This document shows, piece after piece, positions 1 to 64,000 of a stretch of 64,000 nt of DNA. Both the position numbers and the translations under genes were made by a program. Positions within the stretch are counted from its first letter, which is position 1. Each line of letters begins with the position of its first letter. This DNA comes from Diplonema papillatum (lineage: Eukaryota > Euglenozoa > Diplonemea > Diplonemida > Diplonemidae): NCBI GenBank assembly GCA_030068145.1, contig JAPJBO010000899.1, positions 28,866 to 92,865 on the forward strand. Direction: 5' to 3'. The notes beneath the pieces are model-generated. The model had not been told where the DNA came from, made no database searches, and saw only the letters and a list, made by a program, of their open reading frames with translations.

Positions 1-863
1 AATTCTGGCGGCCAGGCAAATCCGCCAGAAACAAAAACGCCACAATTACCGCCTATCCTGTCCTTGTTAAGCAGCGGCTGCCAAATTCTGTAAAGTGCAA
101 GTGGCATGAAGGCAAGCGAGCACTTGTTCAGCAGCGGCTGCCAAAACTTGCCGTGACACCTATGGTGTTTTTGTGTTACCGTTTTTTTTTTTTTTTTTTT
201 TTACATAAGCGCAGGCTATTAGCTTCATTTTTCCTCAGTTTTCCCAATTCCGTCTCAATAGCCAATTTGCTTTTTCCGCTCTGAAATCGAGAAGTCTCCG
301 TCCAGACCACCCGAACCTTCCAAAAGGGGGGGTCCGGGGGGTCCGCCCCCCGGCAAACGGTACGGTACATTCAGGTGGAGAAATTAAACATATCGACCAA
401 CGTACTGGTGGCACTGTTTGCCATCTGTGTGACCCTCGCCTGTCCCTGGTGCACACTCCTGAAGCCAACAGCCCATTTCAAATTCATCCACCACTCAGAT
501 ACTGTGTGCTGGTAAATCATTGGCATGAGTAGATGCAGACCGGTGATCACACGGAACGAGGCACTTGTGTCAACTCGGAGAGAATCTGTCAAGAATTCCG
601 GGCTGCTTCTGAGCTTCGACTCTACCCACAGCAGCCCCAAACTTCTGCCAGCCAGCCCACCATGCCCAGCGGCGACCCACCGATGGCCAGCCCCTGATCG
701 CCAGCCAGCTGGCACAGCTGGCCTAACCCACGCCTCCACCGGACCCCCACGACTTTTTTCATCGAAGGTCGTTTTTTGCACTTTTTTTTTTTAATTTTTT
801 GAGCCGCCCGGATTTCCAAATTCCGTCAGCTGACGGAATTTGGAGTGGGAAGCTAATGCCCTG
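1..863. other. No gene recognised; poly-T tract and short direct repeat
   Basis: I see no supportable gene here. There is a run of about 22 T at 181-202. A short direct repeat with the core gcagcggctgccaaa occurs near 70 and near 131. Short open frames on both strands have no recognisable domain and no codon pattern like that of the real genes in the window. Confidence 0.5.
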
Positions 864-1141
864 CATAAGCGCCAGCTTGAAAGGAAATGCTCGACGATGC
901 TGCCCGACAAAGAACAGAAGTGCTGTAACTACCGAACCACGTGTTGAACGGACGTGAGGTCATGCGGGTCTACCCCTACACGACAAATCACACAAACACA
1001 ACAGGTCAAAGTCCTGAGTGAGAAAACAACACACGGTGGTGTAAGCGAAGAACAAATCAGATTGTGTTTGTATTGAATTTGCCCCTTACCTCTATATTTC
1101 CCCCCTTCCATTCGGAGTCGAAGCAGCTACGTCGAGTATTT
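864..1141. repeat. Dispersed repeat, copy 1 (pair at 33589-33879)
   Basis: About 275 bases, starting cataagcgccagcttg and ending at a stretch that includes gaagcagctacgtcgag, recur in the same orientation at 33589-33879 with a short insertion near 33650. The copy at 33.6 kb abuts the decayed transposon-type reading frame at 33.8-34.4 kb and includes its 3' end, so this copy is probably a fragment of the same mobile element. Confidence 0.85.
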
Positions 1142-2260
1142 TTTCAAAATGTGAGGATTTGCCTCACAATTGAAACTGATGCTAACCCTTTGAATCGCAA
1201 GTTGTACGCTGTAACCTGTCTTAGTTCCGATGGCTTTTTAAAAAAAGCAGTGAGCCCGTCAGCGCCCGGCAGAGCCAGCGGGGGAGGTGTCCTTCGAAAA
1301 TCTTTTCGGACGGGGGTGTCTTTTTTTCTTTTGGTTGTTTGGAAGCGGGTGGTGGAAGGGGCGCGGGGGGCGAAGGGGCGAAGAGTTGCGCGCTCCTGTT
1401 TTGGTGCCGGGTCAAAAAGGAAGGGGGCTTTGACAACGGCTATTTGGTCGGAGCGCTGGGCAACCGAGGCCCCCATGATTCCCCTGCCCCGCACCTCGTC
1501 TCCGCTTCTTATTCACGGATTTGCCATTTTTTCTTTCGAGCTCGTATACTTTTCGGTTTGAAAATACTCGAGGGGGCTGCCTTGTGCTTCCTTCCATACG
1601 ACTACAAAGTAGGTCTTTTATTTGTTGAGCGCTTACGCCCGCCACCAAACCCTGGCGTAACCTGTGTTTCGTGTGAGCTTCAGCACATTTACCTCCTGTG
1701 ATCTTGGAGTATTGTGTGCGATAGCGGGGAGCTATCGGCATTACCTCCTTTGATGTCTTTCGCAACTGGCAGCCTCCTCAACTATTTCCTACAATGTGCG
1801 GGTGCTAATACAAAAAAAATCATTCGCGGTTTTGCCCGGGGGTAGAGGGCCGGGTTGCGTGTGGTCGGCGTCGGGCGTTATCGAGCTCAGGTCGTTTTTC
1901 AGAAGGGAAATACTCTTTTACTCAGTTTTCGGCTCCGACGTCGGGTACCCTGGTCTCACCCCTTCAACGTCCAAAAATACTCGAGGGGCTGCCTTGTGCT
2001 CATTTCGAAGGAGGCTAGAGGGGGAGAAAACAATACAACTACAAAGAGGGTCGTTTTTGTTGAACGCTTACGCCCGCCACTGAACCCAGATTCACCTGTG
2101 GTTCGTGTGGGCTACATCACATTTACCTCCTTTGTCTATCGCAGCTGGCAGTCTCCTCAAGCATTTCCTACAAAGCAGGTGCTTATACAAAAAATCTTGG
2201 TTCGATGGTTAGGCAGAATCCTGCCTCTCATGCATGAAGGGGGGGAGGTGAATTGGCTCA
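1142..2260. repeat. Degenerate tandem duplication of about 410 bp
   Basis: Segments around 1567-1700 and 1979-2110 match: both carry actcgaggg, a ctgccttgtgct motif, and then cgcttacgcccgccac. The block at 1750-1815 (ggcagcctcctcaac) matches 2145-2195. The offset is about 400-412 bases, so this looks like an old tandem duplication. The open frames through it are not convincing as genes. Confidence 0.7.
2207..2240. repeat. Triple-hairpin dispersed repeat, partial copy
   Basis: This is a truncated copy of the element described at 2605-2680. It keeps the first hairpin (aggcagaatcctgcctct) and the following catgcatg, then diverges. Confidence 0.6.
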
Positions 2261-2439
2261 TACACGGTGAGGTCCGGCCTCAGAAGCTGGAGTTAAAGAG
2301 GGCGTGCCCGAGTCACACCCGAAAAGCGGGTGTGCTACAACCAAAACGCGTGTAAATCCACACCCGAAAAGCGGGTGTGGCACCCGCTTTTTGAACTGCA
2401 GCTTTAACTCCAGCCTCTGAGGCTGGACCCCACCGTGTA
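2261..2439. mobile_element. MITE-like inverted-repeat element
   Basis: The left end cacggtgaggtccggcctc is mirrored at the right end by ggctggaccccaccgtg. The inner arm ctggagttaaag is mirrored by ctttaactccag. The core holds a further short palindrome around gcgggtgtg and cacacccg. A related copy lies at 13561-13681 and a tandemly expanded relative at 6611-7005. There is no coding capacity, consistent with a non-autonomous DNA element. Confidence 0.75.
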
Positions 2440-2604
2440 GCAAATCCACCTTCGTGAGGATACATGTTGGCAAGCGCGCAAGTGCACAGGGGCAAGCCGG
2501 CTAAGTACGGAAACTGTCGTCGTTAGGCCATGCTTCAGTGGCCCCTGTGGAGCACATGTGGGGCACATGTGGGCATGTGGGGCACATGTGGGGGAAAATC
2601 TTAG

Positions 2605-2680
2605 GTTCGTGTTCAGGCGCTACTTGCCTCTCATGTGTTTGATGCTAGCATCAAGTCTTCTTCGCGGAATGCAGAGTCTT
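2605..2680. repeat. Triple-hairpin dispersed repeat, copy 2
   Basis: Three palindromes follow one another: caggcgctacttgcct, then the near-perfect ttgatgctagcatcaa, then a cttcttcgcgga arm that is cttcgaag in other copies. Related copies lie at 14705-14785 and 38995-39070, with a partial one at 2207. The palindromes survive base changes in the loops, which suggests conserved secondary structure or transposon ends. Confidence 0.65.
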
Positions 2681-2880
2681 ATTTTCTGTTCTTTTCTTTC
2701 TTTCGTTGTCGACAGCTTCTTTTCTCTCCTTCTACTTTCTTTACCATGGTTTTTTGGACTTTCTGGTGCCGTAGAGTAGTTCTTCTTTCTCTATGCCGCC
2801 CACGTCGATGTTCGTTTAGCATTGAGTTCTTTTAAGTACATGAACCACATGGATTAGCATGCACTGCCTTGAAAGTCAGG

Positions 2881-3444
2881 TTATCGGATGACGTCGTCAC
2901 CTGCCATTGCGTCGTCAAGGTCGAGCATTTGTGGAGCTAGCGGGGTTTGGCTTTCTTGCGATTCCAGAGACTGAGTCGGCGAGTACGAGGGCGGGCACGT
3001 GTGTCCGTTTTTCACTTTCGAGGGCGTTGGTGTGCCCGTGGTCCCCGGTCGTTTCTGAGAGCTGCTTGCCCTCGGTACCTTCTTCTTCCTTCGATGCACC
3101 CCTGAGTCGGGGGTGGTCGCCTTCGTCTTCTTCCGCTTGCGGCCGGCGATCGGGCCTTCCTTCGGGGTGCCTAGCACTCTTTTCTTCAGCGCTGGTCGTT
3201 CGCTGGTTCCTGGCGTTGGTGGCGGCCTTTTGGTCGCCCGTCCGGTCGTCGCCGTCTCCTTTTTCGTTGCCGCGGGCGGCGCTTGCGCCGCTCGCTTTCC
3301 AACTGGCGTTCCCCGTTGTACGCCCACCTGGGTGGGTGAGGAGGGCCTCTTCTTCTTGTTGCGTCCGGGGGTTGACGGGACGTTCGGTTCGTTGGACTGG
3401 TGGTGGCCGCGGCGGCAACATGCCGCCGGTCGCCTCTGCGTCAT
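2881..3444 (-). CDS. Hypothetical basic, disordered (probably nuclear) protein, C-terminal part
   Basis: The open frame runs from an ATG at 3444 to a TGA at 2881 (187 residues). It is rich in Lys, Arg, Pro, Thr and Ser with repeated basic clusters (KKKRP, KRKKTK, RRKKK) and ends in an acidic stretch, LDLDDAMAGDD. No folded domain is visible. Such composition is typical of disordered nuclear or nucleolar tails, but that is inference. A competing frame on the same strand stays open for about 500 bases. I prefer this one because its basic clusters and acidic tail look like protein rather than noise. The open frame continues slightly upstream to a possible acceptor (cacatag), so this may be a terminal exon. 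No domain confirms it. Confidence 0.45.
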   Translation of the reverse strand: MTQRRPAACCRRGHHQSNEPNVPSTPGRNKKKRPSSPTQVGVQRGTPVGKRAAQAPPAATKKETATTGRATKRPPPTPGTSERPALKKRVLGTPKEGPIAGRKRKKTKATTPDSGVHRRKKKVPRASSSQKRPGTTGTPTPSKVKNGHTCPPSYSPTQSLESQESQTPLAPQMLDLDDAMAGDDVIR

Positions 3445-3806
3445 TGCCACTATGTGCAGGTCAGCTTGACAACATTCTGGAGCTCATGCGAGATGAAACA
3501 CGAATCTCCTCCTGCATGGCTCCTCACTTTTCTGCGCCATGTGGTCATTCGTCCTACCAGCAGGGACACACAACTACGAGGGTATCAGCCTCCTGTCCAC
3601 AGACACACCGGACAAAGCCATGTGGAACTTAGCCACAGGCTACCTCTAAGTTACGCTGAACCACGACTTTTCTGTTTCAGCGTAACTCAGAGGTCCAGAC
3701 CTCTATATTCCACTGTACTGCTTGCGTTGCGGTCCAACTACTCCGAGGTGGTCTACGGCTACATTCCAAATGCCGAGACGATGACGACTTCCAGGATGCA
3801 GACTTA

Positions 3807-3923
3807 GAGAATGCACTTTCCCTTGAAATCGTGTTGTTGGGCCTTGCGCTTGCAGATGAGATAGAAGTTGCCAATACGCCATTCCGGAGACTTACAGACC
3901 CCAAAATGGGTGGCAAACAGGCC
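3807..3923. repeat. Duplicated segment, copy A
   Basis: About 117 bases recur at 4067-4184 in the same orientation with a few substitutions. Read on the minus strand, this copy encodes an open stretch including GLFATHFGVCKSPEWRIGNF and ending at a stop; the second copy is broken by a stop. It is probably a fragment of a mobile or coding element. I do not recognise it. Confidence 0.8.
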
Positions 3924-4066
3924 TTTTATTAGGTGGGGAGGATTAACGGGAGCCCGAAACCGTCTTGTGCGCTTCACTGCACTGGTCACACCTACGAACA
4001 GCAGCCTGACAAAACAGACGCACACCGCTGTCCTGACTGCGGCCACTCAGGCTCTGCGCTGACTCA

Positions 4067-4184
4067 GAGGATGCACTTTCCCTTGAAATCATGCTGTTGG
4101 GGCCTTGTGCTTGCAGATGAGATAGAAGTTGCCAATACGCCATTCCGGAGACATACAGACCCCAAAATGGGTGGCAAACAGGCC
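4067..4184. repeat. Duplicated segment, copy B
   Basis: This is the second copy of the segment at 3807-3923, 260 bases downstream in direct orientation. Substitutions introduce an in-frame stop relative to copy A, so at least this copy is non-coding in that frame. Confidence 0.8.
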
Positions 4185-4845
4185 GTTTGTCCCAGTTTTT
4201 GCCCTGTACGAAGGTTAGAAACCCCCGAGACCCGGTCAGGAAAAACCTCCAAAACCCCCCCATACACCCCTGGTGGAAATCCACACATGGAGCGTAAGCC
4301 CTGCTGCCGATCCTCTTGTGTGGCATTGATATATCGCAAATCAATCCCACCCCTCCTCCCCCCGCGCACTGCTGCTTTTTGATGAATCGTATTCCCTATG
4401 AGATGCGCGCGTACGGCTGCTTGATAGAATCGAAGCCGGTGGGGGTGCCGAGCCCCCGGGTCGATCTTTTTTGAGGCAGAATTGAATATTTCTTCCGACG
4501 TTTTTTTTTATTCTCTCCACTTTCGTTGTCTCAGACACGGTTGCAGGGGCCTCCTCCCCGCGACGGATTTTCCTGTGCTCTAGTAGCACGGGTGGTTCCT
4601 ATTGCCGAGCAGGAACCTTCGACACCAGTGTTCTACCGTCTTGATCGGGCGTCAATCTCGATCAGGAAATACGATCGAACCACCGACGCGAGGCAAAGGA
4701 AGGGGTTCTCCAGTGCGGGACTGATTAAGCGACGGAGGCGGCAGGTGCGCAACCGTCGGTTGCTTTCAGTTGGTCTTGAGTCTGGGAGCAGAGATGGGGC
4801 CGGGTTAGCAAAGTTGCTGTTCTCCGCCGGCTTGAAATGGTTGTG

Positions 4846-5165
4846 TTCGGCGACTCGGTTTCTGTCACAGGTGCGAAGTGTGCGTGGGTTGAATAAACAA
4901 CACACGAGTCGCTGATTTCGGACAAGCTCCAGATCCCGAAAAATAGAAGAATGCCTCGGAGTAGTGCAGAGCATCTATTTGGTCGCGGTCGGTTTCGCGC
5001 TGCTCTTTTTCAGTGACGGCTATTAGTAGTCAGGTTTTCGGTCTCGAATCTGTCACGGTGCGAAGTGGGTGTGGGTTGGATACACAACACAAGAGTCGCT
5101 GATTTCTGACAAGCTCCAGATCCCGAAAAAGAGAAGCGAATGCCTCGGAGTAGAACAGAGCAGTG
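4846..5165. repeat. Direct duplication of about 125 bp, with a third partial copy
   Basis: 4846-4972 and 5041-5165 share ctgtcac, gtgcgaag, acacaacac and agagtcgctgatttc, then gacaagctccagatcccga and gaatgcctcggagta. A third, shorter copy with gacaagctccggatcctga lies at 5667-5715. No gene is evident from 4400 to 5260. Confidence 0.75.
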
Positions 5166-5264
5166 GGTGCGAGACGACCGGCGTTCCTTCTGCGCGCAAT
5201 CGTGCAATTATGAGCCGGCCCAACCCCCCTGCTGATAGGATAGACTAGTGATAGGTGAGGTTCG

Positions 5265-5420
5265 TCGAATAGCATAATATCTGTAGCGATGGCCTGCATT
5301 AGTCACTGGGTGACTACAATTGCCTGTGATATGCCTACAATAGTTGAGGCTAGAATGCAGAATATCTGTAGCGATGGCCTGCATTAGCCACTGGGTGACT
5401 GGGTGACCTACGTGTCGTGC
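5265..5420. repeat. Dispersed repeat family, gcagaatatctgtagcgatgg type, two tandem copies
   Basis: The motif gcgatggcctgcattag followed by cactgggtgac appears twice here. Related copies lie at 6295-6350, 6437-6475, 9788-9850 and 9872-9930, and diverged relatives (gcagattatcgccacagatt) at 10096 and 37305. It is a short dispersed repeat of unknown type with no coding potential. Confidence 0.75.
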
Positions 5421-6600
5421 TTCTGGCCGTTGCACTTATTCGAATCACAGTGATGGCTTGTGCTAGCCTATGATAGACTGCTGATAGACTGCAGCAGGAA
5501 ATTTGATGCACTTTCAGGAAATAGGGGTGGACTGCTCAAACTATTAACCACGGCTTTCCAAAGTAACGCGTTCTTTCACCAAACCCTGCGACATCCGGTA
5601 TCTTCGCCGTTTCTGGCAACGCGACCGTTTCCGAAACTACGATTTTGCTCAGCAAGAACCGCAAATTGCGACAAGCTCCGGATCCTGAAGAAGAGAAGTG
5701 AACGCCTCGAACCTAGGCGAACCAGCGAAAATGCTCGCTGATAGTGCGCCGCAAGAGGGCATTTCTCTTTCTTCCGACGACAGCAAAGTGTCCCGAAGGC
5801 GGTTGATTCCTTTTCGGCGGGTCTATTTGCAACCGGCGGATGGTTGCTGGGGTTAGCTGCTTTTCACTTTTCTTCCTTTTCGGTGGCTGAGGTTGGGGTT
5901 TTTTAGAGTGAAAGTTTTTAGTGGGTAAGTCCTAACAGAAACGAGGGCGGCCCCACGCTCACAACATTGTGCGGAAGGCATTTTCCCCCTCAGACTCATA
6001 CCGAAAAAAAGAACCGGGTTTTGCCTACAGGCGTTTCGTGTTATTCGGCAGACGCTTTGAGCTACATTTGCTTTTAGGCTTTCGTTCGTCTTCTCAACGA
6101 TGGTGCCAGCCGAAGCTGGAGAAGCTTCGGCGGCGTAGGTTTGTTTTAGTTTTGAAACGAATAATATACTCTGCGGGTTGGGTGTGTGCGGTCTCCTTTG
6201 GTATGTGTGTTTCGCGACGTTTTGCCATCGTTGAGCCGGTCCATCCCCTGCTGATTGACTGGTGATAGACTGTGTATGGACAGTGGTGGTTGAAATTACA
6301 ATGCAGAATATCGGTAGCGATTGCCTGCACTAGTCGCCAGGTGACTATCTCTTCGATCGTATCGTGCCGTGCTTTTGGCGTTTGCACTCATTCGAATCAT
6401 CGTGTTCGCACAGGGTCTGTTCTAGTTGAGGTTAGAATGCAGAATATCTGTGGCGATGGCCTGCATTAGTCACCCCTGTTATAGCCTCTGATAGCCTGCG
6501 CGAGCCTGTGATAGACAGCAGCAAGCAACTCGATGAACTTCCAGGAAATAGGGGTGGACTGGCTCAATCGTAACGCGACGCAGTAAGCAAGGCGGGGCGG
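5421..6600. other. No gene recognised; dispersed repeat fragments
   Basis: This stretch holds fragments of the repeats described at 4846-5420 (around 5667-5715, 6295-6350 and 6437-6475). Short stretches such as tgctgatagactgcagcag and aggaaataggggtggact recur at 5470-5535 and 6500-6560. I see no supportable gene. Confidence 0.5.
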
Positions 6601-6610
6601 AGGGTACGCG

Positions 6611-7005
6611 GTGAACTCCAGCAACTTTTGCTCGAGCTAAAGTCTGGCCTCAAGTGCGGGTGTGACCACACCCGGAAATAGGGTGTGTACACTCTATTGC
6701 ACGGTGAACTCTAGCAACTCTTGCTCGAGCTAAAGTCCGGCCTCAAGTGCGGGTGTGACCACACCCGGAAATAGGGTGTGCACACTCTATTGCACGGTGA
6801 ACTCCAGCAACTTTTGCTCGAGCTAAAGTCCGGCCTCAAGTGCGGGTGTGACCTCACCCGGAAATAGGGTGTGTACACTCTATTGCACGGTGAACTCCAG
6901 CAACTCTTGCTCGAGCTAAAGTCCGGCCTCAAGTGCGGGTGTGGCACACCCGCTTTTGGAGAGTCTGGTTTTACTCGAGCAAAAGTTGCTGGAGTTCACT
7001 GTGTA
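6611..7005. repeat. 93-bp tandem repeat (3.6 copies) closed by an inverted half-copy
   Basis: Units start at gtgaact near 6611, 6704, 6797 and 6890, an exact 93-base spacing. Each carries the arm ccagcaacttttgctcgagc and the palindromic core gtgtgaccacacccgg. After the last partial unit the arm returns inverted (gctcgagtaaaac, then actcgagcaaaagttgctgg at 6973-6992). The layout looks like a small inverted-repeat element whose left part has expanded in tandem. It is related to the elements at 2261-2439 and 13561-13681. Confidence 0.85.
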
Positions 7006-7616
7006 TGCGGGCAAGCGAGAGCAAGAGCAAGGATGTGTTTCGAGGGAGACAAGCTCTGTTTATAGTCAAGAAAAGTATCAATCTTCTAAGATCCACGGAT
7101 CTACTACGACATTAAAAAAAAAAGGGAAAAGAAAGGCGAAGATCCAACGAAGATGCCGTTCGGATCTTGTGTGTTGTGCGCATTAGCGGAACTCACCTGC
7201 TTTGGTAAGTCGAAGAAGGTCGGTGTTTTAAAAGATGTCTCCGATCGACCGTGTGAAGAGGCTCGGCGGTGGGGGGGGGGTCGTTGTATAATGGTCTAGC
7301 TTGAAGGGAATTGGAGAGGTTGAAAAAGGTTTTTGGGGTCTTCGTCGGTTTGTGTTTTTTTTTTTTTTCGGTTTTTGTTTTTTTGTTTTTTATTATTTTT
7401 TTTCGGGGGTTCGCGTAACCCTTCTTTTCCGGAAGATAACGTTATCTTTTCTTTTCTCTCTGGCGCTCTTTTTCTCTCTATCTCTCTCTTTGGCTACCAA
7501 ACGACTGTTGCGACCGACACCACGATCACACCCGTATTGAATGTGACCAAGGGCTCCCCACGTTCTACATGTTGAGCAGGAGTTGCCATGTAGCCCGTAC
7601 CGGTCTAAGCCTTCAT
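7006..7616. other. No gene recognised; T-rich tract
   Basis: There is a G run at 7268-7280 and a T-rich stretch at 7355-7405. No conserved domain or credible exon is visible on either strand. Confidence 0.5.
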
Positions 7617-8275
7617 TGTAACTTCCATAAGTATGGGGGGGGGGGCAGTGTTGACACTACCCTGAGAGCCCCCAACGACTTTGCAAGGGACCCCCCCCCC
7701 CAGTGCTGATGCTAAGGCCCCTAAACTCGGCATCGTTGTCAGCCGGACGGCAACGAGGGGTGGGTGGGTACCCCCTCCCCTAAACACCCCCCCCCCCTCC
7801 TGCAGGGCCTGTGTGCAGCAGGGTGGTGACCGCTCTAAGGTGGTTTCCTCAGCAGCGACCAAGAAAAAAAAATTTTTTTTTTTGGCCCAAATTCTCCCAA
7901 AAAAGCACTCGAAAAAAAAGAATTTTTGACCCACTTTTTCCACCATTTCACCTCAGAGAATATAGCTAAGGTGGGTCCCACAGTAGGTCCACAGTGGGTT
8001 GCACCAGGAGGGGGGGGGGGGTACCCACCCCCACCCAGGGTTAGCAACTTCGTTTTGGGTCTCAGGCTTAGTATCAGCACTGCCCCCCCCCCTTCTACAG
8101 TGCAGTTGCCTTGGAGACTGGGTGGTCGAATTCTCGAAGGTGAAATAGTCAAAATTCCCTGGCAAAAGTGGGCCCACAAAAAATTTTCAAAGTGTGGTTT
8201 TTGGGGTATTTGGGCCAAAAAAAAAATTTTTTTTTCTGACCACCCACTGTCAGGGATTTATAAGGGGATTTCGGC
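7617..8275. repeat. Long imperfect inverted repeat (fold-back), about 650 bp
   Basis: Motifs in the left half return inverted in the right half: the G run plus cagtgttgacacta (7624-7665) against tagtatcagcactgcccc (8071-8090), and the A/T-rich ggcccaaatt block (near 7885) against the ttgggccaaaaaaa block (near 8210). The ends share a poly-A/poly-T stretch. It is probably a decayed fold-back element. C and G homopolymers of 9-12 bases interrupt it. Confidence 0.6.
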
Positions 8276-10325
8276 CTAGAGCAATAGTCCATGTAGATGG
8301 ACGGGTACCCGTCTTTTGCACCGGGGTGCCGAGCACGTGTTTGTCGACCCCCCAGACCCCCCCCCCCCCAGTGGTGGTCCAGCCTGTCCAGCCACCCCAG
8401 CCAGCCCTGCAAAGTCGTTGAGGGCCCGAAAATTAGTGCCACCACTGTCCTCCACTGTGGATCACTATGCACCACCATGCGCTATCGTGTCACTGTGCAC
8501 ACCGCACTAGCGTGGATCACTGTGCATCCCGGCCCCATCCTGAGTTGGGCGTGATAGAATCCACCACTGCGGTTGGAAGTTCGGCTGTGTCTCGCCGGGT
8601 TGGGCCGCTTGCTCGCCTCCATGACCCCCCCCCCCCTATGACCCCCCTGGGACCCCCTATGGACCCCCCTATGGACCCCCTATGGGCCCCCCCATGACCC
8701 CCTATGACTGCTGTGGTAGCCTACCCACACCCGCCAGCCCGTGGGTTTTTCTTTTTTTTTTTTTGAGGATGGACGGGTGACCCGCCCAGACCGGCGTATA
8801 AATCCCTGCCCACTGTGGTGACCACCTTAGAGAGTGACAGGTAGCGTCCCCCCTCCACAGTGAAAATAGCCTGTATATAGGGGGGGGGGTCAGGTCAGAT
8901 TCTGCCAACGACTCCGCAATCTGGCCGCTTAGGGCCACCCCTGGGGGGGGGGGGGGCGTGGGCGTATTTTCAAGCGTTATTTTTCACGAATATTTTTCGC
9001 GGTGCGATAGTGTGTCAGGGTAAAAGCTGCAGTCATTCGGCGGCTGTGTTTGCGCCGTGTCCCAGGTTGCCTTTCTGCAATCACGTGACCACCAGATGCA
9101 CGTGGACTTGCTGTACTGGGGTTTTCCTGCCCCGCATGCTCTTTGGAGCAAGAGTGGCCACCATGATGAGATTCTACACTCTCTGGCTGCACGTGTTTTA
9201 ACCAGTCATTCTACTGCACTGGTGGGACAAGATTTGCCGTTTTTAGAGTGAAAGTTCGCTTGAAACTCCGGGGTTTTAAAGTCTCCGGGTGACCTTCGTC
9301 GTTAAGGGAAGATATTCTTTGTGCTCTGAGTGTCGTAAGAGTGGTGGTTACACGAGGTAAGAGGATCGGTGGGTACCTTGGTCGTTGGTCATTGGTGGTT
9401 TCGGCCATTGTCCACATACCTTACTTACGGTAGGCCCTCCTCAGTATGGTGCCGCGGTAGGTGACTGTCTGTCTTCTTGGTACCGTCTGACGGTCTCTTT
9501 TCGTGTATTTGTGGTGCTGCTTATGGTTTGCGCAGGTTGAATATCCGTAGCTATAACGTATTGCAATACGGGTGGGGTGCTACAATTAACGTAGCAAGGA
9601 GTCGCGAATAGAAGTAAATAAAGAATTTTTCGATCTCCATCTAGTCGTCACTTTCACGGATGCTGCGGCACCTCTTCGGTGACTGAAGCGCGCCCGTCTC
9701 TGAAACGGCAAATCGCTGGTGAACTGGTGGATAGGTGCCTACGACCGCCCCACGACCCGGCAGCAAGTGTCAGACCAGCCCAGCCGAAGCATAATATCTA
9801 TAGCGATGGTCTGCATTAGTCACTAGGTGACTACAATTGCCTGTGATATGCCTACGATAGTTGAGGCTAGAATGCAGAATATCTGTAGCGATGGTCTGCA
9901 TTAGTCACTGGGTGACTACAATTGCAGCTGATTTGTTTTTTGGCAGGTTTTCTCTACCCGCGCGGCGGAAGTTGTTTGGGATAGTCTCTTTATTTTGGCG
10001 CGTGTGGTTCTTGAAGCACAGGTGACGTGCTGTAAGTCAGAAAGAAAAGTCACAATGTGAGTAGCGTGTGTACTCGGCGTGCTACAAGGCTCTGCAGATT
10101 ATCGCCACAGATTGTTTTTCATTCCAACCCGAAACTACAAGGCTCGACAACGTTCGATCGGGCAGAGGTGAATTGGCTCATTACCGTTGAGGCGGGGGTA
10201 GGGTATTGGAAAAGGGCGAGTAAACGCGGTTGCAGGGACCACTTTCAGTTGGGTAGGCCTTGCTTTCCTGCCATTTTACACATTATGTTTTCGTTATGCT
10301 GTACTTCGTGACTCCGTAACTTTAC
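8276..10325. other. No gene recognised; C-rich low-complexity and dispersed repeats
   Basis: 8340-8400 and 8620-8705 are C-runs with atggacccccctatg-type repeats. A copy of the agagtgaaagttcgcttgaa family lies at 9243-9305, and two copies of the gcgatggtctgcattag family lie at 9788-9930. No supportable gene. Confidence 0.5.
9243..9305. repeat. Dispersed repeat, agttcgcttgaaactccggg family, copy 1
   Basis: The motif gtgaaagttcgcttgaaac followed by gtctccgggtgaccttcgtc recurs with variation at 11934-11995, 15210-15265, 20266-20345 and 24968-25020. Two copies (11934 and 20266) also share gagcaagaaagggctatatgg. Copies sit between genes or in introns. They are dispersed elements of unknown class. 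Confidence 0.75.
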
Positions 10326-10378
10326 GCTTGTGTTGCCGACAATCAACCGGGTTGATGTACGGTCTGGTGTCTTTTTCG
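10326..10378. repeat. Direct repeat flanking the CCCH gene, downstream copy
   Basis: The sequence ttgtgttgccgacaatcaac and the following ttgatg...gtctggtgtcttt is repeated at 11539-11611 on the other side of the CCCH zinc-finger gene, where a run of about 22 G is inserted in the middle. The pair brackets the gene in direct orientation. Confidence 0.8.
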
Positions 10379-10394
10379 ACGTTTCTTCGCTTCT

Positions 10395-10612
10395 TCGAGA
10401 CTGGAGGTCCTATGAACATGCAATGCGAATAGCCTCTATTCGAGCCAACCCGGCTTTTCTTGGTGCAAAAAGTGTATTGTTTTTGTAATGTGTGGAGTTA
10501 GCTCTTTTTCCGCCCTCCAAAAAGTATGCGGGTGGCCGGGTGTCGGTCTTCAGTTAACTGCTGCCTCCAGTCTCGCCCCGCGCCGGTCTTTAGCCGAGCG
10601 CACGTACTTTTG
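10395..10612. repeat. 3' flank of the CCCH gene, duplicated at 61.8-63.2 kb
   Basis: Read on the minus strand, 10612-10551 (gtacgtgcgctcggctaa onward) reappears on the plus strand at 61801-61853. The stretch 10455-10396, including gctcgaatagaggctattc and cattgcatgttcatagg, reappears at 63171-63230. The two blocks keep their order and orientation, but at 61.8-63.2 kb a minisatellite and other sequence lie between them. Confidence 0.8.
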
Positions 10613-10674
10613 TTTTGCTGGTCTTCTTCTTTCGTAAATTTGGATCGTAATCTGTCTCGGATTGGCTACTTTTT

Positions 10675-11511
10675 TTAGGACGGTGCTTGGATGAAGATGA
10701 ACGTCTGCGGGCCGAGGGCGTCGATGGGGACTGCGTACATCGCGTTGAGGGAAGGAGGGGCGGCGGCCACGGCGTAGTACGCGTGCGGCGCCTGCGGTTG
10801 GGGCAGCGGCTCGTAGGCAGTGACGAAGTTGCACTTCGCGGGTTGGAACGCCGGGTGCGGGTGGGGGTGGTTCATGACCACCGGGGAGGCGAGGGCAACG
10901 GGGCTCGTGCACGGGGCCGCGGCGGCTGCGTAGTAGATGGGCTGCTTCTGCATGGGCGCTGCGGCGTGCGGATCTGCGACGTACCACGTGTTCACAGGCG
11001 CCGGCAGCGGCACGAGCCCGCCGGCCGTCGCGGGGAGGGCCAACGGCAGCTGGTGGGTGGCTACTTTTTGGGCCACGGAGCCGGTCATCTCGCGGACTAA
11101 CGCCTGCCAGTGGCCGTGCGGCGTGCACTGCGCCTTCAGCACCGCGACGAGGGCTGCCGCGACGTAGGCCGCGACCTCTTGCTGCACGGCTGCCGTGCAG
11201 AGGTTCTTGATCCGTGCGAGGACGTGCTCCCCGTGCTGCTCGACGCGGTCGACCAAGCTCTGCTTCCTGTAGTGGATGTGCAGCTGCTTGCAGTCGCTGC
11301 CCTTGTCGCACCGCCGGGCGCTCAAGAAGTCCGGGCAGCGGAGGACCCTCCAGATCACCTCCGTCTTCGCCCGCCACTGCTTCTGGCAGACCCGGCACCG
11401 CAGCGTCATCGAGCCCTTCAGCACGCGCACGTTCTCCCACTCGTTGTGCGCGCAGCACTTCCGCACGACGGTCTCCTCGCCGTTGAGGTTCCGCGTGACG
11501 ATGGTTTGCAT
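10675..11511 (-). CDS. CCCH zinc-finger protein with N-terminal Cys/His ribbon
   Basis: The frame runs from an ATG at 11511 to a TAA at 10675 (278 residues) with strong GC bias. Residues 59-78 form a CCCH finger with spacing C-x8-C-x5-C-x3-H (C59, C68, C74, H78), a fold that normally binds single-stranded RNA. Upstream, C19/C20, H22, C39 and C42, with the segment LRCRVCQKQWR, look like a second zinc-binding ribbon. Residues 81-110 are helical and basic. The C-terminal half is low-complexity, rich in Ala, Pro and His with repeated PHP and AAAAP motifs, and likely disordered. An RNA-binding or mRNA-regulatory role in cytoplasm or nucleus is inference from the finger. No intron is needed. The start is the first ATG of the frame and lies just before the ribbon. 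Direct repeats flank the gene at 10326-10378 and 11539-11611. No orthologue is recognised. Confidence 0.8.
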   Translation of the reverse strand: MQTIVTRNLNGEETVVRKCCAHNEWENVRVLKGSMTLRCRVCQKQWRAKTEVIWRVLRCPDFLSARRCDKGSDCKQLHIHYRKQSLVDRVEQHGEHVLARIKNLCTAAVQQEVAAYVAAALVAVLKAQCTPHGHWQALVREMTGSVAQKVATHQLPLALPATAGGLVPLPAPVNTWYVADPHAAAPMQKQPIYYAAAAAPCTSPVALASPVVMNHPHPHPAFQPAKCNFVTAYEPLPQPQAPHAYYAVAAAPPSLNAMYAVPIDALGPQTFIFIQAPS

Positions 11512-11538
11512 CGTGTCTCTTTTTTTCAGAGCGCAAGC

Positions 11539-11611
11539 TTTTTTGTGTTGCCGACAATCAACCGGGGGGGGGGGGGGGGGGGGGGTTGATGTGCAGAGTC
11601 TGGTGTCTTTG
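11539..11611. repeat. Direct repeat flanking the CCCH gene, upstream copy with G22 tract
   Basis: This copy matches 10326-10378 but is split by a homopolymer of about 22 G (11565-11586). It lies just upstream of the CCCH gene's start codon. Confidence 0.8.
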
Positions 11612-13408
11612 CTTTTTTTCTTCTTTTTCTTCTTCTGCGGACGAAGCGCGGGAGGAGTGTGGGGCGGGAAAAGAGCGGACTAGGGGAGGGGGGCGTGTGT
11701 GTGAAAACGGCGGGTGCTTTCTTGTTTAGGAAAACCTTTTTTCCCGGCGTGTGTGGCGATGTTGATTGGGTGCACCTTTTATTTTTTCCTTTTATTTCTC
11801 CTTTTTCTTCTTCAGGACTCTCAAAAGGTTGTGTTCTGGCACTAGAGAGTCAATCGCAGGGAGAGTTGTGTACACGTGTGTGCGGACGCTGGAGTTCCTT
11901 TTTTTCTTTTCCGCCGGAGACCTGCAGGTGGCGTTTTAGAGTTAAAGTTCGCTTGAAACTCCGGGGGTAGGGTCTCTTCGAGCAAGAAAGGGCTATATGG
12001 TTTTGCTAGATTCGTAAACTGTATATAGAGTGGAAGGGGTGGTTTGCTTGGGAATCTGCGATTCAAAAATACCCCCCATCGTTGGCCAATGGTCTTGAGT
12101 TCAATAAGGGCGACAACAGGGGGTTTAACTAGAGGCTTTTCATGGTATTCTGCAGAGAGAGCCCATCGAGCCAACGCACTCCGACAGCAATACGGGGTAG
12201 TACGAGAAGAACCCCCGTTTCTAGTCCCTGGTACTATACGGTTGTTCGATCGGACAGTGCCGTGATGCTACCACTGGATGGATTATGGCTGAACGCCTCT
12301 AAGCCAGAACCCAGTCTAGAGGAATGCATGGCACATCGGATGTACCGGACGTCCTAAATTTTCGTATGTCTTAACCATGGTTTCAGGATAGACGGTAATT
12401 CTGGCGGCTATAACTACGTCGTCTTTAATGGTGGACTGCGCAAGTTGTGTCAGTCGAAGCTGGTGAAGAGATGGTATTCGATGAATCTTCTGCTGCCCTC
12501 TTCGGCACGTCACGCTCGGGCTGACGACACTTCACCGGTGTGTTTGTAGAGAGGACTCGCGTGAACTTCGGGGGCTATAGAGTCTCTTGACGTTCAGCAA
12601 CAGAAACATCCTTTATCGCAATGTGCTGCATGAATGGCTCGCAAGTTACCATGTATTCGCTTGATTCATGAATGACTACTGAACGAGTTTCCCTTCCTTT
12701 ATGCGTGCTACGTGAACAACGATCCCGCACCAAATTCCTGCCCCATGGGCGACCACTGCACAACGACGCGCAAATGAGGAAAGCGTGGATACGTCGATTT
12801 TAGTTCCGTCATTTTTTTCTTCTTTTCCCGGGTTCGTTACTTCTGATAGGTGAAAAGAGACAGCTTCGCCGAGGAACGAGGAAGATCATCAAAACGCCCT
12901 CCCTCCGCCACCTCCCATTTGAAGAAGAAGCGGGGGAAGGAGGCCGGAGAAGACGAAAGAAAACAGGAGAATGAAACGGCGCAAGTACTGTGAACGGGAA
13001 GGGAAAATTGTATGTGTCGCCACTTACTGTACGAAGATCAACGAGTGTCGTTGAGTTTCTGCTGCTATGACCCCCTTTCTCATTTTCGACGTGTGCATCC
13101 TTCTGGCCTTCGCACACGTTGCTCTTGGACTTGCACCCACGCGACGAAACGAAACAATTCGAAACGAGGCGTGACAAGTAGAAAACTACCGTGTTTTCCT
13201 CTTTCGTGAACTGCAGGGGTTCGTTTCGCACAAGGACGCATCGTAGCGCACGTGGCTTTCTACAAGACCGATCCACAAGGGGTTGAGCAACACTGCCGAA
13301 TACAAGCCCGAGTTGCAGCCACAAGTCCCACAACGCGCCGCATCCCATAGTCGGCTGATGTCTAGACCTGTGGACAAAAGGTCGGTTTTGGGGTTGTTTC
13401 AAACGGAA
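11612..13408. other. No confident gene; one 197-codon open frame of doubtful status
   Basis: This stretch holds a T-rich tract (11610-11640), a copy of the agttcgcttgaaactccggg repeat (11934-11995) and a partial one near 12560. A minus-strand open frame at 12809-13402 has no recognisable domain. It contains a donor-like site (acagtaagtgg near 13018), so part of it could be an exon, but I cannot support that. Confidence 0.4.
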
Positions 13409-14052
13409 TCAACCCCCCCCCCCCCCCCCCCCCTAGGGCTATGTTGGCAAGTAAACGCGTTTCCATCCGTTTTTTCCAAAACATGGAAACGGAAACGGAA
13501 ACGGCTCCTTCCTTGGTTTTGCAGGCTACCCCGGGGAAACCACGCAACACCACCAGGGGTTACGGGGAAGTCCAGCCCCAGAAGTTGGAGTTGAAGAGGG
13601 CGCCCGAGTCACACCCAAAGAGCGGGTGTGACACCCGCTTTTTTAACTGCAGCTTTAACTCCAGCTTCTGAGGCTGCTCACATCCCGCACAGGGTGTGTC
13701 AACTTGCAGCCAAAACCGAAAATGATGTCGTGCATACGACCTCGTCGAGAAAAGAATAGGGGAGGTCACCAGGCCCAATTCTTTGAGTGCTTGGTTGCCA
13801 CCAGGATGTTGACCGCGCAGTTCGGGACTATTTCGGAGACAGCACCGTTTGCACAGATAAATTTGTTTTGCTGGCTCGTTGAGAAATACCCCTATTTTTT
13901 TTTCCCCCCGCTTACACACTGCAATCTGCAGCAGCCGTTTCCCAAATAAGGAAACGCCGTTTCCTTGAAAGTATGGAAACGGAAACGGAAACGGGAAACG
14001 TTTCCGTTTACTTGCCATCATAGCCGCCCCCCCCCCCCCTAGGGCTATGTAG
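13409..14052. mobile_element. Composite inverted-repeat element with C-tracts and ggaaac repeats
   Basis: The left end is a C run (13411-13431) followed by ctagggctatgttggcaag and taaacg. The right end has cgtttacttgccatcatagc before a C run and ctagggctatg (14003-14052). The arms are inverted to each other and lie inside hexanucleotide repeats (ggaaac/gtttcc) at about 13482-13505, 13970-14010 and 14055-14095. A copy of the 2261-2439 element (13561-13681) sits inside, giving a nested arrangement. No coding potential. Confidence 0.6.
13561..13681. mobile_element. MITE-like inverted-repeat element, second copy
   Basis: This is related to 2261-2439: the arm gtccagccccagaagttgga is mirrored by ctttaactccagcttctgag, with the palindromic core gcgggtgtgacacccgc in between. 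It lies inside the larger composite element at 13409-14052. Confidence 0.75.
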
Positions 14053-14508
14053 GATGGAAACGTTGGAAACGTTTCCGTTTCCGTTTCCGTTTCCTTCTTT
14101 TTGGCGGTGGATGGAAACGCCGTTTCTTTTCAAAAGAAACGGCTGGTATGCCACTAGTATACTGGCTGAAGGTCCGACCGGAAATGTGTTCCGAACGGCG
14201 GACCCCGCAATGGAGTGGGAAACCGTGGACAAGGAGGCTCCGAAAAAGAGGGAGGAAGGAAGCATAAGAGTTGCGACCGCGTGGAGCAGACGCAAGCACA
14301 CGCATCCGGTTGCGATGGCTTTGAGGTCTGCAGCTCTTTACACCAATGGCTGTTGTGGCGACGATGCTCTGTTATGCGAGGCCGTTGGCCAACGCATAGG
14401 CTATACAGATACGATCGTTCAGGACAGCGGGAGCACCGCCGCGCCACAGGCTACAAGACCGGGGTTTTTCGGCGTAAGACAAAGAGAAGCGCGCCCGCCA
14501 GTCTCCTC

Positions 14509-17500
14509 TCAGTCTTCTTCGTCCTTGGCGTCGACCTCTTCTTCGTCTTCGGGGATGCCTCGGATGTAGAGAACGTTGTTGCATCTGTGCCGGGTTTGAA
14601 GACGCGTTCGATGGGTCTTTTTAGATATAGCAGACTCGCTGCCTGACCCACGAGCAACCCTTTCCACCCCATGCTTATTTCTTTGTAAAGGGGGGGGGGG
14701 AACTTAGTTTAATGTTTAGGCAGGACACTGCCTCTCATGCATGTTTGATGCAAGCATCAAGTCTTCTTCGAAGAGAGTGTAAAATAGAAAAGGGAAAAAG
14801 GAAAAGGGTAAAGGGGTCACGGGGAGTGTAAGACTCCACAGGTAGGGTATGAAACCTTGAGGGACTAGTCCTCTTTATTCTTTTTCACCGCGGTGCTGTG
14901 TGCACCTCGCGTCTCGGGTTTCGCTCGTGAAGGGGTCGAATAATAACAGTTATTTGACACACGTCTCGTTGTCTAAAAACACTACCACCATTCGATCCTG
15001 CTACTGTCAGGTGTTATTATTCGACAAAACGAGTAATAACACAGGTGTTATTATTCGACCCCCCCCCACCCCTTTAGGTGCCCAGGAAGTCTTTATGTGT
15101 ACCCTTTTCTCCTGGCCCGTTGCAGGTAGGCAGTCGGTTGCGAGACTGACAGCTGGGCGGCGCCACCCTCCTCTACGGAGGGCTCGGCTTCGCCCGCTTG
15201 AGAATCCGGGATTTTAGAGTCTCCGGGTGACCTTCGTCGAATGGGTTTAGTCGAATGGGTTCTTTTAGAGCTAATACGTACTGGGTGGGTTTGGGGGGGC
15301 ATGCATGGCTTCTTTCGTGTACACTTTACTCGCTTGCTTTGGCAAGTCAGGTTCGAAACAATTTGTGATCTCACCAAGTTCGGGGAGTGTTCTTGGGCTC
15401 CCCAGGTTTTTTTTAGAGTTTTCACTGCAGTGAAAATTACCCAGTTGTATTTGTGATATGGTTGCTCATCATTTGGGCCGTCCCACGTCACTATTCGTAT
15501 GCCCTTCCCTTAGTACCTTTCCGGAAGCGAAAGTGTGGGGCCGCGACGTGAAGGCTGGACCAAGAGAGACCGACTTGATCACGCCTTGCTTTCGCTCGAT
15601 CACTTTTCGACGAACTGGGGGGGGGCACAATGTAGGCAAAAAAACGAATCCTGGAGCAAAAAAAAGAGCAAAGAAACAAAAAAAAAAAAACACAAACCTC
15701 CAGAGCAAAAAAAACAGCAAAAAAACAAAAAACAAAAAAAAACAGGTAGGGTGCCAACATTGGGGGGGCACGGCGCGGTACACGGAATTCCATTGCTACG
15801 GCCTCCCACCCGATTCCCCAACACCGTGTGGAAAGCAAAAAAAGGAGTTGAGGATGAGAAGTCATACCGGATGAGGACATCGCCTAGCTGTCCAGAGAAG
15901 GTTCCGTCGATGTGCTCTTCACACCTGTGAGGTTGTATAATGTGATTTTCCTTGGCTTCTAACGAACTCGGTCTCTCGTAGTGGGCGTGATGGCTCTGGG
16001 AAATCGAACTGCGTTCTACGAAAGACGTTCGAACGAACGTACGAGCAATGCTGGTTCATCGCCGTCAGGTGCCACCCTCGTAAGATGGATGCAGGATCTC
16101 GCCTGGGAGTAAAACACCGCAGTTGAAGGTGGGCAACTGGGTGTGATTAACCGGGCTTCTAACAAACTCGGTAGCTTGTGGTGGATGTGATTCGTGAAAA
16201 GAACTCCCGACCTTCGAATAGAGGTTACGAGCTTACACCCGGCAATGCCGACCCACGTAAGAGAAGTAGAGGTGGCATCTCGCCTGGGAGTAAAACACCG
16301 CAGTTGAAGGTGGACAACTGGGTGTGATTAACCGGGCTTCTAACAAATGATTAACCGGGCTTCTAACAAACTCGATATCTCATAAATAAAAGATAGGTGC
16401 GATTCGTGACTTGATAATGTCGACCCACGTGAGAAGTAAACATGGCATCTCGCCTGGGAGTAAAACACCGCAGTTGAAGGTGGGCAACTGGGTGTGATTA
16501 ACCGGGCTTCTAACAAATGATTAACCGGGCTTCTAACAAACTCGATATCTCATAAATAAAAGATAGGTGCGATTCGTGACTTGATAATGTCGACCCACGT
16601 GAGAAGTAAACATGGCATCTCGCCTGGGAGTAAAACACCGCAGTTGAAGGTGGGCAACTGGGTGTGATTAACCGGGCTTCTAACAAATGATTAACCGGGC
16701 TTCTAACAAACTCGATATCTCATAAATAAAAGATAGGTGCGATTCGTGACTTGATAATGTCGACCCACGTGAGAAGTAAACATGGCATCTCGCCTGGGAG
16801 TAAAACACCGCAGTTGAAGGTGGGCAACTGGGTGTGATTAACCGGGCTTCTAACAAATGATTAACCGGGCTTCTAACAAACTCGATATCTCATAAATAAA
16901 AGATAGGTGCGATTCGTGACTTGATAATGTCGACCCACGTGAGAAGTAAACATGGCATCTCGCCTGGGAGTAAAACACCGCAGTTGAAGGTGGGCAACTG
17001 GGTGTGATTAACCGGGCTTCTAACAAATGATTAACCGGGCTTCTAACAAACTCGATATCTCATAAATAAAAGATAGGTGCGATTCGTGACTTGATAATGT
17101 CGACCCACGTGAGAAGTAAACATGGCATCTCGCCTGGGAGTAAAACACCGCAGTTGAAGGTGGGCAACTGGGTGTGATTAACCGGGCTTCTAGCAAACTC
17201 GGTATCTCGTGGTAGACGTGATTAACTTCCGCCGTAAGACCTTCGAAAAGAGGGTACCAATGCCGAATCACGTGGGCACAAGTAGATGTGCATCTCGCCT
17301 GGGAGTAAAACACGGCAGTTGGTGTGATTAACCGGGCTTTTAAAGAACTCCGTATCTCGTAATAGTAGCTGTGATTCATGGAGCCAGAACTTCCGATGTA
17401 AGACCTTCAAATGAGATTTCGAGCGTACACCCGGCAATGCCGAAACCCACGTAAGAAGTCGAGGTGGCATCTCGCCTGGGAGTAAAACACCGCAGTTGAA

Positions 17501-19885
17501 GGTGGGCAACTGGGTGTGATTAACCGGGCTTCTAACAAACTCGGTATCTCGTAATAAATGTGAATAGTGAGAACAGAACTTCCACGGTAAGAGTTTCGAA
17601 AAGAGGTTACGCCATGCCGACCCACGGAAGAACAACATGTGGCATCTCGCCTGGGAGTAAAACACCGCAGTTGAAGGTGGGCAACTGGGTGTGATTAACC
17701 GGGCTTTTAAAGAACTCGGTATCTCGTTAATAGTAGCTGTGATGCATGGAACCAGAACTTCCGATGTAAGACCTTCAAGAGATTACGAGCGTACACCCGG
17801 CAATGCCGACCCGTAAGAAGTCGAGGTGGCATCTCGCCTGGAGTAAAACACCGCAGTTGAAGGTGGGCAACTGGGTGTGATTCACCGGGCTTGTAACAAA
17901 CTCGGTATCTCGTCACAGATGTGATTCGTGAAAACAGAACTTCCACGGTAAGAGTTCCGAAAAGAGGTTACGCGATGCCGACCCACGGAAGAAGAACATG
18001 TGGCATCTCGCCTGGGAGTAAAACGCCGCAGTTGAAGTGTGATTAACCGGGCTTTGAAAGAACTCGGTACCTCGTTAATAGTAGCTGTGATTCATGGAAC
18101 CAGAACTTCCGATGTAAGACCTTCAAATGAGATTACGAGCGTAATGCCGACCCACGTAAGAAGTCGAGGTGGCATCTCGCCTGGGAGTAAAACACCGCAG
18201 TTGAAGGTGGGCAACTGGGTGTGATTAACCGGGCTTCTAACAAACTCGGTATCTCGTAATAAATGTGATGCATGAAGATAGAACTTCCGACGTCAGACCT
18301 TCGAATGCCTGCCCAAGTTGCCCCTCGTATTTAGTAGATGAAAAGATGCAGCATCTTGCCTGGGAGTAAAACACCGCAATTGAAGGATGGCAACTGGGTG
18401 TGATTGACCGGGCTTCTAACAGCTGGATTAGGTATGCTGGCTCTGCTTTGTGGAAAACAGAACGTCATTTGAGCAAACTTAGGAACTAGTTCTGGCAATG
18501 CTGGTTCGTGGTAGTGGGTCACCCTCGTAAGTAGATGTGGCATCTTGCCTGGGAGTAAAACACCGCAAGTGAAGGATGGCGACTAGGTGTGAATAACTGG
18601 GCTTCCAACAAATTCAATATCGTCGTAGACGTGAAAACAGAACGTTCTTTGAGCATAGTTGCGAACGTACTCTGGAAATGCTGCTCCAGATCACGGTGTC
18701 ACTCTATCTCGCCTGGGAGTAAAACACCGCAGTTGAAGGTGGGCAACTGGGTGTGATTAACCGGGCTTGTAACCAGCACCATCTCTTGAAGTAGGCGTGC
18801 TGGCTCTGATTCGTGAAAACAGAGCTTCCGACGAGAGGCCTTCGAACAAACTTGCGAGCTGACATCCTTGTCGAAAGTAGAAGCGGCATCTTGCCTGGGA
18901 GTAAAACACCGCAGTTGAAGGTGGGCAACTGAGTGTGATTAACCGGGCTTCGAATCAACCCTTGCGAGCAGGCATTCCTGAGAATGGCCCACGATTCCAA
19001 CAAGACCTCAGTGCCAGCAAAGGTACGGACAGCAAGAATGACAGCCAGTCACTCTTGCTGTCCACACTTTCTGCACCGACACGCGAGCATAGCTTTGGCT
19101 TCCCTTGAAAACCTAAGCTGCCCATAGCGTGCGGATCTATATGGCGCGCCCGAGACAGCTGGTGGACACAGCAGGCGGTTGGTATTGCAGACCTCGGTGC
19201 GCGCAACCGATTAACCAGCAAGAGTGTCCATGTGCCTTCTCAGCTGGTGGACACGGCAGGCGGTTGGTATTGCAAACCTCGGTGCGCGCAACCGATTAAC
19301 CAGCAAGAGTGACGGGCAATGTGCCTTCTCAGGTTGGCATTGCAAACCTCGGTGCGCGCAACCGATTAACCAGCAAGAGTGGCGGGCCATGTGCCTTCTC
19401 AGCTGGTGGACACGGCAGGCGGTTGGTATTGCAAGCCTCGGTGCGCGCAACCGATTTACCAGCAAGAGTGACGGGCCATGTGCCTTCTCAGCTGGCGGAC
19501 ACCGCCACTCGAGGCTCAAAGCACAAGCTTCGTTTGCAGTCCTTGGCTGCCCCTAGCATGTGGAGCTATAGCGTCCGTATACAGCTTGTGAGCACGGCAG
19601 GCATACGTGCACTGGCGCTTCCTCTCCCCTTCCCCTGTGCTCAGCAAAAATCGTGAAACACTCCAAAAAGGCTCCGAAAGGCTCGCAAACGGTGGTCCTT
19701 GCACGACTCCATCTGGTCCCGACTACTTTGTGTGAGTGAGCATACCTCGCAAGCTGCAGGTTCATGTAAGAGTCGACGGAAACGAGCAGCCCTCGGTATT
19801 CGTGTCCCCACTTCAGCTTCACCACGGTGTGCTTGCCGACCAGGTCCTGCAGGTACGGCATCGGGTTCACGGGTTCCGAATCCAT
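14509..19885 (-). CDS. SNRPF: Spliceosomal small nuclear ribonucleoprotein SmF (three exons)
   Basis: SmF is one of seven Sm proteins forming the ring on U1, U2, U4 and U5 snRNAs in the spliceosome. Exon 1 is 19746-19885, exon 2 15868-15924 and exon 3 14509-14584. The joined frame is 273 bases, 90 codons plus TGA, close to the family's usual 80-95 residues. Exon 1 (residues 1-46) carries the Sm1 motif, with [10 protein letters not shown] and [11 protein letters not shown]. Exon 2 supplies [17 protein letters not shown]. Exon 3 starts by completing Arg66 and gives the Sm2 motif [10 protein letters not shown], then an acidic tail [13 protein letters not shown]. Donors are GAG|GTATGCTC and CCG|GTATGACT; acceptors are CACAG|G and CACAG|A. 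Both junctions keep phase (2 to 2). Cys67 after the Sm2 Arg and the acidic tail fit SmF rather than LSm6. The introns are 3821 and 1283 bases, unusually large for 57- and 76-base exons. Intron 1 contains two satellite arrays. Confidence 0.93.
14705..14785. repeat. Triple-hairpin dispersed repeat, copy 3
   Basis: This copy has the hairpins aggcaggacactgcct and ttgatgcaagcatcaa, then cttcttcgaagag. It lies inside SmF intron 2. Other copies are at 2605-2680 and 38995-39070. Confidence 0.7.
14934..15065. mobile_element. Small inverted-repeat element ending gtcgaataataac / gttattattcgac
   Basis: The left end ggtcgaataataacag is mirrored by gttattattcgaccccc at the right. A second copy starts at about 29056 (gtcgaacaacaacagttatt) and shares the interior ttatttgacacacgtct and ctaaaa, but its right end is replaced by the actagtgcac-type minisatellite. 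It lies in SmF intron 2. Confidence 0.7.
16085..18950. repeat. Satellite array of about 170-bp units inside SmF intron 1
   Basis: About 17 units share the core gcatctcgcctgggagtaaa, then cgcagttgaaggtgggcaac and gattaaccgggcttctaac. Five central units are essentially identical with an exact 170-base step (catggcatctcgcctgggag at 16441, 16611, 16781, 16951, 17121). Flanking units are diverged, with spacings of about 165-190 and substitutions such as gcatcttgcc. This pattern suggests recent homogenisation at the centre. The array lies wholly within the 3.8-kb intron 1 of SmF (15925-19745). Confidence 0.95.
19140..19510. repeat. Second tandem array in SmF intron 1 (70-89 bp units)
   Basis: The motif gtgcgcgcaaccgatt followed by accagcaagagtg occurs four times (from 19197, 19282, 19352 and 19441), each preceded by variants of cggcaggcggttggtattgc. 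Spacings are 85, 70 and 89 bases. The first pieces overlap tgacagccagtcactcttgc upstream near 19040. Confidence 0.85.
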
Positions 19886-21480
19886 TGTTGCGCCGCCAAG
19901 TCCCTCCCCCTCTTGGTTCTTCTCGTTCCTGGTTCTTTGATTGCTGGTGGGAAACTAGTTTCTCTTGTGAATTCGGGGCGAAAAGGGAAAGATCTTTGTT
20001 AATTCAAGGCTTAAAGCTCGCCTGATCGAACACGCGAGTCCGGTCACAGCACTTTCGCCGGACATTCGCGCGTGTTTGCGTTCATGTGGTACCTTGGCAG
20101 AGTGGATCGATACGTTGCATCGGTCAAGCCGAGACGCAATTGCCTGGCATTGTGCGGTGCACGTCGCAGTTGGGTGGTGTTGACGCGGGGTCCTTGTTGA
20201 GCCGCCGGCGTGCTGGATGAGAGAACCACGCTACGCTTGCTACCACCGTGACTCCGGGAGTGTGTGTTTTTAGAGTTAAAGTTCGCTTGAAAAAAAAAAT
20301 CCGGGGGCTTAGGGTCTCCGTGTGACCGTTCATGAATGGGTTCTCTTAGAGCAAGAAAGGGCTATATGGTTACGGGTTGTATATTTAGTGCACGCTTTCG
20401 ATATGGGTTATGGCTAGCCATGTCTGGGGCTGTTTTTGCGCGGGTTCACCTCATAACACGGCCGCCTTTTGCCGGTAGCTAGTGACAAGTTGCGCTGGAT
20501 CCTACACTCCCCCGCGCGCTGCCAGATACGTGAGACGCTTCTCGCAGCTCGTCTAACTGCCCTCCTCTTACTCTTCCTTTGCTCTTGCTGTGCCACAGGG
20601 CACTGCTTGACTACGCATTATGTCTTGTTGTCGCAATGTAACAGGACAGGGCACCAACGGTGCATCGGCTGTGTACAAAAGGTGCGTATAAGTCGATCTT
20701 TGAGTGCGTGAGCGCCTCCGAAGAAAGGTCAAACACACTAGTCCAGGCTACTTAGCCAGGGTATCTGGGCCGCGCCCCCCTCCTTCTCTTGGTCGCCTGG
20801 GTCTTGCGTCTTGCTGGTCCGTCCGGGCTGGTCGCTTCGCGCCTCCCCTTCGTCTTGCAAGCTGCAAGGTGTGCGGGGTGTCCTTTGTACGAAAGGTGCG
20901 ACAAAAGAGCCGGGTAAGTTGGAAGCTAGGTGCAGGAACCGTTTCAGCCAGTCGGGTCTAAACGGACTCGTGGCGTCGTTTGTCTGCAAAGAAAGGACGC
21001 AGCGGCCTCTCTACACGCGCGCAGCACTGCGGTGGATCACGCTGTGGAAGCTTGGTTGCGAGAAGCCGGTTCGAGAACAAGAGGGAGAACCCAAGCTGGG
21101 CTGCGAAGCAACCACAAGTGATAGCTAGGGTATACGGGGGATCCGGGTGCGGCCCCTGCGACCTGATTATCGGGCGGCCCACCCCCCGGAATGTTTCCAC
21201 CGAGTCGCCTGGCTGGACTGCGTTCTTTCTTGGCTGGTGTGTTTTCGTCACCCACGTGCCGCCGGGTTTTCTTGGAACACCCGCGGGGATGTCGGCGACG
21301 CAATACTATCAACAGAGTCCGATGCGATGGCATCAGAGGGATCACGCCCATAGGTCTCTTCTTGGTTGCTGGCCATTAGGGGCTACCGGTTGATGATCAC
21401 CTTACCGGCACCTAACCGAGGGTCCCCGAACACGTCGGTTAACACGCCATCGGCAGTCCATCACCTTTATTCACCTTCCA
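19886..21480. other. Upstream region of SmF; no other gene recognised
   Basis: This is the stretch between the SmF start codon and the degenerate repeats downstream of the next minus-strand gene. It must contain the SmF promoter and 5' leader, but no TATA-like or other core element is convincing. A copy of the agttcgcttgaa repeat lies at 20266-20345. Open frames here are short and lack domains. Confidence 0.4.
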
Positions 21481-21932
21481 GAGCACCAGACCACCAGAGC
21501 GCCACTTTTGAGCACGAGACGGAGATTGGCTCTATGAGATGGGGGCGGCGGGAGGATGGCAACGCACTGAGCATGCACGGCAGAAGAGCCCCGGCGAGGT
21601 GGGCTCTTCTTGCTCCTGCAGCTTCTCCGTTTTCGAGCTCCAGACCGAGTGTAGTCGTCGGAGACATGGGACGACACGTTCTACCCGCATGCGGCTCGGC
21701 GATGGGCTGCTCGTACGAACTTGGTACTTTCGAGCACCAGACCGAGATTTGCTTTGGAGATGGAGGGCACACATCCCGAATGTCATCAAAAGGGCCCCGG
21801 CGGGCGCGGGCTGCTCGTGCACGGTGCTGGCAGCTGCTCTTACACTTTCGAACGCCAGACCGGAATTGGCCCTAGGAGATGGAGGACACATTACACGAAA
21901 GTCATCAACAGGGCGGCTGGTTGTCGATGATA
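21481..21932. repeat. Degenerate tandem copies of the zinc-finger coding segment
   Basis: The stretch 21933-22000, encoding the end of the C2HC finger of the neighbouring gene, resembles segments near 21505, 21630, 21735 and 21855, each with a variant of cgagcaccagaccgagat followed by a gagatgg-type motif. Read on the minus strand they give SVWCSKV-like peptides (for example QISVWCSKV), but the CxxC half of the finger is lost and the frames are broken. They look like decayed tandem duplications just 3' of the intact copy. Confidence 0.65.
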
Positions 21933-22223
21933 CTACCAGCTGCTCTCCACCTTCGAGCACCAGACTGACACGTGGCTCTCGAAGATGGTAGAGGACACTC
22001 GGTTCCCGCAGTTGGGGCATGTTTGTACGTCTATCATCAGGGCCTCGGCCATGGCTGCAAAGCCGCCAAGGCTAGCGGAGGCGCCATCGTCTTCGCTGCT
22101 GTTGGACGCATCCGTCGTGCTCTCTCCAACCTGAGGTCGGTCTACGTTTTCTGGTCCTTCGCTGAGTGCCATGCTGACGATCTCCTCGCCGAACTCCTGG
22201 TTTGCGTCATCGATGCCGTTCAT
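21933..22223 (-). CDS. Small C2HC (UBZ-like) zinc-finger protein
   Basis: The frame runs from an ATG at 22223 to a TAG at 21933 (96 residues). The N-terminal two thirds are acidic and Ser-rich, probably disordered. The C-terminus carries CPNCGNRVSSTIFESHVSVWC, with spacing C-x2-C-x11-H-x4-C. This resembles ubiquitin-binding UBZ fingers of the Rad18 type and other C2HC fingers. Ubiquitin binding is inference from spacing only. The start was chosen because a strong acceptor-like tract (ttttttctcccgcag) ends 15 bases upstream, suggesting a 5' leader intron or a trans-splice site. If that site is not used, the frame can begin at an ATG at 22295, adding 24 residues. Degenerate copies of the finger segment follow downstream. 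I do not recognise an orthologue. Confidence 0.6.
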   Translation of the reverse strand: MNGIDDANQEFGEEIVSMALSEGPENVDRPQVGESTTDASNSSEDDGASASLGGFAAMAEALMIDVQTCPNCGNRVSSTIFESHVSVWCSKVESSW

Positions 22224-22805
22224 TTTTTCACCCACCTTGGGTTCTGCGGGAGAAAAAAGCATTGACGGGACCTTAAATCTATAGTGTGTGGGCATTCAAC
22301 ATCAGGTTCTAGCCGAGCACGATGACATCGGTCAGGCTTACGGCCACATGAATTCTGGACCGGTCCTACCGACGCAGAATTAATTGTGGATTGAGTGACG
22401 CATACAGATGCAAATCCAATTCGCGCGTGCGCGACGTTCCAAAGTGGTGCGTGTTTCCTAAATTGAGCGCTGGAAACGCGAAAACGAGAGGCGAGGCACG
22501 GTTACCCTAGCTGAGCTGGCAGAAAGGGGTGATCCGACATTTTGCCGCGATCACCGTATCGGCAGTGTGGGCCGGAAAGTTTGTAAGTTTGATTCGGGCG
22601 ACGAAAAGGGTGCGCTACCCGATGCTACTCGTGCGGAATCTGTTTACATGCGGAGAAGGCAAGAGATCATTGGTGTTGGTCGATGTGTCGACTGCAGCAC
22701 AATAAAACGTTCGACCATCGACTGCAGGCAGGACAGGTGAAGCAAGACACTGGGAATGGTCGGGACGAACAACGGACACGTGTGAACAGTGCTGTTTCTG
22801 TCACG
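22224..22805. other. Spacer between the C2HC gene and the DgoK-DgoA fusion; no gene seen
   Basis: About 580 bases separate two minus-strand genes. This must hold the 3' end of the fusion gene's transcript and the promoter or leader of the C2HC gene. No repeat or conserved exon is visible. Confidence 0.4.
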
Positions 22806-24719
22806 TCAGAGCTTGCTCGAAGCATACAGTTCAGTAACACGCGAGACAAACTCGGTAGCCTTTGACCGCACCACTTCCGGTGACATCCGCGGCTTGTACA
22901 GGGAGGAACCGACGCCGAACCCGTGGGCCCCGGCAGCCTTCCACTCCTTCAAGTTGTCGACGGTCACCCCGCCCACGGCCAAAACGGGAAACCGCGGCGG
23001 GAGCACCGCCGCCATGGCCTTCAGGCCCTTCGGGCCCGCGACCTCGGCCGGGAACAGCTTGAGGGCGTCCGCGCCGTAGGAGATGGCGCGGAACGCTTCG
23101 GTCGGCGTCGCGACGCCGGGGACGGTCACCAGGCCGAGCTGCCGCGAGAGGGTTATGACGCCGCGGTTCACGTCGGGTGACACGATAAGCCGGCCGCCGC
23201 TCCGGTGCACGGACAGCACGTCCGCCGGGGTGAGCACGGTGCCCGCGCCGACCAGCACGGCGGGGCGGCGGTGCCGGAAGCGCTCGGCCAGCAGCCGGAT
23301 CGACTCGAACGGCTGCGGCGAGTTCAACGGAACCTCGACCGCCGTCACCCCGGCCGCAACCAGAGCGTCGGCGACGGCGACCACCTCCTCGGGGAGGACG
23401 CCGCGAAGGATCGCCACGACCCGCGGCACTGCCGCCGCCCCCGGCGCCGGGGCCCCCTCGGCGGGCGCTTGCTCTGTACCGTCGGGACGACGCGTTCGCG
23501 CCGCGCCGCTCGGCGCGGCAGGCGAGCTTTCAGCCGTGGTGCCACCCACGCCCGCCTTCGACCGGGAGCCTTCGGAGGGGCCGAAAACATGAGAAACGGG
23601 CGCCGCTGCTCGGCTCGGGTCGTGCACCCTCGGCACGCCGTCCCAACCACCTCCCCGGTGGTCGACGGGACCGGGCGGTGCAGCGGCCGGGGTTTCTAGC
23701 CGGGGACCGCCGAAGAAGATGGTGCGGACCCCGCGAACGACCGCATCCCGCGCGGTGACCCGGCAGACAGGCACGCCCCAACTGTGCCGGACGGCCTCCG
23801 CGTACAACGAAGCAAGCCCGTCGGCCCCGATCAGGTGCACACTTTTCGGCAGCCGCCGCCCGCCGGGAGGACCGCACGCGCCCGCCTGCTGCAAGAAGCC
23901 GCGGGCGGACTGCAGCTCGTCCCCGATGAGCAACCCGGAAAGAAACGCCGGCGCGTGCTCTCGAGGCAGCTCACCGGACAACGTTTTGGTGCGCACGGTG
24001 AACAAGTCGTGCAGCAACCCCCTGTCGCCAGGGAAACCCCGCCCGGCGGAGGAAGACAGCCCGTGGTGGAACCAGCGCAGGCCGTCCGGGCTCGAAAGCT
24101 CGGCCGGCTGCCCGCCGACGGACGCAGCGAGGATCGTGCCCCGCGCGAGGGCCCGGAAGGCGTCGCCGGTCAAAAACGTGCGGAACGCCGCGATTTCGCC
24201 GCCGGCGACGACAGCCCACTTGCTGTGGGTCCCCGGGCAGACGTGCACCCCGTCGGCACCGGTCGCGAGGACCTGCGTCTCCTCACCGCGCATGACGTCC
24301 GGCGACGACCCCCCCCCGTCAGCGTGGCTGACACCCGGGACGATGGTGACGGAAACCCTCCGATTCTGCGGCGAGTCTCCGCCGCTGGAAAAAGTGGACG
24401 AGAAGTCCACTTTTTCGAGGAAGAAGTGCGGGGCCGCCCCCCGGAGGGCGGCCGCCGACGCGGGCGAAGGGACGTACGGCGCTTCCTTCCACCCGGCCCG
24501 GCTCCCGACCATCCCCACCAGGAACACGCGGGACGGCTGCCAGTGGGCAATCCGCTCGCACAGCCTCTGTTCGAACAGCCCGTCGGCCACCGACAGCACC
24601 CCACCCGTCGGGTCCTCGACGGTGCCGGTCACTACCCCATTTTCGACCCTGTGCGCGCGGAACGACGTCGTTCCCCAGTCAACCACCACGTAATCGAGCG
24701 CGCTCGTATCGCCCCCCAT
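22806..24719 (-). CDS. dgoK-dgoA: Fused 2-keto-3-deoxygalactonate kinase / 6-phosphate aldolase with C-terminal SKL
   Basis: One uninterrupted 637-residue frame (ATG 24719, TGA 22806) holds two consecutive enzymes of the De Ley-Doudoroff galactonate route. Residues 8-337 match DgoK: DWGTTSFRAH near 15-24 (phosphate loop), MVGSRAGWKEAPY, MRGEETQ near 143-149, PGTHSKW near 162-168, LPREHAPAFLSGLLIG. This half phosphorylates 2-keto-3-deoxygalactonate. Residues 340-430 are a Pro/Ala/Gly-rich linker. Residues 433-627 match DgoA/KDPG-type class I aldolase: VEVPLNSPQ with Glu462, VGAGTVLTP, PGVATPTEAF, ALKLFPAE with the Schiff-base Lys554, and AVGGVT. This half cleaves the product to pyruvate and glyceraldehyde 3-phosphate. 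In bacteria the two are usually separate genes. The last residues are ASSKL, a canonical type 1 peroxisomal targeting signal. GC content is high, and no introns are seen. An upstream GTG in frame is ignored. Import into peroxisomes is inference from the tripeptide. Confidence 0.93.
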   Translation of the reverse strand: MGGDTSALDYVVVDWGTTSFRAHRVENGVVTGTVEDPTGGVLSVADGLFEQRLCERIAHWQPSRVFLVGMVGSRAGWKEAPYVPSPASAAALRGAAPHFFLEKVDFSSTFSSGGDSPQNRRVSVTIVPGVSHADGGGSSPDVMRGEETQVLATGADGVHVCPGTHSKWAVVAGGEIAAFRTFLTGDAFRALARGTILAASVGGQPAELSSPDGLRWFHHGLSSSAGRGFPGDRGLLHDLFTVRTKTLSGELPREHAPAFLSGLLIGDELQSARGFLQQAGACGPPGGRRLPKSVHLIGADGLASLYAEAVRHSWGVPVCRVTARDAVVRGVRTIFFGGPRLETPAAAPPGPVDHRGGGWDGVPRVHDPSRAAAPVSHVFGPSEGSRSKAGVGGTTAESSPAAPSGAARTRRPDGTEQAPAEGAPAPGAAAVPRVVAILRGVLPEEVVAVADALVAAGVTAVEVPLNSPQPFESIRLLAERFRHRRPAVLVGAGTVLTPADVLSVHRSGGRLIVSPDVNRGVITLSRQLGLVTVPGVATPTEAFRAISYGADALKLFPAEVAGPKGLKAMAAVLPPRFPVLAVGGVTVDNLKEWKAAGAHGFGVGSSLYKPRMSPEVVRSKATEFVSRVTELYASSKL

Positions 24720-25736
24720 CACACGCACTCTCCCACACCCGCCCCCGGTGAAGAAGGCCGCACCCCCTCTCCCGTGACCTTTCGCGCGTTTTTCGTGATT
24801 CAGCCCACTTCAAACCATGGTCAATCTCGCTCCGCGCTAGCTAATGACCAGAGCAGCCGCAAAACCCCAGGCAAAAAGAAATGCATAGGTTTTGTAGACT
24901 GTGTTTCTTGTGCTGGGGACCGGCAGCGAGGCGGTCGGATTGTTTGAAGTCTCCGTTTGACTTGTGAGGAAGTTCGCTTAAGATTCCGGGAATTTAGAGT
25001 CTCCGGGTGACGTTCGTCGATTTGTGTTTCCGACAATCCCGTATGGGCGTACAGGCCTTGTGTAAAAACAAGCTCAGGCAAGGCAATCACGCACAGTGAT
25101 GTTTACACGCGCTCGGTCAGCTGAACTATTGGAGCAGGGGGCGTGAGCTCAAACTGGTTGCGAGAACCGAACGCAGGTCCGTCGAGGAGAAGGCGAAAAG
25201 CTATGGAACGCGGGGGGAAACACTGGCTCGCCAGGCCAACAAACTGATTGATGCGTCGCGCGAAAAAAAGACCGGGGCTAGAAAAAGTATGCGTTTTGAG
25301 GGTTGGAAGGGGATCAGAAACGAGAGGGGAAGATGCCTGCGTTCCCGTGGGGGCGTGTGTTGCGGACTCATTTTAACGTGGCGCCCCCTCAGCGAGAGTG
25401 TGTCCACGTGGGGGCGTGTGTGTGTGTGTGTGCGTTGGCAAACCCACGGTGTTTTGTTGCTTTAATGTACAAAAATGTTGCAAGCTTTTCAATGGGTACT
25501 CGCGTGTGCGTCTGTGTTGGAGCGGAGTACGGTCCAAGCGGTCAGCATATCTCACGTCACAGCTGAAGCTCCTGCAGGCTGCTCGTGGTGACCACGCGCT
25601 GTTCGGAACCGCAGCCTCATCAACGTATGGAGCAGGTATCAACCACAACGTGCAGTGTGTGTGTACACACCAAATGAGGGTGTGAGGACAAGCGCGCGGA
25701 GAACTACGTGTTTCTTCCCTTGACAACCAAACAGCA
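24720..25736. other. Upstream region of the DgoK-DgoA gene; no other gene seen
   Basis: A copy of the agttcgcttaagattccggg repeat lies at 24968-25020. A gt-dinucleotide tract (25415-25435) is present. Open frames are short and featureless. Confidence 0.4.
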
Positions 25737-25994
25737 TCACTCTAAAAAGAGTGTGCACCTTGCGCGGGCTCGCTTTTTGTGCGTCCTTTTCTTGCCAAGA
25801 ACTTGCTCCAGCTGAATTTCAGCGTGCACGTACACCTTCCAGGTCACCAAAAGACGAACGCCTTCCAAAGAGTGGCGAACGGGGACGATACCGTATACCA
25901 CCTTATCTCCCTGCTTCATGACCTGAGAGTGGTTGTGTACGTGTGCGAGGCCAGCGCGCACGTAAACGCTGGTCCATGGCAACGACAGACCCAC
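25737..25994 (-). other. Doubtful open frame, possibly an alternative 3' exon
   Basis: A minus-strand frame lies directly 3' of the cold-shock/CCCH gene. An acceptor-like site (accactctcag) precedes VMKQGDKVVYGIVPVRHS, and the frame ends in a basic stretch, GKKRTHKKRARAR. No domain is recognised. It could be an alternative last exon, untranslated sequence or chance. The phase-2 donor candidate at the end of the gene (ccacg|gtaaat) does not join it in frame. Confidence 0.2.
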
Positions 25995-25996
25995 AT

Positions 25997-28492
25997 TTAC
26001 CGTGGGGGAGGCGGTGGGGGCATGTTGCGGGGCACCGCGACGGCCTTCTGGAACGGCCGCTGCGGGGAGGGCGAGCCGAGGTTCGGGCTCGAGAAGATCG
26101 GGCCGCCGGGCGGCGGCGCGGCGGACGGCGGCGGCGGCGGCCCGCGCGGCAGCGGCGGGTGCGACGGCGGCGGCGGCGCGCCCGCCGCGTCCCGCGGGAA
26201 CGCCGGCGGCCGCGGCGGCGGCGGCACCCCGGCCTGGTTGCTGTGGTGGTGCGAGTCGTAGCCGTAGTTGCCCCGGCCGCCGTTCCCACCCTCAAACCCG
26301 CCGCGCTGGTAGCCCGTGCTCGGGCGGTGCCCTTGGTAGTTGGAACGGTTGTTGCTGCTGTTGTTGTTGTTGTTGTTCTGGTGGTGGTAGCTGTTGTTGC
26401 TGCTGTTGTTGTTGTTGTTGTGGTAGTGGCCACCCCGGCCTTCTTCCCTCTCGCGCTTGGCCCGCTTCCACTCCGGCTCGTCGGACGGTATAGGCAGCGG
26501 AAGCCCCCGGGCCCTCGCTTCAATCTCGATCAGCACGTCTCTGACGTCCCTCGCGCGGTCCTTCGGCTGGCTCATGAAGTGATCGCGGAGGTCCTTCGGG
26601 ATCTTCCGCTTGTTGTCGGGGTCCTCCGGGTCGTAACGCCTGTGCGAAAAGAAGCACCGCTCCTTCAACGGGCAGAACCCGAGGTTCTGCAAGGTCTTGC
26701 AGTAGGGAAGCTCGAACGTGTGGAGGAACAGGCAGTCGTCCCCGTTGTTGCACCGCCCCCGCTGCGCGAAGTACTTGCAGGGGATCCGGCGCATCCGCCG
26801 CAGCTCGTGCGGCGCGAGCTCCGCCGCCCGCTCCTTCAGAGTCGGGCCGGACGAGGCGGACTGCAGGTTCCACCTGCTCGCCTGCTGCTCTATCTGCTCC
26901 TCCGTGATGAGAGGGATCTTGTCGGCCTCCAACGGGAGGTACAGGTCGATGGTTGGGTACTCGACGACGTAACGCACCATCTTCAGTGCGTCCGCTAGGG
27001 TCGCCGTGTGAGGAATGAGGTGGTAAGCTTCGTCGTTTCCCAAACGGCCGGCGCGGATGAATATCTTGTACCCGCTGCCGTCGCCTGTCTCCTTGCCCGC
27101 CTTGAGGAAGGCGCGGACGGCTTGGCGCACGTCAGGCGACCTCGACTGCTTCCGGAGGGCGTACACGTCGTCGGACCACTTGCTCTGCGACTCTTTGTGC
27201 TTGACGAGCATTTCTTGGTCCCTGGGATCGGACGGGCCCTTGACTCCCACTTCAGCGTCGTCCCCGTGCCACGACGCATCGGCGGCGGGTTTGCCGTCTG
27301 CGTCCAGGGCTTCGTCGTCGGAGAAGCCGTCCCGCGAGTACTCGCTGCCCTCCCCCTCGTCCTCACCGCGGGAGCTGCCGTCGCCTTCCCGGTCGTCTCC
27401 TTCGACGGACGGTTCCTTCCCCGCCAACGTGTCGCCGAAGGTGAACCGAAAACGCCGCCCCTCGTCGTGATCCTCGCCCGCTGCGCCGCCGTACGACGGC
27501 GCCTTTCCTTTCGCGCCGGCCTTCGCACTTTTGTCGTCGGCCGGCTCGGCCATGAGTTCGGTAAGGAGCTCTTCGTGCGTCGTCTCCTTGTTCTGTCCTT
27601 CCGCCGACGGCTCGGCTCCGGTTGTTCCGTCCTCTTCTCTCGGCCGCTTGACGCCTGTCATTGGGCCCGTCGATGATGACGGCTGCTTTTTCCCCGGCTC
27701 CGCGCCGCCGTTTTCGCCTTGTTTCGAGGCCGGCTCGTCCTCGTAGTCGACGCGCTCCCAGTCGTCGCACAGGGACGCGTACTGCTCCTGCGTCTTGAGC
27801 GTGTTCTTCTGGTGGGAGATGGCCTTGATGGCCGGACCCACCAGCGCCCCCGCGTCGATGACGGGCGCCTCGCCGTCGTCGTCCAACGGGTCCCTCGCTA
27901 GGGCCTCCTGCGCGGCGGAGACGATGCTCTCGTACCCTTCGGGGACCAAGTGCTCGAAGTTGCACGCGTCGCCGTGCTTGCACGCGCCGGACCGCCAGTA
28001 GAAGTCGCACGCCTTCCTCCCGCTCGGCGTCTTTTTCGGGGGGTCCACGGGCGGGGCCTCCCACAACGCCGACTTCCCGAATACCCGTCTTTTCTTCGCG
28101 ACAGGCACGTCAGGCAGCTCTGCCGTCTTGCAGACTGCCGGTCCGGAGACGTTGACCGCCCGGTCCCCGCGGCCGGCTTCGGGGTCCTTTTCGAGGTCGA
28201 ACTTAACCTTTTCGCCGACGATGAGGCTCGCCATGCCCGCGATCTGCAGCTCGCGCCGGTGCACGAAGACGTCGCTCGCGTGGCCGTCGAGCGCGAGGAA
28301 CCCATAGCCCTTCCGGTCGTCCCACCGCTTGACGGTCCCTTCGAGCACGCCTTCGACCTCGTTCGGCACGAAGGACTGACCCTCGTCTTCGAGCATCTGC
28401 TCCCGACGCTTGCGCCGGTGCTCCCAGTGGATGTTCCACACCGCGTGCTTCTGCAGCTTCTTCTCCCGCAGGAGCGACACGTTGTAGATCAC
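25997..28492 (-). CDS. Cold-shock domain plus three CCCH zinc fingers, RNA-binding protein
   Basis: A single open frame of 831 codons ends with TAA at 25997. Residues 47-118 form a cold-shock (S1-like) RNA/DNA-binding domain, with VKRWDDRKGYGFL (RNP1-like) and DVFVHRREL (RNP2-like). CCCH fingers follow at residues 162-181, 572-591 and 598-617, all with C-x8-C-x5-C-x3-H spacing; the last two are adjacent. Residues 250-445 are acidic and low-complexity. The C-terminus is Asn/His-rich, then Gly/Arg-rich, then poly-Pro, so likely disordered. Binding single-stranded RNA in post-transcriptional control is the inferred role. The start is uncertain: position 28492 is a GTG, the first in-frame ATG is at 28396 (residue 33), and a stop lies about 19 codons upstream of 28492. 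An ATG|GTAACA at 28672-28674 could be a tiny first coding exon joining at GAG|GTG (28492) in frame. No orthologue is named. Confidence 0.82.
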   Translation of the reverse strand: MIYNVSLLREKKLQKHAVWNIHWEHRRKRREQMLEDEGQSFVPNEVEGVLEGTVKRWDDRKGYGFLALDGHASDVFVHRRELQIAGMASLIVGEKVKFDLEKDPEAGRGDRAVNVSGPAVCKTAELPDVPVAKKRRVFGKSALWEAPPVDPPKKTPSGRKACDFYWRSGACKHGDACNFEHLVPEGYESIVSAAQEALARDPLDDDGEAPVIDAGALVGPAIKAISHQKNTLKTQEQYASLCDDWERVDYEDEPASKQGENGGAEPGKKQPSSSTGPMTGVKRPREEDGTTGAEPSAEGQNKETTHEELLTELMAEPADDKSAKAGAKGKAPSYGGAAGEDHDEGRRFRFTFGDTLAGKEPSVEGDDREGDGSSRGEDEGEGSEYSRDGFSDDEALDADGKPAADASWHGDDAEVGVKGPSDPRDQEMLVKHKESQSKWSDDVYALRKQSRSPDVRQAVRAFLKAGKETGDGSGYKIFIRAGRLGNDEAYHLIPHTATLADALKMVRYVVEYPTIDLYLPLEADKIPLITEEQIEQQASRWNLQSASSGPTLKERAAELAPHELRRMRRIPCKYFAQRGRCNNGDDCLFLHTFELPYCKTLQNLGFCPLKERCFFSHRRYDPEDPDNKRKIPKDLRDHFMSQPKDRARDVRDVLIEIEARARGLPLPIPSDEPEWKRAKREREEGRGGHYHNNNNNSSNNSYHHQNNNNNNSSNNRSNYQGHRPSTGYQRGGFEGGNGGRGNYGYDSHHHSNQAGVPPPPRPPAFPRDAAGAPPPPSHPPLPRGPPPPPSAAPPPGGPIFSSPNLGSPSPQRPFQKAVAVPRNMPPPPPPR

Positions 28493-28549
28493 CTCGCTGA
28501 GGCGGAACCTGATGTGGGGTGATTGCGAGATTGGCGCCGCTGTTGCTCA

Positions 28550-29055
28550 AAAAGAGTAGGCGCGACGTTTGTTTGTACGTGCCGGGGGATGAATAGCCCG
28601 TTCGTGAGTGAATACGATCGCCAGGCTGATCTTCTCCCAAACACGCTGCCAGCGTTCTCTTTCGTTGTTACCATTAATTGTTGCTACGAAAAACACACAA
28701 AATCCCCCGTCACACAGTTGGACCCGGATCTCAATTTGTAAGCCGCGTCTGGCTCTTCCGGGGTATCCGCATGCTGATGGTGGTTCATCATAGGGGCGTT
28801 CAGCTCAATGAATGTCTGGTGCTACTGGGACGGTGCCCGCTGGTCCACAGGCTCTCACCGCAGCCGGGGCATTGGTGATGCAGCTGCGCGAGACTGAGAA
28901 CCGCTTACTGGGTGCATGAGGCTCAAACGTTGTGCAGAGATTGGCTCACGGACGGAAAGTGAAGGGCCGCCAGAAATAGAAGGTAGCAGAAGACTCGTGG
29001 ACGATGCTTCGCCGCACCCAACGCACGACCGTTGGTCCTGGGGGAAATAAAGGGG
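28550..29055. other. Upstream region of the cold-shock/CCCH gene
   Basis: This contains the candidate start-codon/donor ATG|GTAACAACG on the minus strand (28672-28674 and below). It otherwise lacks recognisable features. A G run precedes the repeat starting at 29056. Confidence 0.35.
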
Positions 29056-29190
29056 GGGGTCGAACAACAACAGTTATTTGACACACGTCTGGTTGGCTAA
29101 AAGCACTACCACTACTTGATCTTGCTGCTGTTCGGCTACCCGGAACTTTTTTTATTATTCGACAAATCGGATAATAACACAGTGCACGGT
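29056..29190. mobile_element. Second copy of the gtcgaataataac element, right end replaced
   Basis: The left end and interior match 14934-15050 (cagttatttgacacacgtct, then ggctaaaagcactaccac). The expected right end gttattattcgac is only partly present (tattattcgacaaatcg, gataataacac) and runs directly into gtgcacggtgcagtag and the actagtaaa minisatellite. Confidence 0.65.
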
Positions 29191-29199
29191 GCAGTAGTA

Positions 29200-29345
29200 A
29201 AGGCTTTCACTAGTAAATTTACTAGTGGTTTTACAAGTGAAAATGGTTTACAAGTGCCACTAGTAAATTTTACAAGTGCACTTGTAAAATTTACAAGTGC
29301 ACTTGTAAAATTTACAAGTGCACTAGTAAAATTTACAAGTGATTT
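29200..29345. repeat. Minisatellite of actagtaaattt / acaagtgcacttgt units
   Basis: Short palindromic units (tttacaagtgcacttgtaaa) repeat head to tail. The same repeat type forms the outer arms of the large element at 31.9-35.25 kb and recurs at 38935-38995. Confidence 0.8.
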
Positions 29346-29850
29346 CAGGTGTTTTGGCAGGTGTTTTGGGGTGAAACAAGAAGAAACTGTGGCAAGTGAA
29401 GCACACATGCAGAAGAACCGGCTTCTTTTTCACCTAACTCGTCAAAATGGGGCTGGCAGAGCAGAGCAAAGTGACAACCCAGTGCTTGAGAGCCCCGCGC
29501 GTAGGCAGCCCGCGTCAATCCAGATTTCCCCCACTCCAAGGCAAACGTGAACACTCGAACACGACCCCCCTGTGGCTCGATGCGGTGGGAACACGGGACA
29601 ATAACATCGGAAGAGACGGAGCGCGAAGGAGGAGGCGTTCTTGTCCTCTCAGAGCAGAGTCGTGCACAGGTACGTCCTGGTACCAGAAATAGAGTTGCAC
29701 GGCAAAAGACGCTCTGGTATCTTGCTTTTGGCCCAGGAGGTTACGAATATCTCTGCCTGCGTGCGTCTTGTGCCGGACAGGCTTGGCATCCATTTTTTGG
29801 ACTGAGTCGTGGGCAACAGTGCGGTCAACTCTGAAGGGCAAATACCGTAA
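29346..29850. other. No gene recognised
   Basis: Short open frames only, with no domain or repeat of note. It lies between the minisatellite and the first ggaccggacaaa hairpin element. Confidence 0.4.
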
Positions 29851-29854
29851 ACGG

Positions 29855-29930
29855 AAATAAGTTGGACCGGACAAAATGGTCCAACTCACCTATTTTGGGC
29901 TCTGGTGGTCCAACTTTTGTCCGGCCACTT
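29855..29930. mobile_element. Hairpin element, ttggaccggacaaa type, copy 1
   Basis: The arm gttggaccggacaaaatgg is followed by an inverted arm, ccaacttttgtccggcc. A second copy lies at 30450-30560. It is a tiny inverted-repeat element with no coding capacity. Confidence 0.65.
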
Positions 29931-30449
29931 TTTTTCGGGGGGTTCTGTGTACTTGGTGCAGTTTTGCGGCTGGCCAGCACTCGCTCCACTCCGTAGTCGC
30001 GCATGGGTCCGCCGCCAGGAGTTCCCGAACACTGCGCGGCGCTGCGCAACCCGCTGAGTTCCCTCCAGCAACTCGCAACGAAGCACCCTGGCCATGGTCA
30101 TTGGTCGCCATGGCCCTGTGGTGGAATCACAAGATCTTCCTTGCGCGGAAGGATGTTTGATCGCGACCGGTTGCGGTTGGTCAGTGCCGAGCGTGGACCA
30201 AGATGCGTCCACCGTCTGTCCCATTGCTTTGGTAGAGTGCAAACGCAAAAATGCAGAGTGCAAACGAGATGGCTCGAGGTTGTGTGGCTGACAGTGAAGG
30301 AAAAAGTATGAGCCGCCAATAAACGACGATCTTGGTACGCTCAAGAAGAAACCCAACGCATCTCTCGCGCCTGACTACCCATTTGTCACGGGACATTTTT
30401 TACCTCATGCCCATCGACCCAACCCCGCCTAAGTGGATACGTGCCTGGG

Positions 30450-30560
30450 CGGAAATATGTTGGACCGGACAAAATGGTCCAATTGTTTTGGTCGTCCGCG
30501 GTCCAACCTTTGTCCGGTCCAACATATTTTCGGTCCAACATATTTCCGGTCCAACTTTCT
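30450..30560. mobile_element. Hairpin element, ttggaccggacaaa type, copy 2
   Basis: The arm tgttggaccggacaaaatgg is mirrored by ctttgtccggtccaacata. The terminal motif cggtccaacatatt is itself repeated at the right end (30517-30555). It is related to 29855-29930. Confidence 0.7.
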
Positions 30561-31880
30561 TCTGCTTATGGTATGGAAGATCCACGGGGGGGTTTCGAGG
30601 GCTGAAGGATTCTTGTCACACGAGGGTGCTAGGGGAAGTTGTTTGGGCTGTTGCCGTGAGATTAGTACTTCTTGGGGTTTGGTGGTTGCTTGGTCGGGTC
30701 GGGGTGTTGGGAACGAACGCGGTGCCTACTGCTTCATTTTATTGTCGTTGATTATTGGGGTGTTGCTGCCGCTGCCGTGCTTGCGTTCACCTTCTTCCTA
30801 TGCTTGTAGGGCCCATGTTGCCCATTCAGCGCACTTGTCTCCCGGGCAGCTGGCACGCGTAGAGCCACACTCCGGATTACCGCGTGGTTCCCTTCGCATA
30901 GGCGTCCAGGGCCTGCATTCGGGTGGGTGCCCGAACACCGGCCTTTGGTCCGCCTCCGGCTGAAACCATCTAGAGCGCTGTGTCGCCCCCTGTCAGAATG
31001 TGTTGAGAGGTGGCCTTTTCGTTGCACCCTCCTAAACCACATATCTCCGTTGTGCCGTTGTGTAGAATCGATTGCCTCACTAGCGCACTGCTCCGCTGGA
31101 CCTCCGGAGTTGCTGCTCTGTGGCGCGTTTAGTCGCTCTCTGATGCTCGAGGGTCCCCCGTGCAAACCTGCCGATCTCTTCCATCTGCACTAGGCCGGCG
31201 GCATCTTGGGCGCATACATATTGATCCACATCAAAGACGCTTCGTCCGTTCAGCACTCTTCCTGCTGCCTCGTCCGCTTTTTCATGTTTACGAAACCTCA
31301 CAAATTCTGACTATTATGGTCGAGCCCGAGTGTTACATTGATGGGCTGTGTGGAACTCCTCACTGCGGCAACAACAATGTCAAGATCCCTGCTTGGGCAA
31401 AGCCTCCGTGCCGAAGCGTGTCGGGAAATGGTAGGCATGCTCGGACCGACTGGAAGTATTCGCAACAGTCAGGCGGCCGCTTCTGCCCAGGGTTCCCCGC
31501 TCCCCGCTCACGTCGCTATTGTAGAGTGTGTTTCACTGTTGTGAATTTGGCACGACACCACTCACAGTGCGTCTCTCTTGCCTCCGTTTCTTCTCATTTT
31601 GTAGACGCTTTTCCTCGGCAGCTGTCAACTAGCTCAACAAAAGTCTCAGGGTAAAGGGGCTGGACAGTGCGTACAGTTCCAGTTGGGTGCGCGCTGCTCC
31701 TCTCATCCTTTTTCAACGGCGCCGCTGTCTATCAGGGGAGATGATTCCCATCAAGGCCCCCAACAACCCTGCCCAACTCAGTCCGAGGGGTAGTGCACAT
31801 CGACCAAACCTCCCCAGTTTTCGATCTCGCAATTTTTCACGCAAAACCCCCTATAAATCACTGTTTTGGACTGAAAAACA
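30561..31880. other. No confident gene; weak coding-like stretches
   Basis: A minus-strand open stretch at 31165-31301, including KADEAAGRVLNGRSVFDVDQ, has protein-like composition and is preceded by a possible acceptor (tttgtgag). On the plus strand 31335-31545 is also open. Neither has a recognisable domain or a consistent partner exon, so I do not call a gene. Confidence 0.3.
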
Positions 31881-32536
31881 CCTGAATTCACTTGTAATTT
31901 TTACTAGTGCACTAGTAAAATTTACAAGTGCACTAGTAAAATTTACTAGTGCACTTGTAAATTTTACTAGTAAAAGTGTAAATTTTACTAGTAAAAATTT
32001 TTACTAGTAAATTTACTAGTAAAAGGGTCATTTTACAAGTTTACTACTGCACCGTGTACACGGTGCACTAGTCCCCCGGAATTTATATTAGCCTGTACGG
32101 TGCACTAGTCATTATGTCTTACTAGTTCTTACTAGTAAAATTACTAGTGCCACTAGTCATTCTTACTAGTGCCACTAGTAAGAATGACTAGTGCACTAGT
32201 AAGAATGACTAGTGCACTTGTCATTTTTGCTAGTGTTTTACACAGTAAAGTCCATTTTTAGGCGGCGGATATGGTGTGGGTGTCCGACCCACGCTCGAAT
32301 ACTGTTCCGCAGGTTCGTCCTGCCGCTGTTGTGCACGCAGCAACATGAATGGTGGACACAACAGGTTGCCGAGAAGAACAAGTGAACGGGATAAGCATGG
32401 CCCGAAGTCTGGGGTGTGATGGGTGGGGAATTGCAAGAACGTGTTTGGAATGCTCAGGGTGTGATGGGTGGGGGAGGGGGGAACAACGGAAGAAAGGGCC
32501 ATGTGGCATAGAGTGCTGAATTCAGAGGAGGTAAGA

Positions 32537-33282
32537 CTACCTTCCACCCGTGTGGGCATCGCGCATGTGGGCATCCCTTCTGCGTGCATCGGCGAACCTT
32601 TGCATGCACAGGGGGCAGGTCTTCTTGTCAAGCTTCTCAGCATGAACGTACAGCAGGTGTTGGGTCAGCCCGCCCTTGCGAACTGTCTTTTTGCACGATG
32701 GACATTGCGTGTGCATTCGCAGGTTACTGTAGGGCGGTGGTGTGCGTCGTAGTGTGCGAAGAAGCCGTGGATTCGCGTGTAGCTCTTCTGGCTGATAATA
32801 CACCCGTGCTCGCTGCTCTCGTTTTCAGGGTCGGTTGTGCTGCTGTCCGCATCGTCATCCTCGTCCTGATCCTCCTCCTCATCGGAAGTCGGATTGTTGT
32901 GCCACGGCTTCTCGTTGCAAATGCAAATCTTGAGAAGAACACCTTCACGAGCAGGACTGCTACGAAACTTCTGTCCCCATCGTTCAGTTCTCCGGCATAC
33001 GTGGGCATCCAAACCAGCCCTTCGGAGGCGGGCCTCCAGGGTTTCTGCGGCTTGCTTCCACACCGTACTTCGTGCAGTGATGCACTTGCAAAGAAATATG
33101 GTGTCGTACTGGTACAGGTGTGGGAGGGGATTGCGACACGCGGGCGCGAGGTCAGGCGCGCTTCGCTTCGTGTCCAGGCTCTTGAGTTGCTTTGTCTGCA
33201 GCTCGATTGCCTGGAAGTCGCGTTCCATTGTCTTCTGGGACGTGTAGGCGGACCACCTTTTGCGCTCACCGTTCATCTGCAT
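32537..33282 (-). pseudogene. C2H2 zinc-finger protein remnant inside the large element, frame broken
   Basis: From an ATG at 33282 one frame encodes a protein-like segment with an acidic stretch (PTSDEEEDQDEDDDADS). A different frame on the same strand (32537-32803) carries two C2H2 fingers: CPSCKKTVRKGGLTQHLLYVH and CPLCMQRFADARRRDAHMRDAH, minus their first residue each, have C-x2-C-x12-H-x4-H spacing. The two frames overlap near 32665-32803, so either a frameshift or an unseen intron separates them. DNA or RNA binding is expected of the fingers. Its place between the arms of an inverted-repeat element suggests a transposon-encoded or captured gene. Confidence 0.55.
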
Positions 33283-33588
33283 CCTCTTCTACCCGACTAG
33301 CATCCGGAAGTGTCCGGATCACGAGCCGTAACATGCCCTTCACATCGTGCAAGGCTGGTGTGATGGCATGCGCTGGTTCCGTGATACGGGCGGCAATGTT
33401 GCAGTGAAAGCCCTGCGCATGCATTTCCTGGATGCTCATCTGTGCAGGTGTGCCAACCGCGTCTCAATGCAGGTTGCACAAAAGGCACTTCGGTGCCCGC
33501 CACCGCCCACACCTCGAAAGAGCGACCACAATTCTGCGTGGTCACCACCAAACACAAATCGACTCAGAGGAATGATTGCATTGTTTTA

Positions 33589-33879
33589 CATAAGCGCCAG
33601 CTTGAAAGGAAATGCTCGACGATGCTGCCCGACAATGAACAGAAGGGATCCAAAGTGCTGTAACTACCGAACCACGTGTTGAACGGACGTGAGGTCATGC
33701 GGGTCTACCCCTACACGACAAATCACACAAACACAACAGGTCAAAAGTCCTGAGTGAGAAAACAACACACGGTGGTGTAAGCGAAGAACAAATCAGATTG
33801 TGTTTGTATTGTATTTGCCCCTTACCTCTATATTTCCCCCCTTCCATTCGGAGTCGAAGCAGCTACGTCGAGTATTTCT
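33589..33879. repeat. Dispersed repeat, copy 2 (pair at 864-1141)
   Basis: Same orientation as copy 1, with an insertion (ggatccaa near 33648). Its distal end runs into the reading frame of the decayed ORF at 33850-34389. Confidence 0.85.
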
Positions 33880-34389
33880 TGCGGAACGTACTTTCCTGAG
33901 CAGCGCTCAGATGCGGCAGGCAGCTGAATCCACCATGAGTGGAAGGCAGGCTTCCGCTTATCGCACACAGTAAGAAACCGCGTCGCCTTGAGGTCCCCGG
34001 ACAGTCCAACAGCAAGACGCTGCCTCCCTGTTGCCCCATGGAAGGCGTTGCCTGGTTTGTACGCGTCCATTGTCACAACCACTGCGGGTGGGCAAAAAGC
34101 CACCCTGCTCCAGTGGAAACAGGAACGAAATTGCCTTCGGGGTATCCCCGACCAACTCGTCGGCCATCGCCTTGAACTCTGCTTCGCGTGCAGCAAGGGT
34201 GTTGTAGGACAGCCGCACGGTCAGGCCAAGTTCGCTATTAATTAGCGAGCCCAGCTGGGCATAGACATGCCGAATCGCATTCTGTTCTCTGCAATGATGC
34301 CACCGATAGTCGGTGCATGGTATGCATCGATTGTTGTTTTCCCCCTGCGGTGTTTCAAGGCTGGCGATGTGGGACCTTACGAGAATCAT
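33828..34389 (-). pseudogene. Decayed transposon-type ORF, frameshifted
   Basis: Two overlapping minus-strand frames appear to continue one another. The upstream frame has SELGLTVRLSYNTLAAREAE and ELVGDTPKAISFLFPLEQGG. The downstream frame has PPAVVVTMDAYKPGNAFHGA and KATRFLTVCDKRKPAFHSWW. The switch is near 34115. The TMDAYKPGN segment recalls repeat-encoded proteins I have seen in other protist genomes, but I cannot name a family. The N-terminal part overlaps one arm of the inverted repeat at 34240-34430. Confidence 0.45.
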
Positions 34390-34810
34390 ACTATGTAAGA
34401 ACTATTGCAACGCGCCCTCCTCTCTGGCCGAGACCCCGACTCCTGTCCATCAGGGCTGACATCATCGTCAACACATGCTCATTTTGTTTTCTGTTGGGAG
34501 TAGTCCTGTTGATGATGACGATGACAGTTGAAGACAATGGCAGCCCTGATGGACATATCCTGGTGGTTCCACATTGTTCACCAGCGAGTGCACTTGGGCC
34601 AGAGGGTGGGGCGCGTTGCAATAGTTCTTACATAGTATGATTCTCGTACGGTCCCGCATCGCCAGCCTTATCACTCACGAAACACCGCAGGGGAAAACAA
34701 CAATGGATACATACCATGCACCGACAGCGCGCGCTATCGGTGCCAGCATTGCAGGGGGGAACATAATGCGATTCGGCATGTCTATGCATCAGTGTGCCCA
34801 GCTGGCTCTC
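34240..34810. repeat. Internal inverted repeat, arms about 190-200 bp
   Basis: 34240-34430 and 34600-34810 are inverted copies: for example ctatgtaagaactattgcaa against ttgcaatagttcttacatag, and gcgattcggcatgtctatgc against gcatagacatgccgaatcgc. The loop also contains an inverted pair (tccatcagggctg and cagccctgatgga). It lies inside the large element at 31.9-35.25 kb. Confidence 0.85.
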
Positions 34811-35249
34811 TACAGCAGTGAATGGCGAGCTTGGCCCGACCACGGGGCTGTCCTCCACAACATATGCGCAGGGCTTCCGCTGCAACATTGCCTCACAACA
34901 CAAGAGGCTCTTGGGAAACTCCTCTGCCAGGCGACTGGAAACGTTGTGCGCACTTACGGCAGGTGGCTTGACAACCTAGTGTTCACCATTCATGTTTCTG
35001 CGTGCACAACATCGGCAGGACGAACCTGCGGAACAGTATTCGAGCGTGGGTCGGACACCCACGTCATATCCACCGCCTAAAAATGGACTTTACTGTGTAA
35101 AACACTAGCAAAAATGACTAGTGCACTAGTCATTCTTACTAGTGCACTAGTCATTCTTACTAGTGCACTAGTCATTCTTACTAGTGCACTAGTCATTCTT
35201 ACTAGTGGCACTAGTAAGAATGACTAGTGGCACTAGTCATATTACTAGT

Positions 35250-36737
35250 AAGTTTAATTCTCCTTCCGTGCGGTTGCCTTCGGAGCCGTAGGCGCCGCTC
35301 CGGTGTGCGAATTAAACTCATGTTTAATGCGCTGTTCTACCAGACGGACCTCAGCTACGTTCCTTGGCCGGACCGCTGACGCTACGGGATCCTCTGTTGT
35401 GCCCCTTAGCTGGATTGCTAGCTCGATGGGATGAGCTGGCCGGCGTGTGGGCACGGCACGGGCGAATGTGGCCGCCATATGGCGGCTGCGGTTGCGGGCT
35501 GGGCCGGCGCGACCGCGAGCAGACAGGCTGCGTGCGCGACCACCGTTAGCTGGCTTGCGCTGCCGTGGGCCCGATCGCGCCATTCACGCGGTACCATGGG
35601 ATTGTCCCTTCGCCGGACAGCTCTAGCAATCCAGGGAACACAGACCTACACCCTCGGCATCTGGACGCGCAGCTGTGAGCAGCTGGGACAGGCAGCCGGC
35701 ACACGGCTAGATCGCCGCGCCTCTTAACGTGTACACGTGCCAACGTATCCGGCCGTAGAACCTGACCGATTGAACACAGTGCGGGTCGCGGAGAACTTCC
35801 TCATCGCGCCTTCGAACCATTTTACGCCCCCAGTCGCTCACGGTGACGACTTGGTCCGGATCCGTACTGGCCCTCGGGAGAGTGCGGCAGCCGCACTATG
35901 GGTGCCGTACGCGTTGCCATTTCGCCCGGCCGGGACCTGCTGGTTGAGGTCCTGCCCCACGTGGCCGGTACCGCAGAGGACGAAGAGCACGTGGTAACAG
36001 GCATAGCAGCTCTAACGTCATTTCCTTCTGCGGGAGACGACCTCTACCAGACAATAACTGACCCTGCCTGGGGCGCCACCCGAAGCACTCGATAGCAAGA
36101 GGGGGGAGGGGTCCGAGAGCAATGTCGTCGGTGCAGTTCCCTTTCCCCCTAGGCGGCCGCCCCGACCTCGTGGGCTTCCCGGGAGGTAGCCTCTAGACCC
36201 TCTCTGGAGGCGGTGCTCTCCCATCGGAAACTCGCCCCTCCGAGCTGCCCGATGACCCAAGTCATCTTCCTCGTCCTTCCATTTTCTGGGGGTGGGTGGG
36301 TGGGAAAATCGAAGGATACTGTTTGGTACGCTTCGCTCCTGACGACGCTTGCACGAAATTAGCTGACATTAAACTTCCATTTAATTCTCCTTCCGTGCGG
36401 TTGCCTTCGGAGCCGTAGGCGCCGCTCCGGTGTGCGAATTAAACTCATGTTTAATGCGCTGTTCTACCAAACGGACCTCAGCTACGTTCCTTGGCCGGAC
36501 CGCTGACGCTACGGGATCCTCGGTTGTGCCCCTTAGCTGGATTGCTAGCTCGATGGGATGAGCTGGCCGGCGTGTGGGCACGGCACGGGCGAATGTGGCC
36601 GCCATATGGCGGCTGCGGTTGCGGGCCGGGCCGGCGCGACCGCGAGCAGACAGGCTGCGTGCGCGACCACCGTTAGCTGGCTTGCGCTGCCGTGGGCCCG
36701 ATCGCGCCATTCACGCGGTACCATGGGATTGTCCCAA
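35250..36737. repeat. Direct duplication, 1127-bp offset
   Basis: The block tttaattctccttccgtgcg ... accatgggattgtccc at 35250-35610 recurs at 36377-36737 with about four differences. The sequence between (35611-36376) is not duplicated. The join sequence gaaattagctgacattaaac (36357-36376) recurs at 38909-38931, so the left boundary is shared by a third site. Confidence 0.9.
35254..35583 (-). CDS. Hypothetical 109-residue ORF, first of two near-identical copies
   Basis: This minus-strand ORF encodes the same 109 residues as 36381-36710, 1127 bases downstream. It is Arg/Ala/Pro-rich and ends KATARKEN. No domain is recognised. Both copies lie inside a longer duplicated block (35250-35610 and 36377-36737) that is nearly identical in DNA, so the conservation reflects recent duplication and is not evidence of coding. 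An overlapping plus-strand frame is also open. It is probably part of a mobile element. Confidence 0.25.
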   Translation of the reverse strand: MARSGPRQRKPANGGRARSLSARGRAGPARNRSRHMAATFARAVPTRRPAHPIELAIQLRGTTEDPVASAVRPRNVAEVRLVEQRIKHEFNSHTGAAPTAPKATARKEN

Positions 36738-36826
36738 TGGCTCCTATCCCAATGGTCCTTTGCCAGCAGAGAAGAGCTGTCGGGGGGATGCGGACTGGAA
36801 CGGTCTCCCCTCTTTTATTGCTGAGG

Positions 36827-37154
36827 TCACAAGCGCGGAAGCGCTGGTAAAACATTTTCACAGTTCTCCTTCAGCCAGCTTGCGAGCTCCTCTTCCACCA
36901 CACCTTGCTCGAGGACACGCCTCCGCGAACCGCCGCGAACTTCAGTACACCTTCCCGAACCAACACCAGAAGAGTTTGGGATGAGGCGGGGTTGCAAGTA
37001 GACAGTCACTCGGCGTTACTAAGAGACCAAACCCAGCAGGATCAAAGAATGTCAGCTCACCTTCCTCATTCTTTCGGAATGGGACAGCAATCCCGTCAAG
37101 CAGGAGAGACCCACCCCAAGACCCGAACAAGGGATAGGCAGACCCCTTCCAGGA
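36827..37154 (-). CDS. Last two exons of an unrecognised gene (partial)
   Basis: Exon 37061-37154 reads WKGSAYPLFGSWGG then SLLLDGIAVPFRKNEE and ends at a good donor, GAAG|GTGAGC (phase 1). Exon 36827-36939 starts after ACTGAAG and, completing a Val codon, reads RGGSRRRVLEQGVVEEEL then ASWLKENCENVLPALPRL, ending in TGA. The phases agree and the composition looks like a folded protein with a helical C-terminus. The 5' boundary at 37154 (after GGATAG) is a guess, and no upstream exon was identified. I do not recognise the family. Confidence 0.4.
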
Positions 37155-37413
37155 CTATCCATTCCAGGACCACACCCCCTCTCCGGGCTGGACGAAAGTA
37201 CTTTGTATATTGCACGTGCGGACACATACCAGGTGCGCGCGCCGACGAAGGGGTCTGCTACCCTGAGCCACCGGGCTGGCGATCGTCGCATCTTCCGGCG
37301 ATGCAGATTATCGCCACAGATTCTTTGCATTCTAACCCAGACGATCTCTTCCCCTCACAGCCGCACACGGGCGCGAAAGAGTAGTAGTAGTAGTCGTAGT
37401 AGTATGTGTCATC

Positions 37414-37710
37414 CTACTCCGGGAACAAGTCAGGGAGAAGAACGGAGCAATCAACAAACGAGTGACTTAAGGCGGCCGCTTGAGCGGCGCCAATCTGAGC
37501 GCACACAGCAGCAGTGACGCGTCGGCAGTATTTGCACTTCAGGATGGGGCTGTCGTCATGAGCGTCGACGGCTAGCCAGTGTCGGCAGAGGGTGCAGTGG
37601 TCGGAGCAAGCTTGAACGTGGCCGTGGCATGTCGGTGCCGCACAAATGAGGTGGTCGATGTAGTTCAGCGCATTAACCTTGCGCATGCGCCGCGCAGCCT
37701 GCGAGATCAC
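37414..37710 (-). CDS. Cys/His-rich ORF, possible zinc-binding exon
   Basis: A minus-strand frame ends with TAG at 37414. It includes CAAPTCHGHVQACSDHCTLC followed by RHW, then CKYCRR about 15 residues later. The two CxxC pairs and nearby Cys/His could bind zinc. The frame stays open upstream beyond 37710 without an ATG, so if real it is an internal or terminal exon. It may belong to the gene whose last exons lie at 36827-37154, but no compatible splice pair was found. Confidence 0.3.
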   Translation of the reverse strand: MISQAARRMRKVNALNYIDHLICAAPTCHGHVQACSDHCTLCRHWLAVDAHDDSPILKCKYCRRVTAAVCAQIGAAQAAALSHSFVDCSVLLPDLFPE

Positions 37711-37866
37711 GCGCTTCCAGGGTCGACCGCATCCGGTCCCACGTGCCTTCGTACGTTCCCGCGTCTTCCGCGGCGGCGCGAAAGAAAATAAAACAAATGC
37801 TACTGCGGCGGAGCTCTGTCGGCGGTTCGCTTGAGGGTAGCCACTCGAGGCAGAACACAGTAAATG

Positions 37867-38740
37867 GTGTCAAGCAGTGTCCCTCTTCCAAAGCAAGCGG
37901 ATCGCAGTCAAAGAGTTTTTAGAGAGTGTCAAGCAGCGTACCTCTTCCAAAGCAGTCACGCCGAAGCGCGCTCACGGTCAATGGGTATCCCAAAGCAGTC
38001 ACGCCGAAGCGCGCTCACAGTCAATGGGTATGTAGAGAGTGCCAAGCAGTGTCCCTCTTCCAAAGCAGTCACGCCGAAGCGCGCTCACGGTCAATGGGTA
38101 TCCCAAAGCAGTCACGCCGAAGCGCGCTCACAGTCAATGGGTATGTAGAGAATGCCAAGCAGTGTCCCTCTTCCAAAGCAGTCACGCCGAAGCGCGCTCA
38201 CGGTCAATGGGTATCCCAAAGCAGTCACGCCGAAGCGCGCTCACAGTCAATGGGTATGTAGAGAATGCCAAGCAGTGTCCCTCTCCCAAAGCAGTCACGC
38301 CGAAGCGCGCTCACGGTCAATGGGTATCCCAAAGCAGTCACGCCGAAGCGCGCTCACAGTCAATGGGTATGTAGAGAATGCCAAGCAGTGTCCCTCTCCC
38401 AAAGCAGTCACGCCGAAGCGCGCTCACAGTCAATGGGTATGTAGAGAGTGCCAAGCAGTGTCCCTCTTCCAAAGCAGTCACGCCGAAGCGCGCTCACGGT
38501 CAATGGGTATCCCAAAGCAGTCACGCCGAAGCGCGCTCACAGTCAATGGGTATGTAGAGAATGCCAAGCAGTGTCCCTCTCCCAAAGCAGTCACGCCGAA
38601 GCGCGCTCACAGTCAATGGTATGTAGAGAGTGCCAAGCAGTGTCCCTCTTCCAAAGCAGTCACGCCGAAGCGCGCTCACGGTCAATGGGTATCCCAAAGC
38701 AGTCACGCCGAAGCGCGCTCACAGTCAATGGGTATTCAGT
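37867..38740. repeat. 113-bp tandem array built from a 43-bp subunit
   Basis: The unit runs from gtgccaagcagtgtccctct through two subunits ccaaagcagtcacgccgaag / cgcgctcacggtcaatgggt. Units start at 37926, 38039, 38152, 38265 and onward, with some shortened units. Because 113 is not a multiple of three, the frame rotates, and a 254-codon plus-strand open frame results without evidence of a gene. Confidence 0.95.
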
Positions 38741-38857
38741 CAGAGTCACAGAAACCACGCCGGCCTCAAGAGATGCAGCCGAGAACACCCGCTGCACCCG
38801 GTACTCTGCTCCCGGTCGAAGTCAGTTCCGGGAAGCGACAGTCGCGAGACACCAAAA

Positions 38858-38940
38858 CAAAATCGAAGGATACTGTTTGGTACGCTTCGCTCCTGACGAC
38901 GCTTGCACGAAATTAGCTGACATTAAACTTCCAATTTCTT
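38858..38940. repeat. Duplicate of 36306-36380
   Basis: The stretch aatcgaaggatactgtttgg through gctgacattaaacttcca matches 36306-36380 almost exactly. It links the 113-bp array to the 1127-bp duplication. Confidence 0.85.
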
Positions 38941-38994
38941 ACTAGTAAGTTCACTTTAAAATGACTAGTGATTGGCCTTACTAGTGCACCGTGT

Positions 38995-39070
38995 GGTGTT
39001 TGGGCAGAATCCTGCCTCTCTCTCACGTATGTTTGATGCTCGTATAAGGTCTTCTTCGAAGGAATGCGGA
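38995..39070. repeat. Triple-hairpin dispersed repeat, copy 4
   Basis: The hairpin gggcagaatcctgcctc is followed by atgtttgatgctcgtataag (palindrome partly lost) and gtcttcttcgaaggaatgcg. It resembles copy 2 also downstream of the hairpins (aatgcggag against aatgcagag). Confidence 0.65.
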
Positions 39071-39433
39071 GTTCTCGACCTGCTTCGCTTCTCTTTCCGC
39101 TTTTCCCCCCTTTCGATGCTGACAACTTCTTCTTCCCCCCTCCTCAGGTGACACCACCCGCGTGGGTGTGAGGGCTGCCGGGGCTGGGACTGGATCTACT
39201 GAAACAACAGGGGACACCTTCTTCTGTTTTCCCGGTAGATCGATTCCCAGCCCCGGAGACCCTCGGCCCCGCAGGGCTCCTGGGGCTCTCCGGCCAGCAC
39301 CGGTCAGCCCCCGTACTGACACCACTGAGGTGCCTTTGTATCCCCTGGAACACCGTAACCTTCTGCGGGGAGGGGAGGGAATCTTTGCAGGGGAACGACA
39401 CGCAACCCTGAGGTTGCGTTCAAATGGGCATAC

Positions 39434-40420
39434 CGTTCGTTGACGAGCCGGGAGATCTCTTTGGTTTTCCCGTCGCCCATGTGCAGGACGAAGTCGACCC
39501 GCCACAGGATGGTGTCGTTCTTCGCTATGTACCGCGTGAGGTTTCTGATGCGTCTCTGCATCCCCTTGCTTTGTAGCGTGAGGTGCAGGCCACGCTTCTT
39601 CGCAGCCTCTCGCAGGTAGTGTAGCGGTGTCGGCAGGTTGTCCAGAGTGAAAGGCTGGTGACTCGGGAGCTTCCTGTGTGTTCGGTGGTTTACTCGTAAG
39701 CCGAGCGCGACCCGGGCCAACACAGTTGGCTGCACGCGACTTTTGATCCTTGAGCGAGCCCAACAACAAGGCAGCCCTTCAAGTCCTTGGCTCATCAAAT
39801 ACGAGCTATTGCCAACGCCACGTGGACATGCTCAGCAGGATCGTCAATGGCACCCACTCAGATCTTTGCATCCGGGTTGCGGTTGTTCACGCATTCCCTT
39901 TCGGCAATCCTGCACGTCCGAGCAAGCTCGTCAGTGGCAGCTTTGAGGCGAGCAAGTACACCTTGCCTTAGGACCGACTGACCCATGTCCAATTGCTGTT
40001 GACACGGAAACCTTCTCCACTAGTCGAAACATTCCAGCCAAGCCAATAGGAACAGCAAGCAAACCTGTGGAACCCGGCGAGCACGCCCTGCATCTTCTCG
40101 AGAAAGAAGTAGTCTTCGAAGAACACGGTCTCGTTGTAGCTCTCGATCGGCACGGCCTCTGGCTTTTTCTTCCCGTCGCATGAGTGTGCCTCCTTGTGCT
40201 TCTTCACGCACTCCACGGAGCAGCTTTCGCGGCGGCAAGAGGGGCATCTGTACTTCGCAGGAGCGCCGCAGGAGTCGCATATCCGGGTTTTTTCTCGCTT
40301 CGCGGCCTTCGACACGAGGGTGCCTTTGGCATGGTCCTCTCTCAGGATCTCCCGTTCGCACAAGTCGCCGAGGAGATTCTCTCGCAGGGCCGCCGTTCCC
40401 TCCTGGAGGGCATCGGACAT
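39434..40420 (-). CDS. BCD1: Box C/D snoRNA protein 1 (HIT zinc finger), 3' exons missing
   Basis: BCD1 (human ZNHIT6) helps assemble box C/D snoRNPs in the nucleus. Exon A (40065-40420, ATG at 40420) encodes residues 1-118 with a HIT finger at 48-81: CDSCGAPAKYRCPSC, then CSVEC, KKHKEAHSC. The family's following motif appears as ETVFFEDYFFLEKM. Exon A ends CACAG|GTTTGC (phase 2). Exon B (39434 to 39748, or possibly 39739) is in matching phase and carries the second conserved block: LREAAKKRGLHLTLQSKG, then MQRRIRNLTRYIAKND and TILWRVDFVL. It ends GAACG|GTATGCC (phase 2), so at least one more exon must encode the C-terminal segment. I could not locate it below 39434. The intron is about 320 bases. 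The start fits the family's short N-terminus. Confidence 0.85.
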
Positions 40421-41942
40421 CGGTCTCTCTGGTATATTTCCCTTTTTGCTGTCTTTACCTGTTCTCCAGTCTAGTCTCGTGGAGTTCCCACCACATATTC
40501 CAACTTAAAAGGCTGGCATACTTTGAGGAGCACAACCGTGTTGTTTCTTCAGTATAAGTTCGTCCGGAACCTCCCGCTTTTGCTACCTCATCCTTTCCTC
40601 TCTCCCTCATCATTTCAAGCTTCGCCAGCTTCGGCTGACACCATTTGCGCACTTATCTGCTGTACAGTCGGCACGCATCAGCACAAGCGGTTGTCGGCCT
40701 TGCTGGTCGGGCGGGTCAGCTGGCCGACACCATTTTCCAACGAGCCTTCGACTTAATGCCTGACTCCAATTCCTTGGCGTCTGCAGAAAGGTCCAGTAGA
40801 AACCACCATCTGCTGAACAATCTTCGTGCGGGGTTCGCCACTCTTCGGAAAGTATTGGCCTTCTAAGATCCGCGGGATACCACACGCCTATAACAGCCTG
40901 TTGTCGCATATTCTGGCTGCCTGCAAGAAAACAGAAAGGAAAGCCTTTTTGCTTTTCCTGAAGCGTCTCCAGCGACGGTTGAAGACCGGTACTTTCGAGG
41001 GGAGTGGAAGGAACTGAGAGAACACGGATGCGGAAGCGGTCCATACAAGCAAGACAGAGACGCATACTCCCGTAGGACCAAGGGGCTGATGAAAATACGC
41101 TTGAACCCAACAGGGTCTCGGATGCACTGTGAAGGCCCGGAAGGAGATGCAAGGGGGGAGGTTTGAGATCATATATATGGCTGGCCGATCCATGCAGGTA
41201 CAAAGGTTAGCGAATGGGCCAGGTTGTTGTTGATGCGGATAGCTTGTTGAGATACAAACGAGTGTTTGACGGACAAGCGGACAGCAGTGCTGTCAACGCT
41301 TTCCGTTTTTTGTAGCGTTTTGTTGTTTTAGACTGTATTTTGCTTGAGCTGCTTCCTTCATGAATAAAGAAATCTGCGAAGCATCGCGAACTGACGCGTC
41401 GTGGAAGGCGTCAGTCCGTCCATTCGGTGACTTGCTGTTCACTATATTGCACAACAGGCGTGTTGACGGCACCGAAGGGCACTGGTCGCCACGCACAGCC
41501 GGAATCGTATGTTGCGGAAACCTCCAGGCTAGCGGAGAGTCAGCGATGTCGACGCGGGAAGAGGCGGCCTGCTCGAAGTACACCGGTACTCCACGAGTCG
41601 CAGCCAAGTGGTACGAAGAACACCCCTCGTCCTACCGCGGTCGAGAAAGAACAGCCATAGCGCGCTGATACAAGACACTTCAACCCGCATAGCCAAAAGC
41701 TTCCTGTCGGTTGCAGGTTGGGCGTTCAGTCCAACGGTTCGGTGGACCCGTGACATTTCGGTCACACCTCGGGAGTACACACTGGTTTCGCATACCGGTT
41801 CCTCCTCCGGTAGACTGGAAGATAAGGTTCGTCCCTTCGCGGTTCGGTAGATGCCGAAAAGGTGAGATTCGCGCTGGATTCGGACACGCCAAGGGCCCAC
41901 AGAATTTTTCCAGAAGTCTTTTTGCGCAATGGAGAAGGTAGG
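40421..41942. other. No gene recognised between BCD1 and the 41.9-43.2 kb gene
   Basis: Several open frames overlap on both strands, the longest at 40610-41203 on the minus strand. None has a domain or credible splice partner, and they overlap one another. The stretch should contain the BCD1 promoter and the 3' end of the upstream gene. Confidence 0.4.
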
Positions 41943-43222
41943 TTAAAGTAAAAACCATACGTTGCTTCCGTGGTAAGGTCCGATGCCCATGATCTCCGGC
42001 AAAGGGTCGTACATTGCTAGGGCAGCGTCATTTTGCCGTGCGTAGCGTGCCAGCTGCGAGTGGCACATCGTCTGCAGCAGCTCGTCAGTGTCCATTGTGG
42101 AAGTCTGCACGGCCCATTCGTCCAGAAAGTGCTTCCAAAAAGCTGAGCCTTCTCCACGTGACTTGCCATGACTAGCACCACGGTGCGATCTTCGGCGGGA
42201 AACGTCTCTTCTTTGTTGTCGTCTACCGCTCTGCCCCTGATCCCTCGCCGGTTGAGTGTTGTACAGTTGCCTTTCGGTTGCGTCGAACCTTTGGGTTGCG
42301 TCGAACCTTTGGGCGTCGGTTTGCCTTCTGAAGACGCGGGATATTTCTTCATTGGACATGCCCTCTGTAAGGGCGGCAAGGCGTTGGAGCCTTTGCAACT
42401 GTGCTGGTGAAAGTGACGGCTCCCTTTGCCGAGGGGGTGAGCCGGTTGAGAACTGAGGGGAACCGTGACTGAAGCGCGGAGGCGGTGCCTTTTGCGTTGG
42501 TGGAGACTGCCAGCTGTGTTTGCGAACGGGTTGTACCGAATGGAGGTTCTGGGGCTGGGGCTGGCGCGGGGAGCTTGTGGTCGTATGAGTCATTGCAATG
42601 GGACTCTCGACGGGCAGGCTCGATGAAGACTGTTGCCTGGAATGCTGCCGCTGAACAGGAGGTGGTGGCGGGGGGGGAGGTAGCACTGCTCGTAAATACA
42701 CCGGCTCTCGGTTGCCCAGGTCCAGTTGTGCGGGCGTCTTACTCAGGTCGAGTTGTTCTCCGCCCCCTGCACGGTGGACAGTGAAGCGGTCCAGCCCTGC
42801 GCCACTGAGATATGTTGCGCCTAGGATTCTCTTCAGTGCTTGGATCTGCTTCTCGAGTCCGAGGGGCTGCGATGGATCCACCTGCCAAATCTGCCCGCTG
42901 CTCTGTGAGTGAAAGTTCTCATTGCCTAACTAACCGTGAACTTTGGGTCCGTAGCTTCCGATGATTTTGGGCTCAAATTTAATTCACATGCAGAACGTGC
43001 GGAAAAGGTCCAAAAAGGTGGGGAAAAAACACTTTTCCGAGTTTCATGCAGCTGCTGGAGGGGCACAAGCTCTAGAAAAGGGTCCAGGGTGTACCTGGTA
43101 GGGAGAGTCTGCCCCAACTTGCCATATTTGGGTCGCCAATTCCACATCAGCATCACATTCGCTGATCCTTTGCAGGTGGGGGGGTGGCTTGGCACGGGAT
43201 CTATCGGCTTGTTGCGGGCCAC
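41943..43222 (-). CDS. Unrecognised Pro/Gln-rich protein, at least two exons (5' end missing)
   Basis: Exon 43095-43222 starts after CTTGCAG and, two bases in, encodes 42 codons including HLQRISECDADVELATQIWQ; it ends TACCAG|GTACACC (phase 0). Exon 41943-42881 follows GGCAG in phase 0 with 312 codons and TAA. It begins VDPSQPLGLEKQIQALKRIL, then a Pro-run and a Gln/Ser/Pro-rich disordered region, a short repeat RFDATQRFDATE, a basic RRR stretch, and a C-terminal helical part FWKHFLDEWAVQTSTMDTDE. The GTG at 42881 is an internal codon, not a start. An upstream exon contributing one base of the first codon is required and was not found. No family recognised. Confidence 0.65.
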
Positions 43223-44384
43223 CTGCAAGAAGACGAAGGTAGTTTTGTTTTAGAAGCAAAGCATACTTGTTTTCCGGTAAGGAGTGGGCAGGACGTTTTA
43301 AAAGGGGGAAAGAGGAACAAAGCACATGATTGCTTCTTGGCAAATAGTAGGTGGGACGCTCTTGATTAGAGTGAAAGTTCGTAACTGCTGCACATCAACC
43401 TGCTCATCCTCCTTGGCTGTCAGCTGAGGCCTCTGCCCTTTGCTTCATTGAAGGCGTCCGCGGCCAGGCATATTAGGATTGCCTCACAGGTTGATTAGCC
43501 AAGCCAAAAGACACATCTCAGGAGAAAAGAATCGGGGCAGGTTGACATTTACATAAGCGAGCAGTCCATCGCAAGCTGGGACCGGTGCCAGAGGAACAAA
43601 CATAATATTATGTTGGTTTGGCGGGACATAGTTCGTGGTCTACAAGGCAAAATGAGAGCAAGATTTCGTACAAGAACTTCAAGAACGTCCACTTTTGCTT
43701 TGTGTGTGTTCCTTTTGCCTTGGCAGATGGTCCACGCAATCAGTCGATGGATTGTTGCCCGACTCGGATGTAGGACGGACCCACCCTTCGGACATTCCGT
43801 CCAAGGTCTGGACAGAAATTCCGACTGTGACTAACCAATGATAGTAGGTGACCTTACACACGCGTGAGAGCCAATTTAATACATGCGGAAACACATGCGG
43901 AAAACACGTGCGGAAACACGTAAGGAATTCCGCACGTACGGAAAATCACAATATTCACGTGCGGAATTCCGTACGTTCCGCATGCGGAACGCAAGGCCTG
44001 CTCACACAGGAAAAACACTGGGGGTTTGCGCCTTTGCGTACATTGCAGAACATCGCGACCCTGGTGTTTGCCCGCGCCTTGGGGTGCTCAATACTCAGCT
44101 CGACCCCTAGATGCCGCTGTAATAGGAGGCTGCAGGACCACCACTGGTGCAGTCACGCAGGAGAGTACCTGGGACACCCCCCGGGTGTCCCAGGTTTTAC
44201 CCGGTCTGTCATTTCCCCGTTCCAGCTTTAGTCATTCCAATTACGGTATCTCATTCACTCGAAACCTTTTCTCGAGAATAAATAGCTAATTCTCTAACCA
44301 CTTGCGGACGGAGGGTGGGGATTACTTTGGGAACGAAGCTGCAACGACCTCGGCTCAAGACTCTGTCCCACCATACTGTGCATA
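43223..44384. other. No confident gene; cacatgcgga/cgtacgga short repeats
   Basis: 43879-43995 is built of short repeats of the type acatgcggaaacac / cgtgcggaattccg. A minus-strand stretch near 43680-43840 (VGISVQTLDGMSEGWVRP) looks weakly coding. Upstream exons of the 41.9-43.2 kb gene may lie here. Confidence 0.35.
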
Positions 44385-45495
44385 CGAGTCGTATTCTCGT
44401 CTAAACTCGTATTTCAGTTTTCGGAGCAAATTCTCGCCAAACGACTCGTATTCTCGTGCCAAACTCGTCAAAACTCGTATTATTCTCGTCAACACTCGTC
44501 TAAACTCGTCTAAACTCGTATTGACGAGTTTAGACGAGTACAGGCTATTTTCACTGTGGAACACGGTATTTGGCCTTCTGTGCTACTTTCCTGCACCACA
44601 AGACCGGTATCCTGCGACCCGCTGTTCCTCATTTCCTTCAGCTCCTGTATTCCAAGAATTCCTGCTCCCGAACAGCCGCTTTTCAGGGCGACGGTTGGAT
44701 AATTTGAGGATGGCCGACCAGCCACACGAAGAAGACCAAGAAGATTCGCAGCAGCATCGGCAAGATAGGCAAGACGGGGTTCCGGTACACTTGAATGTCC
44801 ACAAACCAGCAAAGTACCCCATCGCGACTTCAGGTCAAGCATATGGAGGCGGTGCCGCGACGACCACCTGCCGTGCACCTCGTTGAGAAGGGAACGAATA
44901 CCAGGACACGGTGCTCACCATGACTTCTTTGAACCGAGAGATGAGAGCAGGGAAATGTCACACGGAATGTTAACGAGGGTTTAGCACGAGATGGATGAGC
45001 CACATGATTGGCCCCATGATAGCCCATAAGCAAGCACGCTCGGCCACCATGTTTCCCCAGTCACCCGCGTATGTTCCGTCGATCAGGGACGCCAGTTTTC
45101 GGAGAGTTTCAGGCTTTTTTGGCCTCGCGAGTTCCTGACTAACGAACTGCACCAACAAAGCGTGACGGTCAGAATGTTGAAGTTGCTTGGGTGAGGGCGG
45201 CATTATTGATGTTGGCAGCATCGACATCAATGTTTTCACGGTGAAACGCTTCTGCAGCTGCATCACTTCCTCTTTGGTCGCGTTGCGTCTTATATGGACC
45301 AGAACCAGCCCAGGAGGTTTTCCTCCGGACACAACATTTCTTAGCACCAAAGAATATGTCCCAAAAATGACCTTGTGGCCAAAATACCCCCAGCAAAACC
45401 ACCTTCAAAAAATTCTCGTCTAAACTCGTATGACGAGTTTAGACGAGAATCTGATCCGAAAATACGACTCGTACACGAGAATACGACTCGTATGC
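44385..45495. mobile_element. Inverted-repeat element with ctcgtctaaactcgta ends
   Basis: The left end (44385-44545) is an array of tattctcgtctaaactcgta-type units ending in the palindrome ctcgtattgacgagtttaga. The right end (45413-45495) has attctcgtctaaactcgtat directly followed by gacgagtttagacgagaat and further cgactcgta units. About 870 bases lie between, with open frames on both strands. It is consistent with a DNA transposon of about 1.1 kb. Confidence 0.6.
44970..45350 (-). CDS. Hypothetical ORF inside the ctcgtctaaactcgta element
   Basis: A minus-strand frame of 126 codons has protein-like composition: VHIRRNATKEEVMQLQKRFT, HALLVQFVSQELARPKKPET and a hydrophobic C-terminus, RACLWAIMGPIMWLIHLV. 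No domain recognised. It may be transposon-encoded or a captured exon. The frame begins near the right terminal repeat, so an upstream part could be missing. Confidence 0.4.
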   Translation of the reverse strand: MVLRNVVSGGKPPGLVLVHIRRNATKEEVMQLQKRFTVKTLMSMLPTSIMPPSPKQLQHSDRHALLVQFVSQELARPKKPETLRKLASLIDGTYAGDWGNMVAERACLWAIMGPIMWLIHLVLNPR

Positions 45496-46545
45496 ACTGT
45501 ATGCTGCTACGCATGAGAGTTTGCTGGTACGCTCTACTAACGCGCAAGCCGGACGAAGGCTCGTAGAACGTGGCGCGCTGTTCTCGCCTGTTTTGCCAGT
45601 CGGGTTTGCGGACAAAGTGCCTTGACGCTCTGCCGACTCTCATCAACTGGGGCATGTCCAGACCCTTCAAGTGCTTGCCTTGAAATTCAAATGACGAACG
45701 GACGAATGCTACACGAACGCATATAGTTCCATGTTTGGACATGCACTCCGACCGGAACACTCATGCCCGTACGAAACCACAACACTGCCACAGGAGAAGT
45801 TTGAAAACGGGCCCTTCGTGTTATGCTGCATATGCTTTGAGCTATAGTAAGAGATGAGCATCAGAGAGAGCAAGCTTTTGCCGGAACGGGGTATTGTGTG
45901 GAAGCAGAGCTCGCCAGCTCCACAAGTTGCGGCTCTTCTCAAAAGAACTCTGCAGGTGATCACGGGTGAACTTTTGAAGCGGGGGAGGAAGATGGGAAAG
46001 ACAACAAGTTGTGCGTAGTGCAAGAGGATCACGTGGGAACGAGGCGTGGGAAACGCAGAAGACTGAATACAGTTTCGAGAACGCCTTTTCGACTAAGAAA
46101 AGCGCCCAAGAAGACGATGGAATGTCGCCTAGCTGCTGGTCCCAAACGCAGGAAACGGGGCAGAAAGGGTCCGCTTTGGCGGACTGGGTACGTGGAAGCT
46201 TCCAACGAGTGCTTAGAAGATAGAAACCATTGGGGGGTAGATGGGTGGGGACAGTACCTGGACGTTTGCCAAGAGCTCTGGCTCGCCGGTCAGCGTTAGG
46301 AACATGATGCCGTTTTAGATGCTTCTTCGAAGCTGACCTGGCGAAAGATGCGCCTTCTTCAGACTGCTCCTTGTATGCGGACCCGACGCCCCGCCCCACC
46401 CCCTTCGACAGTTGCTTACTCGCGCAGGTTGAAATAAATCGGGTTTCAATGCCCTTTCGGTCTGTTTTCTCTGTATGATTTGACATGATACTTCATTTCT
46501 CCCACTGGGCAGGTGTAGTTTTTCTTTTGAGCAATTTACCTTATA
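45496..46545. other. No confident gene
   Basis: A minus-strand frame at 45842-46486 opens with an ATG (MSNHTEKTDRK) and contains donor-like sites, but has no domain. Plus-strand frames overlap it. I cannot support a gene. Confidence 0.35.
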
Positions 46546-46782
46546 GCCAGGTACAATTGAAATTCCCTAACAGCCAGCAAAACAAATTTACTTCCCTTCG
46601 AGCCAGCAAAAACAAATTTTTTTACCGGCTGGATTTTTTTTGTCCCTGCCGCTGAACAGCTACAATGAGGCCCAGGGACAATAAGGGAGCTTTTTGTCCC
46701 TCCAGGGACAAAAAGTTTTTTTTTGTCCCTGGAGACATTTTCATAGCAACACCTACAGGATTAAAGGAAACAAGACCACAAA

Positions 46783-47048
46783 ATGCCGAAGGTGAAGAAA
46801 GAAGGAGTCAGCGACTCCAGTCCCGAAAGCTCTGAAGGCGAAAGCAGCGACAGCGCTCTGCCGGAGAAGTCCAGGCAACGTTACACGTTGGTGTGGAGGG
46901 ACTTCAAGACTACATTCAAGTTCACTGCAAGTACCCAAAGCCCCTCTCGGGAAAGCCATCCAAGAAGCAGCCGACGGAGGCACAGTACGCAACCTTCTTC
47001 AAGCACCTGGTAGACGACCGCAGCTTCAACCATGTGGCATTGATCTGA
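46783..47048 (+). pseudogene. Frameshifted small gene inside the inverted-repeat element
   Basis: An ATG at 46783 opens MPKVKKEGVSDSSPESSEGE ... SRQRYTLVWRDFKTTF. A different frame then continues as VHCKYPKPLSGKPSKKQPTE ... YATFFKHLVDDRSFNHVALI to TGA at 47046-47048. Both parts have strong coding character, and the switch lies near 46915-46935. So this is a once-coding unit with a frameshift (or a very short unrecognised intron). The acidic Ser-rich start and basic C-terminal part are unassigned. It is the only convincingly coding-like plus-strand sequence in the window, and it sits in a mobile element. Confidence 0.6.
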
Positions 47049-47324
47049 ACTTGAAGGTGGGCAAGTAAGCCTAACCCCCCATTTCCCTATCCTATTTCCC
47101 CTGTTCCTTTTTACCTCTCTTGTTTCCCCTGTTCCTTCTCAGAGTGAGACTGAGAAGCGAGGTGTTCATGAACACCGCCCTTTCTTAGCACAACCCTTTT
47201 AGCATGTTGTCTTGTGGTGAGGAATGCTCATTCCGTTTCCTTTTGCTCCTGGGCCTCATTGCAGCTGTTCAGCGGCAGGCAAAAAAAATCCAGCCGGTAA
47301 AAAAATTACGTTGTACCGGTCAAG

Positions 47325-47430
47325 GGGCCTTTTTGTCCCTCGGGCAAGTTTTTTTCACTCGACTCGCCCTCGGGCTCGTCTCGTGAAAAAAACTTGCCCT
47401 CGGGACAAAAAGGCCCCTTATTTACCGGTA
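47325..47430. repeat. Long hairpin with tgtccctcgggcaag arms
   Basis: The arm accggtcaaggggcctttt / tgtccctcgggcaagttttt is mirrored by aaaacttgccctcgggacaa / aaaggccccttatttaccggt. The loop (ctcgactcgccctcgggctc) is itself nearly palindromic. It lies inside the right part of the 46.5-47.5 kb element. Confidence 0.8.
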
Positions 47431-47530
47431 AAAAATAGCTATATTTGCCTTCGAGCCAGCAAAAACAAATTTAATTCCCTTCGAGCCAGCAAAAACAAAT
47501 TTAATTCCCTTATAGCCAGCAACAGCACTT

Positions 47531-49000
47531 TTTTTTGGAATTTTCACATTTTCCGGATGTAGGCCTATTTTGACCCATTTTGACAACTTTTCAAGATTTT
47601 GGCCATTTTTTGCCATTTTGGCCGATTTGCCCATAGTTTGGCCTATTTTTGCCTCTGTTGCCGGGTTTAGACTTTGGCCATTGCCTCCAGATTTTGCTCA
47701 TAATTTGCAAAGTGCATTTCCCTGACAACATTGAAGAAAACAATTTCCGACAGGAGTCGCCGTTGACAGGCACTGGTCCCCTAAAGCACTGATCACACCC
47801 CAGGAGCAATCAGTATTCTTACTTCATCAATTCCAGCACCATAATCAAACTCACTGTACATCAATTCCAGCACCATAATCAAACTCACTGTATAATCAAG
47901 GCGCTTCCTTTTGATTCAGAAAGGATTCATGTCCGCACGAACCCCCTACGGCACTGTAAAATGTAGGGACAGCCCTATTCCTATTGCATGTTCGCGTGTT
48001 TCACAATAACCCGGTCGGTTCCTCCATCTGTACGGGCTTGCTTTTGCACGCATGTGTATCCTTTTTCAGGGTGTGCTTATCCCTTCCATCCATCCCTTTG
48101 CTTAGTTCGTGAGCCATGATTGTTTCGTCAAAGGCATGCATCCTGGCAGGTATGAACCCCTTTCTTTTGGGAGGACAAAGCGGGAAGGGGGGGTAATATT
48201 GCATCATCCTGCGTCAAGTCATCTGCACTACGATTAAAAGAATTCGCTCTCTAAGTACGGAGTCAAGTCTCGTCTGTATACGCGATGCGGTTTACCGAAG
48301 CCATCGAGCGCCACGGCCAGGGATGGATACGTTTACTCGCTGATCGATGCTGCGGCAGTACAGCAAACCCACTATGCAGCCTGAGTTCAGCCCCGCGCAC
48401 CTAGCGCTCACAAGGCAACCCATGATCACTTCGGTGTGAGGGATCAGTCCTGACCGAGCCTAATGCCTGCCGGGCGCCTGCTCCGTTGCGGTGTTTGCTT
48501 TCTGACCAATGCGTTCCGGTCCTTGCGTTAAGTTCGCGCCTTCTGTGGGTATACAGACTTGATCACGACTTTTGGAAACGAAGCTTACTCTTGAGATCTG
48601 GTGTGGAGGGCCATCGTTTCCTGACAAAACCCACTCATGCAGCCTGAGTTCAGCCCCGCGCATCTAGCGCTCACAAGGCAACCCGTGATCACTTCGGTGT
48701 GAGTAATGCCTGCCGGGCGCCTGCTCCGTTGCGGTGTTTTGAAAACTAGGTAACGTTGTGCTCAGCGGTCCTTTCAAACTTAATGCCATGAATCATGTTC
48801 TACCTCCTGTGATTCGTGTGACTTTTAACAATCTTGTTTCGCCCCCACTCCTTCCTACAGCAGGACAGGTCCTGCTCTGTGGCAACCAATGTTTTCTCAC
48901 CCAGGCTGGTAGAACTGGTCATCCTGTTCAGGCGTCCAGACTGGTGGACTGGTGTGTTCAAGCTGTCCAGGCTGGTGGACTGTTCTGGTCAAGTGCTATA
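47531..49000. other. No gene recognised; short duplications
   Basis: 47826-47890 repeats catcaattccagcaccataa twice. 48378-48495 and 48639-48737 share cctgagttcagccccgcgca, aggcaaccc and cctgccgggcgcctgctccg. No credible gene. Confidence 0.5.
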
Positions 49001-49002
49001 AG

Positions 49003-49100
49003 GGAATAAATTTGTTTTGCTGCTGGCTATAAGGGAATTAAATTTGTTTTGCTGGCTGTAAGGGAATGCAATTGTTTTTGCTGGCTGTTAGGGAATTATA
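49003..49100. repeat. aaatttgttttgctggct subterminal repeats, inverted relative to 46.5-47.5 kb
   Basis: Three to four units of gggaattaaatttgttttgc / tggct lie in the opposite orientation to those at 46570 and 47455-47520. A further set lies at 49728-49815. Together they suggest related elements, or one large element from 46.55 to 49.1 kb, with such repeats at its ends. Confidence 0.7.
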
Positions 49101-49119
49101 GCTATTTATTCACCGAGAG

Positions 49120-49215
49120 AAAAGTTGTTTTCTTGCACGAGGGTTTTCCAGATTGCCACGAGAGCCCGTAGGGCTCGAGTGGCAATCTGGAAAACCCGAG
49201 TGCAAGAAAACAACG
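49120..49215. repeat. Near-perfect long hairpin, about 40-bp arms
   Basis: The arm aagttgttttcttgcacgag / ggttttccagattgccac is mirrored by gtggcaatctggaaaaccc / gagtgcaagaaaacaacgtt. The loop, gagagcccgtagggctcga, is itself palindromic. The design matches the hairpin at 47325-47430 but the sequence differs. Confidence 0.9.
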
Positions 49216-51701
49216 TTCTCGAGGTAAGAAGATAGCTTTACTGCCAGGGGCAACTTACTTTTCTGCACCACGAGTGAGCTACACGGCCAGCCACAGCCCG
49301 CCAACGCTGTGTCGACAACATCGTAGTAGGTGCAGGTTTGACTCCTAGCTTTTCTGATTTCAAATCTGCTTGCCAGGTTGATGTACAGATGTGCTTTCCA
49401 ATTTCAAGTAGCAACCTCGTGGACTTGGCCTGTTTTCTCTTCCGATTGTCAAACTTATCACTCATTCTTCGCATTTGGTAGGTCTGCAGGCGGGGAGCAT
49501 GGTGTGGCAAAAAATGCTCCCGTTGAGGTAGATTCTTCGCGGATTGCCCGCTTTTTCCCCCTTAAGATGTCAGTATGACAGGCTATTTACCACTGGAAAC
49601 CAGTTTTGCTCGGAGTGCAAGAAAAGTAGCTTGGAGTGTAAGAAAAGTAGCTTGGAGTGTAAGAAAAGTAAGCTTGGAGTGTAGAAAAGTAGCTCACGGT
49701 GATGCAGAAAAGTAAGTTGCCCGGCAGTAAAATTTGTTTTGCTGGCTCGAAGGGAAATAAATTTGTTTTTGCTGGCTGTTAGGGAATTAAATTTGTTTTG
49801 ATGGCTCGAAGGGAAATACCCCTTTTCTTTTACGTTACGGCTGGCAATTGCCAAATTTGCGGCCGGTGTCCTTTTTCTAGCCCAGCTTATATACGCTGTG
49901 CGAGGGTCTACTGGGCACAACTCACCTCGCTACCCTCAAAATGGAAACGCGGTGTTTCGCAACTTCAGGTGCACAGTGCAAACAGTAGGCAAAAGAGGCT
50001 GAACAACACGCGGAAAAGGAACGGGGCCGCGAAAGACTCCGCAGCGCTTTGAGCAGCACGAGGCAATGGACAACCCGGATTCTTCCCGAAAACGTACACG
50101 ACGAGTGCTTCGGCAATGGTCTTACCGCGGAGACAAAAATACTGCACAAGGCAGGCCATAGCCTGGGGAGACGATAGTGTGGTCAACGAGGACTTAGCCG
50201 ATGTCGGAGGGCGACTTGGGAAATGAGGGACGTCGCCGCGGAAGTGAAGCTTTCGGCAAAGGGGATGCTCGGCTCCGACGATGCTGGACAAAGGATCGGT
50301 CCTCGTTCGAGGTTCGAGGCACTCAAGGAATTTGCAGACAGGAACCTGCTTGCAATGAAAGCGCATCCCAAATGAATTTCTGCGTGTCCACACGAAAAGC
50401 ACTTACCCCTGCTTGTGGAGCCGCCGCGTCGCGCGCAATAGGTGCAATCCACCTTCAAACCATAAAATCTCCTACGTCTTGAATCCATTGTACGAGAGAA
50501 GAGGAGGTCTCTGAAAAGGCGAAGACAACCCCGGGGAAATACCGGAGCCCCGTGAATCTGGACTTTGACTGCGACGCAGGCACCTGCCACGGCCACTGCT
50601 TGTCGGAGAAGAAATGTGAAAACGGAAAAATCTCGTCGAGGCCGCCAACAACGGGACCGGTGAATCCTGCAGTACAAGATGCCACGGAGCTTGGACTGAA
50701 CGCCTGGAAGGGAACTCCAGGAAGCGCCAGTTGCTCCAAAGATTTCCATGCCTGCGCCGCAGCAGGTATGTGTATCGCGTCCACGTTATCCCACCTGCAG
50801 TACTGTGAAAAGCCGAGGTGCCAACAGTGACCCCCGTGAGACACTACTGAAAGGAGCGGCGCGTCGGGGTCAGCGATACCCACAGGCGCGGAATCATGCC
50901 CCCCGTAACACCTGTGCCCCAAGCAGCACCAACGTCAGTGTTAAGCGGCATTTTCGTACCTAGCTGATGCACTGCATACTTTCAAAAAGAACCCCTTGCC
51001 GAAAACCGCCTTTCGTCGCTCTGCTGTCAGTTTCGGATTCCATCCTGACTGTTGTCTGATGTCATAGTTACAATATTCTGTAACGCCAATGCTTGCGTCC
51101 ATTTTCGCTTGTTTCCAACACTCAGTGTTAGTTCATTCGCAGGGCAAAGCTGATTCATCAATCCTTCGGGCAGCCAACCCCTCCACTGTACTGAACAATC
51201 TGGCCTTCAATGCTCGTCAGAATTGTCAGGCTGTCCTGTTCAGCCCACAGGCCTCTGGACATTGCTCCGCATCCTGGTTGAAGCGAATGGCAGCAAGAAT
51301 TCAAGAACATTTGTGTACAGTCGCAACTATGCTATCGAATGGCAAGCTTTTGTTGGTTACTTGTTGCGGGATCCAATGACAGGAATGGCTCTGAGTGAAC
51401 GACAGGCAAGGCGAGATGGAAATAACAAGCATGCAGATGTCGGATTCGCTAGTAGCACGCAGAGTCTCAAGCATCTATCAAAAAAACAGCTGAGTGGTGT
51501 AAATGTGGCCGTTGTGTTGAAGATCGGAATAGTGAAACACAGGAAGACTTAGAGCTAGAGGCGATGCAGACAGAGACGTGATACAACGAGTTGTAAAGTA
51601 CAAGTTCACACGTCTCATCATGCGAAAACGGAGACGTGCCCACGATGTGCTAGGGGTTACAGGTTTTTTGCACCATTGCAGCGACTTTCGCGTGTCTGTG
51701 G
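49216..51701. other. No confident gene; coding-like fragments on the plus strand
   Basis: Plus-strand stretches near 50552-50830 and 51223-51552 (NYAIEWQAFVGYLLRDPMTG then ALSERQARRDGNNKHADVGF) have protein-like composition but switch frame and lack a start or domain. They may be remnants of a decayed element. The subterminal repeat at 49728-49815 belongs to the family described at 49003. Confidence 0.35.
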
Positions 51702-54700
51702 TTACTTCGCGGTATTCATGGCTTCTCTCGTATTCGCAACCAGGTTGACCGCGCGAAGGAGGGGATCTGGCAGATAGTCGGTCAACCAGGATGGATTGAA
51801 AAGCGGGTCCGACAGCACGAGTCGTTTAAGAAACAGAACCTGCATATGGATGTGAAGTACTAAATTATATCTGATTCGGAAAAGCTTGCGCGGTGCATTA
51901 GTAAACCAGTAAAATACCCCTTTTACTTGCAAACTTACTGGTAAAAGCTTTTACTGAAGGGGGCCAACTCACTATGAAAATCGACTCATGATGCTGCATC
52001 ACTTTGATAATAAGTCGACTCTTTTTTTAGGTACGTAACGTTTTAACGTTCTGAACGTTTGCGGTAGAGCCACTGTGCAGCTATGTTCATGTGTGCGGCG
52101 GGTATATGCGATTGCTGCGTGGTTGTTCTGCCTCCCTCTCACCTGGCTTTTACACCCGCGCAACCGCACTGTGGCCTGCCGGACCGGGGGGGCGCCACCA
52201 GACTCACAAATAAAATATTGAAAACCCCCAGAAGCACCCGTCAGAAAAAATAATTAATTCCTTCACGAAATAGCTCTTCACAAAATACAGTTTCACAACA
52301 TATTACTTGATTAATTACGGACTGGGGTGTAGTCTGGGGTTGCTTACAAGTTCACACCACCTATCATCAAAAGGCGCGTTTCTTCGTGTTCCCCTCCTGA
52401 ACTTTCGTGCAGTGTGCCAATTCAGTGGTGCTCCCATTGGTACAAGTCATTAACCTAAACGCGTGTAATTGAGACACCCCGCCCTCAGCCCCAAAACTGT
52501 CTCAATTACAAGCGTTTTCTGCTGTCTCAATTACACGGGGGAGGGTAGGTAATAAGTATAGTCCACCCCCCTTTTAATGTATGCCCGGTGGGATTTTTGT
52601 AGATTCGGTCGAGTGTGTGTCACCATCGCCCCATATTTTTTGGACGCATCTGCACGTAGCACGATTGCGCTCTTAGACGGCTCTGGTTTGAATCAGCAAA
52701 ACGCAGTTTCCGAGCATACCTGCGTCGCGAAAGGCCTTTCCTCGCGGGTCGACGGCTTGTGAGTGAGGCGCATAGCGATGGAGATGGTTGCCGCCGGTCG
52801 GGCGAACTCGTGAAACACGGAGGAGAGTCGACGCTCATCAAAGTTGTCGTCTTCGTCCAAGGCGGCTCGTTTCATTAACCATTGCACTGCCACTACGATG
52901 GTGTTCAGCCCTGTTTTCCAGCCGTCTCTCAAGGCATCCCAGCAGCCACTTCTCTGCCAAATCGCATGACCAAACGCCAGGCCCAGTATGAACGGTACAG
53001 AGCCCAGTCCCGCTGTGGTTTTGTTGTTCCAAACCGATGATGCTACTTCATCCAGAGCATACTCTTCTCCGGGAACTCCATGGTTGCTTTGAAGGAACCG
53101 CACGGCAGAAGTTTGGTCTTCAGAGCATAAGGGAATGTCAGCCTGACACAGTTCCTTCGCTGCTCCAACAGTCCCGTCATGCACGAGTCGGCGAGTGATC
53201 AGATGTGCCCCAAGCTGAGCCAGGTGTTCGAGTAAAAGCGAATCTGCGATCTCTCTGCGAATCTCGGGAGTTGCCAGAGACTCCATTGCTGACTTTGCAT
53301 GGAAGAATGGTTGAGCGGGTGCAGGCGTCAAGTGGAGCAATGAGACCAAAGCCTTTTGGACGTTGCTCATGATCGAGCGTGTCTGCGCAACTAAAGCGTG
53401 GTCGATTGCATGCATGCCGTGAGGTCCCGTGACGGCTGCTAACGAGAGCCAGTGTCGTGGTGCGAAAAAGAAGTCCGCTGGGAAAGGGGCTTGTTTGGAA
53501 GAAGCTTCCGGAAGCTGGGAGACCAGACAGCCGCGAGAGAGCATGAACGCCAGTTTATTTTTCCCGAGATGAGTCGCCAGCAGGCAAGCGAACACCTGCG
53601 GCGCTGAGGTTGAAGGTGGATCGGGTGGGTCGGTGCTTTCCACTACCGCCGCTGTGAGATCTTGGTGCTGCATCGGCTTAGGCGAGCCGGAAGCTGCATG
53701 AAAACCGATGTCTTCTTTCTCAGATGCGCATGGCGTGCTGTCCGGTGCTCGACACGATGATGATTCTTTGAGCGTGAGCTCATCTTCCGTGGACTCGCCG
53801 GTGCTGCAGGCGCCACAGACCACTGGATTCAGTGCTACCTCGTGGTGCATAGCAGCCTTTCCGGACCCTGGGTTCAAGGCATGTTTGCGTTCACTACAAA
53901 AACTGTTAGAGTTCCCATTCTCGGGGACGGCTTGACAGTGACCGGCATTTTGGTATGTAGATCCGGCTGTCTCGTTGTGGTCAGAGGGCGAAAGCACGCT
54001 CATATTTTCTCCGCGTGCCTGCTGTTTTTCCAGGGAAGCTGCCTCGAGCGTTCCGAGGACGGTTGACACTTTTAGAATTTCGTGCTGCGAGCTTTTGATG
54101 GCAAGATATGTGCACATAGTACTCCACTCAGCATGAGCCGTAGAAAGGGCTTCAAAGAGAGCGAACGGAAGACTTACTTTGTGTCGCCGGACAGTTTCTA
54201 GCAGTGTGTCAACAGAAGTCGATGATATGGCGCTTGCAATGCGTTCTGCAATGTTGAAAACTTCTGTTAGTACAACGATTTCTCGACCCGCCAACTGCAC
54301 GTCACCGATGGCAAAGCACCAACGAGCTAGCAGTCGTTGACACCCTTCATATCCGCACCGCAAGGACTCCACGCCGGGTGGTTCGGAAAGACCTTCAATG
54401 TGCTGTTTGTCCTTTGCCTTTGGCATGAGTCTTCCGCCAGTCTCTCCAGGGAGATAAACGGCAGCGTACGACTTGCCAGCCGCCATCGCGCTGACCTGGT
54501 GGTGAAGCGTTGGCAGCCCGAGAGGAGAATCTCGGTATGACTGCACATGAAGCACCACAGAGGCAGTGTACTTTGTAACCAACCTTTGCGCCATATCAAC
54601 TAAGAGAGCATTGTGCTGGGAACGGCCCGACGGGGAGGCCCAAGGATGAACTGCATTGCAGAAAGAATGGACCACGGAGATGAGATGGATGCCAGTATCC

Positions 54701-56379
54701 GAAAGGTCTGCTGGAGGTGATGTAAAGAAGCTCGAACACAGCTCTTCGTAAAGAGACGCATGATAGAATATTTCGTGGAGACTCAGGGCGTCGGACAATG
54801 GCACCGGGTTGGTGAGGAAAACGTAGTTCAAAATGGAAGCCGCGAGGGAAAACAGCTTAGAACCGGCGCCCCCCTTTGGCGCGAATGCGAACGGATGAAC
54901 TTTGCTGCACGCCCGCGATGAGCACCTGAGCCAGTCAATGTAAACGTCTTGGTGTTTGTCGGGTAGCGTACGGCATCCGGTGGCAAAGCTCAACAGAGTC
55001 GCCTTGGCATCGCTCCCGCAACTGGCGGATATGGAGTACAGAAACTCATCTGTCGCACTTTTGAGTTCGGCTACCCACGCATTGGACATATAAGTGCTCC
55101 AGTACTTTACGCTAGCGTCGCTATTTTTTTTCAACAGCTCCGTACTTTTGCAGACAAGGGAAATGAGCTGTATGACGCTCGTATCGTGCCATTGTGTGGG
55201 GTTGTACCGGAATACCTTCGTGGTCGGCTTCACTTCCCAATGTCTGACTAGCCACAAAACCTCTTCCTTTGCAAGAAGAGTGACAGCTGCCAAGGACGGT
55301 AACTTCGGAGCAAATCTCGCCGGATGCGCCTCGAGGACCGCCACGCCGTGCCGTAATGTACAATATATACCTACGCGCATCCTCTTGTGCACCTCGCACG
55401 ATTCGGCAACAGCAAGTTCCGAAGTCACGCTCGTCAAATTCTTTCCTTCGGACCCCTTTTGATCCAGTCGGTGCCGCTTCAAGGTATCCTTAAACTCCTT
55501 GTGCGTGTGAAAGACCTCTTTTCCAAACAGAGGCAGAACGTAACTATTCACAAGGATTTGGCGCAACACTGCGAACCCGGCTCCTTCTTGCAATGCGTGG
55601 GGAACGGCCAGGTACACGTAACCCAAGGATGTCATGATGGTTTCTCGGTGTGAGAGTTCACTCATATCGACGGTGATGTCAGGAGTCGTGGTCTCATCGA
55701 AGCTCACCTGCTTCAAATACTGAAACACGATCTCATGGTGCATGATGAGACGTTTCACACTCTCTCCTAGCGCGGCGACATAAGGCGTAGCAAAACGAAG
55801 CTCGTCTTGAAGCTTTGGTATCGGCTTTTCGTATCGAATTAGCATATCTTTTACGATCTCGGTATCTTCTTCACACAAGATCGTAACTCCTTTGGTTGAA
55901 GATAAGGCCATGTACACGCCCATGACGAACCGCGCCTCATCGCAGGTTTTCAGCAGAAGAACAAGGCGGACCATCTTGGACACGACATCTAGGATTACTC
56001 TTGAGTAGTGTGGGTGATGGCCAGTGCGCACACCTTCCGGAAGTCCATCTGAGCACGCCAAAATGAGTGTGGCCACAACTTTGCGAACAAACGACGCACA
56101 CTCTGCTAAGACGGGCATGAGCTCTTTTAACTCGGCCCAAGCAACTGCTGGCACGGTGTGAGTAAGACCGCCTGTTCGCCGCATGCTCTCGTCATCTGCG
56201 ATCTGCGGAAATTTCTTCACGACGATAGCGTGTAGCTTTTTGTAGTGTTCACCAGCTCCAAAAACAATAGTGTGCCGCCCACCGGACCTCAGTGTTAGCC
56301 GCACATTGTACAGGGCATACAGCAGGTACTCGCCTTCCTCGGCAAGGAGGAGGAGCCGTTCGGGTAACTCCTCCGCCAT
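51702..56379 (-). CDS. NCKAP1: NAP1/NCKAP1 (Hem) subunit of the SCAR/WAVE complex, two exons
   Basis: NAP1 is a large helical scaffold that, with Sra1/CYFIP, holds SCAR/WAVE inactive until Rac binds; the complex drives Arp2/3 actin networks at the plasma membrane. Exon 1 (52720-56379) encodes 1220 residues starting MAEELPERLL. Matches to the animal protein are scattered but ordered: IVVKKFP near residue 52, a helix with LLLKTCDEARFVMGVY, IRYEKPIPKLQDEL, then KEVFHTHKEF and the highly characteristic AKEEVLWLVRHW. Residues 778-928 are a Ser/Pro-rich low-complexity insert. Exon 1 ends ACGCAG|GTATGCTC (phase 0). Without splicing the frame stops nine codons later. Exon 2 (51702-51839), after ATATGCAG, encodes 45 residues (VLFLKRLVLSDPLFNPSWLT...) matching the family's C-terminal helix, then TAA. 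Total about 1265 residues against about 1128 in animals, explained by the insert. Forty-one further open codons precede the chosen ATG but are not family-like. Confidence 0.88.
51840..52719. other. NAP1 intron, 880 bp
   Basis: It is bounded by GT (donor GTATGC) and AG (ATATGCAG). It contains short inverted pieces around tgtctcaattacacgggg and gcgtgtaattgagacacccc (52461-52540) and an A/T-rich stretch at 52200-52320. No gene inside. Confidence 0.75.
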
Positions 56380-56791
56380 GTTGATATGATGGTTGTGTAC
56401 CTGATTCAAGGTTGCAATTAGTTTTCGTGATTTAGTGAAGTAACTTTTCATTCTCTGAGACAAGGTTTGTCGAGTGTGGTGGAACCTTCTTGTTAGCATC
56501 AAATGAACAACAGGCGCCCAAGCATAGTTTTGCGTCTTGTTTTTGGTTAGAATACTGTCAGAAAACTAGGGTGGATCCGTTTTTAGAGTGCAAGTTCACT
56601 TTTTTATGGTAACAACCGCGGTTGTCATTATCAAAAAGTGACGGTTGGCAGCATACTGTGGAAGTTACCATACAGGTGATAGCACATACGCACAAACAAA
56701 TTCTCACGGTTTCGCGGTTTAGGTAAGTTTTCACCGCGCCGCTTCCTATCCGCTCTTTGCAGAGCCCGTCTGGTCTCATGATATCGCGGTT
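56380..56791. other. Upstream region of NAP1
   Basis: This contains an open but unconserved extension of the NAP1 frame (to 56502), a short hairpin (gttaccat, tgacggttgg area) and a ttttagagtgcaagttcac repeat fragment at 56581. It must hold the NAP1 leader and promoter if the ATG at 56379 is right. Confidence 0.35.
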
Positions 56792-57478
56792 TTAGCACGG
56801 GTTCTGCCGCAGATCGTTGTACCCAGGTCTCTGATCAGAATTTACAATTCTCTTTGTGGGCCTGGGAGTGTAAACAGCAGTGAATAGTGCTTCCGATGCG
56901 TTTGGGACAGTTTCCAAGGTTCCTGGGGCTTGCGCTACTGAAGCAATACCGTTCTCGACGAGGGTTCGCGCGTGCGACCCTTGGAACATAGAGCATCGGG
57001 GTGTCTCTTTTTGACGCACGTTTTCTTCTTTTTTCAAGCAGGTTTTTGGTTGGAAGGTGGCGTTCCACACGGACTCAAAACGATCGCGGACGCTTTTCCG
57101 CATCCGGTTCTTCAAGAAGTCAACACGCATGGGTGTAATGCTAGCAACGTGTAGCGGCGATTCCCGTTCCTCTGCCGTTCGAGGCAGGCGGGTCGCATGA
57201 GAGCGCCGTGTGATTGTATGGCGAGTTTTGAGAGGAGAGGGAGAGGCAGGAGGAGGAATGACAAGAGGGCCGTCGCGTGGGCTGTTCCCAACGCTTCGGC
57301 CATTGCTACCGAATCGCTTCCGTACCGGAGCGTCATGTCGGGAATCCCACTCCCTTGGCCTTCTTTGTGTTTCGCGAGCCGTCCAATCAACTCTAGAGGC
57401 AACCTGGCCCCTTGCTCTACCGCCTTGAAAAGGTGTTGTGGCTCCCCGCTTGATGCTGTGACCTGTATAGCCGCGCAT
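56792..57478 (-). CDS. Hypothetical Arg-rich protein, 228 residues
   Basis: The frame runs from an ATG at 57478 to TAG at 56792. The N-terminal half is Arg/Pro-rich and low-complexity. The C-terminal half looks more protein-like: MRVDFLKNRMRKSVRDRFES, VWNATFQPKTCLKKEE, and GTLETVPNASEALFTAVYTP. No domain is recognised. Overlapping frames on both strands are also open, which lowers confidence. Its orientation matches NAP1 downstream. Its start lies next to the inverted-repeat element at 57489-58001. Confidence 0.35.
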   Translation of the reverse strand: MRGYTGHSIKRGATTPFQGGRARGQVASRVDWTARETQRRPREWDSRHDAPVRKRFGSNGRSVGNSPRDGPLVIPPPASPSPLKTRHTITRRSHATRLPRTAEERESPLHVASITPMRVDFLKNRMRKSVRDRFESVWNATFQPKTCLKKEENVRQKETPRCSMFQGSHARTLVENGIASVAQAPGTLETVPNASEALFTAVYTPRPTKRIVNSDQRPGYNDLRQNPC

Positions 57479-57488
57479 CTGGGGGTCT

Positions 57489-58001
57489 TTCTCTCACAAT
57501 GGAAGTTTTTTGAACTGGCAGGTGCCAGGTTTGCCACACCACCAGATAGTGCTGGTTTGGTAGTGTGTTTGGGTGGGGGGGGGCGTAGGTGCCTGCCCTT
57601 CTTGCGTGGAAAACCGCAAGTCGTTGGGGGGAAGTGACCCAGTTAGGATCACACCAGTTCTTGAAAGTGACAAACTCAAAAGTGGTCTTAGACTGGGCCT
57701 CAGTTCCGAAGTCACGAAGATCCAACCCGTTCACTCGTTCAAGGTGGGCTGTGGTGGTTGGGGATTTGACCTCCGAGATCGCCTCCCTATTCCAAACACT
57801 GCAGCCGTTCCATCAACTCTGTCACGTAACAACCGCAGAATTAGCACTTTTGTGGCAGAAACATGCAGTTTTGGCTGCCCCGGCTAAATCATGCTGAACC
57901 ACGCCCCCCCCACCCAAACACACTACCAAACCAGCACTATCTGGTGGTGTGGCAAACCTGGCACCTGCCAGTTCAAAAAACTTCCATTGTGAGAGAAAAA
58001 A
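57489..58001. mobile_element. Inverted-repeat element with 100-bp arms
   Basis: 57489-57588 (tctctcacaatggaagtttt, aactggcaggtgccaggttt, gtttgggtgggggggg) returns inverted at 57903-58001 (ccacccaaacacactaccaa, aacctggcacctgccagttc, aaacttccattgtgagagaa). About 310 bases lie between with no convincing gene. The right arm touches the long palindrome at 58010-58290. Confidence 0.85.
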
Positions 58002-58009
58002 AGTCTCTC

Positions 58010-58290
58010 ACTGGTCAAATGTGGTCGGAAATTGGGGAAAAATCCCCACTGTGTGTTCGTTTCTTGTTTTTCGGGTTTCGGGGGCCTTTCCGAGGTCCCT
58101 CGGGGGTGGAAAAGGCCTCTCGGCAGGGAAAACGGTCGCCACTTGGGACCCCTTCGGGGCCCCTCGTGGCGACCGTTTTCCCTGCCTCGAGGCCTTTTCC
58201 ACCCCCTCAGGACCTCTACAAGGCCCTCTCAACCCGAAAAACAAAAACTCACTACAGTGGGTTTTCCCCAATTTCTCCCACTTTGACCAG
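58010..58290. repeat. Very long palindrome, arms about 120 bp
   Basis: The left arm includes tttcttgtttttcgggtttc, gtggaaaaggcctctcggca and gggaaaacggtcgccac. The right arm mirrors it with gtggcgaccgttttccctgc, tcgaggccttttccaccccc and ctcaacccgaaaaacaaaaa. The short loop gggaccccttcggggcccc is itself palindromic. The outermost parts (ggaaattggggaaaaatccc and tgggttttccccaatttctc) also pair, with scattered mismatches. Confidence 0.9.
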
Positions 58291-58299
58291 TGAGAGAAC

Positions 58300-58446
58300 G
58301 TATATTTTGAATTTTAAAAGTTTGGAACAAACTCTGCAGCAATTTTTGAGGAAGTTGAGCAAAAAATTTTTTTTCCAAAAAAATTTTTAGGGCTCCATCG
58401 GCCCCGCAGGAGCGTTTTAAAAAGACACAAGGTTTTGACCCTGCAT
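58300..58446. mobile_element. catgcagggtc element, left-truncated copy
   Basis: Only the right part is present, ending gacacaaggttttgaccctg catg. The left end is replaced by the palindrome at 58010-58290. It belongs to the family described at 58942-59155. Confidence 0.8.
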
Positions 58447-58941
58447 GGTAACTCGTTCGGCGACTGTAAGCGGTCTAGGCGGTTGCAAGGGCTGCGAGTT
58501 GCGGGAAGACGGTTCGCTGGCTAGGTCTAGAGGGATGAAGTTCGTCGGTTTGTGTTTTCCTGCGTACTCGGGTTCGTCGATACGCTGTTTTCCGGCTTTG
58601 CGTCTGGCAATCGAGAACCCGAGGAACGGCTTTTTCCAAGTTTTTCGCCGACTGTCTTTCCGACTTTTCCCAGGTTTTACACGCTCTTTTTCGCTCGCTT
58701 TTCGTTGATTCATAAGATCTCTGTTTCGTGTGTACAAAGTCGGATTGGGTGGTTGCGCCTTCGGCGCGAATATTTTATTAAGAGAGATCGCTCAGGTTTC
58801 GATTTCAGTGTGTGGGGTCCCGATCTCAGCGTGTTTGCGATTCGTTCGCAACACTAACAGTTCGTCTGCCTAGGAGCACTTGATTTCAGTGTGTGGGGGT
58901 CCCAACTTCAGCGTGTTTGCGATTCGTTTACAACACTATAC

Positions 58942-59155
58942 CATGCAGGGTCAAAACCTTGTGTCTTTTTGGAAATGGCCAAAATTTTATTTCCAGAAAA
59001 AAAAATGGGTTTTTTGAATTTTAAAAGTTTGGAACAAACTCTACAGTAATTTTTGAGGAAGTTGAGCAATTTTTTTTTTTTTCCAAATTTTTTTTTAGGG
59101 CTCCATCGGCCCCGCAGGAGCGTTTTAAAAAGACACAAGGTTTTGACCCTGCATG
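58942..59155. mobile_element. MITE, catgcagggtc family, copy 1 (TSD ATAC)
   Basis: 214 bases with inverted ends catgcagggtcaaaaccttg and caaggttttgaccctgcatg. It is flanked on both sides by atac (58938-58941 and 59156-59159). The same satellite position without the element (around 59510) has a single atac, confirming a 4-bp target-site duplication. The interior is A/T-rich with the core gctccatcggccccgcagga. No coding capacity. Confidence 0.93.
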
Positions 59156-59932
59156 ATACAGTCGTCTGGTCTTCGAGCACTTGAAGGTCGTACTCCCGTC
59201 TTTTTTCCATATTTTTCGCCGACTGTCTTTCCGACGTTTCGGGTTTTACACGCTCTTTTTTGCTCGCTTTTCGTTGATTCATAAGATCTCTGTTTCGTGT
59301 GTACAAAGTCGGATTGGGTGGTTGCGCCTTCGGCGCTCAAATAATTTATTAAGAGAGATCGCTCAGGTTGTTCTCAGTCGCTTTCAGTGTGTGGGGTCCC
59401 GATCTCAGCGTGTTTGCGATTCGTTCGCAACACTAACAGTTCGTCTGCCTAGGAGCACTTGATTTCAGTGTGTGGGGGTCCCAACTTCAGTGTGTTCGTG
59501 ATTCGTTTGCAACACTATACAGTCGTCTGGTCTTGGAGCACTTGAAGGTCGTATTTTCCCATCTTTTTTCCAAGTTTTTTGCCGACTGTCTTCCCGGGTT
59601 TTACACGCTCTTCTTCGCTCGCTTTTCGTTGATTCATAAGATCTCTGTACATAGTTGGGGTGGGTTGTTGCGCCTTCGGCGCTTGAATCTTTTATTAAGA
59701 GAGATCACTCAGGTTGTTCTCAGTCGATTTCAGTGTGTGGGGTCCCAACTTCAGTGTGTTCGTGATTCGTTTGCAACACTAAACAGTCGTCTGGCCTTGG
59801 AGCACTTGAAGGTCGTATTTTCCGTCTTTTTTCCAAGTTTTTCGCCGACTGTCTTTCCGACTTTTCCCGGGTTTTACACGCTCGTTTTCGCTCGCTTTTC
59901 GTTGATTCATAAGATCTCTGTTTCGTGTGTAC

Positions 59933-60143
59933 CATGCAGGGTCAAAACCTTGTGTCTTTTCAAAACGCTCCCGCGGGGCCGATGGAGCCCTAAAAAAATT
60001 TTTGGAAAAAAAAAATTTGCTCAACTTCCTCAAAAGTTGCTGCAGAGTTTGTTCCAAATTTTTAAAATTCAAAAAACCCAATTTTTTTCTGGAAATTTTT
60101 TTTTTGCCATTTTCAAAAAGACACAAGGTTTTGACCCTGCATG
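59933..60143. mobile_element. MITE, catgcagggtc family, copy 2 (TSD GTAC)
   Basis: 211 bases, flanked by gtac on each side (59929-59932 and 60144-60147). Empty satellite units read gtgtgtacaaagtcggattg with one gtac. Confidence 0.93.
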
Positions 60144-60192
60144 GTACATAGTTGGATTGGGTGGTTGCGCCTTCGGCGCTTGAATCTTTTAT

Positions 60193-60403
60193 CATGCAGG
60201 GTCAGAACCTTGTGTCTTTTTAAAACGCTCCTGCGGGGCCGATGGAGCCCTAAAAATTTTTTTGGAAAAAAAAAAATTTGCTCAACTTCCTCAAAAATTA
60301 CTGCAGAGTTTGTTCCAAAATTTTAAATTCAAAAAACCCAATTTTTTTCCGGAATTTTTTTTTTTGCCATTTTCAAAAAGACACAAGCTTTTGACCCTGC
60401 ATG
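60193..60403. mobile_element. MITE, catgcagggtc family, copy 3 (TSD TTAT)
   Basis: 211 bases, flanked by ttat on each side (60189-60192 and 60404-60407). It is inserted in the satellite block that elsewhere reads gaatcttttattaagagaga. Confidence 0.93.
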
Positions 60404-61078
60404 TTATCAAGAGAGATCGCTCAGGTTCTTCTCAGTCGATTTCAGTGTGTGGGGTCCCGATCTCAGTGTGTTTGCGATTCGTTCGCAACACTAACAGTTC
60501 GTCTGCCTAGGAGCACTTGATTTCAGTGTGTGGGAGTCCCAACTTCAGCGTGTTTGTGATTCGTTTGCAACACTATGCAGTCGTCTGATCTTGGAGCACT
60601 TCAAGGTCGTATTTTCCCGTCTTTCTCCCACGTTTTTCGCCGACTGTCTCCGACTTTTCCACGCTCTTTCTCGCTCGCTTTTCGTTGATTCATAAGAACT
60701 CTGTTTCGTGTGTACAAAGTCTGCTTTGGTGATTGCGCCTTTGGCGCTTCAATCTTTAATTAAGAGAGATCGCTCAGGTTGTTCTCAGTCGATTTCGGTG
60801 TGTAGGGTCCCAATCTCAGCGTGTTTGCGATTCGTTCGCAACACTAACAGTTCGTCTGCCTAGGAGCATTTGATTTCAGTGTGGGAGTCCCAACTGCAGC
60901 GCGTTTGCGATTCGTTTGCAACACTACAATCGTCTGGCCTTCGAGCACTTGAAGGTCTTTTTCCCGTCTTTTTTCCAAGTTTTTCGCCGACTGTTTTCCG
61001 ACTTCCTCCAGGGTTTGTAAAACACTCTTTTTTGCTCGCTTTTTCGCTGAATCGTAAGATCTCTGTTTCGTGTGTACT

Positions 61079-61340
61079 TGGATTGGGTGGTTTCGGATTT
61101 TTTTTTTTTTGGCCCGAAAAATTTTCGGGATTTTTTTTTGGCCCAAAAAAATTTCGGAATTTTTTTCGGAATTTTTTTTGCCAAATTTTTTTTGAAAATT
61201 TTTCGGATTTTTTTTTTTGGCCCAAAAATTTTTCGGAAAATTTTTCGGAATTTTTTTTGGCCAAATTATTTTTGGAAATTTTTTCGGAATTTTTTTTTGG
61301 CCAAATTTTTGGAAATTTTTCGGATTTTTTTTTCTGGCCT
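61079..61340. repeat. A/T-rich low-complexity, ggcccaaaaatttttcgg units
   Basis: Irregular repeats of attttttcggaattttttt and ggccaaat. A short following stretch (61345-61405) could encode a basic peptide, KKKKRRRKRPPS, but has no context. Confidence 0.7.
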
Positions 61341-61417
61341 GTCCAGGACCTTAGTGGAGCCAAGAAGAAGAAGAGAAGGCGAAAAAGGCCGCCGTCAATT
61401 AAGGACGTAGCAGTTAG

Positions 61418-61799
61418 CATGCAGGGTCAAAACCTTGTGTCTTTTTAAAACGCTCCCGCGGAACCGATGACCCCCAAAAAAAAAATTTGGAAAAAAAACA
61501 AATTGCTCAACCTCATCAAAAGTTACCATGCAGGGTCAAAACCTTGTGTCTTTTTGAAAATGGCAAAAAAAAAAATTCCGGAAAAAATTTGGGTTTTTTG
61601 AATTTTAAAAGTTTGGAACAAACTCTGCAGTAATTTTTGAGGAACTTGAGCAAAATTTTTTTTTTCCAAAAAAAATTTTAGGGCTCCATCGGCCCCGCGG
61701 GAGCGTTTTAAAAAGACACAAGGTTTTGACCCTGCATGTTACCGCAGAGTTTGTTCCAAAATTTTAAAATTCAAAAAACCCAAATTTTTTCCGGAAAAA
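61418..61799. mobile_element. MITE, catgcagggtc family, host copy interrupted by another copy
   Basis: The left part (61418-61526) and the remainder (61743-61799) form one element if the inserted copy at 61527-61738 and one ttac are removed: the join reads caaaagttaccgcagagttt, matching the interior of other copies (aaaattgctgcagagttt). Its right end is cut off where the duplicated CCCH-gene flank begins (61801). Confidence 0.88.
61527..61738. mobile_element. MITE, catgcagggtc family, nested copy 4 (TSD TTAC)
   Basis: 212 bases, flanked by ttac (61523-61526 and 61739-61742). It is inserted into another member of the same family. Confidence 0.93.
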
Positions 61800-61800
61800 A

Positions 61801-61853
61801 GTACGTGCGCTCGGCTAAGGCCGGCGCGTGGCGAGACTGGAGGCAGCAGTTAA
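61801..61853. repeat. Duplicate of the CCCH gene 3' flank (inverted relative to 10551-10612)
   Basis: gtacgtgcgctcggctaagg and gcgagactggaggcagcagt match the minus strand at 10612-10551. This is the boundary between the truncated MITE and the minisatellite. Confidence 0.85.
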
Positions 61854-62957
61854 AGTTCGGGGAACAGCAAAGTTCGGGCGAAGCTAAGTTCGGGCAATGC
61901 TAAGTTCTGGTGAAGCAAAGTTCGGGTGAAGCTAAGTTCGGGCGAAACAAAGTTCGGGCGAAGCAAAGTTCGGGCGAAGCTAAGTTCGGGTGAGCAAAGT
62001 TCTGGTGAAGCAAAGTTCGGGCGAAGGTGAAGCTAAGTTCGGGCGAAACAAAGTCCGGGCGAAGCTAAGTTCTGGGTGAAGCAAAGTTCGGACGTTCTGG
62101 TGAAGCTAAGATCGGGCGAAACAAAGTTCGGCGAAGCTTAGTTCGGGTGAAGCAAAGTTCGGGCGAAGCTAAGTTCGGGTGAAGCAAAGTTCTGGTGAAG
62201 CTAAGTTCGGGCGAAACAAAGTTCGGGCGAAACAAAGTTCGGGCGAAGCAAAGTTCTGGGCGAAGCTAAGTTCGGATGAAGCAAAGTTCTGGTGAAGCAA
62301 AGTTCGGGCGAAACAAAGTTCTGGGGGAAGCAAAGTTCGGGCGAAGCAAAGTTCGGGCGAAGCTAAGTTCTGGTGAAGCAAAGTTCGGGCGAAGCAAAGT
62401 TCGGGTCAAGCTAAGTTCGGGCGAAACAAAGTGCGGGCGAAGCTAAGTTCTGGGGGAAGCAAAGTTCGGATGAAGCAAAGTTCTGGTGAAGCAAAGTTCG
62501 GGCGAAACAAAGTTCTGGGGGAAGCAAAGTTCGGGCGAAGCAAAGTTCGGGCGAAGCTAAGTTCTGGTGAAGCAAAGTTCGGGCGAAGCAAAGTTCGGGT
62601 CAAGCTAAGTTCGGGCGAAACAAAGTCCGGGCGAAGCTAAGTTCTGGGGGAAGCAAAGTTCGGGTGAAGCAAAGTTCTGGTGAAGCTAAGATCGGGCGCG
62701 GGTGAAGCAAAGTTCTGGTGAAGCAAAGTTCGGGCGAAGCAAAGTTCGGGTCAAGCTAAGTTCGGGCGAAACAAAGTCCGGGCGAAGCTAAGTTCTGGGG
62801 GAAGCAAAGTTCGGGTGAAGCAAAGTTCTGGTGAAGCTAAGATCGGGCGAAACAAAGTTCGGGCGAAGCTAAGTTCGGGTGAAGCTAAGTTCGGGTGAAG
62901 CAAAGTTCTGGTGAAGCAAAGTTCGGGCGAAGTTCGGGTGAAGCAAAGTTCTGGTGA
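61853..62957. repeat. Minisatellite of 15-16 bp aagttcgggcgaagc units
   Basis: About 1.1 kb of head-to-tail units: aagttcgggcgaagc, aagttctggtgaagc, aagttcgggcgaaac, with some deletions and higher-order patterns (for example 62440-62600 resembles 62640-62840). Open frames through it are repeat translation only. Confidence 0.95.
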
Positions 62958-63235
62958 ACATTGCATGTTCATAGGACCTCCAGTCTCGAAAAATTCTCAA
63001 AAATTTCAAACCGAAAAAAACACTTCGCGCGGGGATCGAACCGCGGACCTGGGGGTCCGGAGACCGTCGCACTGTTGAAGTGGACCATACAAGCATGAAA
63101 TCCGAAAAACGGAAAAAGCCAGCTCCGCGCTATTATCTAGTTCAAAAACAATACATTTTTAAAAGTGGGGTTGGCTCGAATAGAGGCTATTCACATTGCA
63201 TGTTCATAGGACCTCCAGTCTCGAAAAATTGGCCA
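62958..63235. repeat. Direct repeat cattgcatgttcatagg flanking a tRNA-like segment
   Basis: 62958-62994 and 63196-63230 share cattgcatgttcataggacc and tccagtctcgaaaaatt. The second copy is preceded by ggctcgaatagaggctattc, as in the inverted match at 10396-10455. Confidence 0.85.
63028..63095 (-). ncRNA. tRNA-like sequence with B box (probably tRNA-derived or degenerate)
   Basis: On the minus strand a B-box-like ggttcgatccc follows ccgcggac-type sequence and is followed by ccgcgcgaagtg, which can pair with cacttc 5' of it; a T run follows. The anticodon and D arms do not fold well by eye, and the T stem is mispaired, so a functional tRNA is doubtful. A tRNA pseudogene or tRNA-derived SINE head is more likely. 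Confidence 0.35.
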
Positions 63236-63284
63236 TTTCTAAAAAGACACAAGGTTTTGGCGGCGGTCCCGATAACGTCGCATG

Positions 63285-63562
63285 AGACCTTATCGGTACC
63301 TCTTTTGCCCATTTCTGGGTTGCGACCTTATCGGTACCTTTTGGGGGTTGCGACCTTATCGGTACCTTTTTGAGGTGCGACCTTATCGGTACCTTTTTGG
63401 GGTTGCGACCTTATCGGTACCTCTTTTGGAGGTTGCGACGTTATCGGTACCTCTTTTGGAGGTTGCGACCTTATCGGTACCTCTTTTGGAGGTTGCGACC
63501 TTATCGGTACCTTTTTTGGAGGTTGCGACCTTATCGGTACCTTTTTGGGGTTGCGACCTTAT
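63285..63562. repeat. Minisatellite of 26-30 bp gcgaccttatcggtacc units
   Basis: About nine units of gttgcgaccttatcggtacc plus tttttgg or tcttttggag. Two MITEs are inserted at its right side. Confidence 0.95.
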
Positions 63563-63774
63563 CATGCAGGGTCAAACCCTTGTGTCTTTTTAAAACGCTC
63601 CCGCGGGGCCGATGGAGCCCTAAAAATTTTTTCGGAAAAAAAAGATTTTGCTCAACTTCCTCAAAAATTGCTGCAGAGTTTGTTCCAAACTTTTAAAATT
63701 CAAAAAACCCATTTTTTTTTCCGGAATTTTTTTTTGGCCATTTCCAAAAAGACACAAGGTTTTGACCCTGCATG
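63563..63774. mobile_element. MITE, catgcagggtc family, copy 5 (TSD TTAT)
   Basis: 212 bases, flanked by ttat (63559-63562 and 63775-63778). It is inserted in the ccttatcggtacc minisatellite unit, whose empty form occurs many times just upstream. Confidence 0.93.
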
Positions 63775-63784
63775 TTATCGGTAC

Positions 63785-63996
63785 CATGCAGGGTCAAAAC
63801 CTTGTGTCTTTTTAAAACGCTCGCGCGGGGCCGATGGAGCCCTAAAAAAAATTTTGGAAAAAAAAAAATTTGCTCAACTTCCTCAAAAATTGCTGCAGAG
63901 TTTGTTCCAAACTTTTAAAATTCAAAAAACCCATTTTTTTTCGAGAATTTTTTTTTTGGCCATTTTCAAAAAGACACAAGGTTTTGACCCTGCATG
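63785..63996. mobile_element. MITE, catgcagggtc family, copy 6 (TSD GTAC/GTAT)
   Basis: 212 bases, preceded by gtac (63781-63784) and followed by gtat at the window end (63997-64000). It lies only ten bases beyond copy 5, within the same minisatellite unit. Confidence 0.9.
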
Positions 63997-64000
63997 GTAT

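Follow-up and report, generated by a model that had tools for sequence, protein, structure and literature searches.

A kinase-aldolase fusion of the De Ley-Doudoroff route with a C-terminal SKL on a eukaryotic contig, probably addressed to peroxisomes

Introduction

How do two consecutive enzymes of the De Ley-Doudoroff route come to be encoded in one reading frame on a eukaryotic contig, and where in the cell would such a protein act? The window analysed here, the whole stretch of 64,000 nucleotides, contains a frame that an earlier note had read as a fused "galactonate kinase" and aldolase of 637 residues, closing on a type 1 peroxisomal signal. Below we examine the two halves and the segment that joins them, their bacterial relatives, the C-terminus and the surrounding contig, and then weigh what the protein may do.

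Results

The fusion gene (22806..24719) lies on the minus strand, which the earlier note had not specified. It is a single open frame of 637 uninterrupted codons, from the ATG at 24719 to the TGA stop at 22808-22806, and the nearest in-frame stop 5' of the ATG is at 24810-24812. Its N-terminal domain is DgoK, a 2-keto-3-deoxygalactonate kinase (residues 14-333), and its C-terminal domain a 2-keto-3-deoxy-6-phosphogalactonate (KDPGal) aldolase (residues 433-629); some 100 residues link the two, and the protein terminates in ELYASSKL. The open frame, Pfam and NCBIfam together bear out the claim that two consecutive enzymes share one frame, and all the motifs named previously were located (DWGTTS at residues 14-19, PGTHSKW at 162-168, Glu462 and Lys554). 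The name "galactonate kinase" has to be corrected, as the kinase substrate is 2-keto-3-deoxygalactonate and not galactonate. Taken at the level of sequence, the window protein is supported as a true fusion in which the active-site columns of both halves are conserved.

We confirmed at least 505 relatives in a genome scan and used the best 80, picked by likeness to the query, for comparison. From these 80 loci 23 bacterial rows were taken; the halves were aligned separately and invariant columns were counted on the bacterial rows alone. The kinase domain (residues 14-333; 23721..24680, minus strand) matches PF05035 (DGOK) with a whole-protein E-value of 2.7e-67 and a score of 227.1 bits against a cut-off of 25, covering positions 1-280 of the 281 in the profile. 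Its DWG, PDVMRGEE and PGTH-K motifs are invariant across 24 aligned rows. It retains 33 of the 35 columns that are invariant in the bacterial rows, the exceptions being Gly to Ala at 152 and Glu to Asp at 186, at an identity to these rows of at most 42%. In the predicted model of residues 1-400 the kinase domain is confident, and its best matches among solved structures are the KDGal kinases 3r1x (top) and 3t69. The N-terminal half is thus confirmed, as far as profile, alignment and predicted fold go, as a 2-keto-3-deoxygalactonate kinase.

The aldolase domain (residues 433-629; 22833..23423, minus strand) is matched by the Pfam KDPG/KHG aldolase family at residues 433-609 (E 2.3e-30) and by the NCBIfam model for KDPGal aldolase, NF006600, whose cut-off of 207 bits it exceeds with 251.9; the seven other NCBIfam models listed all score under their own cut-offs. 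All 29 columns that are invariant in the 23 bacterial rows are retained, with identities of at most 58%. Residues 380-637 are modelled with confidence as a barrel, the last helix of which stops at residue 633, and the top fold match is 2v82, a KDPGal aldolase with substrate (target-length TM 0.94, rmsd 1.0). Aligned to the E. coli KDPGal aldolase 2v81, Lys554 (codon 23058..23060) is the counterpart of Lys126, which we take to be the catalytic Schiff-base lysine. Glu462 (codon 23334..23336) corresponds to Glu37, Ile437 to Ile12 and Val582 (codon 22974..22976) to Val154. According to an excerpt of PMC4915726, E37/E45 is the proton-shuttle glutamate of KDPGal/KDPG aldolases, and I12/V20 and V154/T161 are the sites that fix KDPGal versus KDPG stereoselectivity. 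As judged by alignment, the aldolase is KDPGal-type at both stereoselectivity sites (Ile437 and Val582) and not of the KDPG type (V20/T161); the presence of both the Ile12 and the Val154 equivalents therefore places it with the KDPGal aldolases.

The two domains are joined by an Ala/Gly/Pro-rich linker (residues 334-431; 23427..23720, minus strand) that contains no in-frame ATG. Its residues 342-400 have pLDDT values below 50 in the model of residues 1-400, as do residues 389-408 and 419-428 in the model of residues 380-637, and the linker is accordingly predicted to be mostly disordered. A disordered linker neither supports nor excludes channelling of substrate between the domains, which is possible. 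Methionine occurs in the protein only at positions 1, 70, 143, 569 and 612; no in-frame ATG is found between codons 143 and 569, nor any stop between the halves, and the aldolase therefore lacks a separate in-frame start ATG.

The statement that bacteria usually encode DgoK and DgoA separately was seen to hold in all of the best 80 of at least 505 relatives. At each of these 80 loci the kinase gene is followed by the aldolase gene, adjacent, on the same strand and in separate frames, with an overlap of 4 bases in 37 of the 80; a fused kinase-aldolase was found in none of them. The plasmid collection gave 510 matching records, and among the 30 listed 20 carry two separately annotated genes, nine are without a listed feature and one is without annotation; none of these 30 has an annotated fusion. 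Among viral contigs there were 17 pattern matches, none of which encodes a relative. Among the papers listed for the subject in one open-access library, neither the fusion nor a peroxisomal version of the enzyme is reported in a title or abstract opening.

The kinase half of the window protein has a median identity of 35.2% to the bacterial loci and the aldolase half one of 51.5% (78 of the 80 loci, leaving out L014 and L053, which have short kinase frames). Where two bacterial loci share 48-52% identity in the aldolase, the median for their kinases is 35.6%, which places the window pair on the bacterial line. The divergence of the two halves thus appears to have kept pace, which is what joint inheritance would give, although this agreement is not proof of it. 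Domain trees had been proposed as a test of bacterial origin, and as far as they were listed, those built on the best 80 of at least 505 relatives gave no supported donor shared by both halves. The window kinase belongs to a supported group (97/92) whose 36 rows include alpha- and betaproteobacteria and a SAR324 bacterium, and the window aldolase falls in no supported set. The window branches are long in both trees (1.39 and 0.91). We infer that a eukaryote took up a bacterial operon pair, which was then fused and provided with a tag for import.

The neighbours of the bacterial pair were also inspected. Four annotated plasmid regions were compared: in three the pair adjoins an SDR dehydrogenase, an IlvD/Edd dehydratase, an SMP-30 lactonase or an alpha-galactosidase; in the fourth none of these lies beside it. 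A homologue of SDR, IlvD/Edd or SMP-30 is present in the fetched flanks of 48 of the best 80 of at least 505 loci, and all three together in six of these 80. The SDR matches are weak evidence because SDRs form a large family.

The SKL codons (22809..22817, minus strand) lie past the last predicted helix of the aldolase, a few residues beyond its end at 633, and the C-terminal sequence agrees with the earlier description of the ASSKL end as a canonical type 1 peroxisomal signal. Of all stop-to-stop stretches of 50 aa or more in the six frames of the window, 790 in number, the fusion alone ends in SKL and five, the fusion included, end in [SAC][KRH][LM]. From the protein composition of the window, the chance per protein is 0.0003 for SKL and 0.003 for the strict PTS1. 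The strict PTS1 [SAC][KRH][LM] was found at the aldolase C-terminus of none of the best 80 of at least 505 bacterial relatives; a much broader PTS1 pattern, drawn from an excerpt of PMC12697944, is matched by five of these 80. Import of the fusion protein into peroxisomes is judged likely from its C-terminal sequence, which suggests that a bacterial sugar route may have been relocated to a peroxisome-like compartment.

The contig itself is eukaryotic, as judged from the genes and the rRNA fragment recognised on it. A homologue of Nckap1 (WAVE complex) lies at 52693-56502 on the minus strand (E 4.5e-43, profile positions 3-498 of 1119); its frame is single and uninterrupted over 1269 codons, and the family match spans residues 44-535. 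Nearer to the fusion, an uninterrupted 831-aa frame at 25997-28492 (minus) encodes a protein with a cold-shock domain (CSD) and CCCH zinc fingers by Pfam; residues 450-522 of this protein give a weak BCD1-domain match below cut-off (E 6.8e-05). Pfam further identified an LSM exon at 19556-19954, a zf-HIT exon within 39968-40504 and, after it, a BCD1 exon within 39421-39720, all on the minus strand. Together the zf-HIT and BCD1 exons (39421-40504, minus) appear to belong to one gene for a box C/D snoRNA assembly protein; what looks like an intron separates them, with a putative donor that we place near 40065 by reading of the sequence. A fragment of eukaryotic 28S rRNA of 152 bases is present at 12176-12327 on the plus strand (Rfam RF02543, 114.8 bits). 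The Rfam scan detected no other rRNA at gathering threshold and no spliced leader, and the tRNA scan of the window found none. Between positions 10675 and 11679 on the minus strand, P0002 is a coding-like frame of 334 codons with a Cys/His-rich stretch and without a Pfam match.

P0002 shares the minus strand with the fusion and with four other family-matched genes. Beyond the fusion the Pfam scan covered 40 ORFs or exons, 24 on the minus and 16 on the plus strand, and gave five family matches on the minus strand and none on the plus strand. Tandem arrays occupy 16244-18421, 37905-38735, 61852-62932 and 63563-64000, with units such as one of 16 bases present about 67 times and one of 170 bases present about 5.6 times. 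Unidirectional gene arrays, repeats, few GT-AG introns and a spliced leader would be expected of a diplonemid. The window, whose genes are sparse and on one strand, with few introns and many repeats, resembles the diplonemid genome described in an excerpt of PMC10161547, though none of these traits is specific; a glycosome-bearing diplonemid as host is a plausible conjecture. Third-position GC is 0.85 in the fusion, 0.88 in the neighbouring CCCH gene and 0.57 in Nckap1, and the fusion gene is more GC-rich than the flanks measured (total GC about 0.53-0.57). Amelioration is thus not the sole reading, as the fusion differs from Nckap1 in third-position GC and exceeds its flanks in GC.

Discussion

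We consider it probable that the locus encodes a eukaryotic bifunctional catabolic enzyme derived from an acquired dgoK-dgoA pair, which was fused and whose SKL end most likely sends the product to peroxisomes. The N-terminal half would convert ATP and 2-keto-3-deoxy-D-galactonate (KDGal) to KDPGal, and the C-terminal half, a class I aldolase acting through Lys554, would cleave KDPGal to pyruvate and glyceraldehyde 3-phosphate. The ancestor would have been an adjacent bacterial dgoK-dgoA pair in the same order, of a kind that often overlaps by 4 bases, that was acquired by a eukaryote, joined through a long flexible linker and brought to a host-like codon usage. Such a linker may let each domain keep its own oligomer. 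The C-terminal extension SSKL would direct the protein to peroxisomes, or to glycosomes if the host is a relative of diplonemids or kinetoplastids. We infer the activity, import, transfer history and substrate source of the enzyme alike.

Should the host be glycosome-bearing, the triose phosphate would be formed in the compartment that was found to contain PFK and FBP (excerpt of PMC12697944). In that case the route could account for the use of galactose without galactokinase, an enzyme reported as not found in diplonemids in an excerpt of PMC9512073. A Pfam scan of 40 further ORFs of the window met no pathway partner, be it galactose dehydrogenase or galactonate dehydratase. A fuller version, in which a diplonemid-like, glycosome-bearing protist sends the fused dgoK-dgoA product to glycosomes and turns KDGal from galactose or algal galactans into glyceraldehyde 3-phosphate for gluconeogenesis, in place of galactokinase, is put forward tentatively and seems to us somewhat doubtful.

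Several other explanations deserve consideration. The uninterrupted frame and the GC above that of the flanks are what bacterial contamination or an assembly chimera could produce; we rejected this as very improbable given the eukaryotic genes on both sides of the fusion, its SKL end, the limited identity of either half to the 23 aligned bacterial rows, a third-position GC resembling that of the adjacent CCCH gene and the lack of a fused state in the best 80 of at least 505 bacterial loci. It is scarcely credible, too, that trans-splicing or internal initiation yields two separate proteins from the locus: codons 144 to 568 hold no in-frame ATG and the halves no intervening stop, even if hosts using trans-splicing exist and the linker has in-frame GTG codons at 362, 365, 391 and 431. 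More weight is due to a cytosolic location of the same bifunctional enzyme, with an SKL that is fortuitous or weakly used, which we nevertheless regard as unlikely. The phosphogluconolactonase of Paradiplonema papillatum bears a PTS1 and appeared cytoplasmic (excerpt of PMC12697944), so that a PTS1 is no guarantee of import, and at the rates estimated above a large proteome should contain some such ends by accident. On the other side, SKL is the most canonical form of PTS1 and follows closely on the final predicted helix, and the strict signal is missing from every one of the best 80 of at least 505 bacterial aldolases, five of which fit the broader pattern.

The substrate may also have another source than the one assumed in galactose oxidation. 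In Zobellia, as described in an excerpt of PMC5698469, 3,6-anhydro-D-galactose is converted to KDGal by DauA and DauB and then handled by the DauC kinase and the DauD aldolase; the sugar, from carrageenan, thus reaches the same intermediate in bacteria, and the substrate of the fusion need not derive from galactose. That the enzyme serves red-algal galactan or some other source of KDGal, and not D-galactose oxidation, is on balance improbable: the SDR, IlvD/Edd, SMP-30 or alpha-galactosidase genes beside the pair in three of four plasmid regions fit galactose oxidation, as do, more weakly given the size of the SDR family, the flank homologues in 48 of the best 80 of at least 505 loci. Bacterial gene context, however, need not reveal the use of the enzyme in a eukaryote.

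If import of the fused enzyme holds true, the locus would plainly exemplify a pair of bacterial operon genes that became a single gene of a eukaryote, with its product redirected to an organelle, and the eukaryote would thereby gain a De Ley-Doudoroff branch. With one imported protein, kinase and aldolase would be kept in step and a single targeting signal would suffice. The locus also opens the testable question of how protists that lack galactokinase might make use of algal walls rich in galactose.

Related Systems

The fusion shares its domains, gene order, conserved residues and folds with bacterial DgoK and DgoA of the De Ley-Doudoroff route (3r1x, 3t69, 2v81, 2v82). Whereas the bacterial proteins come from separate genes, in the window a single polypeptide, with some 100 linker residues between the domains and SKL at its end, is encoded on a eukaryotic contig. 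DauC and DauD of the Zobellia carrageenan route carry out the same two chemical steps on KDGal, yet they are separate bacterial enzymes that we liken to the fusion by chemistry and not by sequence (excerpt of PMC5698469). By name, the NCBIfam family NF041633 (KHG/KDPG aldolase/sugar kinase fusion) also joins an aldolase of the same superfamily to a sugar kinase. However, the aldolase half of the window protein matches only positions 10-219 of the 580 in that model, with 71.6 bits against a cut-off of 700, and the aldolase is N-terminal in NF041633 but C-terminal in the window fusion. The glycosomal OMPDC/OPRT of kinetoplastids, in an excerpt of PMC9512073, resembles the window protein in fusing two consecutive enzymes and bearing a PTS1, although it belongs to another pathway.
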